54,585 nt of DNA from Chrysochromulina tobinii (lineage: Eukaryota > Haptophyta > Prymnesiales > Chrysochromulinaceae), in NCBI GenBank assembly GCA_001275005.1, contig JWZX01002887.1, forward strand, positions 1 through 54,585, written 5' to 3'. A model generated the notes under the pieces. That model saw only the letters and a list, made by a program, of their open reading frames with translations. It had not been told where the DNA came from and searched no databases. The position numbers were made by a program, and so were the translations under genes. Of the stretch, positions 1 to 54,585 are shown piece by piece; the first letter of the stretch is position 1, and each line of letters starts with the position of its first letter.

Positions 1-135
1 CGCTCTCCCCGTCAACTTTGACGTGGCCGAGTCGATCGCACGGCCAACAAGGGGCTGCGGCGTTCAGTGGAACCCACAGTGTCAAGCGCGGTAGGTGTCC
101 TTTGTCCAAATTTGGAAAGAGTTTGGGGCGCGAGG

Positions 136-1749
136 ATGGCGTCACCAGCGACTTCGCTCTCAGTCCTAGGCTTGTCGCTCCTGCTGATCAGCGGCTGCGG
201 GTACTTGTACATCACGTGCGGTGCTGCCGCTGACACTTTATCAGGTACTGCCTCTGCTTCATGGGCGAGCAATGGCATCTCAGAGAGCTCGAGCGGCACG
301 CTCTTCCGCGCGGTGCGCGTGCGCACCTATTCTGACGCGCGCTTGTTCGCCGCGTGGAAGCCGCCGCTGCAGTCGCCCGCGCCCGCCCGAAGCCGTTGCA
401 AAAACTGGGCCGTCACCACCACCATCTTTGCGCCGACGACCACCGTAAAGCGGATTGCGGCGCTGGAAGACTGGTGCCTGGTGATCGCGGGCGACAAGAA
501 GAGCCCGCGCGAGTACAACGTAAGTGGAAAGCACGCGTATTATCTCTCGCCAGAGGCGCAGGAGCAGCTGCCCTTTGCGACGCGCAAGCTGCTGCGATGG
601 AACCACTTCGGCCGCAAAAATCTCGGCTTCTTGTATGCGATCCAGCAAGGGGCACGGTGGGTATACGACACCGACGACGACAATGAGCTGCAGAACCTCG
701 TGCCCGGCATCCCTATCCCACGGGGGGGTACGCCTGTCGAGGAGGTCGACACTGCGCAGCCGCTGTACAATCTCTACCCGCAGATGTCGACAAACCCGCA
801 CGCCTGGCCTCGGGGCTTTCCCCTCGAGGCCGTGAAGGACAACCGCACGTTCACAGCAGCTTTCACGCCGCGGGCGTGGACGGCGCGCCGCCTCGGCGTC
901 ATCCAGTCCTTGGCCGACAACGACCCCGACGTTGATGGCATCTACCGGCTCACGCAGCCTCTTCCATTCAGCTTCCCAGCAGCGGCCGCCGTGGCCACCG
1001 CGACTGCCATCCCGCCGGCCGCCGCTGCTGGTCGCCGGTTGCGTGAGGCGGTGCCGCGCGAGGCCGGCAGCGACGGCGGCGCCCGGGCCGAGGTGCGACG
1101 ACGGCGAGCTGCGGCGGCGACTGGCCGTGCACTTGGGGGGGCGGCGAAGGGCAGCGGCAAGGCTGGGGGCGGTGGCAAGGGCGGTGGCAAGGGCGGCGGC
1201 GGCGGCGGCGCTAACAAGCTCGCTGGCAAAGGTGGGGCACACCATCAGGGCGCAGCGCACCACTACCCATACAGGCTCATCTCGCTACGAGCGGGCACAT
1301 TCATGCCGTACAACGCGCAGGCGACCTTGCATGGATATGACTCGTTGTGGGGGCTGCTGCTCCCCTGCACCGTGCACGGGCGTGTCACGGATATCTGGCG
1401 CGCCTACTTTACACAGCGGCTGCTTTGGGACATTGGCTCTCGAATTGCCTTCTCGACGCCGTGGGTGACGCAGTACCGCAACGTGCACAGCTACCTCGCC
1501 GACTTCAACTCGGAACTCCCGCTCTACCAGCAGTCTGGCGAGCTCGTGCGCGTGCTGCGCGAGTGGCGCCCGAGCGCTCCGTCGCTTCCGGGCCGCATCG
1601 AGGAGCTCTATGTGCTCATGTACGAAATGGGCATCCTCGGCCACAACGACGTCAAGCTCGCGCAGGCGTGGCTCCTCGACCTCGAGAAGGCCGGCTACAG
1701 GTTCCCGGCGATTGTGCCGTCTGCCGTCGGGCGGGTGGAGAAGAGCTGA
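136..1749 (+). CDS. STELLO-like (DUF288) type II membrane glycosyltransferase-like protein
   Basis: About 537 aa. The frame is open from a GTG at 67, but the first ATG is at 136 and puts a hydrophobic signal-anchor at residues 7-30, so I chose it. Conserved blocks of the STELLO/DUF288 family follow: WAVTTTIFAPT, a WCLVIAGDKKSP strand, YYLSPEAQEQLPF, WNHFGRKNLGFLYAIQQGA, the acidic YDTDDDNE, then PYNAQATLHGYDSLWGLLLP and a C-terminal ELYVLMYEMGILGHND block. Plant STELLO proteins sit in the Golgi and help assemble cellulose synthase complexes; that role here is inference. Between YRLTQPLPFSF (about 940-975) and PYNAQAT (about 1300) lies an Ala/Gly/Lys/Arg-rich insert of roughly 90-100 residues that the family normally lacks; it contains no stop and may be a retained 3n intron or a real expansion. 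Convergent with the channel gene downstream. Confidence 0.85.
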   Translation: MASPATSLSVLGLSLLLISGCGYLYITCGAAADTLSGTASASWASNGISESSSGTLFRAVRVRTYSDARLFAAWKPPLQSPAPARSRCKNWAVTTTIFAPTTTVKRIAALEDWCLVIAGDKKSPREYNVSGKHAYYLSPEAQEQLPFATRKLLRWNHFGRKNLGFLYAIQQGARWVYDTDDDNELQNLVPGIPIPRGGTPVEEVDTAQPLYNLYPQMSTNPHAWPRGFPLEAVKDNRTFTAAFTPRAWTARRLGVIQSLADNDPDVDGIYRLTQPLPFSFPAAAAVATATAIPPAAAAGRRLREAVPREAGSDGGARAEVRRRRAAAATGRALGGAAKGSGKAGGGGKGGGKGGGGGGANKLAGKGGAHHQGAAHHYPYRLISLRAGTFMPYNAQATLHGYDSLWGLLLPCTVHGRVTDIWRAYFTQRLLWDIGSRIAFSTPWVTQYRNVHSYLADFNSELPLYQQSGELVRVLREWRPSAPSLPGRIEELYVLMYEMGILGHNDVKLAQAWLLDLEKAGYRFPAIVPSAVGRVEKS

Positions 1750-2332
1750 GCCAAAAATGGGTCGTTGCGAGTGCAAGGAGCTGGTGAATGCGGGCGGCAG
1801 GGTGCTGGTTTGGCCTTGTGCAAGACAATGTACACTGAAGGGTCGGGTGGGCTACGATGTAGTACCGTCGACGGGCGTACGGCTTGACATGATTACGTGC
1901 ATGAGCATGCATTTGCGGTGGAGTGCGCGACCATCCTGCACGGACAGCATCTCAATTGCGGAAAGCCCCGTGGTCGGACCGTGGTGGAGGTGTGGTCGGG
2001 CGTCCGGCTGGCCCGGGGGAGGCGGTTCGCTGGACGCTGCTGGCCCCGGGAGCCCCGGGTTCTATGTGGCCGTGACCCGTGTCGGCTGTCCGGGACTCCG
2101 GGGGGTGCGTGACTTGTATCTGTGCGCGGCGTACCGGCTACCGCGAGACGCCGCGTCTCTCGTACGCACCGTTTCGCGCCGTTTGACATTTTCGATTTTG
2201 CTTATAACAACTTGTAAAAATCGATAATTAGCGTCACACCTATACGTGTGGCTATGGCGTATGCGACTATGGGTGCGGTGGCCCTCTTGGCTAATAATTG
2301 GCTACGAACTGGTGCATGCACCAACGTCTACT
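1750..2332. other. Convergent 3' intergenic spacer
   Basis: Lies between the stop codons of the STELLO-like gene (+) and the polycystin-like gene (-), so it should hold both 3' UTRs. The stretch at 2185-2230 is AT-rich, unlike its surroundings. No convincing coding sequence; short open frames here have no recognisable motif. Confidence 0.6.
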
Positions 2333-4942
2333 CTAAGTTTTCTTTTCAACTGCAACGACGGTCGTGCTGTGCTTGGACTTGCGTCGCCGGCTCGGGGCTT
2401 CCTCACGATGGTGGTGGCCATGCCTGTTGGCTGCGGCGCCTGCCATCGTCATGCCGCCCGCAGGCGCGTCCTGTCCCGGGCCGCCAGTCTCACCGCCATT
2501 CTCACCGCCAGTCGGGCTTGGCGAGAATCGGGCGTGCTCGGGTGAGAGCTCCCTCAGAGGATCGTCCGGGTCGAAGTGAATGCCCTTGGCCCGCATCGCA
2601 TGTGCGAGGGCAAAGTTCTCGTCGCGTAACGTCTCGATGGCCGAGCGCACGGTGTCGACGTCGTTGGCGAGCGTGGCATGCTCGTCTGAGAGTCGTAAGT
2701 AGAGCAGCTTGAGGCTGTGCGTAAGCATCCGGGTCTCTGAGACAGCTTTGGGCTCGGCCATCTCAGCAATCTTGTTGTAGGCCTCCACCGCCTCAACGAG
2801 CGGATTGGAAAATTGTGCGCCTCCTGTCGCGAGATTCTTCGCGGAAGCCCCTTCCGTGCCTGTGCCGCTGGCGCTTGAGTAGCTGCCAGCCGCACCAACG
2901 GCCACAGCCGCACCAGCGGCCGCAGCCGCGTTTTTGACCTCGCGCAGCTGCCCGTTGACAATCTCGTACGCGCCCTTCGCCTCAACGCGATTCGGCGATC
3001 CGGCGCGCTCGGACGTTCCGCGACGCCCGGCGAAGTCGGATATCTGGACATTGTGGAGCGCCTGTCTTGCCTTGGACGACAGTTCCTGGAAGCGTCGAAA
3101 GTTCTTCCATGAAAGTCTCTCCTTGAGCCGGTGCAGAAACTCTTCAGCTAGAGCGTCGTCTGAGGGCGTTTGTTGGAAGCAGCCTTGCAAGATGGCGACA
3201 GCCATGTTTAGGATGTTCAGGTACACGACGAAGACGAAGAGGCCGATGAGGACCATCGCGAGATCACGGTTGAGCAGCAGCAGCGGGCCGACGTCGATGT
3301 CGCCCATGATGAAACGGACGAGCGTGATCATCGAGTGGCTCACAGTTCGAAATTCGCGCCGATCCTTACCGAAGGCCAAATGGAAGGCCATAGCAAAGGC
3401 TAAGATGAAGATGAGGGTGACCAGCAAAAACCCGGCCATGTCTTGGCGCGCGCGCGCCATGGCGCGCGCGGTGCGCCGGATGTACGGGATCTGCTCGATC
3501 TCACGGAAGATAAGAGCGTACACGAGGAGAGTCTCGATGGAGAGGAGCGTAGTATCGTAATCGAATATGTCGGCCGCCTCGATGAGCTGCGGGTAGTGTG
3601 TGTTCGGCTCGAAAGGCGCAAGCTGACCGAAGCTCTGCATGATAGACCGCACGCGGTAGCGTATCGAGAGGATTGCCCAGAAGATGCAGATGATTGCCCA
3701 GTCATGCACCTTCCAGCCGTCGTTCAGCACGTACCGGATCCAGGCGATAGGGTTGTGGCCTGCGTGGTACCACATATGCCGAAGGCACGCAGCCAGCAGA
3801 CACGTCATGTACGCGATCATGAGCGCGTCGGCCATCTCCTGCATGGGTCCGTACTCGCCCTCGTACGGCAGCAGGCGTGCGACGCGGAAGGAAGACGATG
3901 GGAGGACGCCGCCCGTCTCGAGGAACTCAAAGGTGAGACGCACGACGCAGAACGAGTTGATCTGCGCATTGTACAGCGCGAAGTCGACCACGAGGCAGCG
4001 CGTCTCTGCGGCGGAGAGGAAGCCATCCGTCTGGAGCTGGCTGATAAACTCTTCAGCGTGCAGCGCGCGCGCGGGAAGGTCGGCTATGTAGCCGCCGCTT
4101 TCATAGGTGTGCACCAGTCCCACGACGGGGAACGCGAACGCATCGTTGTACCGGTACACCCGGCGCAGTCCGCCGCCCAGATTGGCGCCATACAGAGGCG
4201 CGCGCCGGCGCGCGCCGTCGGCGAGCGCGGGGTAGCACGTAGGCACGAGGTACGCCAGCAGGTCGATGCGGCACGAGTTGGTCGCCACCCGGATCTGACG
4301 AAGCCGTGGTGCGCCGACGAGCCGCGACTGAGTGTTGACCCAGCCGACGTCGAAGCTGCCCGTGGCGCGCGAGACCTGCTCGCCGAAGAGGCCGTCCAGA
4401 AAGGGCCCTTGCAGGAACTGGTACACGGCTCTCGTTGAGACGACGTCGTTGAACGTCTGAAGCACCTCCGTGTCCTCCACGTGGAACTCAGTGTCGATGA
4501 ATTTCTTGCGCACGAGCTTGCGGTACGCGAACGAAAAATCCGAGTCGCGCGAGTTTGCCAGCCACCACGTGAAGATGGAGATGAAGCATATGTTAGCGAC
4601 TAACCTCACCTGCGTCGGCCTCGGAGCGCTCTTGCGCAACGCACGGTAACAGCGTTTCACCCTCTCCGGCACAAAGTGCTCGAGACGCAGATCGACGACT
4701 GGCATATGTAGACCCTGTGTCTGCACGCCCGGTTGTGTGCTGCCCGCCTTGGCGACTTTCGCCGCCTTGCCGGATATCGCTGCCTGCTGCTCCTCAGCTG
4801 CCCGTGCCTTCGTTCGCAAGGCGGCGACAGTTTTCATCGCTGATGCACCCAAGGCGTCTTCATCGTCGTCGGTTGGAAGGGCAGGGCCGACCGTGGATCG
4901 CAATTCGGCGACGTTTTGTCGCCGGTAGATAGATTTTTGCAT
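2333..4942 (-). CDS. Polycystin-2-like (TRPP) cation channel
   Basis: 869 aa, intronless, ATG at 4942. Residues about 112-133 form the first membrane helix, followed by a large extracellular polycystin domain with family hallmarks (QSRLVGAPRLRQIRV, ETRCLVVDFALYNAQINSFCVVRLTFEF). Five more membrane helices follow; the pore loop reads SHSMITLVRFIMGDID, matching the LGD-type selectivity filter of PKD2 with Met for Leu, and S6 reads YLNILNMAVAILQGCF. The C-terminal tail has an Ala-rich linker and a predicted coiled coil (RLSDEHATLANDVDTVRSA), as in PKD2 tails that oligomerise. Known polycystins are ciliary or plasma-membrane Ca2+-permeable channels; a flagellar or haptonema role is inference. The order of helices and the size of the first extracellular loop argue against mucolipin. 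Confidence 0.88.
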   Translation of the reverse strand: MQKSIYRRQNVAELRSTVGPALPTDDDEDALGASAMKTVAALRTKARAAEEQQAAISGKAAKVAKAGSTQPGVQTQGLHMPVVDLRLEHFVPERVKRCYRALRKSAPRPTQVRLVANICFISIFTWWLANSRDSDFSFAYRKLVRKKFIDTEFHVEDTEVLQTFNDVVSTRAVYQFLQGPFLDGLFGEQVSRATGSFDVGWVNTQSRLVGAPRLRQIRVATNSCRIDLLAYLVPTCYPALADGARRRAPLYGANLGGGLRRVYRYNDAFAFPVVGLVHTYESGGYIADLPARALHAEEFISQLQTDGFLSAAETRCLVVDFALYNAQINSFCVVRLTFEFLETGGVLPSSSFRVARLLPYEGEYGPMQEMADALMIAYMTCLLAACLRHMWYHAGHNPIAWIRYVLNDGWKVHDWAIICIFWAILSIRYRVRSIMQSFGQLAPFEPNTHYPQLIEAADIFDYDTTLLSIETLLVYALIFREIEQIPYIRRTARAMARARQDMAGFLLVTLIFILAFAMAFHLAFGKDRREFRTVSHSMITLVRFIMGDIDVGPLLLLNRDLAMVLIGLFVFVVYLNILNMAVAILQGCFQQTPSDDALAEEFLHRLKERLSWKNFRRFQELSSKARQALHNVQISDFAGRRGTSERAGSPNRVEAKGAYEIVNGQLREVKNAAAAAGAAVAVGAAGSYSSASGTGTEGASAKNLATGGAQFSNPLVEAVEAYNKIAEMAEPKAVSETRMLTHSLKLLYLRLSDEHATLANDVDTVRSAIETLRDENFALAHAMRAKGIHFDPDDPLRELSPEHARFSPSPTGGENGGETGGPGQDAPAGGMTMAGAAANRHGHHHREEAPSRRRKSKHSTTVVAVEKKT

Positions 4943-5095
4943 GGGAAAAACACGTCCAACGCTGCGGAATTGCGAGTAGGAACCTACCGGTGTGGTTTTT
5001 CGTCCTTGCTGACATGTATCGTACTTCCTGCGGAATTATTGGTTATGTTTCGTTGCCTCTCTAATCGACGCTGGGCCATAACCGTCTGTACGTCG

Positions 5096-7124
5096 TCAGC
5101 GTGTCGTAGTCCCGTTCGGAGCAAGAGGGCCAACCAATGGAAACGCCATCGTGCATGTGCCGTCGAGCAGGCCCCTCGTCGCGGCTACATCGGGGGCATG
5201 AAACCCGTCCCCTCGGGCCCCATCATTTGCATGCAGCACCCGTGTGAACTTGCACCCGCCAATGTCAAGGAAGGAGAGGAGCTCATTGAACTTGGCGACG
5301 CTGAACTCCTCCAGGGGCAAGTCGAACACGTTCGGGTACGAGCTGGTCGCCTCGAACATGTGGGCGGTTTGTTGCTGCAAAAACTCACGTTCAGCCAGCG
5401 GTTGGGGTGCATGGGACGTCCTGTTGGTAACGTCCTGCTGGTCGCGTCGGTAGCGTCCTATTGAGCGCGCAATCGAGCTGACCTGGTTGCCGACGTTGCG
5501 ACGGAAGCTTCGGAGGATTCGAAGTTTGGGTCCGAACAACGCAAGCGTTTGGTTTAACGGCCCCAGACAGCCCACCAAGTCCTTGAACCCAACATAATGC
5601 CGGCTTGGCGTCGACGGCATCATGTCGCGGAGCCAGCCGCACATGTGCTGCTTCAGCCGGCCGGTTTGCGGCACGGCGTATCGCGATTGGCCAAACGCAC
5701 CCCTCACGTGCTCCGAGATGGACAGCTGATACGTCGAGAACAGCCTGCCGAAACCAGTCGGCGGTCGATAGGGATAGAGGCGATTGCAAGAGGCAAGTAG
5801 GGGCCATTCGAGGCGGTTCGAGGCATTCATTCGCAATCAAAGGCAACAATGGATTGCAGGCCATTCGAGGCGGTTCGAGGCGGTTCGAGGCGGTTCGAGG
5901 CAATCAGTCGCCATCGATTGCAGTCTCACCTGCCGAGGACGCTCCGCGAAGAACAGCCCAGTTCCAGAGGGTCGGACGGCTCCGGCGAGATCGTGAGCTC
6001 GCCCGAGAGAGATACAAAGGGGACCGCATTCAGCATGTCCAAGATGGTCGTCGACCCTGATCGGCTTGTTGAGATAATGATCAACCAATGCTGATCACAT
6101 CCCCGAGATGCCATGGCAGGCGCGTTTCTCGCGGGATCCATCGGCGTACCACGCACCTGTGGGGAAGACATGGCGCCGTGGTGAGCACTAGCATGCCCTC
6201 GCAGGATCCAATTGGCGTACAGGTAGGCGTAGCACGTACCGGGGCAAGAGGGCCGAGGCGATGGATCGGTGGCAGCGGCGGCGGCAGCAGAGATGGGGTC
6301 GGTGCTGCGGCGGCCAAGGGCGTCAGCGTCGATGGGCTGCGTGGGGGTGGCGAGATCGACGAAGGCGACCGCATGGAGCAGACGCCATCCAGCAGACCTC
6401 TCGTCGCACCTTCGCCCGGCCCAGCATACCCGTCCCCTCGGGCTCCATCATTTGCATGCAGCACCCGTGTGAACTTGCACCCGCCAATGTCGAGGAAGGA
6501 GAGGAGCTCATTGAACTTGGCGACGCTGAACTCCTCCAGAGGCAAGTCGAAGACGTTCGGGTACGAGCTGGTCGCCCGAAACATTTCCGCCGTGTGCCTC
6601 TGCAGCAATGTACTGGCACCCTTGATCGTTTTCCAGAAGGCCGAGTTCAATTGCTTGGCGACGTTGCGCCGGAAGCTTCGGATGATTCGCACATTGGGTC
6701 CCAGCAGCGCGAGTGTCTGATCCAACGGCTCGATGCAATGGACTATCTCCTTGAAGCCAAAGTAATGCCGGCTTGGATGTGACGGCATCATGTCGCGCAG
6801 CCAGCCGCACATGTGATGCTTCAGGCGCGCCGCTTGTGGCACCGCGTATCGCGCCGTGCCATAGGAACCGGTCAGACCTGGAGAGAGCGACAGATCATAG
6901 GTCGAGAAGAGTCTGCCGATCACGCTCCGTGGAGCGCAGTCTGCACGCGGGTCGGAGAGCCTCAGGCCAAGCGAATGATCCTCAGTCTCGGGTGAAATCG
7001 CGAGCTCTCCTGAGAGCGAGATGAAGGGCACCGTGTTGAGCATGTCAAGGATCGTCGTCGAGCCCGCTCGGCCTGCGGAGATCACCACGAGCCAGTTCGT
7101 ATCGCACCATAGTGGAGCATCCAT
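5096..7124 (-). CDS. Tandem two-domain sulfotransferase (three exons, possibly two genes)
   Basis: Two homologous PAPS-dependent sulfotransferase modules in tandem. Module 1 is 7124-6240; module 2 is 6156-5930 joined to 5744-5096. Each module has the 5'-PAPS loop (VISAGRAGSTTILDMLN in module 1; IISTSRSGSTTILDMLN in module 2) and the 3'-phosphate loop (IIRSFRRNVAKQL; ILRSFRRNVGNQV), then a nearly identical stretch (SSYPNVFDLPLEEFSVAKFN, followed by ELLSFLDIGGCKFTRVLHAN). The loop spacing is that of Golgi/carbohydrate-type sulfotransferases. I infer one 586-aa protein: intron 6239-6157 (CCCCG/GTACGT to CCCCACAG/GTGCG) joins the modules in phase 0, and intron 5929-5745 (GGCAG/GTGAG to TTTCGGCAG/G) is required to restore module 2. 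Alternative: two genes, the second starting at an ATG at 6141 or 6114; without the first splice, module 1 reads on to a stop at 6081, overlapping module 2. No N-terminal signal is seen. Confidence 0.75.
5745..5929 (-). repeat. Intron of sulfotransferase module 2 filled with a decamer minisatellite
   Basis: 185-nt GT-AG intron, phase 2, inside R/LFST of module 2. It contains at least six copies of the decamer GGTTCGAGGC (plus-strand reading), at about 5806-5826 and 5861-5902. The exon end and the intron end share the 8-mer TCGGCAGG, a short direct repeat spanning the intron. Confidence 0.75.
6157..6239 (-). other. 83-nt intron joining the sulfotransferase modules (introner-like family A)
   Basis: On the minus strand it begins GTACGTGCTACGCC and ends with GCATGC, three bases, TGCTCACCACGGCGCC and a pyrimidine-rich CCCCACAG. 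The same 3' block ends introns at 21675-21757, 21758-21846 and 30607-30681. The start of the intron (GGTACGTGCTACGCC ... TGGATCCTGCGAG) is repeated with changes at the start of the next exon (GGTGCGTGGTACGCC ... TGGATCCCGCGAG). Confidence 0.7.
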
Positions 7125-7278
7125 TGTGTGGAGATGAGCGTGTCACAATCGAATGATTGAATGCGCAATGAGTTTAGAAAAGCGAACTTATCCGAAAAGG
7201 TAGCGGGAAGCCAGTTTCGTCGCGGTCCACCGGCCCGTGTGTCGTTGTGTAGCGTGCGAACATCAGTACGTATGCAGG

Positions 7279-8029
7279 CTACAGCTCAGCGTCCTTGACG
7301 GTGGGCCCACCCTTCTCCTCGCGCTTCGGCAGTGCGATCCTCTCCTTCAGCCGCCATCGCGGCGGTTCGGGCGGCGATGCAATGCATCGCTCGAAGACCC
7401 ACCAGTCGAGCGTCTGATGGGGTGCGTCCTTGCTACCAAGGCCGCCGATCCTGGCACCCTTCTTATCTGAGATCGTCCAGACAAGCTTGGCGTCGAGAGA
7501 GCACGTGACCTGCGCAAATTGGCGCTCGGGCAGACTCGCATTGTGTCCGATGCGAACCTGCACGACTGACGTGGCGACGTCGAGGGTCGTCCATTTGTGG
7601 CGCTGGCCAGCAGGCCGCTCGCGCAGGCTTGCAGCCATGGTTGCAAAGCAGCTCGGTGTGGTTAGCTGACGCAGTTTTGCCTCATCGGCAGCGGCCAGTG
7701 CGGCGCCGACCCCAGCATAGATCTCCGCGGCTTCCTCCTTAAATGTGGGCACCGTGAATCCTACCTCCTGTCGCGCACAGAGCTGGGCGTCAGTGCACTT
7801 GCTCTCTCACCTGGAGCTCATGCGGATTTGAGAGCTGCCGTACCGAGCGAAGTTTGACCACTGCGAGCGTCGAGCTTGAGAAGGAGAGCCACCCGCGATA
7901 GTAGGAGTCGGCAGGCTTGTACCGCTCCAATACGGTGCCCAACTCGAACGCACCACCCGGACTTGCAGCAAGCCATCGGCGCTGCTCCCGGAGCACGCGA
8001 AACATAGAAATGGGAAGGCGACGCGCCAT
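7279..8029 (-). CDS. Mitochondrial ribosomal protein L45 / Tim44-like domain protein
   Basis: Two exons, 8029-7811 and 7767-7279, joined across a 43-nt GT-AG intron (CTCCAG/GTGAGA ... CGACAG/GAGGTA, phase 0), giving 235 aa. Without the splice the first exon stops at once. The N-terminus (MARRLPISMFRVLREQRRWL) is Arg-rich, acid-free and amphipathic, typical of a mitochondrial presequence. The second exon carries the NTF2-like fold shared by MRPL45 and Tim44: an AEIYAGVGAALAAADEAKLRQL helix with TTPSCFATM, then strands VVQVRIGHN, FAQVTCSLDAKLVWTISDKKG and a DWWVFERCI strand. MRPL45 lies at the exit tunnel of the mitoribosome and helps membrane insertion. Length fits MRPL45 better than full Tim44. 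Start at 8029 is the first in-frame ATG. Confidence 0.7.
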
Positions 8030-8403
8030 GTTGGGCGCCTACCTGAAAATGGACTAGTTTTCGATATATGACTTGAGGAACTGCATGGGGAAACGGTGGT
8101 GGTACCGCACACTTCTTAAGAAGCGCCCCGCCACGATTGCTCACCCGTGGGAACGGGGTTCGTGTCTGGTGCCGCGCCGTTCCGCACGTCACCTCTGACA
8201 GAGGGGACGACGATGGACATGGTGATGGGGAGTTGTGGACGGCCGCGAGCGCAATGCAAGAGACAAGTCGATCAGAACTAGACTGACCCGTGCTCGAAGC
8301 CATCGCGCACTCACACGTCCGCGCATGCCTGCCTGACTTCCTCGGCTCGTACATGTCTCGAGGCATCCTGTCACAAGCACTTGCCTCAAATCTTGAGGCG
8401 TGC
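8030..8403. other. Intergenic, upstream of MRPL45-like gene
   Basis: Holds the 5' flank of the MRPL45-like gene and the 3' flank of the ABA4-like gene, both on the minus strand. No motif-bearing frame and no RNA structure was recognised. Confidence 0.5.
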
Positions 8404-9060
8404 TCAATTGAACCCGGCTTGAGTCGACCATCTGAACCCTTTGGGTGGAACCATCTTGGGCGGGAAAAAGCGGCGCTTCTGCATGACGAGCGTTCTCAGA
8501 AGCAAGTAGCTCAGGAAGCCCACTGGCCCCATGAACGCAGTTGCCACGATGCAAGGCACGCAGAACGCGTGCGGTACCCTCACTCGCTTCGCGTCGAGGA
8601 CAATAGCAAGACCGACGAGCGGGTCGAAGGTGCAATAGTGCAGCCAGCCAGCGAAGGCGCCGTCGGGCAGCATCTGCATCTTCATGATCCCTTCGAGTGA
8701 GGAGAAGCTGACGGAGGTACCTGGCACCGGGTTCTGGATCATGTGCAGCATTACATTGCCATAGAGGAGCGAGTGCACGGTAGGAGCAATGAGTGCCAGG
8801 ACTGGCGTCAATTTCCAACGAGGCAGAAGCAAGTACAGCAGCCACGATAGGAGCGCGAGGTTCTGCACGGGAAAGAGCTGGCTCGACGTTTTGCCAAAGA
8901 GGAGGAATGGAACCGTGGCCGCTTTTGCAATGTTTTCAACCTCTGGGTGGCGAGCCAATGTCGGAAGACGCGCGCGAGCAGGCGTAACGAGACGCGGAGC
9001 AACTTGGAACGCCTCTATTGTAAGGCAGAGGAGGCCGAGGCAGAGCAGCCTCTTCATCAT
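8404..9060 (-). CDS. ABA4-like (DUF4281) plastid membrane protein
   Basis: About 218 aa from ATG 9060 (or the next codon, 9057); the longer open frame upstream starts at CTG/TTG-type codons in CA-rich repeat DNA and is rejected. The N-terminus MMKRLLCLGLLCLTIEAF/QVAPRL is a signal peptide followed by Phe and a basic, acid-free stretch: the ASAFAP-type bipartite presequence of plastids bounded by four membranes. The body has four membrane segments and the ABA4 signature: a GAFAGWLHYCTFDPLVGLAI block (DxxxG after a Trp helix) and TAFMGPVGFLSYLLLR. In plants ABA4 is needed to form neoxanthin from violaxanthin; in a fucoxanthin alga a role in the allenic xanthophyll branch is inference. Confidence 0.8.
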   Translation of the reverse strand: MMKRLLCLGLLCLTIEAFQVAPRLVTPARARLPTLARHPEVENIAKAATVPFLLFGKTSSQLFPVQNLALLSWLLYLLLPRWKLTPVLALIAPTVHSLLYGNVMLHMIQNPVPGTSVSFSSLEGIMKMQMLPDGAFAGWLHYCTFDPLVGLAIVLDAKRVRVPHAFCVPCIVATAFMGPVGFLSYLLLRTLVMQKRRFFPPKMVPPKGFRWSTQAGFN

Positions 9061-9674
9061 CGTTTCGTCCGAGTGGAACTGACTAACCGGTAAAAAGACA
9101 CCGGGGGGAGCCGGGACACACACGACACACACACGGGACACGCGGACGCACAAAGGCACACGGACCACACAGACGAACCTCACAACCATCCAGACCCACC
9201 AACAACACACACAACCCGCACGTCAGCGAGACGACCGAAGCCGCTGCCGACTCAAGAGCCGCAGGCCCGGAGTCGACCGCCCCCCGCGGCCGACTCAGAA
9301 GAGGCCACCCCCAGCGAACCCGACCCTGCCTCCACCCGCTCCCAGAGCGCCTCCCCGCGCCTGCTCGAAGGCGGTCGGCGTACATAAGAAATTCAGACAA
9401 CGCGAACAGTTCATAGGCCGCGCAGGGCGCAGTCGCCTCACTTTTCGCAGCGGCAGACACTTTCTAGATAAAGTACCTGGGTCCGCGCACGTCAATATGA
9501 ATACCGTTACCATTAACGAAACAGGACGACTGGCTGAAACTTCCGTCGACGCCGCACCGTCGACGGCTTCCGTCGTGCGTCGACGCCGCACCGTCGACGG
9601 CTAGGGCGCTTGTGTGTGGCTCGTTTGCGATTTTTCCCCCGACGCACTCACTTCCGCGGAACGTGTGAGTGATA
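9061..9674. other. Divergent intergenic region with CA-rich tract and duplicated 25-mer
   Basis: Lies between the ABA4-like gene (-) and the pectinacetylesterase gene (+) and must hold both promoters. The part at 9115-9215 is rich in CACA and ACACGG runs on the plus strand. Confidence 0.55.
9543..9603. repeat. Direct repeat with palindromic core, upstream of the pectinacetylesterase gene
   Basis: CGTCGACGCCGCACCGTCGA followed by CGGCT occurs twice, about 33 bp apart, and each copy holds two GTCGAC palindromes. It lies 70-130 bp before the ATG at 9675, so it could be a transcription-factor site; that is inference. Confidence 0.7.
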
Positions 9675-10811
9675 ATGCGAGGTCTCCTCTCCACATCGCT
9701 CGGCTTGGCCACTGCGACGCCTATGTCTTTACACCTGTTGAACAAAGCTGCGTACCCTGATGCTGTCTGCAACGATGGTACTCCGTCCGGCTATTACTTC
9801 CGAGACTCGCCGACTCAGTCCACCACGTGGATTGTGCACGCCAACGGTGGCGGGTGGTGCTATGACAAGAAGACATGCGCCGAAAGGAGCTCTAATCAGC
9901 GCTCATCCGGCGAGTGGCCCTCAACTTACGATGGGCAGGGCATCTTCAACTCGACTGACCCTCGCTTTAGGGACGCGAACCTTGTCTACATCGATTATTG
10001 CACCAGCGATGCTTACTCCGGCGCGTCACCTTCATCTTCCGTCGGCTTCGCGTTCCAGGGCCGAAGCGTCGTCCGAAGCGTCTTCTCCGACCTGATTTCC
10101 TCTCGTCGTCTCGGCGGCGTCCCTGGCACCAACGTGCTTTACGGCGGCTGCTCCGCCGGCGCCCGCGGCGCCATGTTCAACGCCGACGCGGTTGGTGCCC
10201 AGCTCCGTGCTGCGTTAGGAGGCAATCTCACGCGTTACGGCGCGCTCCTCGACTCGGCGTTTTGGCAGGACATCGAGCCGTACAACAGCTCGCTGCCGAG
10301 CTTGATGAACGTCACGGCCCAGGCGGTCGAGCTCTACGGCAACGCTGCGCTCGGGCTACCCGAGTGCAAGATGCAGTACCCCGCCGCAGACCAGACGTGG
10401 CGTTGCTACTACGGCGCCTACCTCCTCCCCCACGTCAAGGAGTCGTTCTTCCTGCACCAGTTCCTGTACGACTCCTACCAGCTTGGCAAGGATGGCGCCG
10501 GCAAGATCACCCCCTCCGGCGCCATGGTTGAGTATGACGAAGCGTTCCGCACGCTCACCCACCAGTTCGCGTCCGTCGACGTCAAGGCGTCCGCTCTCAA
10601 GCCAGGGGACAAGGGTGTCATGCTGCCAGCGTGCTACAAGCACTGCAACACTCTCGAGGGCACGTGGTCCACCCTGATGACGCAGGGCAAGACGCTTGAA
10701 GAGGCAGTCGCGTCGTGGTTTTTCAGGGATGGCACCGTGGACGACTACGTGGAGAGCAGCTGCGTAGGCTTCAATTGTGGATGCACACCTCATACGAGTT
10801 GTAGTAAGTAA
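9675..10811 (+). CDS. Secreted pectinacetylesterase / Notum-family carboxylesterase
   Basis: 378 aa, intronless. The frame opens at a GTG at 9669, but the ATG at 9675 gives a short hydrophobic leader (MRGLLSTSLGLATATPMSLHLL), likely a signal peptide. Family hallmarks in order: oxyanion-hole HANGGGWC, then VYIDYCTSDAYSG, the nucleophile elbow GGCSAGARGAMF (Ser of GCSAG), and the late CYKHCN block holding the catalytic His. Even numbers of Cys near the ends suggest disulfides. The family removes acyl groups, acetyl from pectin in plants or palmitoleate from Wnt in animals; the substrate here is unknown, a secreted acetylated polysaccharide being likely. The stop codon sits in a (GTAA)4 microsatellite that also appears to be the tail of the neighbouring retrotransposon, so the last residues may be derived from insertion DNA. 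Confidence 0.88.
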   Translation: MRGLLSTSLGLATATPMSLHLLNKAAYPDAVCNDGTPSGYYFRDSPTQSTTWIVHANGGGWCYDKKTCAERSSNQRSSGEWPSTYDGQGIFNSTDPRFRDANLVYIDYCTSDAYSGASPSSSVGFAFQGRSVVRSVFSDLISSRRLGGVPGTNVLYGGCSAGARGAMFNADAVGAQLRAALGGNLTRYGALLDSAFWQDIEPYNSSLPSLMNVTAQAVELYGNAALGLPECKMQYPAADQTWRCYYGAYLLPHVKESFFLHQFLYDSYQLGKDGAGKITPSGAMVEYDEAFRTLTHQFASVDVKASALKPGDKGVMLPACYKHCNTLEGTWSTLMTQGKTLEEAVASWFFRDGTVDDYVESSCVGFNCGCTPHTSCSK

Positions 10812-10818
10812 GTAAGTA
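10802..10818 (-). repeat. (GTAA)4 microsatellite, probable 3' tail of the LINE
   Basis: Plus strand shows four GTAA units; read on the minus strand it is (TTAC)4 placed just after the 3' UTR of the retrotransposon. Short microsatellite tails are common 3' ends of LINEs. It also supplies the stop of the pectinacetylesterase gene. Confidence 0.55.
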
Positions 10819-10952
10819 AAACACGCCAACAGGCAGCGTACACGTGGCGAGGGGGGTACCCAGGCATACAAGGCGTGTACGGTGTTCAGCAGTCGGGAGT
10901 TGAAGCTAACGAAAGTCGTCAGTCAGCACCCGCCCGCGGCTCAAGAGCCGGG

Positions 10953-13900
10953 TCATGCACTAGAAGGCGGAGGTGCGCGATCGCGTAGCCGCGCGCGCCA
11001 CTGTTGCGCCTCCCTTTCCCTCTCCTGTCTCCAGCGCGCCTCATCCCGATGGTTGGCCCGCCGGCTCGTATGCCCGGCCTGTGTGGCGCGCGGTCCAAAG
11101 AGCTCCGCTTCCAACTTCCTCGCCTCGGCGCGCAGATCAGCGGTGAGGTGTGTGACGCTGACCCAAGACTCCTCCCAGAGATCCCCGTCTGAGTCCTCCC
11201 CTTCCCATTCCACGAGGACGTCCAACGGTCGCCCTCGCCGCCCCTCATGTCTCCGTACGGCTCGAATGCACCTCACTGCCCATCGTCCACCATCGTCAGC
11301 CTCGATGCCGTCTCGCACCGGTCCCATAGCGATCCTCTGACGCACCTCGCGCCTGCCGCGTAGAACGTCTTGCCGTCTCCTTTTCCCCCTCTGCGGATCC
11401 CACCTCGGCGCTATCTCGATCTCCATCACCTCGCCCACATCCTCCCCTGCGCGGCCACTGAGAGTATGCTGCGACGCCACCTCCGCCGGTCCGTAGAAGA
11501 CCTCTGTGGGTTCTTGCCCCACTCGCACATAGTGACCGACGCGCAAGTTATTGATGCCCAGTTTCCTCCACTCGCACGCGCTCAGGATCTGCTTCGTCGC
11601 CAACAGAGCTCGGAGCCCTTCGTGAATCAGCTCGAACCTCTCCTCCACCTCCTGCGTAGTGAGCAGCTGCCAACAACGCCCGTCCGCCCTCTTCGCCCAG
11701 CGTCGCATGCCCTCTCTTTGCGCCGCGAGCGCTCTGCCTTGTTTTGCCCGTGCGAGCCGGAGATTGCAAAGGTGGAGAGACCACCAGCCTCCAAGGCTGA
11801 GCCATCGTCGCCACGCATGCTTTTGCGCAATGCAGAGCTCCGCGATGCGGACGCCGGTCGTCCGCAGTTCTCGTGTGTCACCCAGGGCCGCGCGCAGAAG
11901 GTGCTCCCGCAGATGCGCCCGACCCGAGCCATGTAGCACGCACCTTCCGCTTTTTCCACGCCCCCGCGCAAGTACGAGTCGCCACGCGAGCCACACCCGC
12001 AGCATGAGCCATTCTCCCGGCCCATTTGCAGCCTGTTCTTCCTGTATCTCGGCCTGCTGTTCCTGCACGGCCGTGCGCAAGCGGCGCCTTGAGTACCCAT
12101 CCAGTCCCTCCAGATTCGCAACGTAGTCCCTTGCCAGGCGAAGTTGCCGCAACGCCGCCCTCCTGCGAACAGTTGCAAGCCGCGTAGTTCGGAGCATAGC
12201 GTGAAAGATCTTGCCCAGGAGCCGTAGATTCCGTACTCGCGCCCAGAACGCTTCCCGCCCCGCTTTGCAATGTTCCTTTCCCAGCTGCTGTTGTCGGCAC
12301 CCACGCACTACCATTTCCGTCAGTGCAAGTCTCCACTGACCGTTCGAGTCCGCCCTAGAACCCGAGATGCGTATCATGCCGGCTGCCGCCGCTCGCCAGT
12401 GCTCGGTCTCCCATGCGTCCCGAGCTCCACGCTGAATGCAGTTCTGGACATATTGTCTCTGAGCCAACGACCCCGCTGCTCCATCCGCCGCGACCCATCC
12501 CTGCAATCCTTGATGAATGAGAAGGATCAGGTCGTCGAGCTGGCTGTGCGGCACGAGCTCCTTGCCAACCTGCGATACGACCATGCGCCTTCGTGCCTCC
12601 ACCGCCTGCAATGCGTACGCTTTACGTGCCGCCAGCAGCGGGTCTCCCACACATTCGAAATGGAAGTGCCACCAAGTAGGTGCGCACTCCGCCCGTGCGA
12701 ACCATCTCTGACCGTCTCGGATCGCGTCGCCGGACCCCACCTCCGCCCCATCATACTCGGATTCTTCCTGATCGGAGATCGTACAGACCTCGCCGAGTTC
12801 CTTCTCGAGGCGGGTTCGAAGGATAGCCGCTAGCCGAGGGTGGATCACAGCCCGCCGTCGCGCCCCTGCCGAGGCATGAATCTCGCGCCATCCGTTCCGC
12901 TGCGTCCGGCACCCAAACGGACACCATTCCGCCTGCAGCAGTCTACGCATCATCGTGTTGGCGTATGGCTGGTCCACATACTGACAGCGTCTCGCTGCGA
13001 TCTCGTCGCACAGTTGTTGTGTCTCCGCCGTGACGCCAAGCAGATGCACGTGTTCTGTATTGTCCCGCAGAACGGTCCCAGAGACCCGACTGCGCAACCG
13101 AGCCGCCACAACTCGACGCATTCCCTGCATCGCGTACTCCTGGGCTGCGCCTCTGTGCGACGGGAAGGTCATGGAAGCAAACTTGACACTCCCACGCGGG
13201 ATCGGGTAATCATCCTCGAGCCCGAAGGTATCGCACGCAACATCCGCCCACTCATTGAGGGGCTCCCCCACATGCGAGGTCTGCCACAGCAGCACCAGCA
13301 CGGCCACCTTCCTCCGTAGGCGCTCAAAGTGTTCCAAGAGCTCGGCGGCAAGCCGATCCCCGCGCGCACGCGCGCTCAGCCTTCCGAACCGAAGCATCGC
13401 CCGTACGGGCGACGTAGCGTCAAAGACCAAGATGACCCTCTCTTCCGATCCCCGCCTTACAGCATCCGTGAGTGCGTCCAGCTGCGCCGCAAGTTCGGCG
13501 ATGTAGTTATCGGCTTTCACGTCCGCCTCGAAGATCCTCCCTCCCAGTACGCGCCCTTCGTGATCGATCGCCGCCCTCGTGGCGATGCGTACTTTGCCAC
13601 CGTTCTCCGTCTTGACCTCTCTCCAGCCGCCGTCCAGAGTATAGATGCGCGTTGCGCAGATGCGCGCTGACCACGTAGTCAGCTTGCCCCAAAGCTCCCG
13701 CTGTGTCGAGAGCTGTACATGAGTCTCTTGCCTTTTTGTGCCATCCCCCGCGACGACCTCGACGTCCCCCAGCGCTAATCTCGCCCGCGCCGTGATCTGC
13801 ACCGCCGGGTCCAACAGCCCTAGTTGGTGTGGCTCCAGCCTTCCGCCTTGCCGCAGGCATAGAAAGCCCATCTCATCAAAGACGTAGTGAAACCTCATCA

Positions 13901-16622
13901 CGCTCGCTCTTTCTTCCCATCCAGTCAGAAAGCCCTGCTCGTCGACATCCGAACGTCGTAACCACGACGCCTCCCCGCCGCGTGGTTCCTCCTCACAATC
14001 AATGTCGAGAAAGATTCTTCCGCCCATTGCGTCCGCATGGGCATCACCCCCACCCACGCACCATTCCCCCTTTTTTGGCTCTTGAATGCCTTTGAAAGTA
14101 CTCCGTAGGAGTGACTCCCACTCCACCCGTTCCGGTTCTCGCCCCTCCCGCATGGCACGTTGCGTAGAGCGAATGGCCTCATGCAGCGCTGCCTCGCCAG
14201 CCTCCTCGGTAGAGGTGCCTTTGACTGCCCGTTGCCCGAGACGGAGGCCCTCCGAGTCAAGCACGAGACCGCGCTGTCCCCACGCGCGGATCGCTTCGCG
14301 TTCTGGTGCCACGACCTCCGCGAGCCGTTCTTCGAGAGCGGCCACCGTCCTGTCCCAATCCGCCGCCGCTTTTGCGTGAAGCCACGGGTACAGGCGGCGC
14401 GCCTCCTCAAACGAGAGCCACCGCGGCCCATCCTCCCCGGCACCCCAAGTAGCCATCTGCCCCGCCACCCGGATCCGCGCGTCAAGAAGCCACGCCGCCG
14501 GTTCGATGCCGAGGCCGCCCATCTTTTCTGTGTCGAAGAGCGCAATCGACTCAAGTCGTCGAAAGTGCGGCCTCGCCTCACTCAATGGGTCCCACGTCTC
14601 CGGCTCTGCCGTCCACCGCCAGTTCTCCTGCGGGGCGTCGTCATCTCGGATCAGGCTCGAAATGAACATAAAGCTTTCGCCCAGGTACTTGTGCCGTCCT
14701 TTGAGGTGCCTCTCGAGCGCCTCAGTAAGATGCCACCACGAGTACGTCCGCGGGTCACCCTGCACGCCCCACCTCGAAAGGCCGAGTGCCAATGCCGACC
14801 GGGCCGCGGCTCGTTGAGACGTGTCCTCCCGATCCGCGAGCGCTCTGGTGAACGCCACGTAAAACGAGGAGCAACCAATGGCCCAAAGATGTCGTCTCCC
14901 TTCTCCCACAGTCCCGCCTCCGCCCTCGTACAAGAGGCACGCTGGCGTGGATGAGTCCCTTCTCGCCTTACGGTTGAATACTCGCCTCCACTCCTTCTCG
15001 ACATCCTCCATCCACTCGAAGGTATAGTATACGGTGCTGCACTTGAAGCCCGCGAGGCCTTGGAAGAGACCGTTGGTGACCAGGATCATGTCCCGTCGCG
15101 AAGGCTTGTGCATGCGGGCAACGCGCCCAATCGCCGCTCGGAGCTGTTTTTTGAGAGAGTCCGCCGCCGCGCCGTCCCCGCCCATCGCCACTCGAAGCAC
15201 TCCCAAGTGTTTATAGGCCTCGCTCCGAGTGAGAGCTGGTACGCGAACTCCGTCTAGAGTGACCAGCCTCGGGTCGACGATATCGCTTTCGTGTCCTTGG
15301 TCGTCGCGAAGAACGCCGGTGACCACCGTCTTGAGCTTCTGCTTAATGCCGAGCTTTGAGCCTGAGATCGGAACCCACACGCTCCAAATTGCCCACGCGC
15401 GCTTGAGATCCGCCTCGCTTGTGAACGTTCCCGCCCAGTCGTCAGCATAGGCCAGACTCGCTATTGCTCGGATATGACCCTCCTCGTCCTCCCCGAAGCC
15501 AAAAAGCTGAACACCGTGGACGTGGAGGTGGATCGCCCACAAGATTGAGTTGAGGATGATCTTCGCCCTATCGGGCGACAACACCTCCCCCATAAGCGCA
15601 CCCATGTGGTTCCTGAAGGACGCGCTCAAGCCAATTGAGGTGTCGAACTGACACTCGACCGCTTCGGCCGCTACTGCCCGCCCCGCTCCATAAATTTGCC
15701 CAACCAGCTCGATGACTGGCGGTGGGAGCCCAATCAAGACCTCGGCGACAGTGAGAGCTTCCCGATCGATACGCGGGAAGAAGGTCGCGAGGTCGACATA
15801 CAAGATCCATAAGGATTGACGCAATCGCTGCGCCTGCTGTATCACCGCCGCCAAAGGAATCCCGGCGTCGACCGTGCCGTACCCAGGTAACCACCCACAC
15901 TGCTCGGAACGGAGCCGTCCTGTGATGAGCCGATAGGCTGTCGCCCTGACCATGTGCATGACCAACTTCATGTCCTGCGCCATCAACGCGATCTCGCGCC
16001 TTTCCGAGATAAGCGCCTGGTTGCTGGGAGGTGGTTTCGCCAACAGTACGTAGATGACCCTCCGCCAAGAGGGGGGAAACTCTCCTCCCAGCAGATCCGC
16101 CATAAGACAATCAAAAAACGCCCTCTTGACCTCGCGGCCAGCATGGATGAGAAGCTCAATGGAAAAGCCGCCGTGCCCCACTGCCTTCCCCCTTGGCACG
16201 CGCTGTAGTACTTGCAGGAACACCGGAAATGTGAGCTCCTTGGCCAGCTCCCATTCGCCTCCATCTCTTCCCCTTAGAGTCTCGTACGCCGGACAGAAAA
16301 CTTTGCAGAAGGCCTTGAAGGCCTCGATGATCGGTGGCGTGGAAGAGAAGCCGCTGACCAGACGATCGCCCTCTCGAGCCAATCCGTTGAGAAAGGTGTC
16401 CGGGTCTGTCGCGGCGAGCATCGGAGCCTCGTGGACGTCGTCTCTAGGGTGAAATCTGTCAAAAGCGAGAGCGGCACGCGGCGGGCGGATCGCCTTCCAC
16501 GCCAGCATCGCTAATCGAGCAAGATCCTTGCTGCCCTTTCCCTCCACGATGCCGAGCGACAGCTCTTTGAGGCGAGCGTCCTCGCGCTGCTGCTTGCGCC
16601 GCAGCCTCTGGTTCGCGGAAGT
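10953..16622 (-). CDS. LINE reverse transcriptase - RNase H - chromodomain segment
   Basis: About 1,889 open codons after the TGA at 16623-16625; in the same frame as the endonuclease segment, so the two were one ORF. RT blocks: PRGKAVGHGGFSIELL, PPSWRRVIYVLLAKP, EQCGWLPGYGTVDAGI, motif A LYVDLATFFPRID and motif C LAYADDWAG (YADD at 15450-15439). RNase H: TLDGG (D), AELAAQLDAL (E), VFDATSPV (D) and SHVGEPLNEWAD near 13240-13280, the full D-E-D plus His-x-Gly...Asn-Glu-x-Ala-Asp set. The C-terminus (about 11300-11130) reads RWAVRCIRAVRRHEGRRGRP then VLVEWEGEDSDGDLWEESWV, a chromodomain with its aromatic cage positions. Chromodomains steer LTR elements to histone marks; in a LINE this is unusual. 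No ATG follows the stop closely; a GTG lies at 16547. Confidence 0.88.
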   Translation of the reverse strand, partial: TSANQRLRRKQQREDARLKELSLGIVEGKGSKDLARLAMLAWKAIRPPRAALAFDRFHPRDDVHEAPMLAATDPDTFLNGLAREGDRLVSGFSSTPPIIEAFKAFCKVFCPAYETLRGRDGGEWELAKELTFPVFLQVLQRVPRGKAVGHGGFSIELLIHAGREVKRAFFDCLMADLLGGEFPPSWRRVIYVLLAKPPPSNQALISERREIALMAQDMKLVMHMVRATAYRLITGRLRSEQCGWLPGYGTVDAGIPLAAVIQQAQRLRQSLWILYVDLATFFPRIDREALTVAEVLIGLPPPVIELVGQIYGAGRAVAAEAVECQFDTSIGLSASFRNHMGALMGEVLSPDRAKIILNSILWAIHLHVHGVQLFGFGEDEEGHIRAIASLAYADDWAGTFTSEADLKRAWAIWSVWVPISGSKLGIKQKLKTVVTGVLRDDQGHESDIVDPRLVTLDGVRVPALTRSEAYKHLGVLRVAMGGDGAAADSLKKQLRAAIGRVARMHKPSRRDMILVTNGLFQGLAGFKCSTVYYTFEWMEDVEKEWRRVFNRKARRDSSTPACLLYEGGGGTVGEGRRHLWAIGCSSFYVAFTRALADREDTSQRAAARSALALGLSRWGVQGDPRTYSWWHLTEALERHLKGRHKYLGESFMFISSLIRDDDAPQENWRWTAEPETWDPLSEARPHFRRLESIALFDTEKMGGLGIEPAAWLLDARIRVAGQMATWGAGEDGPRWLSFEEARRLYPWLHAKAAADWDRTVAALEERLAEVVAPEREAIRAWGQRGLVLDSEGLRLGQRAVKGTSTEEAGEAALHEAIRSTQRAMREGREPERVEWESLLRSTFKGIQEPKKGEWCVGGGDAHADAMGGRIFLDIDCEEEPRGGEASWLRRSDVDEQGFLTGWEERASVMRFHYVFDEMGFLCLRQGGRLEPHQLGLLDPAVQITARARLALGDVEVVAGDGTKRQETHVQLSTQRELWGKLTTWSARICATRIYTLDGGWREVKTENGGKVRIATRAAIDHEGRVLGGRIFEADVKADNYIAELAAQLDALTDAVRRGSEERVILVFDATSPVRAMLRFGRLSARARGDRLAAELLEHFERLRRKVAVLVLLWQTSHVGEPLNEWADVACDTFGLEDDYPIPRGSVKFASMTFPSHRGAAQEYAMQGMRRVVAARLRSRVSGTVLRDNTEHVHLLGVTAETQQLCDEIAARRCQYVDQPYANTMMRRLLQAEWCPFGCRTQRNGWREIHASAGARRRAVIHPRLAAILRTRLEKELGEVCTISDQEESEYDGAEVGSGDAIRDGQRWFARAECAPTWWHFHFECVGDPLLAARKAYALQAVEARRRMVVSQVGKELVPHSQLDDLILLIHQGLQGWVAADGAAGSLAQRQYVQNCIQRGARDAWETEHWRAAAAGMIRISGSRADSNGQWRLALTEMVVRGCRQQQLGKEHCKAGREAFWARVRNLRLLGKIFHAMLRTTRLATVRRRAALRQLRLARDYVANLEGLDGYSRRRLRTAVQEQQAEIQEEQAANGPGEWLMLRVWLAWRLVLARGRGKSGRCVLHGSGRAHLREHLLRAALGDTRELRTTGVRIAELCIAQKHAWRRWLSLGGWWSLHLCNLRLARAKQGRALAAQREGMRRWAKRADGRCWQLLTTQEVEERFELIHEGLRALLATKQILSACEWRKLGINNLRVGHYVRVGQEPTEVFYGPAEVASQHTLSGRAGEDVGEVMEIEIAPRWDPQRGKRRRQDVLRGRREVRQRIAMGPVRDGIEADDGGRWAVRCIRAVRRHEGRRGRPLDVLVEWEGEDSDGDLWEESWVSVTHLTADLRAEARKLEAELFGPRATQAGHTSRRANHRDEARWRQEREREAQQWRARLRDRAPPPSSA

Positions 16623-19287
16623 TCAACATCGTCGGCACCGTCTAATGATCTTTGCCCAGCATACGTCGTCGCCGGCGCTCTCGTATCTTGCCCGTATTTT
16701 CCAGAGCCGCGAGTGATGATTGAAAAGCCCTCCTTGAACATCATGTGGGGAGATTCCTCTGTGTCGGGCAGCATAGGCTTCCTGTAACCATCTGCGCCAC
16801 CGATGCGCCATCTCGAGCGGGCGCTCTTGCCTACGCGCTCGGACCTCCGCCGCAACCTGTTCCGCGGCCCGCCTAAGAGCTTGGACTGCAGACGCCACCG
16901 CGTGTACCGTGCCACGAGCCCGGAGAATTTCTTCGTGCACATCGCCGTCTCGTACTCGATCTCGATAGCCATCCTTGATGCGCTCATCACCTCTTGGTAA
17001 AGCCGAGAGGGGCCTTCTTTCCCCTTTGAGAATCGTCTCCGGGACCTCCCTAGAGAAAGTAAGCCAAGCATGGTCCGAGAGCGGTTTGGCCGAGGCGACC
17101 AAAGGACCATCGGAGTCAAAGGCAAAGTCCACGATTGTGCGCCGCCAGGTTGCACATTCGCATCCGATTGCCACAGCACCGTCCAGCATCGATCCGCCGC
17201 CCTCCGCGTCGCTCACCTCCCCCGCGGTACCACCTCTCCGTGTCCAGACGATCATCGGCCGAGACTCTACGGGCAATACATATTCCGCCCCCGGTTGCGT
17301 GATAAAGTCCTTAAACAATTTGTCCTTGGCATCAAGTTCCGCCCCTGAGGATCGCCACGCAACGTCCGCCACATAGTTGAAGTCGCCAACCACGAGACAT
17401 CCCTTGCTCTCTTGAGATGCATCAGCGGCCCACGCGTACGTCGCCTGGAGCTGTTTGCTGAAGCTCGAGGTGCCGTCGTGATGCAGCCCATGAATTGCAG
17501 CGATCCGCATGCGGATCTGTTCCTTTGCATTCCGCCCTCGTATCCACACGCCGAGGACTCGCTCCTCGATCCGCACGTGACGTTCGATGGTGCACGTCGC
17601 GCGCTTAACAAGCACTGCGATGCCATTGGTGAGAGACTCACTGCTCTGTAATTGTTCGCGCTGGCTCCCGCCCTCGCCAACCATCCAGCGCACGTAATAG
17701 CCAATCTTAGCCGCGAGCGCCCGTAGCCCATGTGTCTCGGCGATGAATGCCTCATGCGAGCCCATTACCTCGAGTAAAAAACAGACGTCCACATCCTCAT
17801 CTTGAAGACGACGCAAGATCCACCGCATCTTTTTCCGGGACGCCTCGCGCGAAGGATTCGCGTCTGCGTGGAGTTCACGCGCGTTCCACAGCGCCACATG
17901 AAACATGCCAGCCACGGTGTTCCCACGTAGTGATCTCATAAACCTCTTCCACGCTCGTCGATTGATATGCCAGCGGAGGCGTCGCCGTCGTATGCACTTC
18001 GGATCTGCGATTGCTATTCTGCTTCGTGTGACCGCCCAGGGCAATCTCCGCGCGCTCGCTGTCTGCTGCTTATGAGTGAGCCCGACGTTGCATGAAGTGT
18101 TCGTGATAAGCGTCGGAATAGGGCTCGGCGCTGATTGCCTGATTGCTGACAGCTCTTCGCCCTCGCCTTGCCTATCTGGTTCCCATCTTGGACTTGGCAC
18201 CGGATCTGCGTTTTGCTGAGTCGATGAGCTGTCCGCAGTCGGGTTTGGAATGTCTTCGATCGCGTCAAAGCAGTCCCAAAAGGCGGGTCCCGCGTCGTTG
18301 CACGAGGCACCACGCACTGCGATCCCAAAGCGTTGCAGAGCCGACCGATCATAACAGCGCAAGTCCATGGCCTCTCGACATAGCAGCGTCGAAGCGTCAG
18401 CGCGTCGCAAGTCCATCGTCGTACAGCAAGCGGCCTTTCCAGGGAGCGCCTCGCCACGCGTCGCAAGACACAGAAGTACGACGAGCATTCCATGAAAGCC
18501 ACGCGTGCTCGCAAATGACGAACCTCCGAACTTGCCGTGCTCGACTCGGCGCTCTCGTGAATAAAAGACTGGAGTTGACTTGATTCCCGAAGTCGGCATA
18601 GGTATAGACATAGACTCGCACACCGACTTGACATATGATATGCCCCAAAGTCCGTCTACCGCCACACTCCGAGGCCCGTGCTCAGTATTCCATGGCAGAC
18701 TCTCCCCAGGCCGATGATCGCGGGCGTACCCGCCGTCTCTAGTCATCGCCATCTGGTCCCTAACATGGGGCACTCGTCCACCGGGCTCTGCCGACCGACC
18801 TGAGCCATCGGCTCCTCGAGTGTCCGAGGCCGTCTTCGCGAGCGCAGCTGCGCCTACGGCTGCTTCCTGCTCGGGTGCATGCGCCCTCCCACGCTTCACG
18901 ACATGCCTGCCCTCATGGCTTGGCAATGCGTCTTGAGTCTTCCCGTCCGTCCCTCTTGCTTGCGCTTCCAGACTCGCTGCCTCGCTTGCCAGGGGTCTCC
19001 ATTCGCCTTCAGTCGTCCTCAGCAGACCTGCGTGTGCGAGAGAGGCGAGGGCGGTGACTCGCGTGTGCATAGCATAGATGTCGCGCAGTACCGCGCACTG
19101 CCGCCGAGCCAGCGCCGTGGCCACATCCGCATACCCCGCCGAACCGTCCTTGAGCTCCTTGATTGCAATCGCCGAGGCCTGCATCACCGACCTCTGCTCG
19201 AGCATCTCGCGTTGGACCGCGTTCATGAAGTTTTGAAGGGTTTGCGAGAGGCCGCCAGCCTGCGCGGTGAAGGCGAGGCTGCATCTG
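16623..19287 (-). CDS. LINE segment: coiled-coil end, linker and APE-type endonuclease
   Basis: Minus-strand frame open from 19421 to the TGA at 16623; the part upstream of about 19287 is a shadow of the coiled-coil frame. It first continues the coiled coil (TLQNFMNAVQREMLEQRSVM), then a linker of unclear nature that holds a hydrophobic MLVVLLCLATRGEALPGKAACC stretch, then the exonuclease-endonuclease-phosphatase domain: VALWNAREL (Asn), CFLLEVMG (catalytic Glu), GIAVLVKRA, GCLVVGDFNYVAD (GDFN at 17387-17373) and the terminal PLSDHAWLTF (SDH at 17078-17064). This enzyme nicks target DNA to prime reverse transcription. It ends in RRCRRC followed by a single TGA, and the same frame continues into the reverse transcriptase. 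Confidence 0.82.
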
Positions 19288-19713
19288 CGCCTGTTGCTGA
19301 ACCACCTTCCGCAGATCGTCCATCGCAGCCGTGTGTAGCGTCTCCGTGTGCGCCGCCTGTGCCGCCTGGTCAGCCAGCTGCTTGCGCAGGTCCGCCGCGT
19401 GCGCCGCGTGTGCCGCCTCACTAGCAGCCAACTGCTTGTGGAGGTCGCTCATCGTCGTAGCGTGCTGTCCTTGCATCTCCGTGATCACCGTCGCCTGCCT
19501 GTCCATGAGCTCCTGCATGTGCGACGAGTACGCCGCGATCTTGGAGTCCTGCTCGAGGATGGCATCGGCGTTCATCTTGAGCTGCTTATCAAGCTCGCCC
19601 TTGAGCTTTTTGACCTCCTCAGAGCTCTTGCTGTTGTGCTCGGCGATGATTGCTGCAACGCGGTTATGTAACGAAGATGTCGTGGGAGCCGGGAGCTCGA
19701 ATGGCGGATTGCG
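19285..19713 (-). pseudogene. LINE coiled-coil region, frameshifted from the endonuclease frame
   Basis: Open from 19713; first ATG at 19575. The peptide is strongly heptad-like (HNSKSSEEVKKLKGELDKQL, then Ala/Gln/His-rich HAAHAADLRKQLADQAAQ). Near 19285 the coiled coil stops making sense in this frame and continues in the frame that leads to the endonuclease, so a one-base shift or programmed frameshift lies at about 19280-19290. The region resembles ORF1-type nucleic-acid-binding coiled coils of LINEs, but no zinc knuckle or RRM is seen. Confidence 0.6.
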
Positions 19714-20055
19714 TTACAGTTTGCACTTACATGCTTTCGCGACATCCGCGCCGACATGCCATGTGTGGCTGCACAGCTGCCGGTACGTGCCGGTGCGCGG
19801 TGCCGCAGCTCCACCTCCAGTGCGCAATGGAGTCGATAAGGAGTCGAACTTTCGACTTTGAGACGGTGCGTGGCCAGTCGAGTGGTGACCTGTGGTTGTC
19901 ATTACTACTTGAGTTGACCTTGCTCAACGCAGTCGACCAATGTGTCCGGTGGCGTCCGGTTAAATTGTGAGGGTTAAATTGACAAAAGAGAGGGTTAAAT
20001 TGACAAAGACCCAGGCGTGAGGGTGTGAATGTACGATTGAACGTGAACGACCGTG
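19714..20055. other. Spacer with a GGGTTAAATTGACAAA tandem repeat
   Basis: Between the LINE 5' side and the carboxypeptidase gene. At 19958-20006 the unit GGTTAAATTG(A/T) with GACAAA occurs three times in 50 bp, an AT-rich island about 50-100 bp before the ATG at 20056. It could be promoter sequence; no gene is supported here. Confidence 0.6.
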
Positions 20056-23000
20056 ATGAGATTTTTTCGGTGCTCAAACGGCCGCGCCTGCCAACGAGCG
20101 CGGATGAGCCGCGTGAGCGCGCACGAGTGCGGCGGCTTGATCTTCGACGCCGACTTTGATTCGGGCAATATAGAGAGCGTGGAAGCGCGTGGAAGCAACC
20201 AATTCACCTTGTACACGCGTGCGGATGCCATCGGCAGCAGGGAGAGGAATCGCGCCACCTGGTTCTACTTTGCAGTCCGTGGTGCTCCGCCTGGCATGCT
20301 CTTGTTCTTTGAGATACGAAATATGAATCCGCAGAGGGCCCTGTACCAGCAGGATATGCGCCCAGTGGTCCGCTCCCTGCCGTCGCAGCCAGACTGGCAG
20401 CGGATCCGGACTCCGTGCCAGCAGGCCGCCGGCAGCAAGGATACCCACGAGTTCGCAATCACCTTTGCCCACAAGGTCGAGCGGCGCAACGAGACGCTGT
20501 ATTTTGCATTCAGCTACCCTCAGAGCTACACCGAGTGCCAGGCACGCCTGGCGTGGCTGGATGCCATCTTCGGGCTGCCCAAGCCGGCGGTAGTGCCTCC
20601 ACGTGCGCCGAGTGGCGAGACGCCCACCATGGCGCCTACCGGTGGAGAGCCAGCCGCCGCTCCGACAGCCGCCGCGGCATCGAGCGGCCCAGGCCTCATG
20701 GACACGCTCGCGAGCGCGTTGAGTGCGGGAGCCCAGCCGGCGGCAGTGATGGACCAAATGGATCATCTACGCCGCGAGCGGCTGCTGAGTGCCGCTCGCG
20801 ACGCGGCGTTCGAGGCGCTCGCACCGGAGCCTCGGGCGGCTAGGGCCGCCAGGAAGGCTGCCGCACCTTCTACTGCGCGTGCCCCGGCCGCTCAGAGCGT
20901 GCCGTCCCCACCACCTTCACCGCCCCACCCGCCACCGTCTTCGCCACCGCCCTCGCCGCCTACCGCATCGCCGATGCCATTACTCCGATTTGAACAGAAC
21001 ATGTTCAAGTCCGGTGCGAGCCACCCTTACACGGCAGGCAACCCTTACACGGCAGGCAGCCCTTACACGGCAGGCAACCCTTACACGGCCGGTGCGAGCA
21101 GCCCATACATGGCCAGTTTCTCTCAGGGTGCACGGCGGCCTGCGGTCCGCGGAGGAGCCCTCTTCACAGAGACTCTTCACAGGCCAGCGGTCCGCGGAGG
21201 CGCCCTCGCACAGAGCCTGACCCAGAGACCGCCCCTCTGGCCTGGCCCACCTCCGCCTCCACTCCCGTCGCGGGCCCCGGCCGCCTTGAGCGTGCCCGCG
21301 CCGTCGTCGCTGCCGCCGCTGTCGTTCAACGCGGGCAGCCTGATGATCAGTGCAATCAGTGCAATCCCCCCGGGGCGTCCATCCGCTTCGCGCGCCGTCA
21401 CGCCACAACTGGATCGCTTGCTACAGCGCCTGTCGGCGGCCACGAACCGTCTCGAGACCAAAGTGATCGCTTTAGGAAGGGCGGAGATGGACGCCGAGCT
21501 CGCCGAGGCCGCGGCGATGAGCGCCGCGGCCCGGCTGCCCATCGAGAGCCCTTCGAATGTATACTACCATCGCGAGCTACTCACGCGCTCCGTCGACGGA
21601 CGGCGCATCGACCTGCTCACCATCAGCAGCAAGCGCGGCTTCGCTGAGCGGCCGCAGTTCCAGCCTTCGCAGTGGTACGAGCCGGCGCTCGAGCCGGCGC
21701 TGATCGCTCACGGAGCATCAGCATGCAAATGCTCACCACGGCGCCCCTTCCCCACAGGTACGAGCCGGCGCTCGAGCCGGCGCTGATCGCTCACGGAGCA
21801 TCAGCATGCAAGTGCTCACCACGACGCCCCTTCCCCTTCCCCACAGGTACGAGCCGGCACTCGAGCCGGCGATGCTGCCCGAGATTGAGCGCGGAGTCAA
21901 GGCGTGGTGGGAGGGCCTGCCGCCCCCTCCACGCGCGCGCAGCTTCCCCAATAAGAAGGTGAGCTTCTTCTGATTGCATGCTGATTGCCTCCCTCATCAG
22001 CGCGCAGCTTCCCCAACAAGAAGGTGAGCGTCCTCAGCGCGCGACGGACAGATGATCTCAGGCGCTGCTCGATCGTCTCTGAGTGCATGCTGATTGCCTC
22101 CCTCATCAGGTGATCTTCCTCAGCGCGCGGGTCCACCCGGGGGAGACGCCCTCCTCGTTCGTCTTCGACGGGTTGCTCGAGTTCCTTCTACGCGAGTCCG
22201 ACCCGCGCGCGGCCGCTCTGCGCGAGCGGTATGTGTTCAAGCTCATCCCGATGCTCAACCCGGACGGCTGCTACCGCGGCAACTACCGCTCCGACCAGGC
22301 GCGCCAACTGATTGCATGCTGAGTGCATGCTGATTGCATGCTGAGTGCATTCTGAGTGCATTCTGATTATATGCTGATTACATGCTGATTGCATGCTGAT
22401 GGCATGCTGATTGCATGCTGATTGCATCTACCGCTCCGACCAGTTCGGCGCCAATCTCAACCGCTGCTACAACTTCGCGAGCCTCGAGCGGCAGCCGAGT
22501 ATCTTTGCGGCGACGGCCGTGCTCAAGAGCCTGCATGCCCGCCGGCTGCTTGAGTGCTACATCGACTGCCACGCGCACGCGGGCAAGCGCGGCTGCTTCC
22601 TGTACGGCAACCGGATGGCGCCGACCGACCAGCGGCACCTCGATGGCCCCTTGTACACGTTCCTGCTCGCCCTCAATACGCGCTTCGTCGACACGGACCA
22701 GTGTGTGTTCTACGAGGGCGCGAGCGGGCACGCGGGCTCTGGGCGCGAGGCGGTGTATGCGGCGACCGGCCTCGCGCACGTCTTCACACTCGAGTGCAAT
22801 TACAATGACGGCAAGAGGGTCAACACGCTGCCTTCACGCTACGAGGCGGCCGTGAAGGACGCGCGCTGCCTCAGCCCGCCGCCGCCGCCGCTCCACCCGC
22901 ACGCGCGCTACGGGCCGTCGACGTGGCGCGAGGTGGGCAAGGGCCTCGCGCTCGCAATGCTCGACTTCGCCGGCGCCAACCCCGCCTCGCGCCTCGGCCC

Positions 23001-23133
23001 TCCGTCGGAGCTCGGCAGGGCGCTCAACGCGTACAAGGGGTCGCTCCCCGCGTGGCTCAAGGCGCACACCATCTCGAATACCGGCGGCCACGACTCGGAC
23101 GACGAGGAGAAGGCTACCGCCTCGTGCCGGTGA
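20056..23133 (+). CDS. Cytosolic carboxypeptidase, CCP5/AGBL5-like (M14 metallopeptidase, tubulin deglutamylase family)
   Basis: Four exons, 20056-21674, 21847-21958, 22110-22298 and 22444-23133, give about 869 aa in one frame. Exon 1 encodes the CCP N-terminal beta domain ([59 protein letters not shown]) and a Pro/Ala-rich insert of about 330 residues with a PYTAGN repeat. The zinc peptidase follows: [11 protein letters not shown] (His and Glu ligands), [32 protein letters not shown] (His ligand) and [10 protein letters not shown] (catalytic Glu). CCP5 enzymes trim glutamate side chains from tubulin of cilia and spindles; that substrate is inferred. All three introns have exon-derived duplications at their edges (see separate entries). 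Its start could also be the ATG at 20104. Confidence 0.88.
21024..21092 (+). repeat. 18-bp coding minisatellite (PYTAG repeat) in the carboxypeptidase
   Basis: Four copies of an 18-bp unit starting CCCTTACACGGCAGG, at 21024, 21042, 21060 and 21078, encode PYTAGN/S. It lies in the Pro/Ala-rich linker between the N-terminal and catalytic domains, where length change is harmless. Confidence 0.9.
21675..21846 (+). other. Carboxypeptidase intron 1: two tandem family-A introner-like units
   Basis: 172-nt GT-AG intron, phase 2 (CAGTG/GTACGAG ... CCCCACAG/GTACGAG). It is made of two near-identical units, 21675-21757 (83 nt) and 21758-21846 (89 nt). Each starts with a copy of the downstream exon's first 25 nt (GTACGAGCCGGCGCTCGAGC then CGGCG) and ends with GCATGC...TGCTCACCACG(G/A)CGCC and CCCCACAG, the block shared with 6157-6239 and 30607-30681. 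Confidence 0.85.
21959..22109 (+). other. Carboxypeptidase intron 2: nested duplication with family-B ends
   Basis: 151-nt GT-AG intron, phase 0 (AAGAAG/GTGAGC ... CCCTCATCAG/GTGATC). Two sub-units end in GATTGCCTCCCTCATCAG (at 22000 and 22109). Between them the last 23 nt of the upstream exon are repeated (22001-22023), followed by a diverged copy of the downstream exon start (22024-22043 against 22110-22129). The 23-nt copy cannot be an in-frame exon, so both sub-units are taken as one intron. Confidence 0.8.
22299..22443 (+). other. Carboxypeptidase intron 3: GC-AG intron bounded by a 15-bp direct repeat
   Basis: 145 nt must be removed to join YRGNYRSDQ to FGANLNRC. The 15-mer TACCGCTCCGACCAG ends the exon (22284-22298) and is repeated exactly at the intron's 3' end (22429-22443). 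The junctions read CAG/GCGCGC and ACCAG/TTCGG, a GC-AG intron. The interior is about ten tandem copies of an 11-mer, TGATTGCATGC or TGAGTGCATGC. Confidence 0.82.
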
Positions 23134-23229
23134 AAACCGCGGTGTCCTAGATTAGGCCTAGATTACGAAGAGATGCACAAAGTACGAACCCTTCTATTCA
23201 CAGGACAAGTCTCTGTTGTTCACGCTAAA

Positions 23230-24060
23230 ATGCGCTTCGCCCTCCTCGTCGTCTCCGTCTTTGCGTGTTCGGCGGCGGATTCCTCGCTGCGCGTCGCTCT
23301 CTACGTCGGTAGCGGTAGCAACGCTGGCAGCGCTGGCAACTTCAGCGAGGCGCTGGCGCAGCTCGTCGCGCGGGGCGTCCTAGCGAGCTTTGACAGCCTG
23401 GCAGATGCGGATGTCGGTGCAAAGCTGACGCCCAGCGCCTTCGACGTTGTCGTCTTCCCGGGCGGTTCGGGCTCGGGCGAGTTCAACGCCATCGGGGAGG
23501 CGGGCCAGGCCGCGGTGCGCGCCTTTGTCGCGGCGGGGAAGGGCTATTATGGCACGTGCGCTGGCGGCTTCCTCGCACTCACCGCGACGTGCTGCTCAAA
23601 CTCGACGCACGCGGCGCTCCCCGGCTACTGCGACGGCGGCGTCGGCTGCTCAAACAAGACGGATGCGCTCGCGCTCATCGACTACGCTGCTGCCGAGCCG
23701 TGGGATCGGGGCCACGGGATGGTGTCGATGATCTACGACGACAACACCGTGGCCATGCTCAAGCTCGACCCGGCCGTGTACGGTGGCGGTCGGAACACGA
23801 GCGTCCTCTACTACCAGGGGCCGATCGCCGACCGTGCGTACCCTTCGAAGGGCTACACGAGCGGCGCGACCTTCACCAGCGAGATCCACTCGGGCCATCC
23901 GAATCTGACGACGGGCCAAATGATTGGGACGACCGCGCTTGCCTACACGACGTACGGCGAGGGCCGCGTGCTCATCTCGATCCCTCACCCCGAGGAGACG
24001 GTGCCGCGCCTGAATGACGTCGTTGCCGCGTACGTGCTCTACGCCGGCAAGGCAATTTGA
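23230..24060 (+). CDS. Secreted BPL_N-type class I glutamine-amidotransferase-like protein
   Basis: 276 aa from ATG 23230; this start gives a clean signal peptide (MRFALLVVSVFACSAADSSL). An in-frame ATG at 23173 would add 19 residues and bury the signal, so it is less likely. The fold is the flavodoxin-like glutamine amidotransferase class I type seen in the N-terminal domain of biotin-protein ligases: VALYVGSGSNAG, FDVVVFPGGSGSGEFNAIGE, the nucleophile elbow YYGTCAGGFLA (Cys) and a late RVLISIPHPEET strand-loop with His and Glu, completing a plausible Cys-His-Glu triad. Several N-glycosylation sites support secretion. The substrate is unknown. It lies 96 bp after the carboxypeptidase stop, same strand. 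Confidence 0.78.
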   Translation: MRFALLVVSVFACSAADSSLRVALYVGSGSNAGSAGNFSEALAQLVARGVLASFDSLADADVGAKLTPSAFDVVVFPGGSGSGEFNAIGEAGQAAVRAFVAAGKGYYGTCAGGFLALTATCCSNSTHAALPGYCDGGVGCSNKTDALALIDYAAAEPWDRGHGMVSMIYDDNTVAMLKLDPAVYGGGRNTSVLYYQGPIADRAYPSKGYTSGATFTSEIHSGHPNLTTGQMIGTTALAYTTYGEGRVLISIPHPEETVPRLNDVVAAYVLYAGKAI

Positions 24061-24584
24061 GAAGGTAAGGATTTTTAGCAAGTTAGGCGACAGGCATGGC
24101 GACAGGTCACCACGGAGACCAGCAGGTCACACGGGAAGTTCAAGTTGCTTCGGTAACGGTATTTTAAGTTCGGTACGAGTTTTAGGTGTTCGTTATCTTC
24201 AATCTATGTCATTATCTTTGCGGGATCGGCTGACATAGATCGGATTCTTTTCGACTTGTTTGTGCCGGTCCACGAGGTGACCCGGAGCACGCCCGCGTAT
24301 GCGTGCACAGGGAAAGCCCCGCATCATGAGTGGCCATCCGGGATGATGGAGTGGGCGAGGAGGCCGCTGCGGTGCCACCTCTGACATAGGACTGTCCCGC
24401 ACACTCCATGCAACTGGACATGCATCCCATCTCAACCACCTGCACCACCCGGTGATGGATTCGGATATGCCCCGCAGATGTGCCACGCAGTCGCGAGCTG
24501 ATAGGGCATGAGCCTCCTCTGCTCCCCGGGGTGCGGCGCTCTGCAATAGTAGCGGCCCGTCTTCTTCACTTGCCGGACACGCTC
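24061..24584. other. Convergent spacer
   Basis: Between the stops of the amidotransferase-like gene (+) and the unknown nuclear protein gene (-). An AT-richer patch with TTTTTAG and TATTTTAAG lies at 24070-24190. No gene recognised. Confidence 0.5.
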
Positions 24585-26651
24585 TCATCCGAGCAGGGCC
24601 GCCATGGTCGCGTCGACATCATCCAAATAGTCGCCCTCGCCGAGCTGCGCGCTGCCCGCCGGCAGGAGCGAGCTGCCGCCGCCGCCGCCGCCGCTCTCCT
24701 CCCCCGCAGGCACGCCAGACGGCGCCTCGGCGGTTCTGGTCGATTGGGTGGCAAAGCGTCCGAGGGACGAAATCTCGCCCCATTCCTCGGCGTCGGCCAC
24801 ACGCCGTTGTCTCTCCTCTTCGGCCGCCGCCTGGGCCGCTGCGGCTTGGGCTGCGGCTTGGGCTGCGGCTTGGGCTCGCTTGGCCGCTCGGCCACCCGCC
24901 TCGGCCGTCGCCGCCTCCTCCTCCTCCTCTTCCTCGTCGTCGGGTGAGTCGTCTGAATCATCCTCCGAGTCCTCGGGCAGCAAGCCGCCGCCGCTCCGCT
25001 GACGAGGCTCCGCTGACGAAGCTGACGAAGCCGCGCCGCCCGAGACGGCGCCCGAGGACGAGGCGCCTTCACTCGAGCCAGTGCCGGGCGTCGTGCCGGG
25101 CGTGCGCAGCGGCACGGGCGTCCCGCCCGACGTGCCTTGGGGGCTGTCCACGTCGCCCCCCGGGGCCGCCGCGCGCTTGCGCTTGCCGCCAAGGCCGAGC
25201 GCCACGCTGGCCGTCACGCGGTGGCCCTCACCAGCGTTCACATTCACAGCTTCGGCGGCCGCACCGCCGGCGGCGGCCTCCTTGGCGGCAGCGGCGGCGG
25301 CGGCCAGCTTGGCGGCCTCCTCGCGCGCCGCGGCCTCGCGCGCCTTGGCCTCCTCCGACTTGAGCATCTTGAACCCCAACGAGCCGTCAGGGGCGCCTTC
25401 GAATCGGAAGCCGCGGCGCACAAAGGGTTCGGTCGTGACGGCAGCTGACCAGCCGGCGACGAGCACCTTGGTGCGGACGGCGGCGCCCGCGCTCGAGGCG
25501 GCCAGGCGCAGGCAGAAGACCTCGAGCCGCGAGACGAGCGATGCCGCGAGCACGGACACCTTCTTGTCGCCATTGAGCAACGACCAGGCCTTGCACGACT
25601 CCTTGTGCATCTCGAAGGCGACGCACGTGGGCGCGGGCGTGCGAGTGCCCTCCTCCCAGAAGCGCACGTCGCACACGCCCAGCGGCGCTCCGTCCGCCGG
25701 CTGCTCTGACCAGCGCAGCTCGAGCCGCGTGCCAAAGTCCGCACCCCCCCCCTCGCCGAGCGTGCCCGATCGAAGGTGCACAACCAGCCCCATCGCGAGC
25801 TTCTCCTTGATGGCGCCGTGCGGGAGCGAGGTGGCGCTCACGCGGCTCTCGTCACCGAGCGCGAGCCGCTTGACGCACGCCACGCGGAAGGCCGTTGGAT
25901 CCACGCCCGCCCCAACGTCCACGTCGAGCCAGACCGCATTCGACCATCTGTGGTGCATGCAGGTGCGGCAGCGCATCGCGAGCTGCGCCACCTTGGCGGC
26001 GTCCTTGGCGACGCACGCGAACGACTGCGCGTTGGACTCGGCGAGGCGCGCGTGCGCCGTCAGCCCAAAGTCCTGCGTCGCTAGCGTCATCAGCTCCTTG
26101 CCCACCTGCGCCGGGCTCAGTGCGCGGCCTGACGAGTCGGCCGCGTCGAGCACGAGCATCACGCGCGTGTGGCCCTTGCTCGGCGCGGGCCCGTCGTTGC
26201 CCGCGCGCTCCTGGCGCAACTTGGCCAGCTGCTTGTTCACCTGCTCGGGGTACCGCTTCTGCAGCAGCAGCACGCACTCGTCCTGCGGCAGCACCGGGAG
26301 CCCACGCTGGCGCGCGAGCTTTGTCGCGTGGTCGAGCGTGCCGAGCACGCCTCTCAGGTCTTCGGCGCGCGCCTTGGAGACGAGAAGCTGCCGCATGCCG
26401 CCGCGCGGCGCGGTCAGCTCGAAGGTCAGCTTGCCGCTCTCGAGGAACTTGGCATGCACCTTGCTGATGGAGCCGAGCGCGTGGAGAGACACCTTGTCGC
26501 CCGCGCCGGCGGCGAGGCAGAGCGCGCCGGAGGAGAGCGCGAGGCCGAACTTGTCGAACTTTGAGGGCGCGCCTTGCCCGCTCACATTCGTGAGCTCGCA
26601 GTGCGCGTCGAGCGCGACATGGAGAATGGGGCCGGTGACGGTGGACGCCAT
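24585..26651 (-). CDS. Conserved-looking protein of unknown function, putative nuclear
   Basis: 688 aa, intronless, ATG at 26651. I do not recognise the family with confidence. The first about 115 residues look like a compact beta-rich domain (LSLHALGSISKVHAKFLES style strands, ending in QLLVSKARAEDLRGVLGTLD) that faintly recalls the PINT domain at the N-terminus of PIF1 helicases. A second mixed alpha/beta region (about 160-430) contains a Cys/His cluster, CRTCMHHRW. The last 240 residues are low complexity: an Ala/Glu/Lys-rich helix (about 440-480), a basic GGKRKR nuclear-type signal and a long acidic Ser/Asp/Glu run (DSEDDSDDSPDDEEEEEEE). It is divergent from the DBP3-like helicase gene across 232 bp, so shared regulation is possible. 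Confidence 0.7.
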   Translation of the reverse strand: MASTVTGPILHVALDAHCELTNVSGQGAPSKFDKFGLALSSGALCLAAGAGDKVSLHALGSISKVHAKFLESGKLTFELTAPRGGMRQLLVSKARAEDLRGVLGTLDHATKLARQRGLPVLPQDECVLLLQKRYPEQVNKQLAKLRQERAGNDGPAPSKGHTRVMLVLDAADSSGRALSPAQVGKELMTLATQDFGLTAHARLAESNAQSFACVAKDAAKVAQLAMRCRTCMHHRWSNAVWLDVDVGAGVDPTAFRVACVKRLALGDESRVSATSLPHGAIKEKLAMGLVVHLRSGTLGEGGGADFGTRLELRWSEQPADGAPLGVCDVRFWEEGTRTPAPTCVAFEMHKESCKAWSLLNGDKKVSVLAASLVSRLEVFCLRLAASSAGAAVRTKVLVAGWSAAVTTEPFVRRGFRFEGAPDGSLGFKMLKSEEAKAREAAAREEAAKLAAAAAAAKEAAAGGAAAEAVNVNAGEGHRVTASVALGLGGKRKRAAAPGGDVDSPQGTSGGTPVPLRTPGTTPGTGSSEGASSSGAVSGGAASSASSAEPRQRSGGGLLPEDSEDDSDDSPDDEEEEEEEAATAEAGGRAAKRAQAAAQAAAQAAAAQAAAEEERQRRVADAEEWGEISSLGRFATQSTRTAEAPSGVPAGEESGGGGGGSSLLPAGSAQLGEGDYLDDVDATMAALLG

Positions 26652-26883
26652 CTATTCGCGCCGAAAGCGCGCTGTACCGGTACGACGCTTATTCGACCCC
26701 TCGGTGGATGCAATGGAAGTCCGGTGTACCGCAAGGCATGCGAGTCGGCCGTTTTCGGAGCGTTGTGGCGGGCGCGCGACGGTGCTGTCCACGTCGATAC
26801 CATCCACTCCCGTCAGCTGTGCTCGTGGGTCCCCGGGCCGTACACCCGGCCTGCATCCCCGGTTCCATCGACCGCCACGAGTG
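26652..26883. promoter_or_regulatory. 232-bp divergent promoter region
   Basis: The only sequence between the start codons of the unknown nuclear protein (-) and the DBP3-like helicase (+), so it must hold both promoters and 5' UTRs. No TATA box is evident. Confidence 0.65.
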
Positions 26884-28767
26884 ATGAACGTCAAGAAGCT
26901 GCTCAAGCAGGCCCTCAAGGCGGGCCGAGCCTCGGGCAAGAAGAACACGCTTGAGCGCGCCGAGCTCGAGCAGATCGTCGTCGCCCAACTCGTTGCTTCG
27001 GGCAAGAAGCAACAGAAGGCCATGCAGCTCGTCGCGAGCAAGCTCTCTGAGGAGGCGTGCTTCGTGCAAACGGGCTCGCTGGTCAGGTTCGTCAAGGAGG
27101 AGGAGGAGGACGCCGTCGCGCCGCCCGCGCCCGCTCCCGCTCCCGCTCCCGCTCCGGCGCCTGCAAAGCGCAAGGAGCCCACCGTGGAGCCGCCGCAGGC
27201 CAAGAAGGCCAAGCCGGCGAGCAACGGCGGCCCCCCCGCACCGATGGTTCCGGCCGGCCCAAGCGGCGTCCTCGGCCAGGTGCGCATGATGGACGAGGCG
27301 GCGGCCGACGCGTACTGCAAGGAGAATGTCATCTCGGTGACCGGGGAGGGCGCTGAGGCCTTCCGACCGGTGGCGGGCTTCGCGGAGGCAGGCTTCGGGC
27401 CGGAGGCGCTGCAGGCGACGACCAGCTTCGCGCGCCCGACGCCCATTCAGAGCTGCTGCTGGCCGCCGATGATGTCGGGTCGCGACACCGTGGGTGTGGC
27501 TGAGACGGGCAGCGGCAAGACGCTCGCCTTCTTCCTTCCGGCGATGACGCACGTGCTCAAGCATTCCGGCGGCCCACGCGCACCCGGCGTGGCGGTGCTC
27601 GTGCTCGCGCCCACGCGCGAGCTCGCCATGCAGAGCGAGGAGGTGTGCTCGAAGGCGGGCAAGCCTATCGGCCTCAAGAGTGTGTGCGTCTACGGCGGCG
27701 TCGATAAGAAGCCACAGCGTCAAGCGCTCAAGGAAGGTGCGCGGGTGGTGGTGGCGACGCCCGGCCGGCTCCTGGACCTCGCCAGCGAGGAGGGGAGCGG
27801 CGCGCTCCGGCTCGACGGCGTCACGTACCTGGTGCTCGACGAGGCTGACCGGATGCTCGACATGGGGTTCGAGAAGGACGTGCGCGCCATCATCGGCATG
27901 ACGAGCCCCACACGGCGCACGATGATGTTCACGGCGACGTGGCCCGACTCAGTCGAGGCTCTCGCGAACGAGTTCCTCTCGAAGCCCATCCGCATCAACG
28001 TCGGCTCCTTTGACCTCACTGCCAACAAGCGCGTCACGCAGACGGTCGAAGTCATCGACGAGTCCAACAAGCCCAAGCGCCTCAAGGAGCTCCTCCAAAA
28101 GTACGTCTGCTTGCGTCTGCTTGCGTCTGAGTGCGTCTGAGTGGGTCTGAATGCCTCTGAGTGCCTCTCATGGCCTTTGTTGACCTCTGTTGGCCTCTGA
28201 TGACCTCCCTCATCTGATGACCTCTTGATGACCTCCCTCATTAGGTACCACGGCTCGCGCACGAACCGTTGCCTCATCTTCGCGCTCTACAAGAAGGAGG
28301 CAGCGCGCGTCGAGCAGGACGTGCAGCGCGCCGGCTACTCGTGCATCGCCATCCATGGCGACATGACGCAGGCCGCGCGCACCGACGCGCTCGATCAATT
28401 CAAGTCGGGGCGCACCCCTCTGCTCATCGCGACGGACGTAGCAGCGCGTGGCCTCGACATCCCTGACGTGGAGGTGGTCATCAACTATACGTTCCCGCTC
28501 ACCATCGAGGACTACATCCACCGCATCGGGCGCACCGGGCGCGGCGGCAAGACGGGCATCAGCCACACCCTCTTCACGGGCAGCCCGCAGTTTGAAAAGC
28601 CTCTCGCGGGCGCGCTCCAGAACGTGCTGCGCGAGGCGGGCCAGCCAGTGCCCGAAGCCCTTCTCAAGTTCGGATCTGCTGTGAAGAAGAAGGAGCACAA
28701 GATGTATGGCGCCTTTGCCAGCGCGGCCGGGCCGGTGAAGGCCGCGACCAAGATCGTCTTCGACTAG
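26884..28767 (+). CDS. DEAD-box ATP-dependent RNA helicase, DBP3-type (ribosome biogenesis)
   Basis: Two exons, 26884-28100 and 28245-28767, about 579 aa. The open frame extends far upstream of 26884 by chance; ATG 26884 is the first that makes sense and leaves the divergent promoter intact. A basic N-terminus (MNVKKLLKQALKAGRASGKK) and a Pro-Ala linker with KRK and KKAK signals precede the core: Q motif FARPTPIQ, I AETGSGKT, Ia APTRELA, Ib ATPGRLLD, II DEAD, III TAT (Ser to Thr), IV RCLIFALYKKE, V ATDVAARGLD, VI HRIGRTGR. The tail GSAVKKKEHKMYGAFAS ... ATKIVFD is the DBP3 C-terminal signature. DBP3 works in nucleolar 60S pre-rRNA processing. The 144-nt intron splits AA/G of a Lys codon and ends in CCTCCCTCATTAG. 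Confidence 0.88.
28101..28244 (+). other. DBP3 intron with degenerate decamer repeats, family-B-like 3' end
   Basis: GT-AG intron, phase 2. The interior is a run of roughly 10-mer units (TCTGAGTGCG, TCTGAATGCC, TCTGATGACC). It ends TTGATGACCTCCCTCATTAG, close to the TGATTGCCTCCCTCATCAG end of carboxypeptidase intron 2. Both the intron and the next exon begin with GTAC. Confidence 0.75.
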
Positions 28768-29015
28768 GCCGCGGGTGGAGACGCGTACCGTAGCATGTGG
28801 TCCGTAGCCCCCCGAGGGCGGGCGAGGTGTGCTTCTTCTTGACGTGGAATGTGTCCGTCGGGCAGCGCGCGTGGTATCCTCTGAGATTGTGTTCTGTGAC
28901 GGGGCGGCTTTTTGCATACGGCGCGTTCTCTTGGGCGCTCGTCAGTCGAGCTCCTTCAAGTCGGTGAGCGACTCGACGTCCAAGCCGCCTGGACCCATCC
29001 GTTCGCGTCTCCGTC
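28768..29015. other. Spacer
   Basis: Holds the 3' flank of the helicase gene and the 5' flank of the next plus-strand gene. Nothing recognised. Confidence 0.5.
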
Positions 29016-31506
29016 ATGGCCACTGTCGACTTACCCGCGAGCACGGAGCAGGCTCTCTCGAGGCCTTCGACACTCCAGCGCTGGCTCGAGTTCGCCGGCG
29101 GCAGCGAGTTCCTCGCCCTTCAGCCGCTGCTTCACGGGATGAAGCTCGTCGAATTGCTGCGGATGAGCTCGACGACCTTCGGGCTCACCTCTGGGCTCGC
29201 CAAGCTCGGCATGGTGCCTTCGACCGCACGCCGTCTAGCGGATGAGCTCAACCGGCTGCGCGCCGTGCTTTGCGGCGGCGTGCGCGCGCCACCTTGGCTG
29301 CTGTCACTGCTCGAGCCTCAAAGAGCCGCCGAGCAGAAGCTGCTCGACCTGAACCCGCTGACACTCGGGCCGCCGACGACACTGCACATGCTGCCGCCGC
29401 GCGGGCAACAAGCGATTCCCCCGCAGCCGGCGCCGCCGATGCAGTCGCGCACCGGCTCAGCGCGCCCGAGTCGGACCAGCAGCGGCGCCGAGCGTCGGCC
29501 AGCCAGCGCCCGCCACGCGCGGCCGGCGAGCCAGCCAGCAAGCACCCGCCCAACGCGGCCGGCGAGCGCGCGCCACACGCGGCCGACGAGCGCGGCGCCC
29601 GCCACCCCGACCTATATATGGGCTTCGTCGGTCGTGCCCTCTGAGCGACGTGGTGGTGCACTCCGGCCAGCCCCCGCCAGCGCCAGCCGCGGTGATCGCT
29701 CCGCCCTCCGCCCCGCCCTCCAACGGCTTCCGCGTGCGGCGGCCGCTCTCGGCCCAGGCGCCTCCAATGCCGCGGCCGCCTGCAGCGCTGCGACCCACGT
29801 CTGCACGCACGTGGACGCGCGCCGGCGGCCTCGGCGCTCGACACGGCGCTCGCCCGTCGTCGTCGCGCTCGCCGTACCGCGCTGTGGTGGGCGTGGCGGG
29901 CGGCATCGTCGGCCAGACGCTCAAGAGGCCGTGGGAGTACGGCGGCGGCAGCGGCAGCAGCGCCTCGGGTGCGCTCGATACGGCGCCCAACGGCAGCAGG
30001 CCGAGCGCCGTCCCGAGCGCGCCCGCGAGCAGCCGCCCATCGAGCGCCGTCCCGAGCGTTGGCATCCTGCGCAGCCGTCCCCCGAGCGCCGTGGCGAGCG
30101 CACGCTCGGGCAGCCGCCCAGGCAGTGCGCGCAGCCGCAGCAGCAGCCCGCGAGACCGCGACAGCGCCTTCTCGCAGCCCCCGACGGGCGCCATCGCCCT
30201 CGACGAGGCCAAGCCTACCGGTCTCGCGAACGCCGCAGCCAGTGCATCGGAGCGTCCTGTCGGGCTCCTCGGCTCCGTCCTCCGTCGCGAGGCGGCGATC
30301 GCGGCGCTCAAGACGGCGGTGCAGACGGCGCCGCCGCCCCCCGGACGTGAGCGTTCCAAGCTGCTTCGGACAGTCGCGTACTCGATCAACGAGCTGCGAG
30401 AGGCGACGGTCGACGCGATCGAGCTGCTTGCCGTGCGCCCCGCGCACGCGGCGCGCTTTTATTGGAACGGTATGGATCTCGCCCTCAAGATGCTCACCGA
30501 CCTGCTCTGGGCGCCGCTGCCGCAGACGCTCGACCCGCTGCTGTGCAAGTGGTTTGGCGACTGGACGGTCGTGTGGCTCGCCGAGAGCAAGCGCACCTCG
30601 CGCGAGGTGCGGAGCATGCTCGCGGCCGACCCCCTGTGCATGCACGTGCTCAGCACGGCGCCCCCTCCCCTCTCCCCACAGGTGCAGAGCATGCTCGCGC
30701 TCTTCGCGCCGAATGAGAAGATGCTCAAGCGCTGCCGACGCGCCGAGAAGCGGCTGCTCGCCCTCGCGGCAGATGCGTCCACAGAGGGCGCCGGCATGGG
30801 CGGCTGGGCCAAGCAGAACGCGGAGCAGCGCGCCGACACGCTGCGTGCCGTGCAAGGGCACCGGCTCGGTGCGAGCTACTCCGAGGGTGGTGCGAACCAC
30901 GCGCAGCGCCGCCGCTTTGACAACTTTGAGCAGCTCCTCTACGGGCGAGATGGGGTGCACTTGAAGCACCTCGAGGCGCTGCGTGAGCGTCACGTGGATC
31001 TCGTGTCGCGGGCGGCCAAGGTCGTCCAGTGCTCGTGGCGCCTCTTCGTCGCGCTCCAGCGCATGCGAGCTCAGGCCGCCACCGCCGTCCAGCAGAATGA
31101 GGCGGTCGCTCTGCGCGTGCGCACCGAGTTCGCCCGGCAGAGCTCCATCTCGGCCAGGATAGGGGCGCCCACGCTAGGATCGCCTACCTCCGTTTCACCC
31201 ACCGGGCCACTGATCAGGACCGAGTCGCCGAGCGCCGTCGCGGGCAAGCGATCGTCCCAAAAGGGAGCCTCCACGCCCGCGACGACGCCCTCGGGGAAGG
31301 TGGCAGGCAAAGGGGCGCGAAAAGAGAGCGAGGAGGGTGACGACAAGCGCGGCAGCACGCCTGGCAAGATGAGCGACAGCGCGATCGCCGAGACGGCCAT
31401 GAAGGCCGCCATGGCCACGATGGCCGCGTATGACCCAGAGAAGCAGCTCGATCGCTCGTTCCTGCGCTCGATGGCGATGTCGGTCGAGATGCCCGAGATG
31501 AGCTGA
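29016..31506 (+). CDS. Hypothetical protein with helical C-terminal domain and Ser/Arg/Pro-rich middle
   Basis: Probable exons: 29016 to about 29630, then about 29671-31506, with a candidate 40-nt intron (TCG/GTCGTG ... CCGGCCAG/CCCC) that moves the reading frame as needed; the exact splice is uncertain and two genes are possible. The N-terminal 90 residues form a helical module (TLQRWLEFAGGSEFLALQPL and following). The middle is low complexity with RPASARHTRPTSA-type repeats. From about 30350 on there is an ordered helical domain (LLRTVAYSINELREATVDAI, TDLLWAPLPQTLDPLLCKWF), a basic helix (NEKMLKRCRRAEKRLL), and an IQ-like AAKVVQCSWRLFVALQRMR. An introner-like 75-nt unit at 30607-30681 stays in frame. 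Function unknown; a calmodulin-binding scaffold is only a guess. Confidence 0.55.
30607..30681 (+). other. 75-nt in-frame family-A introner-like intron
   Basis: Begins GTGCGGAGCATGCTCGCG and ends TGCTCAGCACGGCGCC plus CCCTCTCCCCACAG. The 19-mer at 30606-30624 recurs with one mismatch at 30681-30699. Because its length is 25 codons with no stop, it can be spliced or translated; removal joins REV to QSMLALF. Confidence 0.72.
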
Positions 31507-31689
31507 GATAGAGTGCAGGAAGTCTAGAGATCGAGCTCAGAGCGCCGCGATGGAAATCTCCGAATCCGAGCGATTGTGGCATCGAGAGACACATTGCCGA
31601 CGTGCGATTTATTGTTTTCATACGTAGTAACGGACATAAGCTACGCATTACGTCGCATCGCGGAGCCGCAGTGGACGTTCGGCGAATGA
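31507..31689. other. Convergent spacer
   Basis: Short spacer between the stops of the hypothetical (+) and thioesterase (-) genes, AT-richer near 31610-31650. Presumed 3' UTRs only. Confidence 0.5.
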
Positions 31690-32211
31690 TTACGGTGGTG
31701 GCACGATGAAGGTTCCTTGCGCGACTGCTGTTGGCCGAGTCGGATCGTCCGTGTAAATGGTCGCCGTCGACACCATTGTCTTGCGTCCCACAGAGTTCAC
31801 ATCAATCCGCGCCCACACGCGGGCCCCATCAGCCACGACAGCTGGCCGCAGAAAGCGAATCGACATCTCTGATGTGAGTGCCATGGGCTCAATGCGCTCG
31901 TATGCGCCAAAGGTGGCGAACCACATCCCAATATCAGCGAGCGCAAACTGGAAGGGGCCAGAAACCAAGCCGCCAGGTCGAAGGTCAGCGACGCCTGGTA
32001 ACTTCGAGACCAATGCGTGATCTTTGCTGACCTCGTGGCACAAGGCATCGCCGGCTGCGGCAAACCAGTTCTTCTTCATGAAGGCATTGACGGTCGTCGC
32101 AGTCACAGTGCGAGCCGTGGTCCGCCCATCGGAGCAATAGAATGCGTGGATCAAACTCGTGGCGCCGCGGGGCCGGAGCCGTCGGGGATGTAGACTTCGG
32201 GGTACCAACAT
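31690..32211 (-). CDS. Hotdog-fold thioesterase-like protein (PaaI/DUF4442 type)
   Basis: 173 aa from the ATG at 32211; the frame is open further upstream but lacks an ATG that would not run into the facing gene's promoter. The first 30 residues are Arg-rich and acid-poor ([20 protein letters not shown]), suggesting organelle import, probably mitochondrial. The rest is a hotdog domain: [20 protein letters not shown] (the central helix after a His/Asp-less GP turn), [20 protein letters not shown] and [20 protein letters not shown], ending [12 protein letters not shown]. Such proteins hydrolyse acyl-CoA thioesters. It is divergent from the zinc-finger gene with 180 bp between the start codons. 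Confidence 0.75.
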
Positions 32212-32391
32212 GAAAAAACTGTGAATACCTACCTGTTCACGATGCACAATTTCTCTCGAATTGGCGTCCAGCCGCCCATCATTCAGTCCACGCGCATCGG
32301 AATCTACTTCGGAATTTCCCGCCAAGCGTCGTCCAGTCACAGCAGTCGCCGCGCGCAGTCGCCGCGCGCCAGCTCCCAGAACGCTTCCGCC
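32212..32391. promoter_or_regulatory. Divergent promoter region
   Basis: 180 bp between the thioesterase (-) and CCHC/GRF (+) start codons. No clear TATA box. Several in-frame ATG codons (for example 32242) on the plus strand could lengthen the zinc-finger protein. Confidence 0.5.
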
Positions 32392-33293
32392 ATGGACCGC
32401 CCAGACGTTGATGACTTCGACGATTTCGACGAAGAAGGAGAGGCAGCGCTCGACGAGGTGCTCGGCAACGGACCACCTGCCAAAAAATCCAAGCCTGAAC
32501 CCATGCCGACCCCTGCTGCGCCGCCGGTGGGCTACCAGCAGCCAGGGCCACTTTCGTCATACGAGCAGCCCCCACCTCCAGTGGCATACCAACAGCCCAT
32601 GCCTGTGGCGCATCAGCAGCCCTTGCCATCCACAGCCCATCCACAGCTCGCACCGTCTTCCATGCGTGGCATGTGGGCTGCTGCGACAGATCGCCAGAAG
32701 GCGTCCGGACATACTGCACGCACGCTCGCCGACGTCGACGACAGCGAGGAAGCAGAGCTTCGCAGGCTCGAGGGCAACCTTGCCCCGCCAGCGGGCGCGG
32801 GCGCCATCGACCTCATCGATGATACTGGCACCACCGGCGGCGGAACGGGCAGCAGCAACGTGTGCTTCAAGTGCAACCAGCCTGGCCACTGGGCGCGCGA
32901 CTGCCCCATCGCTGCGGGTGCGCCAGCTGGTGGCCGGGGCGGCGGCGGCGGCGGCGGGTTCGGCGGTGGTGGCGGCGGCGGCGGTGCTCCTGCAGACGTG
33001 CCTGTGATCGAGTGCCCTTGCGGAGCCGGGCCGGTAAGCGTTCTCACGGCGCGCACCGAGCGCAACAACGGCCGGCAGTTCTTCAAGTGCCCCAAGGGCA
33101 AAGAGGGCGGGTGCAGCTTCTTTCAGTGGGCCGACGAGCCACCGCGGCCGACCGCCGGCCCGCTATCCCCAGCCAAGGCAGGCGGTGCCGCCAAAGGCAC
33201 TGGTCCCTACTCCATCGGTGCAGCTGCGAGCTCCTCAGCCATGGGCACGAGCGCCATGGCGAGACCGTATGGTGGCGGTGGCGCTGGCTCGTT

Positions 33294-33324
<31 letters not shown>

Positions 33325-33681
33325 GCCGGCGGTAGCGGCGGAACGGGCAGCAGCAACGTGTGCTTCAAGTGCAACCAGCCTGGCCACTGGGCGCGCGACT
33401 GTCCCGGCGCTGCGGGTGCGCCAGCTGGTGGCCGGGGCGGCGGTGGCGGCGGCGGGTTCGGCGGTGGCGGCGGCGGTGGAGGCGGCGGCGGCGGCGGCGG
33501 CGGAACTGGCAGCAGCAACGTGTGCTTCAAGTGCAACCAGCCTGGCCACTGGGCAAGCAAGTGCCCTAGTGGCGGCGGCGGCAGCAGCGGCAAAGGCGGC
33601 AGCAGCTACGGCGCTGGGGGCTATGGGGGTGGTGGCTATGGTGGCGGCGGCTATGGCGGTGGGGGGAGCGGCCGGCGCTGA
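32392..33681 (+). CDS. Gly-rich nucleic-acid-binding protein with three CCHC zinc knuckles and one GRF zinc finger
   Basis: 429 aa from ATG 32392, chosen because the acidic [20 protein letters not shown] start follows a region with no motif. A KKSK basic patch and Pro/Gln-rich stretch lead to the zinc modules: CCHC knuckle 1 ([14 protein letters not shown], about 32868), a GRF finger ([16 protein letters not shown], then [10 protein letters not shown] ... CSFFQWADE, about 33010-33140), knuckle 2 (about 33360) and knuckle 3 ([14 protein letters not shown], about 33528), separated by poly-Gly linkers, with a GYGGGG tail. GRF fingers bind single-stranded DNA in APE2, TOP3A and NEIL3; CCHC knuckles bind single-stranded nucleic acid. 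No catalytic domain is present, so an ssDNA/RNA-binding accessory role is inferred. The knuckle cassettes are almost identical in DNA. Confidence 0.85.
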
Positions 33682-33905
33682 GGCTTTACTGAGACGGACG
33701 CGCACTGAACTTGCGAGAGATATCCGTCCTTGTACGTGTGCACTGGCATGACCAAAGTCATACAGTAACTCGGTAGAGAGGAGGCGGTTCGTGTGGATTG
33801 TCGATCATGTTGCGCCTGCGCGCGTCCGAGGACCCCGGACGCGCGGCGCGCGCGCGAATGAACCGAATCTTAATTGTTTATGTTACACGGCCTCAAATCG
33901 CGGTC
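33682..33905. other. Convergent spacer
   Basis: Between the stops of the zinc-finger gene (+) and the low-complexity gene (-). A short AT-rich patch at 33865-33890. Nothing else seen. Confidence 0.5.
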
Positions 33906-36149
33906 CTAGGCTGGAGTACTCAGGCTCCGCCGATGGCGCCTCGGCCACAAGTCCAGAACTGACGGCTTGGTTGGTGGCGGAGGCGGCGGCGGCGACGCCG
34001 GCACGTCTGCCCCATGGCGTGGCACGTCTGCCCCATGGCGTGGCACGTCTGCCCCATGGCGTGGTGCGTCTGCCCCATGGCGTGGCACGTCTGCCCCATG
34101 GCGTGGTGCGTCTGCCCCATGGCGTGGCACGTCTGCCCCATGGCGTGGTGCAGGCGTGAGAGTCCAACTTCGACTTCGTGAGGTGGCGCCATCGGCCTCA
34201 GCCGCCGCCGCTCCTTGATCCTTGGGGGAGCTCGAGGCGCTCGGAACAGCGCTCTCGGATCCTTGGGAAACTCGGGACAGCGCTCTGTGGGGATTCGCCC
34301 GCGAGTTCGTCGTACGCGGAGCCTCCGCCTGTGGGGGGCTGCCCGTGGCCGCCACGTCTGCTGAGCCGGCGTCCGCGGATGCCGCAGACGCCGGGCGTGA
34401 ATGTGAACTGGGCGCCGCAGAAGCAGGGCGCGAGTTGGGGCGTGAATGTGAATGGGCGCTTGCCTGCGAGTTAGGGCGTGAATGTGAACTGGCCGCCTTG
34501 CGACTGGTCGTCGCTGCCGCGTAGCTGGCCGAGGCGTGAATGTGACTGTGAATGTGAACAGGCGGCGTTTCGGCCGTTGGCTCAATCGGAGCGCGCCTGA
34601 AAGCTGTGGCGGCGCGACGTGCGGCCGCGGCCAGAGCGCTCGCGTCTGTGAACGTGGAGAGGGCGCGCCGGTGGTGGGACTGCGGGTGCCCTCCACTGCC
34701 GACGTCCCCCACATGCGCCTGCATCTGGGCATAGACAGTAGCGATGTCCTCTGGACGCGACCAGCGCAGCGCGTATCCCAAGGCATCGGCCTCGTCTGGA
34801 CGTGAAGCGTCGTGAGCAGCGAACGGGCGGGACGGGTCTTCCTCCTCGTCGCCAGGCTCCTCGTCTGCTCTATTGTACGAAAAGCGTGGAGACGCGAGGG
34901 CGGTGGGGGCGAGGGCGGCGGCAACGGCGGCGCGCGTGCCTCGTGTGATCAATCCGCTCACCGATTTCTGCCAAATGAGGCTACGTGCTGTGCTGTACGT
35001 ATACGGGCGGAGGTCGTCGGCAGCCTCGAGGTCGTCCGGGCTGCTGCAGCAGCCGGCTGCTGCTGCTGCTGCTGCTGCTCCTGTACCGGTACCAGTATGA
35101 GTACCGGTAGGGTGCCGCGCTTGCGAGCGCTGTACCGAGCGCTCGGTATCGTCGTGACGCCAAGTCGCGACACTGATCTCGTCGCGTAAGGTTGTCGTGG
35201 CGTAGTCGAACACTGCAGACGCGGCGGATGCGGTGGCGGCGGCGGCGGCCACGGGTGCTGGTGCTGTCGCAATAGAGGCACTGGCGCTCTCGATGGCGCT
35301 CGGGATGGCGCTCGGCGCGGCAACGGTCGCGGCGACGGCGCCGTTGAGCTCGTCAGCGTCGACGTCAGCGGGTGCACCGTCCTCCGCAGTAGCGTCGGCC
35401 GCTGCAGCGTCCGCCGCTCCCAAATTAGGCAAGCTCTCTTCGTCAGCCACGTCCATTTCGGGGCCCAGGTCCGGTGGCGCGTCGGGTGGTGGCGGCGGGG
35501 GCTCATCGGCCACGTCCATTTCGTCCATTTCGTCCATTTCGTCCATTTCGTCCATTACGGGGAACTGCTGCTCATCGGGTTGCGGCGAGGGCGTGCGCAC
35601 GGGCGGCCACGCGGGCCCCATGGCGCGACGTGCCCTGGGCGTGCTTATCACTGGGCGAGGGCGATGCGGGCGTGGCCTCGGCGCGGCCCTCTCCATGTCG
35701 TCGTCTTCGTCGTCGTCGTCGTCGGAGGAGGAGTCTCCGTCGTCGCCGCCGTCCCGGGCTGCATCGGCACCACAGTTCTCGTCGCCGCGGACGTTTGGGC
35801 TGCCTGGCGACGGCTCGTACTGGACTGCCTGCTGCAACGCCTGTTGTGGGTCGATGGTCGCTCCCGCCGCCGCCTGCGCCTCGACCATCTCGAGAGCCCT
35901 CCGCATGGCGGCAAGGGAGGTGATCGACGGCAGGTCGACCGCGGCACCCGCCTGCTCGCCGTCGGCGCCGCCAGGCGGAGGCGAGCGTGCCGTCTCGCGT
36001 CTCCCAAACCATGCTTTGGATGGAGTTTCAGAGCTAGCGGGTTGCGGCCGGGAGAGAATCTCGTCGATGTGCGCCAGCGAGTAGCCTTGCAAGTCAGCCA
36101 ACGCGATGACGACAGTGCCCACCGGATGAGAAGCTCGCAGGCCCCACAT
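33906..36149 (-). CDS. Low-complexity hypothetical protein with PRHGAD repeats
   Basis: About 747 aa from the first ATG at 36149 (the frame itself opens at a GTG at 36206). The N-terminus (MWGLRASHPVGTVVIALADL, QGYSLAHIDEILSRP) is the only ordered-looking part. The rest is compositionally biased: a poly-Asp/Glu run, five MDE units (35511-35558), a His-rich HIHSHIHASAS stretch, SHSRPNS/SRPASAA repeats and seven PRHGAD(V/A) units near the C-terminus. The low GC-skew and long unbroken frame support coding, but base composition alone opens long frames on both strands here, so I am not sure. No function is suggested; a disordered nuclear protein is possible. Confidence 0.5.
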   Translation of the reverse strand: MWGLRASHPVGTVVIALADLQGYSLAHIDEILSRPQPASSETPSKAWFGRRETARSPPPGGADGEQAGAAVDLPSITSLAAMRRALEMVEAQAAAGATIDPQQALQQAVQYEPSPGSPNVRGDENCGADAARDGGDDGDSSSDDDDDEDDDMERAAPRPRPHRPRPVISTPRARRAMGPAWPPVRTPSPQPDEQQFPVMDEMDEMDEMDEMDVADEPPPPPPDAPPDLGPEMDVADEESLPNLGAADAAAADATAEDGAPADVDADELNGAVAATVAAPSAIPSAIESASASIATAPAPVAAAAATASAASAVFDYATTTLRDEISVATWRHDDTERSVQRSQARHPTGTHTGTGTGAAAAAAAAGCCSSPDDLEAADDLRPYTYSTARSLIWQKSVSGLITRGTRAAVAAALAPTALASPRFSYNRADEEPGDEEEDPSRPFAAHDASRPDEADALGYALRWSRPEDIATVYAQMQAHVGDVGSGGHPQSHHRRALSTFTDASALAAAARRAATAFRRAPIEPTAETPPVHIHSHIHASASYAAATTSRKAASSHSRPNSQASAHSHSRPNSRPASAAPSSHSRPASAASADAGSADVAATGSPPQAEAPRTTNSRANPHRALSRVSQGSESAVPSASSSPKDQGAAAAEADGATSRSRSWTLTPAPRHGADVPRHGADAPRHGADVPRHGADAPRHGADVPRHGADVPRHGADVPASPPPPPPPTKPSVLDLWPRRHRRSLSTPA
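34002..34150. repeat. 21-bp minisatellite, seven units
   Basis: Plus-strand unit GGCACGTCTGCCCCATGGCG plus T, with an alternative GGTGCG start. On the minus strand each unit encodes PRHGADV or PRHGADA. Units differ at only one or two positions, so it expanded recently. Confidence 0.9.
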
Positions 36150-36303
36150 GTGGGCGGTGGCGAGCGCTTCAGGTTTCCGCCGCTTTCGGCGTGCTTGACG
36201 AATCACGGTTCTCGATCACTTTTTTTAGCCACAATATGTGGTCACCGAAGGACTGTGATTCGCAAGCGGCGCCGCGATGAGCATACCGTCCGGGTTCTTT
36301 TGA

Positions 36304-36346
36304 GTCTTGTCTTGACTTGACTTGACTTGCCTTGACTTGACTTCTT
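36304..36346 (+). promoter_or_regulatory. TTGAC pentanucleotide repeat next to the deaminase start codon
   Basis: CTTGTCTTGACTTGACTTGA, then CTTGCCTTGACTTGACTTC, runs to within 5 bp of the ATG at 36347. It fills the 5' UTR or core promoter; TTGAC also resembles plant W-box cores, but no function can be claimed. Confidence 0.6.
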
Positions 36347-37762
36347 ATGAAGCGCAAGGCGTCGGAAGACGAGGCCGACCTGGCGTCGTCGCTCGAGTGC
36401 GAGCTCATTGTTGCGGCCGCTGATATAGCGGCCTTCGCGCCCGACCTCGGCCACCTGAATCAGCTTGCGCGCGAGTGGCGCGCGTCATGGATGGCGCGGC
36501 TCGACCTCGTGCGACGGGCTGCTGCACTGAGCAACGAGCAGCTCCACGAGGAGGGCCGCAGCGAGGCGATGCACCGGTATGGTCATGCGGACGCGCCGCA
36601 CCTTTGGCCGGACCCACCGTCGCTCACCCTGCTCATCGAGCAGTCTGTCCGGACGGACCAGGAGGCCAGCTTCACCTCGGAGGTCGACGCCTTTGCCACG
36701 AGAGTTGCAGAGGCCAAGGCCGCCCGGTTAGCGCAGCTGCAAGAAGCGAAGGCCGCCTCGCCGCCCGAGACTGCAAGCGTGCGCGTGCTCGGCCAAGGCC
36801 TCGGCTTGCTCGTCAAGGCCGTCCGAGAGGCCACGGAGCTCGACAAGCCCGTGCGCGAGCGGCTCGAGCTGAGCACCAAACGGATCGCGCGCTACCGAGC
36901 CTCATGCTCGGTGCGCGCACTCGCGCCATCGGCGCGCCTCGTCGCCGTGCCGCCCACGCGCGCGGGCTATGAGCAGATCCTTGATTTCTACCGGCTGACC
37001 GACGCCTCCACGTACAGCTTCGGTCGCGTCTTCGATGGTCCGCAGTTCTTCACCGACGTGCGCCGCAACGTGGCGATCATGCATGCTACACGCGGGCCGC
37101 TGCCAGCCGCCGATGCGGCGAGGAGTACAGATGGAGGGGACCGCAGCGACGTTCGGGCTGGGTCGGTGCGACTCGGTGACGGCAGCGACGGTAGCGTTGG
37201 CGCTAGCATTGGTGCCCACTACGGCGCGTGCATGGGTGCCAGCATTGGCGACGACGGCGGCGACGATGCGGTCCTGTTTTCAGAGTACGCAGTGAGTGGC
37301 GTTGATGCGCCTGGGCTCAACCCTAATTTGGATGAGCTCAACCCTAATTTGGATGGGCTCAACCCGGAGGTGGGCGCCGTGGCCTCGGAACCGGAGCCAG
37401 CCGACAGGAGGTGTGAAGCGTCCATGGGGTGTGAAGAGCCAGCCGACACGATCGTGGTCGATGCCTGTGAGACGCGAGGACGCTTCACACCCCGTGGGCC
37501 ATTCACACCCATCGAGGCCGTGGACGGGCTAGGTGAGTGCTACATGCGCGACCACGACGCCGAGTTCAAGCTGGCGAGTGCGCTGTGCACGCGCTGGCTC
37601 GGCGTGCGCGCGCCCGGCGACGTGAACGCCACCTACCACGGGAGAATTACTCTCTGGTCCAAGAAGGCGCTCTGCACCTCTTGCGCGGCCGTGGTTCACG
37701 AGCAGCTCGTGGCGGCACTGCCAAATGCGGAGCTATGCGTGCGGGTGGATGACGAGGGTTGA
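36347..37762 (+). CDS. Protein with C-terminal deaminase-fold domain (bacterial-toxin-type nucleic acid deaminase superfamily)
   Basis: 471 aa, intronless, ATG at 36347. The N-terminal 230 residues are helical (about 30-190) after a basic MKRKASEDE start, and a Gly/Asp-rich linker with LNPNLDE/LNPNLDG repeats follows. The last 75 residues match the deaminase core: MRDHDAEFKLASAL (H403, D404-x-E406), a beta strand GRITLWSKKALC and C443-x-x-C446 with VVHEQL, then PNAELCVRVDDEG as the final strand. In the superfamily a His/Cys/Asp and the two Cys bind zinc and the Glu moves protons. The pattern 'AE...L, G.I.LW/F, C..C..V, PN...V' is that of polymorphic-toxin deaminases known to have entered some algal and fungal lineages. 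Activity is not shown, and D in place of the usual H is a caution. Confidence 0.68.
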   Translation: MKRKASEDEADLASSLECELIVAAADIAAFAPDLGHLNQLAREWRASWMARLDLVRRAAALSNEQLHEEGRSEAMHRYGHADAPHLWPDPPSLTLLIEQSVRTDQEASFTSEVDAFATRVAEAKAARLAQLQEAKAASPPETASVRVLGQGLGLLVKAVREATELDKPVRERLELSTKRIARYRASCSVRALAPSARLVAVPPTRAGYEQILDFYRLTDASTYSFGRVFDGPQFFTDVRRNVAIMHATRGPLPAADAARSTDGGDRSDVRAGSVRLGDGSDGSVGASIGAHYGACMGASIGDDGGDDAVLFSEYAVSGVDAPGLNPNLDELNPNLDGLNPEVGAVASEPEPADRRCEASMGCEEPADTIVVDACETRGRFTPRGPFTPIEAVDGLGECYMRDHDAEFKLASALCTRWLGVRAPGDVNATYHGRITLWSKKALCTSCAAVVHEQLVAALPNAELCVRVDDEG

Positions 37763-38156
37763 AAACGGAGAGTGATAACGACGGTCGCGTAACGGTCGCG
37801 TGAGTCCATCACAAGACTCAAGAGTGTTGGAGATTCATTGGAGATTCTGCGATCTGATGCAAAGAGCTGCACGTTACAGAGGAGAGATTCACGTCCAGCT
37901 TAAGATCTTAACGCGCAACTACACACGCACGACCGTCGAGGCAACCGGATCAGCCATCATGTGACGTCAGCGACAGCGTGGGACCATTGCGTGGGACTGA
38001 GACCGGACGGATGAGTGTACCGTTGAGACGAGAACTCGTATTTCGATTCCCAAAGCCCAGAGAGAACTGGCCACGAGGGTAGCGAGACTCGGTACGCGCC
38101 GGCCGTGGGCGCATCATGAACGACGGTGTTCATAGAAACGCGAGCGCCCACACACA
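37763..38156. other. Spacer upstream of the XPG-like gene
   Basis: Contains the 3' flank of the deaminase gene and the promoter of the XPG-like gene. No motif recognised. Confidence 0.5.
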
Positions 38157-41100
38157 ATGGGTGTACGCAACCTCTGGACGCTACTAGCGCCGTGCGGCCG
38201 TCGCACGTCGGTGGACGCGCTCGCGCGGAAGCGCCTCGCCGTCGACGCCTCCATCTGGCTCATCCAGTTTGTGAAGGCCATGCGCGATGGCAACGGCGAG
38301 ATGATGCGGAACGCGCCACTGCTCGGCCTCTTTCGTCGCATCTGCAAGCTGCTCTACCTGCACGTGCGGCCGGTGCTCGTCTTCGACGGCGCGACGCCCG
38401 TGCTGAAGCGGCGCACCGTTGCCCGCCGGCAGGCGTTCCGGCAGCGCCAGGAAGGCAGCTTGCGCCGCACCGCCGAAATGATCCTGCTCAACCAGATGAA
38501 GGGCCGACAGTTGCTCCACGGCATCGTGGGCGTCGCCGACGCTGGTGGCTTTCCTGCCGCGGGTGCTAGCTCTGCCGCCGCGCATGCGTCGGTGCCGGTG
38601 CCCGTTTCCGCCTCCACTAGTGCGTTGGACGACGCTGTGGCCGCCTCTCAATTCGTCGAGGAGGATGCTTGGGTCAGCGCAGGCGCCTTCTGGGTGGACT
38701 CTGCGGCCGCGACGAGCGCGGCTGCTCGAGCGACGGACGCGCTCGCCGAGGCGGAGGAGCCCCAGGCGCGCCGCAAGTTCCATGCGGAGGGCCTTGGGGG
38801 TGGAGCTGCGCTGGGCGGCGCTGCGGGCGGCGGCGACCTCGAGGACGAGGCATTCGTCGAGGAGCAGCCTCCTCCGGATGAGGAGCTTGTGGGCGCGGCG
38901 GCGAAGCCACGTCGTAAGCGAAAGATCGCACAGCTCGACGACAGTGAGGAGGAGGAGGCGTCGGATGGGCTCCTGGGGCAGGGCGAGTCTCGTCAGCTCC
39001 TCGGGCAGGGCGAGTCGCGTCAGCTCGGACGCCACGGCAGCGTGCGGCTGGCGCGCTCGTCGGTGCCGATCGTCGACCGCGGCTCCGTCTTCACCGCTCA
39101 GGTCGTGTGGCCGGTGCACTCAGCTGAGGCGGCCCGCGCAGCGATGGTCCTGATGCGAGGAGAAGCTCCTGCCGCCGGTGCCGACCACAACATGACGGCG
39201 TTTCGCGTCCGGGAGGAGGGCAGGGTCCAGCAAGCCTACGAGGACGATGGCGAGGCCGGCGGGGGCTATCGACTCATGAGCTGTCTCGCGAGGCTCCGAG
39301 GGACCGACGTCGCCATCATGGTGTCGCGCGTGTACGGCGGCCGGAACTTGGGTCCGATCCGATTCGACCACATCAGCCGCGTGGCTGAAGACTTGCTTGC
39401 CGAGCTCCAGCATCAGCCTGACAAGGGCATTCCCCCCTCGGCGGGCTCGGGGCAGCCGACGGGTGGCGCTAGGAGCGCCGCTGGGGGTGGCGCTGGGGGT
39501 GGCGCCGGCTCCTCGGCGGTGGCGGGCCGAAGCAGCTCGTGCGCGCGCGCAGTCGATTGGGACTCTTCTCTCCAGCTGGTCGACGGGCCGACGCTGCAGG
39601 AGTGCATCGAGCGTGCGGCTCAGAAGCTGGGCCATAACCTGCACGACTCGCTCAGCCTGCAGCGGCTCGGCCAGGGCCAGTTGCTCGTGCCGCGTGCGGC
39701 CGAGCTTGATAGGGAGGTGATGAAGCGGCTGCCGCCGGCGATGCAGTTTGAGGTGCTCGAGGAGATCAAGCTGACCGAGCGCGCGCGTCGTCGTGACTCG
39801 CTCGTGCATGCCGCCACCGACGGGCTACACACGATCGAATCGTTCTCACACCAACAGCTGCTCAACTACATCGAGGTGTCCAAGGTAGCCGTCCAAGTGA
39901 ACGAGCTGCGTGCCGAGCTCTCGAAGGACAGAGACGGGTTCCGTCCGATCGCATCCGACGCTACGCGTAGGTACAGGCTCCACGACGAGGGCGCCCCCCT
40001 CGACGATGAGCAGCAAGAGCAGCAGCAGGAGCAGCAGCCCGAGGCGGCGGAGGAGGAGGAGGAGGTGGATCCAGTCGAGCGGCGCCGTCGTGCGCTCGAG
40101 GAGATCAAGGCTAAGCATGCCCAGCAGGCGGCGAAGCGGGCGGCGGCGGTGGCGGCAATGGCGGCGGGGCCGGCAGCGGCGGCGGAGGCGAAGGCGAAGG
40201 AAGGCGAAGGTGAAGGAGACACCGGCAACTTCAGTGACGACGACAATGGCGGCGGCGGCTTCTTTCCAGAGGCAGACGCAGGTGACGAGGGCGGTGGCGG
40301 CTTCTGTTCAGACATCGGCGGCGCATGCGCGGGCGGGGCGGTTGGCGTCAGCGCGCCGGATGCTGCTGAGACCGAGGAGGCCGAACTCGCGCGTGCGATC
40401 GCTCTGTCGTACGAAAGCCAAGCAACGGCGGCCCGCCGCCAAGGCAAGCAACGCATCGGAGCCTTGTCTTCGTCCTCGGGCACGGCCAGCGGCGGCACCG
40501 CCACACGGCCTTTGGGTGCGCCCGCACTTGGCGCCGCCACAGCGAGTGTGGCCCTCAACGGACGCAAGTTTGCGCTGGACTCGGACAGTGACGAGGGCGG
40601 CGGCGAAGAGGCGCAGCTGCAGCGAGCCCTGAGCTTGTCGCTCATGGAGCAGGAGCACGGCGCGCACGGCGCGAGCAGCTCTGTCAGCTGCACGGCCAGA
40701 GGACGTGCAGATCCGGAAGTGGTCGTGCTCAGCGAGGACGAAGCCGAAGTGACGGTCATTCGCGCGCCGCGGGGCCCTTTCGGAAGCGCCGCTGTGTTGG
40801 GCGCGCCGCTACTGCCAGCCGAAGACGAGGCCGAAGACGACGGTGTTGAAGTGTGCTACGAGATGGTGGATGAGGGCGAGGATGGCGCCGACGACGGCTT
40901 CGATGATCTCTTCTCGGCCGAGTTGCTCGCGAAGGCTGACGAGCGCCGACTGCAGAGGAAGCAGGAGCAGGAGCAGGAGCTGGAGCTGGAGCGGGAGCGG
41001 GAGCGGGAGCGGGAGCGGGAGCGGGAGCAGGAGCAGCTGCCCATCGACCTGTGCACCGAAGAGCCCGAGGCCATCACCACCGGCGCGGGCCCAGCCTTGA

Positions 41101-44000
41101 GCGCAGCCTTGAGCGCTGGTAGCGCCAGCATGGCCACGGCCAGTGGCGTCGTGCCAAGCGGTGCGGCGTGGCGGATGCATTTCAAGAAGCGCATGTGGAG
41201 TACTATGAAGCAGCCTGGGCATGAGACGTTGGCACAGCCGTTGGGCGAGCCGGGCGATGAAGGCGAGGCGCAGCAGGAGGGCGAGCGGTTTGCCGACGAG
41301 GAGGCGGCGGAGATGGCGATTGCGAGCGCGCTGCAGCTCAAGGGGCGTTCGCGCATTTGGGAGGAGGCGGTGGCGGAGGATGGAAGTGGAGAGCGTGAGA
41401 ACGTGCCAAGTGGCGTTCTGCGGGAGGAGGCGGAGGCAGCGAATGAGGGACAAGGCGAGGGCGAGGGCGAGGGCGAGGGCGAGGGTAAGGGCAGGCAGCA
41501 AAGGAAGCACCAAGTCGAGAGCGAGGGCGAGTACGTTGCGATGGATGAAGGTGCTTTGGAACGAGACGACGGAGGGGAGGTACAGGAGACTAGGGAGGCG
41601 GAGGAGGCGGAGGAGGCGGAGGAGGCAGAGGAGGCGGAGGAGGCGGAGGAGGCGGAGGAGAATGAGCAGGGGATGAGGGGAGGGGAGGATGGAGAGCAAG
41701 AGGGCGACGAGGTGGTGGAGGACGAGGAAGAAAACGACGATGAGGACGAGGACGCGAGGCAGCAGGACTCGCCCATCTCGCGCCGCCTCGCCGCGGAACG
41801 TGCGGGGCAGTTGCCGCCGCTCATGCCGCCACTGCCCCCAGCTCCAGCGCGGTCGACATGCCCGCCGCGAGCCAGGGAGTTGCCTGCCGACTATGAGGAC
41901 GAGGTGGGCGAGGTGAGCGAGGTTGAGGACCAGGCGAGCGCTGACACACGCGCCGAGGCGGACGCGGCGCGGCGCATCGCCCTTGAGGCCGAGCTCGAGG
42001 CCAATGAGCGCGAGGCTGACCGGCTGCAGCAGAATCAGAAGAAGCTCGCGCGTGACGCTGAGCAGGTGAGCGACGAGACGTACGCGGAGGCGAAGAGGCT
42101 GCTCAGCCTTTTTGGAGTGCCCTACATTGAAGCGCCCATGGAGGCGGAGGCGCAGTGTGCACAGCTCGAGCAGGCCGACTTAGTCGACGCGATCGCGACT
42201 GAGGACAACGACGCCTTCCTCTTCGGCGGCCGGTGCGTGTACAAGCATCTCTTCGATCAGAAGCACCACGTGGAGGTGTACTCGATGGACGACATCGAGG
42301 CCGAGCTCCACGTGTCACGTCGCGAGCTCGTAGCGCTTGCGCAGCTGCTCGGCTCCGACTACACGGACGGCGTGCACGGTGTGGGCGTGGTGAACGCGAT
42401 GGAGACGATCGCCGCGTACGGTGCCTCCGAGAGCGGCCTCGTCACCTTTGGCAAGTGGGTGCGTGCTTGGCGAGGCGACGGCGAGGAGGGCGAGGAGGGC
42501 GCGGCAGAGCCGCCGCCAGACGACGAGGAGGATGAGGTGGAGCCGAATGAGGCGGGCGACGCCGGGGAGGCGAGCGGCAGTGCCGCCAGCGTCCTCGCGC
42601 AGCGGCGCGCGCGCCGTTTAGCCTTCGAGAAGCGCCACCGCACCGTGCGTCGCAACTGGGTGCTCCCAGACACCTTCCCATCTTCGGCGGTGGCCGACGC
42701 GTACCTACGGCCGCACGTAGACAACAGCGAGGCGCCGTGCCAGTGGTCGCGCCCGGATCTCAGGGCGCTGCGCGAGTTCTGCCTCGACAAGTTTGGGTGG
42801 ACGCAGGCCAAAGCCGACGAGCTTCTGCTGCCGATGATGGCCGAGTACGAGAAGGGGCTCACCCAGAGCCGCATCGACCAGCACTTCTCCTTCGAGAGGC
42901 GCTTCGCCCGCGTGGACTCGACGCGGCTTGCGACCGCCATTGGGATCCAAACCGGCTCGAGAGAACTCGCGGTGCCCTTGTCGTACGCCGCAGGGCTCGC
43001 TGTGAAGAGCGGTGGCGCTGCTGTGAAGAGCGGTGCCGCAGGTGGGCGCGGGGCGGGGCGCAGGAGTAAGGGAGCCGGCCGAGGCAGGGGCGCTCGAGGC
43101 GGCGCGCGCAAGCTGGCGGGACCCAAGAGCAAAGCGCCCGCGGTGAAGAAGCCACGGCGTAAGCGAAAGGGTGCGCAGTCCGACGACAGCGACGAGGAGG
43201 ACGCGGCTGATGAGAGCGATGAGGGCGATGAGGAGGCGTCATTCGAGGGTGGCGCGGACACTGGCACGCTGCCTGGGACGGCAGAGTTGCATTACTGGGA
43301 TGGCACCGCCACGGCGGCCGCTGCCGTGGCGGCGCCTTCGTTGACGGTGCCGACGGTGCCGACGGTGCGTCCTCAGAAGCTGTCGGCCGTCGTGGCCACC
43401 TCAACGCCGGTGGCCACCCCTGCTACCACATCCGTAACCACATCCGTAACCACATCCGCAATTCCCTCCACAACTGCGTTGCCTGCCGCGGCCGCTGCTG
43501 CTGCTGTGCCCAAGCCCCGTTCGCAACGGGCGGCCTCATCGGCAACCACGGCCGCTTCAATGGAGGCCGAGGCCGCGGCGGCCGCTTGGAACAAGGCGAG
43601 CGAGCGCGCCGCAGCGGCGGCGGCGCGAGCTCGAGAGATGGCAGCCAAGGCGGCCGAGGCGCAAGCGGCGCTTGAGAGCATCGAAACCGCCAAGCGGGCC
43701 AAGCGAGCCGAGGAAGCCGCGGTGGAGGAAGCGGCGAAGGCGAAGGCGACAGCGGAGGCGGCGGAGGCGGCGGCTTCGGAGAGGGCGCTTCGTACCCACG
43801 ACGTGCAGATGCACGAGGAGGAGAGCGACGCGGCGCAGCTCGGCGCCGACACGACGAGGAGAGGCGAGGCGCCTCGTGACGTGGACGATGGGGCGCCGCT
43901 CGCTGCTGCGGACTTGGGCGACGCACTCAAGATGTCGCTCCCCCAAGCGGCTTTCGATGGGAGCCTCGGAGACGCTCTGCGGATGGCGATTGGGCAGTGA
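38157..44000 (+). CDS. XPG/Rad2-family nuclease with embedded IMPACT/YigZ domain and UIM motifs
   Basis: 1,947 aa, intronless. XPG-N is at residues 1-125 (MGVRNLWTLLAPCGR, VDASIWLIQFVKAMRDGNGE, VLVFDGATPVLKRRT) and XPG-I at about 1305-1410 (PYIEAPMEAEAQCAQLEQAD, DAIATEDNDAFLFGG, LLGSDYTDGVHGVG), with all the expected acidic metal ligands. A PCNA-box-like QSRIDQHFSF lies at about 1570, where human XPG has QLRIDSFF. The long spacer suits XPG/Rad2, the 3' incision enzyme of nucleotide excision repair, rather than FEN1 or EXO1. It carries an extra UPF0029/IMPACT-type domain at about 305-420 (VFTAQVVWPVHSAEAARAAM, DDGEAGGGYRLMSCLARLRG, VSRVYGGRNLGPIRF) and two ubiquitin-interacting-like motifs (EEAELARAIALSYES, about 740; EEAQLQRALSLSLMEQ, about 818). 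The remaining spacer is acidic low complexity. Length exceeds human XPG (1,186 aa) mainly by these inserts. Confidence 0.88.
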   Translation: MGVRNLWTLLAPCGRRTSVDALARKRLAVDASIWLIQFVKAMRDGNGEMMRNAPLLGLFRRICKLLYLHVRPVLVFDGATPVLKRRTVARRQAFRQRQEGSLRRTAEMILLNQMKGRQLLHGIVGVADAGGFPAAGASSAAAHASVPVPVSASTSALDDAVAASQFVEEDAWVSAGAFWVDSAAATSAAARATDALAEAEEPQARRKFHAEGLGGGAALGGAAGGGDLEDEAFVEEQPPPDEELVGAAAKPRRKRKIAQLDDSEEEEASDGLLGQGESRQLLGQGESRQLGRHGSVRLARSSVPIVDRGSVFTAQVVWPVHSAEAARAAMVLMRGEAPAAGADHNMTAFRVREEGRVQQAYEDDGEAGGGYRLMSCLARLRGTDVAIMVSRVYGGRNLGPIRFDHISRVAEDLLAELQHQPDKGIPPSAGSGQPTGGARSAAGGGAGGGAGSSAVAGRSSSCARAVDWDSSLQLVDGPTLQECIERAAQKLGHNLHDSLSLQRLGQGQLLVPRAAELDREVMKRLPPAMQFEVLEEIKLTERARRRDSLVHAATDGLHTIESFSHQQLLNYIEVSKVAVQVNELRAELSKDRDGFRPIASDATRRYRLHDEGAPLDDEQQEQQQEQQPEAAEEEEEVDPVERRRRALEEIKAKHAQQAAKRAAAVAAMAAGPAAAAEAKAKEGEGEGDTGNFSDDDNGGGGFFPEADAGDEGGGGFCSDIGGACAGGAVGVSAPDAAETEEAELARAIALSYESQATAARRQGKQRIGALSSSSGTASGGTATRPLGAPALGAATASVALNGRKFALDSDSDEGGGEEAQLQRALSLSLMEQEHGAHGASSSVSCTARGRADPEVVVLSEDEAEVTVIRAPRGPFGSAAVLGAPLLPAEDEAEDDGVEVCYEMVDEGEDGADDGFDDLFSAELLAKADERRLQRKQEQEQELELEREREREREREREQEQLPIDLCTEEPEAITTGAGPALSAALSAGSASMATASGVVPSGAAWRMHFKKRMWSTMKQPGHETLAQPLGEPGDEGEAQQEGERFADEEAAEMAIASALQLKGRSRIWEEAVAEDGSGERENVPSGVLREEAEAANEGQGEGEGEGEGEGKGRQQRKHQVESEGEYVAMDEGALERDDGGEVQETREAEEAEEAEEAEEAEEAEEAEENEQGMRGGEDGEQEGDEVVEDEEENDDEDEDARQQDSPISRRLAAERAGQLPPLMPPLPPAPARSTCPPRARELPADYEDEVGEVSEVEDQASADTRAEADAARRIALEAELEANEREADRLQQNQKKLARDAEQVSDETYAEAKRLLSLFGVPYIEAPMEAEAQCAQLEQADLVDAIATEDNDAFLFGGRCVYKHLFDQKHHVEVYSMDDIEAELHVSRRELVALAQLLGSDYTDGVHGVGVVNAMETIAAYGASESGLVTFGKWVRAWRGDGEEGEEGAAEPPPDDEEDEVEPNEAGDAGEASGSAASVLAQRRARRLAFEKRHRTVRRNWVLPDTFPSSAVADAYLRPHVDNSEAPCQWSRPDLRALREFCLDKFGWTQAKADELLLPMMAEYEKGLTQSRIDQHFSFERRFARVDSTRLATAIGIQTGSRELAVPLSYAAGLAVKSGGAAVKSGAAGGRGAGRRSKGAGRGRGARGGARKLAGPKSKAPAVKKPRRKRKGAQSDDSDEEDAADESDEGDEEASFEGGADTGTLPGTAELHYWDGTATAAAAVAAPSLTVPTVPTVRPQKLSAVVATSTPVATPATTSVTTSVTTSAIPSTTALPAAAAAAAVPKPRSQRAASSATTAASMEAEAAAAAWNKASERAAAAAARAREMAAKAAEAQAALESIETAKRAKRAEEAAVEEAAKAKATAEAAEAAASERALRTHDVQMHEEESDAAQLGADTTRRGEAPRDVDDGAPLAAADLGDALKMSLPQAAFDGSLGDALRMAIGQ
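41577..41660 (+). repeat. Glu-Ala coding minisatellite in the XPG spacer
   Basis: Repeated GAGGCGGAG units encode (EAE)n-type acidic helix. Similar tracts lie at 40982-41035 (GAGCGG, encoding ERERER) and 41457-41490 (GAGGGC). These are the low-complexity spacer between XPG-N and XPG-I. Confidence 0.85.
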
Positions 44001-44394
44001 TGCCGCGATTCCGAATTCACGATAAATCCCAAAATACTGTAATCGAATCGTTGTTCCCTTCGTTGGGGCGTCGGGGCATGTGGGCCAATACATCAAAATA
44101 CGCGTACCGACTACCGTACCGCCGGACATCAACATGCCGGACCCCGGGACAACCGCCGCCGAATGGGACCTCGGAATGCGTGATCCGTGAATGTGAACCT
44201 GAGTACATTCGTACGGTGCCTTACAGAATACAGTATGGGCATGCACCATATCGATCCATCATGCGTCTGATGGCTTGCTGGTGCGCTGATTCTCAGCTGG
44301 GTCCACGTGGCCTCGTGGTGGCGCCCAAAACCAAGAAGTAGAATAGCACGTGGCACGACGAGCCAATGATGAAAGCTCCTGGCCTGCTTCGAAC
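44001..44394. other. Convergent spacer
   Basis: Between the XPG-like stop (+) and the stop of the signal-peptide protein (-). Less GC-rich than the genes. No coding motif. Confidence 0.5.
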
Positions 44395-45033
44395 TCATGC
44401 ACCCTCGTCTATGCAGACCAGTTTGTCTGGGGTCAGCCCTGTAAGGGCTTGCGCCCACAGCTGCGCGTCGGCTTCCAAGGCGATGGCAGTCGTCTTCGCC
44501 TCCTCGCCCAGGCCGGTGAGCTCCTCCTGCGCAATTCTGAGGAGTTCAGAACTGCTTGGCGCACGCAGCTCGGTAGGAAGCGGGACCATTTCTAATTTGG
44601 TAGCATTCATGATCGCGCCTCCCCCACTATCCAAGTAAATGGGCACCTCGGCACCGATGGTGTCCGCGCGATCATACCTGGCAGCATCAAACAACAGGCC
44701 CTGAACCTTGGCGCCCTTGGGCAATGATTTGCCAGCCTCGTCGACAACGCGTCGCACCGCATAAAAGAGCTTAACGAGTGCCTGCTGTGCGAACGTCACC
44801 TCGGATGTGCGCAGGTCGAGCCAGTACTCGTAGCTGCGCTCCTTCGCTGCCGGCACACCCCACACTTGTGAGAGCGGGTCGACTGTCTTGGGCCGCCACG
44901 ATGAGTCCATTGCGATCGCAGCTCGGCCACTGGCATGCGCCATGGCTCGATATATACTTGCATGGGCGACGCGATGTGCGTTGTGAGCTTCCGCCCACGC
45001 CGCCGACGCCGCCGGGAGCAGCAGCAGCAGCAT
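44395..45033 (-). CDS. Signal-peptide-bearing protein of unknown function
   Basis: 212 aa, ATG at 45033. The N-terminus MLLLLLPAASAAWAEAHNAH is a clear signal peptide with an Ala-x-Ala cleavage site. The mature part has no family I recognise: an alpha/beta region with YEYWLDLRTSEVTFAQQALV, GAKVQGLLFDAARYDRADTI and EVPIYLDSGGGAIMNATKLE, ending in helices (TELRAPSSSELLRIAQEELT). No membrane helix follows, so it is secreted, luminal or possibly plastid-directed; the residue after the signal is not Phe, so plastid import is not specially indicated. Divergent from CCT7 with 333 bp between starts. Confidence 0.7.
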   Translation of the reverse strand: MLLLLLPAASAAWAEAHNAHRVAHASIYRAMAHASGRAAIAMDSSWRPKTVDPLSQVWGVPAAKERSYEYWLDLRTSEVTFAQQALVKLFYAVRRVVDEAGKSLPKGAKVQGLLFDAARYDRADTIGAEVPIYLDSGGGAIMNATKLEMVPLPTELRAPSSSELLRIAQEELTGLGEEAKTTAIALEADAQLWAQALTGLTPDKLVCIDEGA

Positions 45034-45366
45034 CGCAAAAAAATCTATAAGAACTATCGGGTTACGTTAGGAATCCTAGGGTGAAGGGTCCCCCCTTCCC
45101 CCGCTCCCCGCCGATTAACGGCCTGTGTCGGCCACACCTCCGTCCATTGCGATAGAGGCCCTCGTGCTTGGGGGTCCGGAGAGTGTGCTAAGCAAGCTAA
45201 TTAGTCGAAACACTTTCTTGCTTGAGAGTGTGCTCGTTTGTGTTTTCACACAGCAGCAACTTTTCCCACAACCAACGGCAGCGTCACGGGCGCCGCTCTG
45301 CCAAAGTGACGCAGATCGGCCAACGCGCCGCTCTTCGCCCCTGCCTACGCACCAATCCGCGCAGCC
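45034..45366. promoter_or_regulatory. Divergent promoter region of CCT7 and the signal-peptide gene
   Basis: 333 bp between two start codons on opposite strands. It contains a less GC-rich stretch (45180-45260). No specific element recognised. Confidence 0.55.
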
Positions 45367-47237
45367 ATGCATCCGTCCCAGTTCATGCAGCCGCAGATTG
45401 TCTTGCTCAAGCAGGGCACCGACACCTCACAGGGCAAGGCGCAGCTCATCAGCAACATCAACGCGTGCCAGGCGGTGGTCGACGTGGTGCGGACCACGCT
45501 GGGCCCGCGCGGGATGGACAAGCTGATTCATGACGACCAGGGCAAGGTTACCATCTCCAACGATGGTGCGACCATCATGAAGCTGCTGCAGATCGTGCAC
45601 CCGGCCGCGGTCACGCTCGTCCAGGTGGGTGCCCCACAACCTCCACCGGCCCCTCGCAATCTTGATACGGTCACTTTGACAGCAAGCCCCTCGCACCCCT
45701 GAGGGTGGGCTCTCGTGCTGTGCTGCTGCGCGGGCCGCGCTGCTCACCATGTTCTCTCCCCGCCCCGCCGACCCCCCCCCTTCCTCTTCGCCCGCGTGCG
45801 CAGATCTCCATGTCGCAGGATGCAGAGGTGGGCGACGGCACGACGAGCGTGGTGCTGCTCGCGGGCGAGTTCCTGCGCGAGGCGAAGCCGTACATCGAGG
45901 AGGGCGTGCACCCGCAGGTGATCATCAAGGCCTACCGGCAGGCCTGCAAGCTCGCCACGGAGCGCATCGTCGAGCTCTCAGTCAAACTCGACCAAGAGTC
46001 GCCAGAGAAGCGTCGTGACATGCTCGAGAAGTCGGCGGCGACCTCTCTCAACTCGAAGCTCGTGTCGGGGCACAAGGACTTCTTCGCCAAGATGGTGGTG
46101 GACGCGGTGCTCTCGCTCGACCCGGAGGCCCCCAACCTCGAGATGATCGGCATGAAGAAGGTGCAGGGCGGCGCCCTGCAGGAATCCGTCCTCGTCGAGG
46201 GCGTCGCGTTCAAGAAGACCTTTTCGTGTGCAGGCTTCGAGCAGATGACCAAGGTGTTCGAGAACCCGAAGATCTGCCTGCTCAACGTCGAGCTCGAGCT
46301 CAAGGCCGAGCGCGACAATGCCGAGATCCGCATTGCGGATGTGGCCGCGTACCAGAAGATCGTGGACGCCGAGTGGGACATCATCTACGACAAGCTCGCC
46401 AAGATTCACAAGAGCGGTGCCAACATCGTGCTCTCCAAGTTGCCGATTGGCGACCTGGCGACGCAGTACTTCGCGGACCGCGGCATGTTCTGCGCGGGGC
46501 GCGTCGAGCACGGCGACATCATGCGCATGCAGAAGGCCACGGGTGCGATGATCCAGACCTCGTGCAATGACCTGAACGAGAAGGTGCTGGGCTCTTGCCT
46601 TCACTTCGAGGAGAAGCAAGTAGGCGCGGAGCGCTTCAACTTCTTCTCCGGGTGCAAGGTTGCCTCGTGCTGCACGCTCGTGCTCCGCGGCGGCGCCGAG
46701 CAGTTCATCGCGGAGGCCGAGCGCTCGCTCCACGACGCGATCATGAACACGCGCCGTCTGCTGAAGAACCCGTCGGTCATCGCGGGCGGTGGGGCCATCG
46801 AGATGGAGCTCTCGGCTTACCTGCGCGAGTACTCGCGCACCATCTTCGGCAAGCAGCAGCTGCTCATCTCGGCGGTCGCCAAGGCCCTCGAGGTCATCCC
46901 GCGCACCGTCTCGAGCAATGCGGGCATGGACCCGACCGATGTCCTCAACAAGCTGCGCATGAAGCACGCGCAGGGTGGCCGTTGGTACGGCGTCGATGTC
47001 GTCGAGGGCGGCATCTGCGACACGTTCGAGTCCTTTGTGTGGGAGGCGACCGTCATGAAGAAGAACGCGATCGAGTCCGCCATTGAGGCCGCGTGCCTCG
47101 TCCTCTCCGTCGACGAGACGATCCGCAACCCGTCGTCCGAGAAGCCCGACGCGAAAAACTACGGCCGCGGCGGCGGCCGCGGCATGGGCGGTCGCGGTCG
47201 CGGCCGTGGCGGCGGAGGCCTCCGCCAGATTAAGTGA
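45367..47237 (+). CDS. CCT7: Chaperonin CCT subunit eta (TCP-1 eta)
   Basis: Two exons, 45367-45624 and 45804-47237 (intron 179 nt, phase 0, CCAG/GTGGGT ... GCGCAG/ATCTCC), giving 563 aa, the usual CCT length. Group II chaperonin motifs: [44 protein letters not shown] (ATP-binding GDGTTS), and [10 protein letters not shown], with the equatorial [20 protein letters not shown]. The eta assignment rests on the N-terminus ([20 protein letters not shown]) and the Arg/Gly-rich tail ([14 protein letters not shown]), both typical of CCT7. The subunit is part of the eight-member cytosolic ring that folds actin and tubulin. Unlike several neighbours, this intron shows no duplicated exon edge. Confidence 0.95.
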
Positions 47238-48333
47238 GATTGAGTGATCTGGCGGAGAATGGTCAAGGCGGAGATTAAGTGAGCGCGCCAATGGCCCTCG
47301 TCGCGGGCGATGTTTGGAGCATCCAATAAAGCAGCGGACGAATGGCCGCGCGGTGCAAGGAGCAGCTCGCGAGAGCAACGGCGCCAGGAAAGGGCTCAGG
47401 GTGGGAAGGCTGCTGGCTGCATGTACACTGCAGACTGAGAGCGAGCGCTATGAGTATGACAAGGCGAGATTCATTTTATTCCCAGGATTAACACAGACTG
47501 TTCAGAGCGCCGGCGCGCGCGTCCGCATGGCGGGTCCGGGTGCCACGAGCGGTCGGGTCCGGACGAGGCGACGCGACACCGGTCGGCGGAGCCGGAGGAA
47601 GCAACGAAGCATTACGTAAATTTATACTAAACTCAATACGATACACAACAGTCAATACTGAATAATCGCGGCGTTTTTTCGTTTCCGTGCCGCCTGCCGG
47701 CGGGGCGGCGGTCCCGCCGCCATGCCCGCCGCGCGGGGAGACGTCTGAGCACTCCAGGACCCAGCAAGCTTCAAAGCTACTAAGCTAGGGGCAGCCGCGA
47801 GCGGCGAGCACGGCCACGCGCGGCGCGCCCACTGAGGGGGGGCGGATCGGCGCTCGGGGCTGCCGCGGGCTGGGGGGCTAAGGGGGGGCGCGTCGTTGCG
47901 CCTGTTGATTCGTGCGTCACGTGCCCCGCACGGCCTTATACCTACTTCCAAATACGACAGGAGGTGCGCAGCAGCCGCCCATTGGTTGCCCACCCGCCCG
48001 CCCTGACAACCGGAGTGGCTGCTGAGAGAGAGAGAGGGAGACAGAGGGAGAGAAGGACTGAGAGCTTCAGTAAAATGCTACAGTACGTCCGGCAAAGGTG
48101 CCTTGTCGCGTTCGTGCCCCCGTGTGAACGTTAACACGACAGACGCGACAACCGGTGCTACCGTGTGTTGGCTAGTGTGGGGGGGCGGGGCGTCGCGTAG
48201 CGTTTCCGTAGATCGAACGGGTCCGACGTGTGCGTCGCTCGCACACCAGCCCGCTCGTCGCACCGCAGACCAGTACAGTACTTCACGGAAGATCTCATCA
48301 GAGTCTAAGATTTTTGCTCGGTTGTCGGTGCTT
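47238..48333. other. Long intergenic region with GA-rich tract
   Basis: About 1.1 kb with no supported gene. Contains an AT-rich patch at 47615-47670, GC-rich low-complexity DNA at 47690-47900 and a (GA)n-rich tract at 48022-48062. A short frame from an ATG at 48075 (MLQYVRQRCLVAFVPP) ends within 60 bp; it could be a first exon of the methyltransferase gene, but no splice is convincing. Confidence 0.5.
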
Positions 48334-49464
48334 ATGCTGGATCCGAGCGGTTATGCTCAGTGGCTCCGAGTCTCTGGCACGGGATCATGCGATGCCACCA
48401 TTACTGGCAAAAAGGGCGACTGCGATCACGGAGACAAGGGAGACCTCGGATGGATACCATTTGAAGCGGATCAGGAGGAGCTGCTCGATGGCAAGGCGCG
48501 CCGTGCTGTGTCCAGCTGCCTCCAGCGCTGTGCGAAGTGCGCGAGGTGCAGGTATGTATCGGTGAGCGTCGAGCATCTGGACTGCGCCTGGTTTGCCACC
48601 TGCAACCTCGACAACTTGTACCGCGACCCTTCTGGCTTCGTCTCCGGACCAATCCTCGAGACCGCCGCGGCGCTCGACGGCGCTCCGAACTGGATCCAGC
48701 CAGCACCCAACGCATCGGACACGGATGAGACGCGCCTCACTACAGTCGCGCTGCAGCGCATGCCGGCCGTCTCAAAGTTCTGGGGCCAGCACAAGTACCA
48801 GACCATGTACGCTCACATGATGGCGCCGCGCTTCACCCAGCGACCGCGCGGCGTTCCGCTGCGCATGCTTGAGATTGGTCTGGGATGTGACATGGGGTAT
48901 GGGCCTGGGGCAAGTGCCCACTTTTGGAGGCGTTACCTGCCACCCACGACAGTGCTGTACATGGCGGAGATCGATGCAAGGTGCGTAAGGAAGCACGCCG
49001 AGGAGCTGCGCGCGCTGCGCGTACTACCACTCGTGGGAGACCAGGGGGACGCGGCGGTCCGCAAGCGGTGGATGCAAGAGTCAGGAGGCCGCTTTGATTT
49101 CATGATCGATGACGGAAGCCACGAGAGCAAGGACATCAAGGACACGTTCGACGACCTGTGGCCCCACCTGCAGCCTGGCGGTGTCTACTTTCTAGAGGAC
49201 CTCCACCTGGGCACCACCAAAAAATGGGGACGCGGCCACATACCCCTCCGGGACATACTCTCCGCGTGGTCCGGCCACCTCGTCGTCCCCCGAATGTTCG
49301 TCACGGGCAACTGGTGGATGAATGGAGCTGAAAAAAATATCTCCAAATGGCCTCTCCGGCGGGTGTATGAGCGCCACCCCAAGCCTCGCGACCTCGCTTT
49401 CGTCTTTTGCCAGGAGAAGGCTTGCGCCGTGGGCAAACAGCATAACCCAGCTTTGGGATACTAG
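48334..49464 (+). CDS. SAM-dependent methyltransferase with Cys-rich Apple/PAN-like N-terminal domain
   Basis: 376 aa from the first ATG, 48334; the frame is open upstream to 48103 without an ATG, so an upstream exon carrying a signal peptide is possible. Residues about 35-105 are Cys-rich with the spacing of Apple/PAN domains (SCLQRCAKCARCRYVSVS, LDCAWFATCNLDNL), which bind sugars or proteins and are extracellular or luminal. The rest is a Rossmann methyltransferase: LRMLEIGLGCDMGYGPGAS (SAM loop), VLYMAEID (acidic end of strand 2), and FDFMIDDGSHESKDIKDTF with LQPGGVYFLEDLH. The IDDGSH motif is that of the CmcI/TylE-type sugar O-methyltransferases (Methyltransf_24), so methylation of a glycan is likely. 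Confidence 0.8.
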   Translation: MLDPSGYAQWLRVSGTGSCDATITGKKGDCDHGDKGDLGWIPFEADQEELLDGKARRAVSSCLQRCAKCARCRYVSVSVEHLDCAWFATCNLDNLYRDPSGFVSGPILETAAALDGAPNWIQPAPNASDTDETRLTTVALQRMPAVSKFWGQHKYQTMYAHMMAPRFTQRPRGVPLRMLEIGLGCDMGYGPGASAHFWRRYLPPTTVLYMAEIDARCVRKHAEELRALRVLPLVGDQGDAAVRKRWMQESGGRFDFMIDDGSHESKDIKDTFDDLWPHLQPGGVYFLEDLHLGTTKKWGRGHIPLRDILSAWSGHLVVPRMFVTGNWWMNGAEKNISKWPLRRVYERHPKPRDLAFVFCQEKACAVGKQHNPALGY

Positions 49465-49927
49465 AGCTGGTCCTAGCACTATGTAGAAAGACCATACCTG
49501 GACCATAGCATGTACAGAGAGAGATTATTTCACAAACGGTGTAACGTCTCTTACCCCCTAAGTTGTTATCGGCGCAGCACCGAGCCGCAGGGCGAGCACG
49601 GAGATTCGACCGTAGTGTTAAGTGTACTGGAGAGAGGAAATCCCAAACCTTTTAAGGAGATGACGAAACCCTGCGTGGTCAAGCTCGACGAAACTCCGAC
49701 GAACCTGTACGCCATTTCCCAGCGCCTTTTAGTGAGCTGTCTCTCCATTGAGTGCCTCGCCCTCGGTGACCAAGGTCAGGGTCGGAGGGGAGGGGATTTC
49801 CCGGAGAAACGACACAGAAATTCCTGTACGAAGAAAGTTGCCGTTTTTGGAAGCCTTTCGATATGTCTACGATGCACCTTCCGCCTTGTCCTTTGGTGGT
49901 GCCTAAACCCACCGGCGCGCGTCAGAG
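49465..49927. other. Spacer with one weak open frame
   Basis: An open frame from 49510 encodes a possible hydrophobic segment (LSICLRCTFRLVLWWCLNPP) at about 49855-49915 that could be a signal anchor exon of the GT8 gene, but no splice joining them is persuasive. Otherwise nothing. Confidence 0.4.
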
Positions 49928-51578
49928 ATGATCGACGAAGCGCGGTGTCGCCTCGCTGGAGATGATCGACGACGCGCGGACGCGAAAGTGCGCGGACACC
50001 GTGCGCAGCGGGTTCGCGCTGACAGCTTACCCACCAGCTCCACCCGTCATGCAGGGCTGCGAGTCGGTATCGCCACACTCTTCTCACCGAACGAACAAAA
50101 CCCGTGTGTTTACGGCATCGGCTGTGCATTCTTGCCATGGTGCATGGCGGCACGGACGCTGCAGAGCGGGCTCCTTGCGCATCCACAATTTATGCGCGTG
50201 GACATTCTCGTCGTCCACAACAATCGCCGCGCCAATGCCACGAAACCCGCGCCCCCGCAGCCCGCAGGCCAGCCGGGCACTGTGTGCCGGCTCTCTGATG
50301 CGACCGAGCAGCTCGATGTGCGTGACTGCCCGGGAGTGCGGCTGCTGACGCCGACGCCCGCGATGCGGAAGGTATCGCTCGCTCACGCAAAACGCGTCAT
50401 CGGCGGCGGCGTTATGTCATACAACCAAGAGTACATCGAGCGTGGATACGTCTTCCTGTGGAAATGGGAACTCTTCCGCTTAGGGCGCCGGTACGTGCCC
50501 CTCTGATGGTCTCTGAATACCTTCCATTGCCGCCAGTTGGTAACGCAGTGTCTCCGACGGCCTCCATCCTCAGGTACGACGCCGTGCTACACACGGACCT
50601 GGACACGGACGTATTGCCGAGGTTTAGCCCCTCGCCGCACGCCCTCGCCGCCGAGTGGGCCGTCGAGCTCACCAAACTCGTCTCCGCTGCAAACAGCACC
50701 TCCGGGGGAGCGCGCGCCTTGGACGGCGCCTCCTCTGACGTCTGGGGTGGCGCCTCCCACGACAGTGCGGCGGCTGCCCGTGAGCCGCTCCGTATGTTGG
50801 GCTACGCGGACGTGACGACGCCTTACAATGGAGGCATGTTTCTCGTGCTGCCACCGAACGACGGCGGCGCCCTGTACCGAGAAGGCCTTCAAGTGCTCGG
50901 TGCGCCTTGGAACGCCACGCACGGTTGGGAGCTGGCAGGGACTCCTTCCCACCTCTTTGCACACACCCCGATGGTCGCCGCGGACGGCGCCGTGCTCAAC
51001 CGCCATCACCCAGCGGCGAGGTACGCGGCTGATGGCGGCTGTCGCTGGCCTCCCTACAATTGCCTACTTGAATGCTTTGGATTGCTCCGCTCATCAGGTA
51101 CCACGACTGGACGGGCATTGACTCCGGTGACCTAGATCAAGGGTTCCTACTCTACATGCTCCAACACCGCCACCGCGCTGGCGCGTACGTGTCCCGCAGC
51201 GCTCAGAGTTCCCATCGCGTCATTCATTACGTATCCGGTACGGCGAAGCCTTGGCTGCGCATACTGAATTACGTACCGCCAGAGCGAAGCGAGGGAGCGT
51301 GTGCGCGTATTGGGACGAGCCCGGAGTCGACGGCGAGCTCGAGCGAGAAGCGAGCTCGCGCATTGGGATGGGAGACTCTACAACGGCACGCTTTCCTGCG
51401 CGCGTCCGGCCTTGACGACACTGCCGCACTGCCCGCCACGGCGTGCGGCCGCGCGTTTCGCGTCGCGCTCCGCGAGATGAACGCGCACGCTCTCAATCGA
51501 TCTGCGTGCTGCGCGGCCTTTGCGCGCCTTGGCAACGTCCCATTGATGCCTGGGAACGTCCGCCTCCAAGTGTTCTGA
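49928..51578 (+). CDS. GT8-type (glycogenin/galactinol-synthase-like) glycosyltransferase
   Basis: Three exons, 49928-50490, 50574-51020 and 51098-51578, all phase 2 joins, giving 496 aa. Key blocks: FLWKWELFRLGRRYDAVLHT with DLDTDVLP (the Asp-x-Asp metal site, recreated by splicing exon 1 to 2), MLGYADVTTPYNGGMFLVLP (the NxG...N-G-G block), YHDWTGIDSGDLDQGFL (DQ block, recreated by splice 2) and VIHYVSGTAKPWLR, the GT8 His-x-Gly-x-x-Lys-Pro-Trp signature. GT8 enzymes are Mn-dependent retaining transferases using UDP-sugars. The N-terminus before IATLFSPNE is basic and lacks an anchor, so a first exon may be missing. Intron 1 is 50491-50573 (83 nt) and intron 2 is 51021-51097 (77 nt). Confidence 0.82.
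50491..50573 (+). other. GT8 intron 1
   Basis: 83 nt, CGCCG/GTACGTGCC ... CATCCTCAG/GTACGACGCC. The intron and the next exon both start with GTACG, with GCC close behind: the same pattern of repeated edge seen in the introner-like introns, though the 3' block differs. Confidence 0.75.
51021..51097 (+). other. GT8 intron 2
   Basis: 77 nt, GGCGAG/GTACGCGG ... GCTCATCAG/GTACCACGAC. It ends CTCATCAG, like carboxypeptidase intron 2, and the next exon again begins GTAC as in DBP3. Confidence 0.75.
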
Positions 51579-51917
51579 GGCTCTGAGATGGTCCGACGCG
51601 ATCGCGAGTCAGACCGCGGTGCCGGTTGGCGTACGACACAAAATTATCTTTAGCCTATTTCTGTAACAACGACACAGATAGAGCACCCTATAAGCACCCG
51701 GTAACGTTTGACGGTCCCTTGTTGACGGTGTGGTGAGCGCGGGGGGGGGGGCGCGACGAAACTGAGTGACTGACTGTACACACGGCGACACGGGCACACG
51801 GACAGTCGGACACACGGATCACAGTTAGTGTCTTTTTGGTACCGGTAGTTCGTTTCGCTTTCGGCGCGCGGCGACCGCGCAACTGCTCCGCCGGCGAGCA
51901 CACGACCAGGCACTGAC
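51579..51917. other. Spacer
   Basis: 3' flank of the GT8 gene and 5' flank of the SPRY-like gene. Contains a G9 run (51740-51749). Nothing else recognised. Confidence 0.5.
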
Positions 51918-52718
51918 ATGGCGCCCAAGGAGAAGAAAGCCAAGGCGCCACCGGTGCCGGAAGGCCCACCACCAGAGTGGATTGCACACTGCCGGAGCAA
52001 AGACTATGTCAAAGTCGAAGGGATGTCGATTATGCACTTGCGTGCCGGAGTGAGTGATGTGGCTCGTGGCATCCAGCCTCTGACCGCGGGCAAACACCGC
52101 ATCACTTATATGATTGAGCGTGCTGGAAGTACCAAGGGCTATGGCATCGTCCTTGGTGTAACGGATGCAGCAGCGCCCGCGTGGACCGAGGTCTGGCCAC
52201 CAGTGGACCAGGGCAACAAGCCTCCGCCAGTCTCACGGCCTGTCGTTGCGTGGGGCATCTGCCCCGCCTTGGGCAAGTGGGTCGAGTCTCCTGATGCTAA
52301 AGTGGGCCAGTTCGGTGGTGCGAATGTGCTTCCAGAAGGTTTTCCGACGATTGAACCGGCGACCAAAGTTGTGGGCATGACCATAGTCTTCGAGATCGAC
52401 GTGCCACAGCACCCGCCGATGGCCGATCACATTGTGCGCCGCGACTTCAGGGCGAGCTTGCATCCTCTGGCCATGCAACGGACCTACCCACGGTTCCTTG
52501 ACGCGATGCAGGCGCACCCTGTTCACCAAATCGTCGCTTCGCCTATCGCACGGAAGAGCTCCTTGCGTTTCAGCATCGACGGCGGCGAGATGATCGAGGC
52601 ACAGGTGGCACTTCCGCGTGCGCTGTGGCCGTGGGTGCACATGTCATGGCAAGGCGACTGCGTGAGAATCGTCAAGGTTGAGCAGCTATCTGGCCCTGAA
52701 AATGAGCTCACCGAATAG
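51918..52718 (+). CDS. SPRY/B30.2-like beta-sandwich protein
   Basis: 266 aa, intronless, ATG at 51918 with a basic MAPKEKKAKAPPVPEGPPPE tail and no signal peptide. The pattern is that of a SPRY fold: GKHRITYMIERAGSTKGYGI with VLGVTDAAAP (GxxIGV-type block), VVAWGICPALGKWVESPDAK (Trp-Gly block), VVGMTIVFEIDV, then LRFSIDGGEMIEAQVALP and LWPWVHMSWQGDCVRIVKVE, the late 'pwv-w' strand. There is no RING, B-box or other partner domain. SPRY domains bind peptides; the partner is unknown. Family placement rests on pattern only. Confidence 0.6.
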   Translation: MAPKEKKAKAPPVPEGPPPEWIAHCRSKDYVKVEGMSIMHLRAGVSDVARGIQPLTAGKHRITYMIERAGSTKGYGIVLGVTDAAAPAWTEVWPPVDQGNKPPPVSRPVVAWGICPALGKWVESPDAKVGQFGGANVLPEGFPTIEPATKVVGMTIVFEIDVPQHPPMADHIVRRDFRASLHPLAMQRTYPRFLDAMQAHPVHQIVASPIARKSSLRFSIDGGEMIEAQVALPRALWPWVHMSWQGDCVRIVKVEQLSGPENELTE

Positions 52719-53204
52719 CCCGCTTCGTAGCCATAGGGACGTTTGAAGGGAGCCACCGCACCATGCAGGAACATCAACAAATCATCAACATGTCGATTTC
52801 TTTGACTATGTGGTGTTGGCGGTTGCATGAATCCATATTCCATAACCAAGGTGCGATGTGGCCAGTGTTTGAAACCGCAAAGCAGCACACACTAATAAGA
52901 TAAGAGACACAATCCGGTGATGCGATCGGTCCAGCAAGCAGCATGACATAACTCATAAGATCATAAGTCGATAAATAGGGATAAACGATAAGTCCTGTTA
53001 GTCGAGTGTCTGCGTCTCTGTCCCCCGGGCGTGTCGTCTTTCTCTGGATCCGTCGGCGCTGCTCTGAAAAGTCGCACCGTTTGGGGGGTGTCGCCTGTCG
53101 CGTGTACAGCTGCCTCGCGCGCTTTATTTGGATGGGTTCCGGCAAAAAATCAGTGGAAGCCGTTCCAAATCGGGCCGTGCTCCGCGCTCCTTCGCATCTT
53201 GCAC
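52719..53204. other. Spacer with a less GC-rich part
   Basis: About 490 bp; 52780-52990 is AT-richer than the genes, with ATAAG repeats near 52890-52990. The GT25-like frame is open from a GTG at 53031, so the 3' end may be coding if a splice exists. Confidence 0.45.
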
Positions 53205-54308
53205 ATGGCCGCGGCCAACACGGGCCAGGTGAATATGTACGAGCTGGACGCTGACGCTGTAAATCCCAGCAGTATCTCGACCCTGAATCTTCCGAGCTTC
53301 GCTGAATCTTCCGAGTGGCTCGACGTGCCTGTTCGCATCATCACACTAAACAATTCTGTCGCTCTCCCCCACTTCGAGGAATTCGGATTCAGAAACGTGA
53401 TGGACAGGAACGATCTGACCGCTGACTTTAGAGGTTCTTCGCCAGCAGATCTGGAAGAGGCAGGATTCATCACGCCCCTCGCTCGACAGAGCATTGAGGC
53501 CCTTGAGAACGACGAGTACCCGCGGCGCCCCTACGAGCTTGCAAAGGCGAGTGCTGTCGGCCTCTTCCTTTCCCACCTTCGGGTTTGCGACAAACACGCG
53601 ACCACTCTCGTCTTGGAGGAGGACGCATGCCCCATAAATCCTGCGCTCCAATCGCAGTTTCCGCTCGCGCTTGAGCTGACGAAAAATCACACGGCCGACA
53701 TCATCATCTTCGGCCCTCTCGAAGTCTTCGAAGGCATGAAGCCCTGGAAGCCCATTTCCGTCCAGAGCGGTCAGCCTGGCTTTGAACCGCTTGGGAGCAG
53801 GGGCTTTTTCGGCACTCAAGGGGTATTGTACACTGCGCGCGGTTGTCAGAAGATGTGGAATCATTTGGGACCGCCGTTCGACATGCAGATCGACGGGGCC
53901 CTAAGCTTACGCTCGCAAGGTGACGCTCTCTTCAGCCGCCCGAGCAACACGTCCCTCAAGTTGTGGATTGAAGTGGGGACGGTAAGCATCGTGCAGGATC
54001 ATTCCCTTTTGGAAGAATTGCAACCACACATCAACGGTGACGTGGAGCGATGCACCGTCTACAGCATGTGGACCGGATGCTGGGAGTGGGAGCACTACAT
54101 GATAGGCGCTTTGCTTGTCGTATTGGTGGCATACATCATTGGCTGGCAAGCGTGGCTGTGGGGTCGCAGGGGCCGCGATCCGAGGAACGACGACAATGAG
54201 CGCTTTTGCTTCATCTTTTTATGCGCTTGGCCACCGATTTGCGACAGCAGCAGAGCAGAAAAGAGGCGGGCGCCCACCGAAGCAACAGGACTGATCGTGG
54301 GTTCCTGA
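53205..54308 (+). CDS. GT25-like glycosyltransferase with C-terminal membrane helix
   Basis: 367 aa from the first ATG, 53205; the frame continues upstream to 53031 without an ATG, so an upstream exon is possible. Family pattern: VRIITLNNSVALPHFEEFGF (first strand and acceptor loop), ELAKASAVGLFLSHLRVCDK (the 'SH' helix), TTLVLEEDACP (the acidic metal motif that follows it in GT25), DIIIFGPLEVFEGMKPWKPI and FFGTQGVLYTARGCQKM, PFDMQIDGALS. These match procollagen galactosyltransferase and LPS GT25 enzymes. A hydrophobic segment (YMIGALLVVLVAYIIGWQAW, about residues 297-316) near the C-terminus suggests a membrane anchor, an unusual side for a Golgi transferase. Sugar and acceptor are unknown. 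Confidence 0.7.
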   Translation: MAAANTGQVNMYELDADAVNPSSISTLNLPSFAESSEWLDVPVRIITLNNSVALPHFEEFGFRNVMDRNDLTADFRGSSPADLEEAGFITPLARQSIEALENDEYPRRPYELAKASAVGLFLSHLRVCDKHATTLVLEEDACPINPALQSQFPLALELTKNHTADIIIFGPLEVFEGMKPWKPISVQSGQPGFEPLGSRGFFGTQGVLYTARGCQKMWNHLGPPFDMQIDGALSLRSQGDALFSRPSNTSLKLWIEVGTVSIVQDHSLLEELQPHINGDVERCTVYSMWTGCWEWEHYMIGALLVVLVAYIIGWQAWLWGRRGRDPRNDDNERFCFIFLCAWPPICDSSRAEKRRAPTEATGLIVGS

Positions 54309-54585
54309 GACCGACACGAAATACAGTTCCTACGTACGGACCAGCGAGTACAAAACAGCCCCGCACGCGGGTCAACCATACCAATACCTCGATAGACCTC
54401 GAGACAGTTTACGGCTTTGGCTACACATGAGTACAGGAGCGGAAATAGAAACTGCGCTGTGTATTCTGGAATTTGCTCTCTACGTACGTAAGCCCCGTAG
54501 GTATTACACTCGGAAACTCGGAATCTGGGAATTTGCGAGTCCCTCTTGCTGCGACCCAAGTGCCAAGAGGGGTCCTCGGAAACTC
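54309..54585. other. Right edge of window
   Basis: 3' flank of the GT25-like gene. Short direct repeats of CGTACG type and CTCGGAAACTCGG occur near 54480-54580. No gene recognised. Confidence 0.45.

Follow-up and report, generated by a model that had tools for sequence, protein, structure and literature searches.

Introduction

How genomes acquire new introns has long been a matter of dispute. For most of the known introners, DNA transposition with short duplications is held responsible, and terminal inverted repeats (TIRs) are optional for introners of this type, many published families having none. Introners with a TSD-derived 5' splice site were reportedly described by Huff in 2016. In the retroposition of SINEs and LINEs by target-primed reverse transcription (TPRT), the target duplication is variable in length, the 3' end is fixed and the 5' end is truncated.

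In the available text of Gozashti 2022 (PMC9860276), the characterised introner families have duplications of 3–9 bp, with TIRs in 72 of 177 families, and the search needed similarity that starts near both intron ends. For introners from a Tara Chrysochromulina MAG, the same source gives duplications of 4 bp; there it is the 5' splice site that the element contributes, the 3' one being borrowed (PMC9860276). Daphnia introns attributed to staggered double-strand breaks have repeats of 4–12 bp; they are presented as break-repair insertions, and the available text mentions no insert common to hundreds of copies (PMC4202315). Tandem genomic duplication of AGGT segments yields introns that consist of the duplicate only (PMC3443670), and for fungal stwintrons and introner-like elements the available text reports 288 tested cases without target duplication or splice-site co-option (PMC12403724).

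Here we analyze a family of short introns of Chrysochromulina tobinii, starting from contig JWZX01002887.1 (54,585 nt; the window). For C. tobinii, 59 Mb in 3,472 contigs and a GC content of 63.4% are published (PMC4580454); the sequence analyzed here has a GC content of 64.9%. A preliminary description of the window had supposed that the family might lack a published description, and indeed none was present among the best matches listed in our literature searches. Judged from their sequence, the copies are introners, with an anatomy closer to retroposition than to DNA transposition.

Results

A conserved 25-nt core

The shared block had been noted at four sites in the window, and all four were found in place (16-mer, no mismatches, at 6172–6187 on the minus strand and 21730–21745, 21813–21828 and 30647–30662 on the plus strand). 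The genome-wide search proposed along with them, in which few copies would have spoken against a family, yielded 709 exact matches to the 25-mer pattern in the 53-Mb genome and 0 to the reversed pattern. The 16-mer gave 860 exact matches (control 0), and in 491 genome matches this 16-mer was followed within 30 nt by CACAGGT (control 0); a chance origin of the block is therefore excluded. The shared length of approximately 37–44 nt proposed earlier was too generous, because the C/T tract between core and end varies from copy to copy: the common part comprises 25 nt and a loose TCCCCACAG end. As conservation drops outside the 25 nt, a conserved element of 37–44 nt is ruled out; 5' of the core it is lost at once, and the 3' side alone is common to the copies. 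Units of exactly 83 nt, remarked upon earlier, are not special, since the 69 clean units measure 63–99 nt (median 79).

To the question whether the block lies at intron ends, 139 of 183 examined copies reach YAG through the C/T tract (ACAG in 126), with GT next in 120 of the 139, under a simple calling rule by which at least 5 of 15 hold-out copies scored as lacking AG carry CAG followed by GT by eye, and in loci L027 and L070 some called AGs do not represent splice sites. Copies with more than three core mismatches were excluded; four with exactly four were met in the first 21 loci. Some copies are exonic and lack the C/T tract and CAG, several of them in antisense orientation (L027). Genes that host copies differ by Pfam domain (EMP70, SNF2, DSPc, JmjC and others). 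Folding of the core showed no gain over shuffled sequence (z 0.26) and four whole introns gave z values of −1.54 to 0.18, so that a structured element was rejected; and a search of the window for known RNA families returned 0 matches.

Duplication of the target exon

Typically, the 5' part of the intron repeats sequence of the exon that follows, from AG/GT onwards. This duplicate (D) measures 15–48 nt (median 28, n = 69 clean units), and 18–43 nt in a hold-out sample (n = 15) from which copies already examined were excluded. Against a masked null free of neighbouring cores, the duplicate exceeded the 99% level in 120 of 183 copies and, at the same cut of 14, in 39 of 47 hold-out copies, for which the own 99% null was 16. 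The left duplicate (D1) begins with GT in 62 of the 69 units. Among 97 units having both features, the right duplicate (D2) starts −4 to +1 nt from the AG in 69, further left within the C/T tract in 21, and at exactly +3, +6 or +9 in one. The insert is predicted to bring the branch site, C/T tract and 3' splice site, and the duplicated target to give the 5' splice site. The exon duplication that gives the 5' splice site, like the second family treated below, did not appear in the preliminary description.

The length of D and the stretch from D1 to the core (x) are anticorrelated (rho −0.72; −0.70 in the 19 units with identical D), which we read as a limit on the distance between GT and branch site and not as a mark of mechanism. 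An AGGT-anchored scan gave 92 per 1000 for AGGT versus 26–69 for 17 other anchors, a result that is only suggestive as many matches are decamer repeats.

Introner units in the window

Table 1. Introner units and target duplicates in the window (D1 and D2, left and right duplicate).
Feature	Positions	Strand	Details
Putative introner copy, 83 nt	6157..6239	-	core 6172-6196; end CCCCACAG, followed by GT; target duplicate diverged
First unit of tandem introner pair, 83 nt	21675..21757	+	core 21721-21745
Second unit of tandem introner pair, 89 nt	21758..21846	+	core 21804-21828
Target duplicate D1, 25 nt, putative source of 5' splice site	21675..21699	+	1 difference from 21847-21871, compared by eye
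Target duplicate D2, start of downstream exon	21847..21871	+	matches D1 with 1 difference
Family-2 introner-like unit, end TGATTGCCTCCCTCATCAG	21959..22000	+	carboxypeptidase gene; repeat starts in exon at 21936
Family-2 introner-like unit, 86 nt	22024..22109	+	carboxypeptidase gene; duplicates following exon
Putative introner copy, 75 nt	30607..30681	+	core 30638-30662
Target duplicate D1, 18 nt, 1 difference	30607..30624	+	second copy at 30682-30699

The adjacent units in the carboxypeptidase gene, previously described as separate introns, are both introner units but arose by tandem duplication and directly adjoin, without an intervening exon (Table 1). When four treatments of this 172-nt pair were compared, only full removal left the flanking conserved stretches, IDLLTISS and ARVHPGE of cytosolic carboxypeptidase, in one open frame; splicing is predicted to take out the whole pair, either at once or one unit after the other. 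The 5' splice site of its first unit, GTACGAG, lies inside the duplicate. This first junction is gap-free in 4 of 120 homologs, because the stretch is not conserved. Further downstream, when all of 21959–22109 is removed, 106 of 119 homologs align without a gap, versus 4 of 119 when the boundary is placed at 21962 instead of 21959. The nearest carboxypeptidase named as C. tobinii shows 56% identity and may be a paralogue.

The duplicate of the minus-strand copy scored 14.0, under one 99% cut (15.5) and equal to, not above, the other. The assignment of its gene as a sulfotransferase could not be confirmed (ORF 6084–7124, minus strand, without Pfam match). Frames are open with the unit kept for this copy (ORF 6081–7124, minus strand) and for the copy at 30607–30681 (ORF 29650–31506, plus strand), and a Pfam search of the ORFs holding the two copies gave no match for either. 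The window also contains an RVT_1-like ORF (10953–16547, minus strand) below the Pfam cut-off.

Reading frames and conserved domains

Splicing was assessed from reading frames and protein conservation. Confident frames on both sides were available for 37 units: sense on both sides was called for 28, antisense on both for none, and 9 were discordant. Upon removal of the unit, 23 of the 28 are in frame, 15 of these only then; one is in frame only when the unit is kept, and four neither way. The 139 spliced-type copies comprise 93 sense, 3 antisense, 2 conflicting and 41 uncalled copies; part of this sense bias, and of that for GT, must come from selection for spliceable insertions. Copies without AG showed an in-frame excess as well (17 of 23), partly from one locus (L027 8/8, elsewhere 9/15).

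Ten proteins, chosen by eye among 52 spliced models, were searched against Pfam. Six domains cross the junctions of introns not divisible by three, two junctions lie between domains (both in one Clp-type gene), and two proteins had no match. Frames, Pfam continuity and homolog continuity support the family units as probable spliced introns; the preliminary description had named absence of splicing as fatal to its reading, and frames and conserved domains fit removal.

Insert ends and traces of donor sites

The 3' end of the insert is precise and its 5' end ragged. The match to a 30-nt longer form is graded from 0 to 30 nt over 230 copies, above control, and reaches at least 20 nt in 10 of them; a GTACGTTG-type start of their own is present in a few longer copies. 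In 9 of the 69 units the CAG and the upstream exon share no base, and the 3' end is still sharp. A search for exact TIRs of 6 nt or more in the outermost 15 nt was negative in all 69 units. Remnants of the donor site were observed in two pairs (L013 +4669 from +7023; L026 −1637 from −2698), each confined to one contig and, by eye, with approximately 4 nt of microhomology at the junction. Upstream flanks are shared by 11% of 344 same-locus pairs versus 0.34% of 16309 others, tandem units included. With close neighbours excluded, an identical core-to-AG stretch was found in 2 of 154 same-locus pairs versus 21 of 9409 pairs between loci, both small counts.

Age of the insertions

The earlier view of a young family holds in part. 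Duplicates are still identical in 19 of 69 units, indicating that part of the family is young, and one site appears empty in relatives. The EMP70 junction is gap-free in 117 of 118 homologs, and relatives on JGI contigs (P0012, P0013, P0015 and P0016; 77–80% identity) are continuous at the intron site. The presence/absence comparison suggested earlier thus points to one intron absent from relatives, at the protein level and assuming that the JGI proteins were called without splicing. Recent copying is probably not the whole account: the core diverges less than D (1.5% versus 4.7%, a gap enlarged by the 3-mismatch cut-off), so that constraint on the core is likely.

A second family

Family 2, which has another 3' end, gave 1018 matches. 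Duplicates were detected in 36 of 69 units, and 22 of the 36, by manual count, begin with GT; several are tandem units. Family 2 shows the same anatomy as the first family.

Discussion

The 709 copies, the restoration of frames and the one site apparently empty in relatives support the original interpretation as an introner family. On balance, we consider it somewhat more likely than not that the target duplication gives the 5' splice site of these introners and that they are copied from an RNA template by TPRT. Insertion would place the 3' part of an intron (the 25-nt core with branch site TGCTCAC, the C/T tract and CAG) in a coding exon, at an AG/GT-like point, with duplication of the next 15–48 nt of exon. 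With its leading GT, the left duplicate would act as 5' splice site and open the intron, its right counterpart would remain exon, and splicing from GT to CAG would restore the frame. Copying would be RNA-templated, most likely by reverse transcription primed at the target from the 3' end of excised intron RNA; an early halt would truncate the 5' end, joining would occur at a second nick 15–48 nt downstream, and truncated copies would borrow their 5' splice site from the duplicate. The duplication, the precise 3' and ragged 5' ends, the donor remnants, the lack of TIRs, frame restoration and the apparent EMP70 absence are supported at the level of sequence, the RNA template being inferred; the variable-length target duplication, precise 3' end and truncated 5' end expected of SINE-like TPRT are all present. 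Microhomology-driven switching between DNA templates leaves closely similar scars, and the exonic, partly antisense copies without C/T tract and CAG (L027) call for more than an excised-intron template.

That the template was DNA is rather unlikely in our view. A staggered break with 15–48 nt overhangs, or a stalled fork, would be filled via microhomology from the 3' half of a nearby intron, with no RNA involved. The microhomology at both donor junctions, the confinement of both donor pairs to single contigs and the within-locus sharing of upstream flanks (tandem units included) fit such repair, as does the GGCGC(A/T) that the right joint of exonic core-only copies shares with the target (L027). 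It accounts poorly for a 3' end sharp at AG in most spliced units, including the nine without a base shared between CAG and exon, and with close neighbours removed, small counts give local origin weak support. Non-autonomous, MITE-like DNA transposons, as in the introners of Micromonas, Aureococcus and dinoflagellates, are improbable: the literature on this class does describe splice sites drawn from the target duplication (PMC9860276), but neither the 3–9 bp duplications nor the TIRs of at least 6 nt of DNA-transposon introners were found, the duplicates being variable and much longer and the 5' end ragged.

Highly improbable is classical intron transposition, in which an intron is spliced in reverse into a different mRNA that is then reverse-transcribed and recombined. 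It predicts whole introns and no exon duplication, against the truncated introns and 15–48 nt duplicates seen here; the precise CAG end and the strong sense bias would suit it. Least credible is the reading without mobility, by which the block is a constrained splicing motif (an extended branch site) that arose in situ in many introns. Although the low divergence of the core relative to D and the variable C/T tract agree with constraint, exact exon duplicates at the same joint, donor remnants, the different 3' end of the second family, exonic copies of the 25 nt without 3' splice site and the apparently empty EMP70 site (protein level) speak against it.

Extending the favoured RNA-templated reading to both families is more tentative and, as we see it, falls short of probable: two intron families with different 3' ends might multiply by retroposition of excised intron RNA, with reverse transcription beginning precisely at the 3' end of the intron and stopping at random, and the cut target, duplicated over 15–48 nt, giving the missing 5' splice site. 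If true, this would add an RNA-based path to mass intron gain that does without reverse splicing; any short intron could then act as template, and each new intron would retain a fossil of its donor. That two families share one anatomy suggests a general process that works on intron sequence, not a single transposon. The comparison of D1 with D2 dates the insertion, the duplicate shows the empty site and some copies name the donor, so that source, direction and age of single intron gains become measurable.

Like the introners of Gozashti 2022 (PMC9860276), the family consists of many similar introns in unrelated genes, and with the Chrysochromulina MAG introners of that study it shares a haptophyte host; the splice-site arrangement of the latter is the reverse of that seen here. 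It differs from the families in the available text of that source in its 15–48 nt duplicates, in the lack of TIRs and in having only 25 nt and the 3' end in common, with a ragged 5' end. Similarity near both exon borders is not found here, and the 10 longer copies of 230 come closer to it; most truncated copies would presumably fail the both-ends filter. Since searches needing similarity at both ends would mostly miss such families, similar ones may be commoner than known. As in Daphnia (PMC4202315), a direct exon repeat lies at opposite ends of the new intron, but the repeats exceed the 4–12 bp given for break repair there, and the insert is shared by hundreds of copies. Duplicated exon from AGGT gives a splice site, as in tandem duplication (PMC3443670), whereas in the present family the duplicates enclose a foreign block that holds a branch site and a 3' splice site. 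Fungal stwintrons (PMC12403724) likewise reach new sites as sequence-similar introns, in the available text without the target duplication and splice-site co-option seen in this family. Unlike SINEs and LINEs, the units described here are apparently spliced introns of 63–99 nt.

Genome-Wide Occurrence of the Core

All four putative introns in which the preliminary description had placed a shared 3′ block carry it, and its proposal of a larger family was borne out by a search of the genome (53,154,812 bases in 2253 contigs, the window included), which returned 709 exact matches to the 25-nt core pattern against 0 for its reversal. A 16-nt part of the core gave 860 exact matches (reversal, 0), and the single 25-mer GCATGCAAGTGCTCACCACGGCGCC occurs 327 times. 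The 16-mer is followed by CACAGGT within 30 nt in 491 matches (reversal, 0). No description of family 1 introners was present among the literature matches listed, which were open-licence papers on introners and intron gain.

Coordinates of the features discussed in the text (L, sampled genome locus)
Feature	Location	Strand	Remark
Family 1 intron	window 6157-6239	-	
Family 1 intron	window 21675-21757	+	tandem unit, carboxypeptidase gene
Family 1 intron	window 21758-21846	+	tandem unit, carboxypeptidase gene
Family 1 intron	window 30607-30681	+	
Family 2 introner-like units, ending (TGATTGCC..)CCTCATCAG	window 21959-22109		carboxypeptidase gene; exon-duplicate anatomy as in family 1
Family 2 loci elsewhere	L009, L012-L014, L017-L019, L022, L024, L025		
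ORF of 1864 aa	window 10953-16547	-	
Introner core in an IMG/VR contig	L049 4495-4554		
Core-only inserts	L027 1947-2960		contig C343

The genome also contains 58 light-harvesting matches; the PDB chains nearest to the best-scoring one are 9jj8_A (307 bits) and 8z11_A (290 bits), which we take to be haptophyte FCPI proteins. The long ORF of the window, with its weak RVT_1 match (E 7.5e-6, under the Pfam cut-off), is possibly a retrotransposon. The IMG/VR contig at L049 terminates in the introner core, C/T tract and CAG|GT, and is perhaps a chimeric assembly. The same introner copies, spaced by 1004 nt in both cases, are shared by L016 and L021 (contigs C101 and C235), which is a matter of recent duplication or of unmerged haplotypes.

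Anatomy of Family 1 Introns

In a sample of 81 loci (the window, 20 long and 60 short stretches; 283,930 bases) we identified 183 distinct core copies with at most three mismatches. Conservation is at least 92% at 21 of the 25 core positions, to which the mismatch limit contributes, falls immediately outside the core, to 45% 5′ of it and 61% 3′ of it, and is back at TCCCCACAG. A C/T-rich tract ending in YAG 8–46 nt past the core is present in 139 copies; 126 of these end in ACAG, and GT comes next in 120. This exon-side GT, which a 3′ splice site does not need, is there because the intron carries a duplicate of the exon start at its opposite end. With cores masked, local alignment of the upstream and downstream flanks scored higher than the 99% level, set from 3000 cross-locus pairs, for 120 of the 183 copies.

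We refer to the left and right copies of the exon start as D1, which supplies the 5′ splice site, and D2, and to the gap between D1 and the core as x. Among the 97 units having AG and a duplicate, D2 starts at −4 to +1 nt of the AG in 69 (the clean units), further left within the C/T tract in 21 (many tandem, as judged by eye and not one by one), at +2 to +10 in 5 and beyond in 2; it starts exactly at the frame-keeping offsets +3, +6 or +9 in one. In the clean units the duplicate measures 15–48 nt (median 28), x 0–36 nt (median 6) and the intron 63–99 nt (median 79), D1 starts with GT in 62 of 69, and the last base of the upstream exon is G in 82%, the preceding one A in 56%. We take TGCTCAC as the putative branch site, its A assigned by the general yUnAy consensus; this A lies 40–73 nt from the GT and 20–39 nt from the AG.

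A hold-out of 35 loci, picked solely by the exact 25-mer, provided 47 new copies. The earlier cut of 14 was exceeded by the duplicate in 39 of them (the hold-out's own 99% null being 16), and AG was found in 32, with GT after it in 25. The 25 copies with AG and a duplicate comprised 15 clean units, 8 starting further left, one at +2 and one at +5; the clean units had duplicates of 18–43 nt (median 29), introns of 68–86 nt and GT in 14.

At L027 several inserts consist of the core only (25 nt, plus a 17–35 nt duplicate), several of them antisense and part of them in tandem arrays. They lie within an apparent single coding exon and by eye encode in-frame peptides such as RRGEHLHA.

Reading Frames and Splicing

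On the three genes used to train it, the codon-usage model recovered 42 of 45 windows. Among the 69 clean units, frames were confident on both sides in 37 (28 sense/sense, 9 discordant, 0 antisense/antisense), and the 32 less certain units divided into 14 sense/sense, 4 antisense/antisense and 14 discordant. With the unit removed, 23 of the 28 sense/sense units are in frame (15 solely then, 8 either way); one is in frame solely if the unit is kept, and four neither way. Of all 139 AG-type copies, 93 were called sense in coding flanks, 3 antisense and 2 conflicting, with 41 uncalled, against 28% sense and 27% antisense at random control positions. Multiples of three are not in excess among intron lengths (22 of 69), and are in excess among copies without AG (17 of 23; 9 of 15 outside L027).

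After intron removal, six Pfam domains (EMP70, SNF2, DSPc, JmjC, Glyco_trans_1_4 and Gelsolin) span the junction; the introns removed measure 77, 86, 74, 83, 68 and 86 nt, no multiple of three. Cutting 21675-21846 and the family 2 stretch 21959-22109 out of the window sequence leaves a carboxypeptidase frame of 648 aa; if either or both tandem units are kept, the flanking conserved stretches are not in one frame. The second junction is gap-free in 106 of 119 homologs, and the first, in a stretch that is not conserved, in 4 of 120.

Probable Intron Gain in EMP70

The EMP70 junction without the introner is covered by 118 of the 120 homologs listed, 117 of them gap-free within 8 residues. In the comparison with related species suggested at the outset, made at the protein level, four proteins of JGI metagenome contigs (P0012, P0013, P0015, P0016; 77–80% identity) are continuous across the junction, which we take as absence of the intron if these proteins were called unspliced. 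In P0011 (89% identity) the protein reads through the introner, and in two fragments of 98–99% identity the match stops four residues past the junction; therefore, populations carrying the intron exist. Another relative, P0040 (76% identical), has an extra peptide a few residues beyond the junction, perhaps a further introner that a related species carries at another position.

A Second Family

A genome search with the family 2 pattern TGATTGCN{0,6}CCTCATCAGGT gave 1018 exact matches (reversal, 0). With up to 3 differences in 16 allowed, a start-anchored exon duplicate was found at 36 of 69 family 2 3′ ends, against approximately 1.7 expected (245 kb). By hand count, 22 of the 36 duplicates start with GT, the others including tandem units and repeats beginning elsewhere. 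The anatomy is alike despite different 3′ ends, and thus seems to be a property of the process and not of any single sequence. A decamer of family 2 is also present in a longer form of family 1, so the families are not wholly unrelated. Decamers of the type TGATTGCC(A/T)CT form long, apparently intronic head-to-tail arrays in L025, L026 and others, and the array decamer is likewise part of the longer form.

Donors, Age and Route of Multiplication

Judging by matches between copies, x is a donor remnant in at least two pairs: 13 nt at L013 +4669 equal, with one difference, the end of D1 at L013 +7023, the core-to-AG stretches being identical, and x at L026 −1637 contains the D1 end of L026 −2698. 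The longer form, in which GTACGTTGATTGCCACTGATGACCTGCCTT precedes the core, includes a GT of its own. The match to it is graded from 0 to 30 nt across 230 copies (28–30 nt in 4, 20–27 in 6, 10–19 in 7, 5–9 in 34 and 0–4 in 179; 0, 1, 1, 6 and 222 in a control window), and AG was not called in the four longest. At L023 −2938, in a Clp-type gene, 24 nt of the longer form stand immediately after the duplicate.

D1 and D2 diverge by 4.7% overall, and 19 of the 69 units have identical copies. At its 21 fixed positions the core departs from consensus by 1.5%, which argues that it is probably also under a constraint besides copying. AG|GT is present in 39 of 42 copies with uncalled flanks, against 81 of 97 with called flanks; neutral intergenic copies are therefore probably few.

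That both families multiply by retroposition of excised intron RNA, the target duplicate supplying the 5′ splice site, is a reading we hold tentatively and consider somewhat doubtful, slightly the more so because GT starts just 22 of the family 2 duplicates. Excised introns as the sole template are at odds with the core-only exonic copies of L027, some antisense and with the right joint at the microhomology GGCGC. Inverted termini of at least 6 nt occur in none of the 69 clean units. The combination of a constant 3′ end with 5′ truncation and duplications of varying length is the hallmark of target-primed reverse transcription, not of cut-and-paste transposition.
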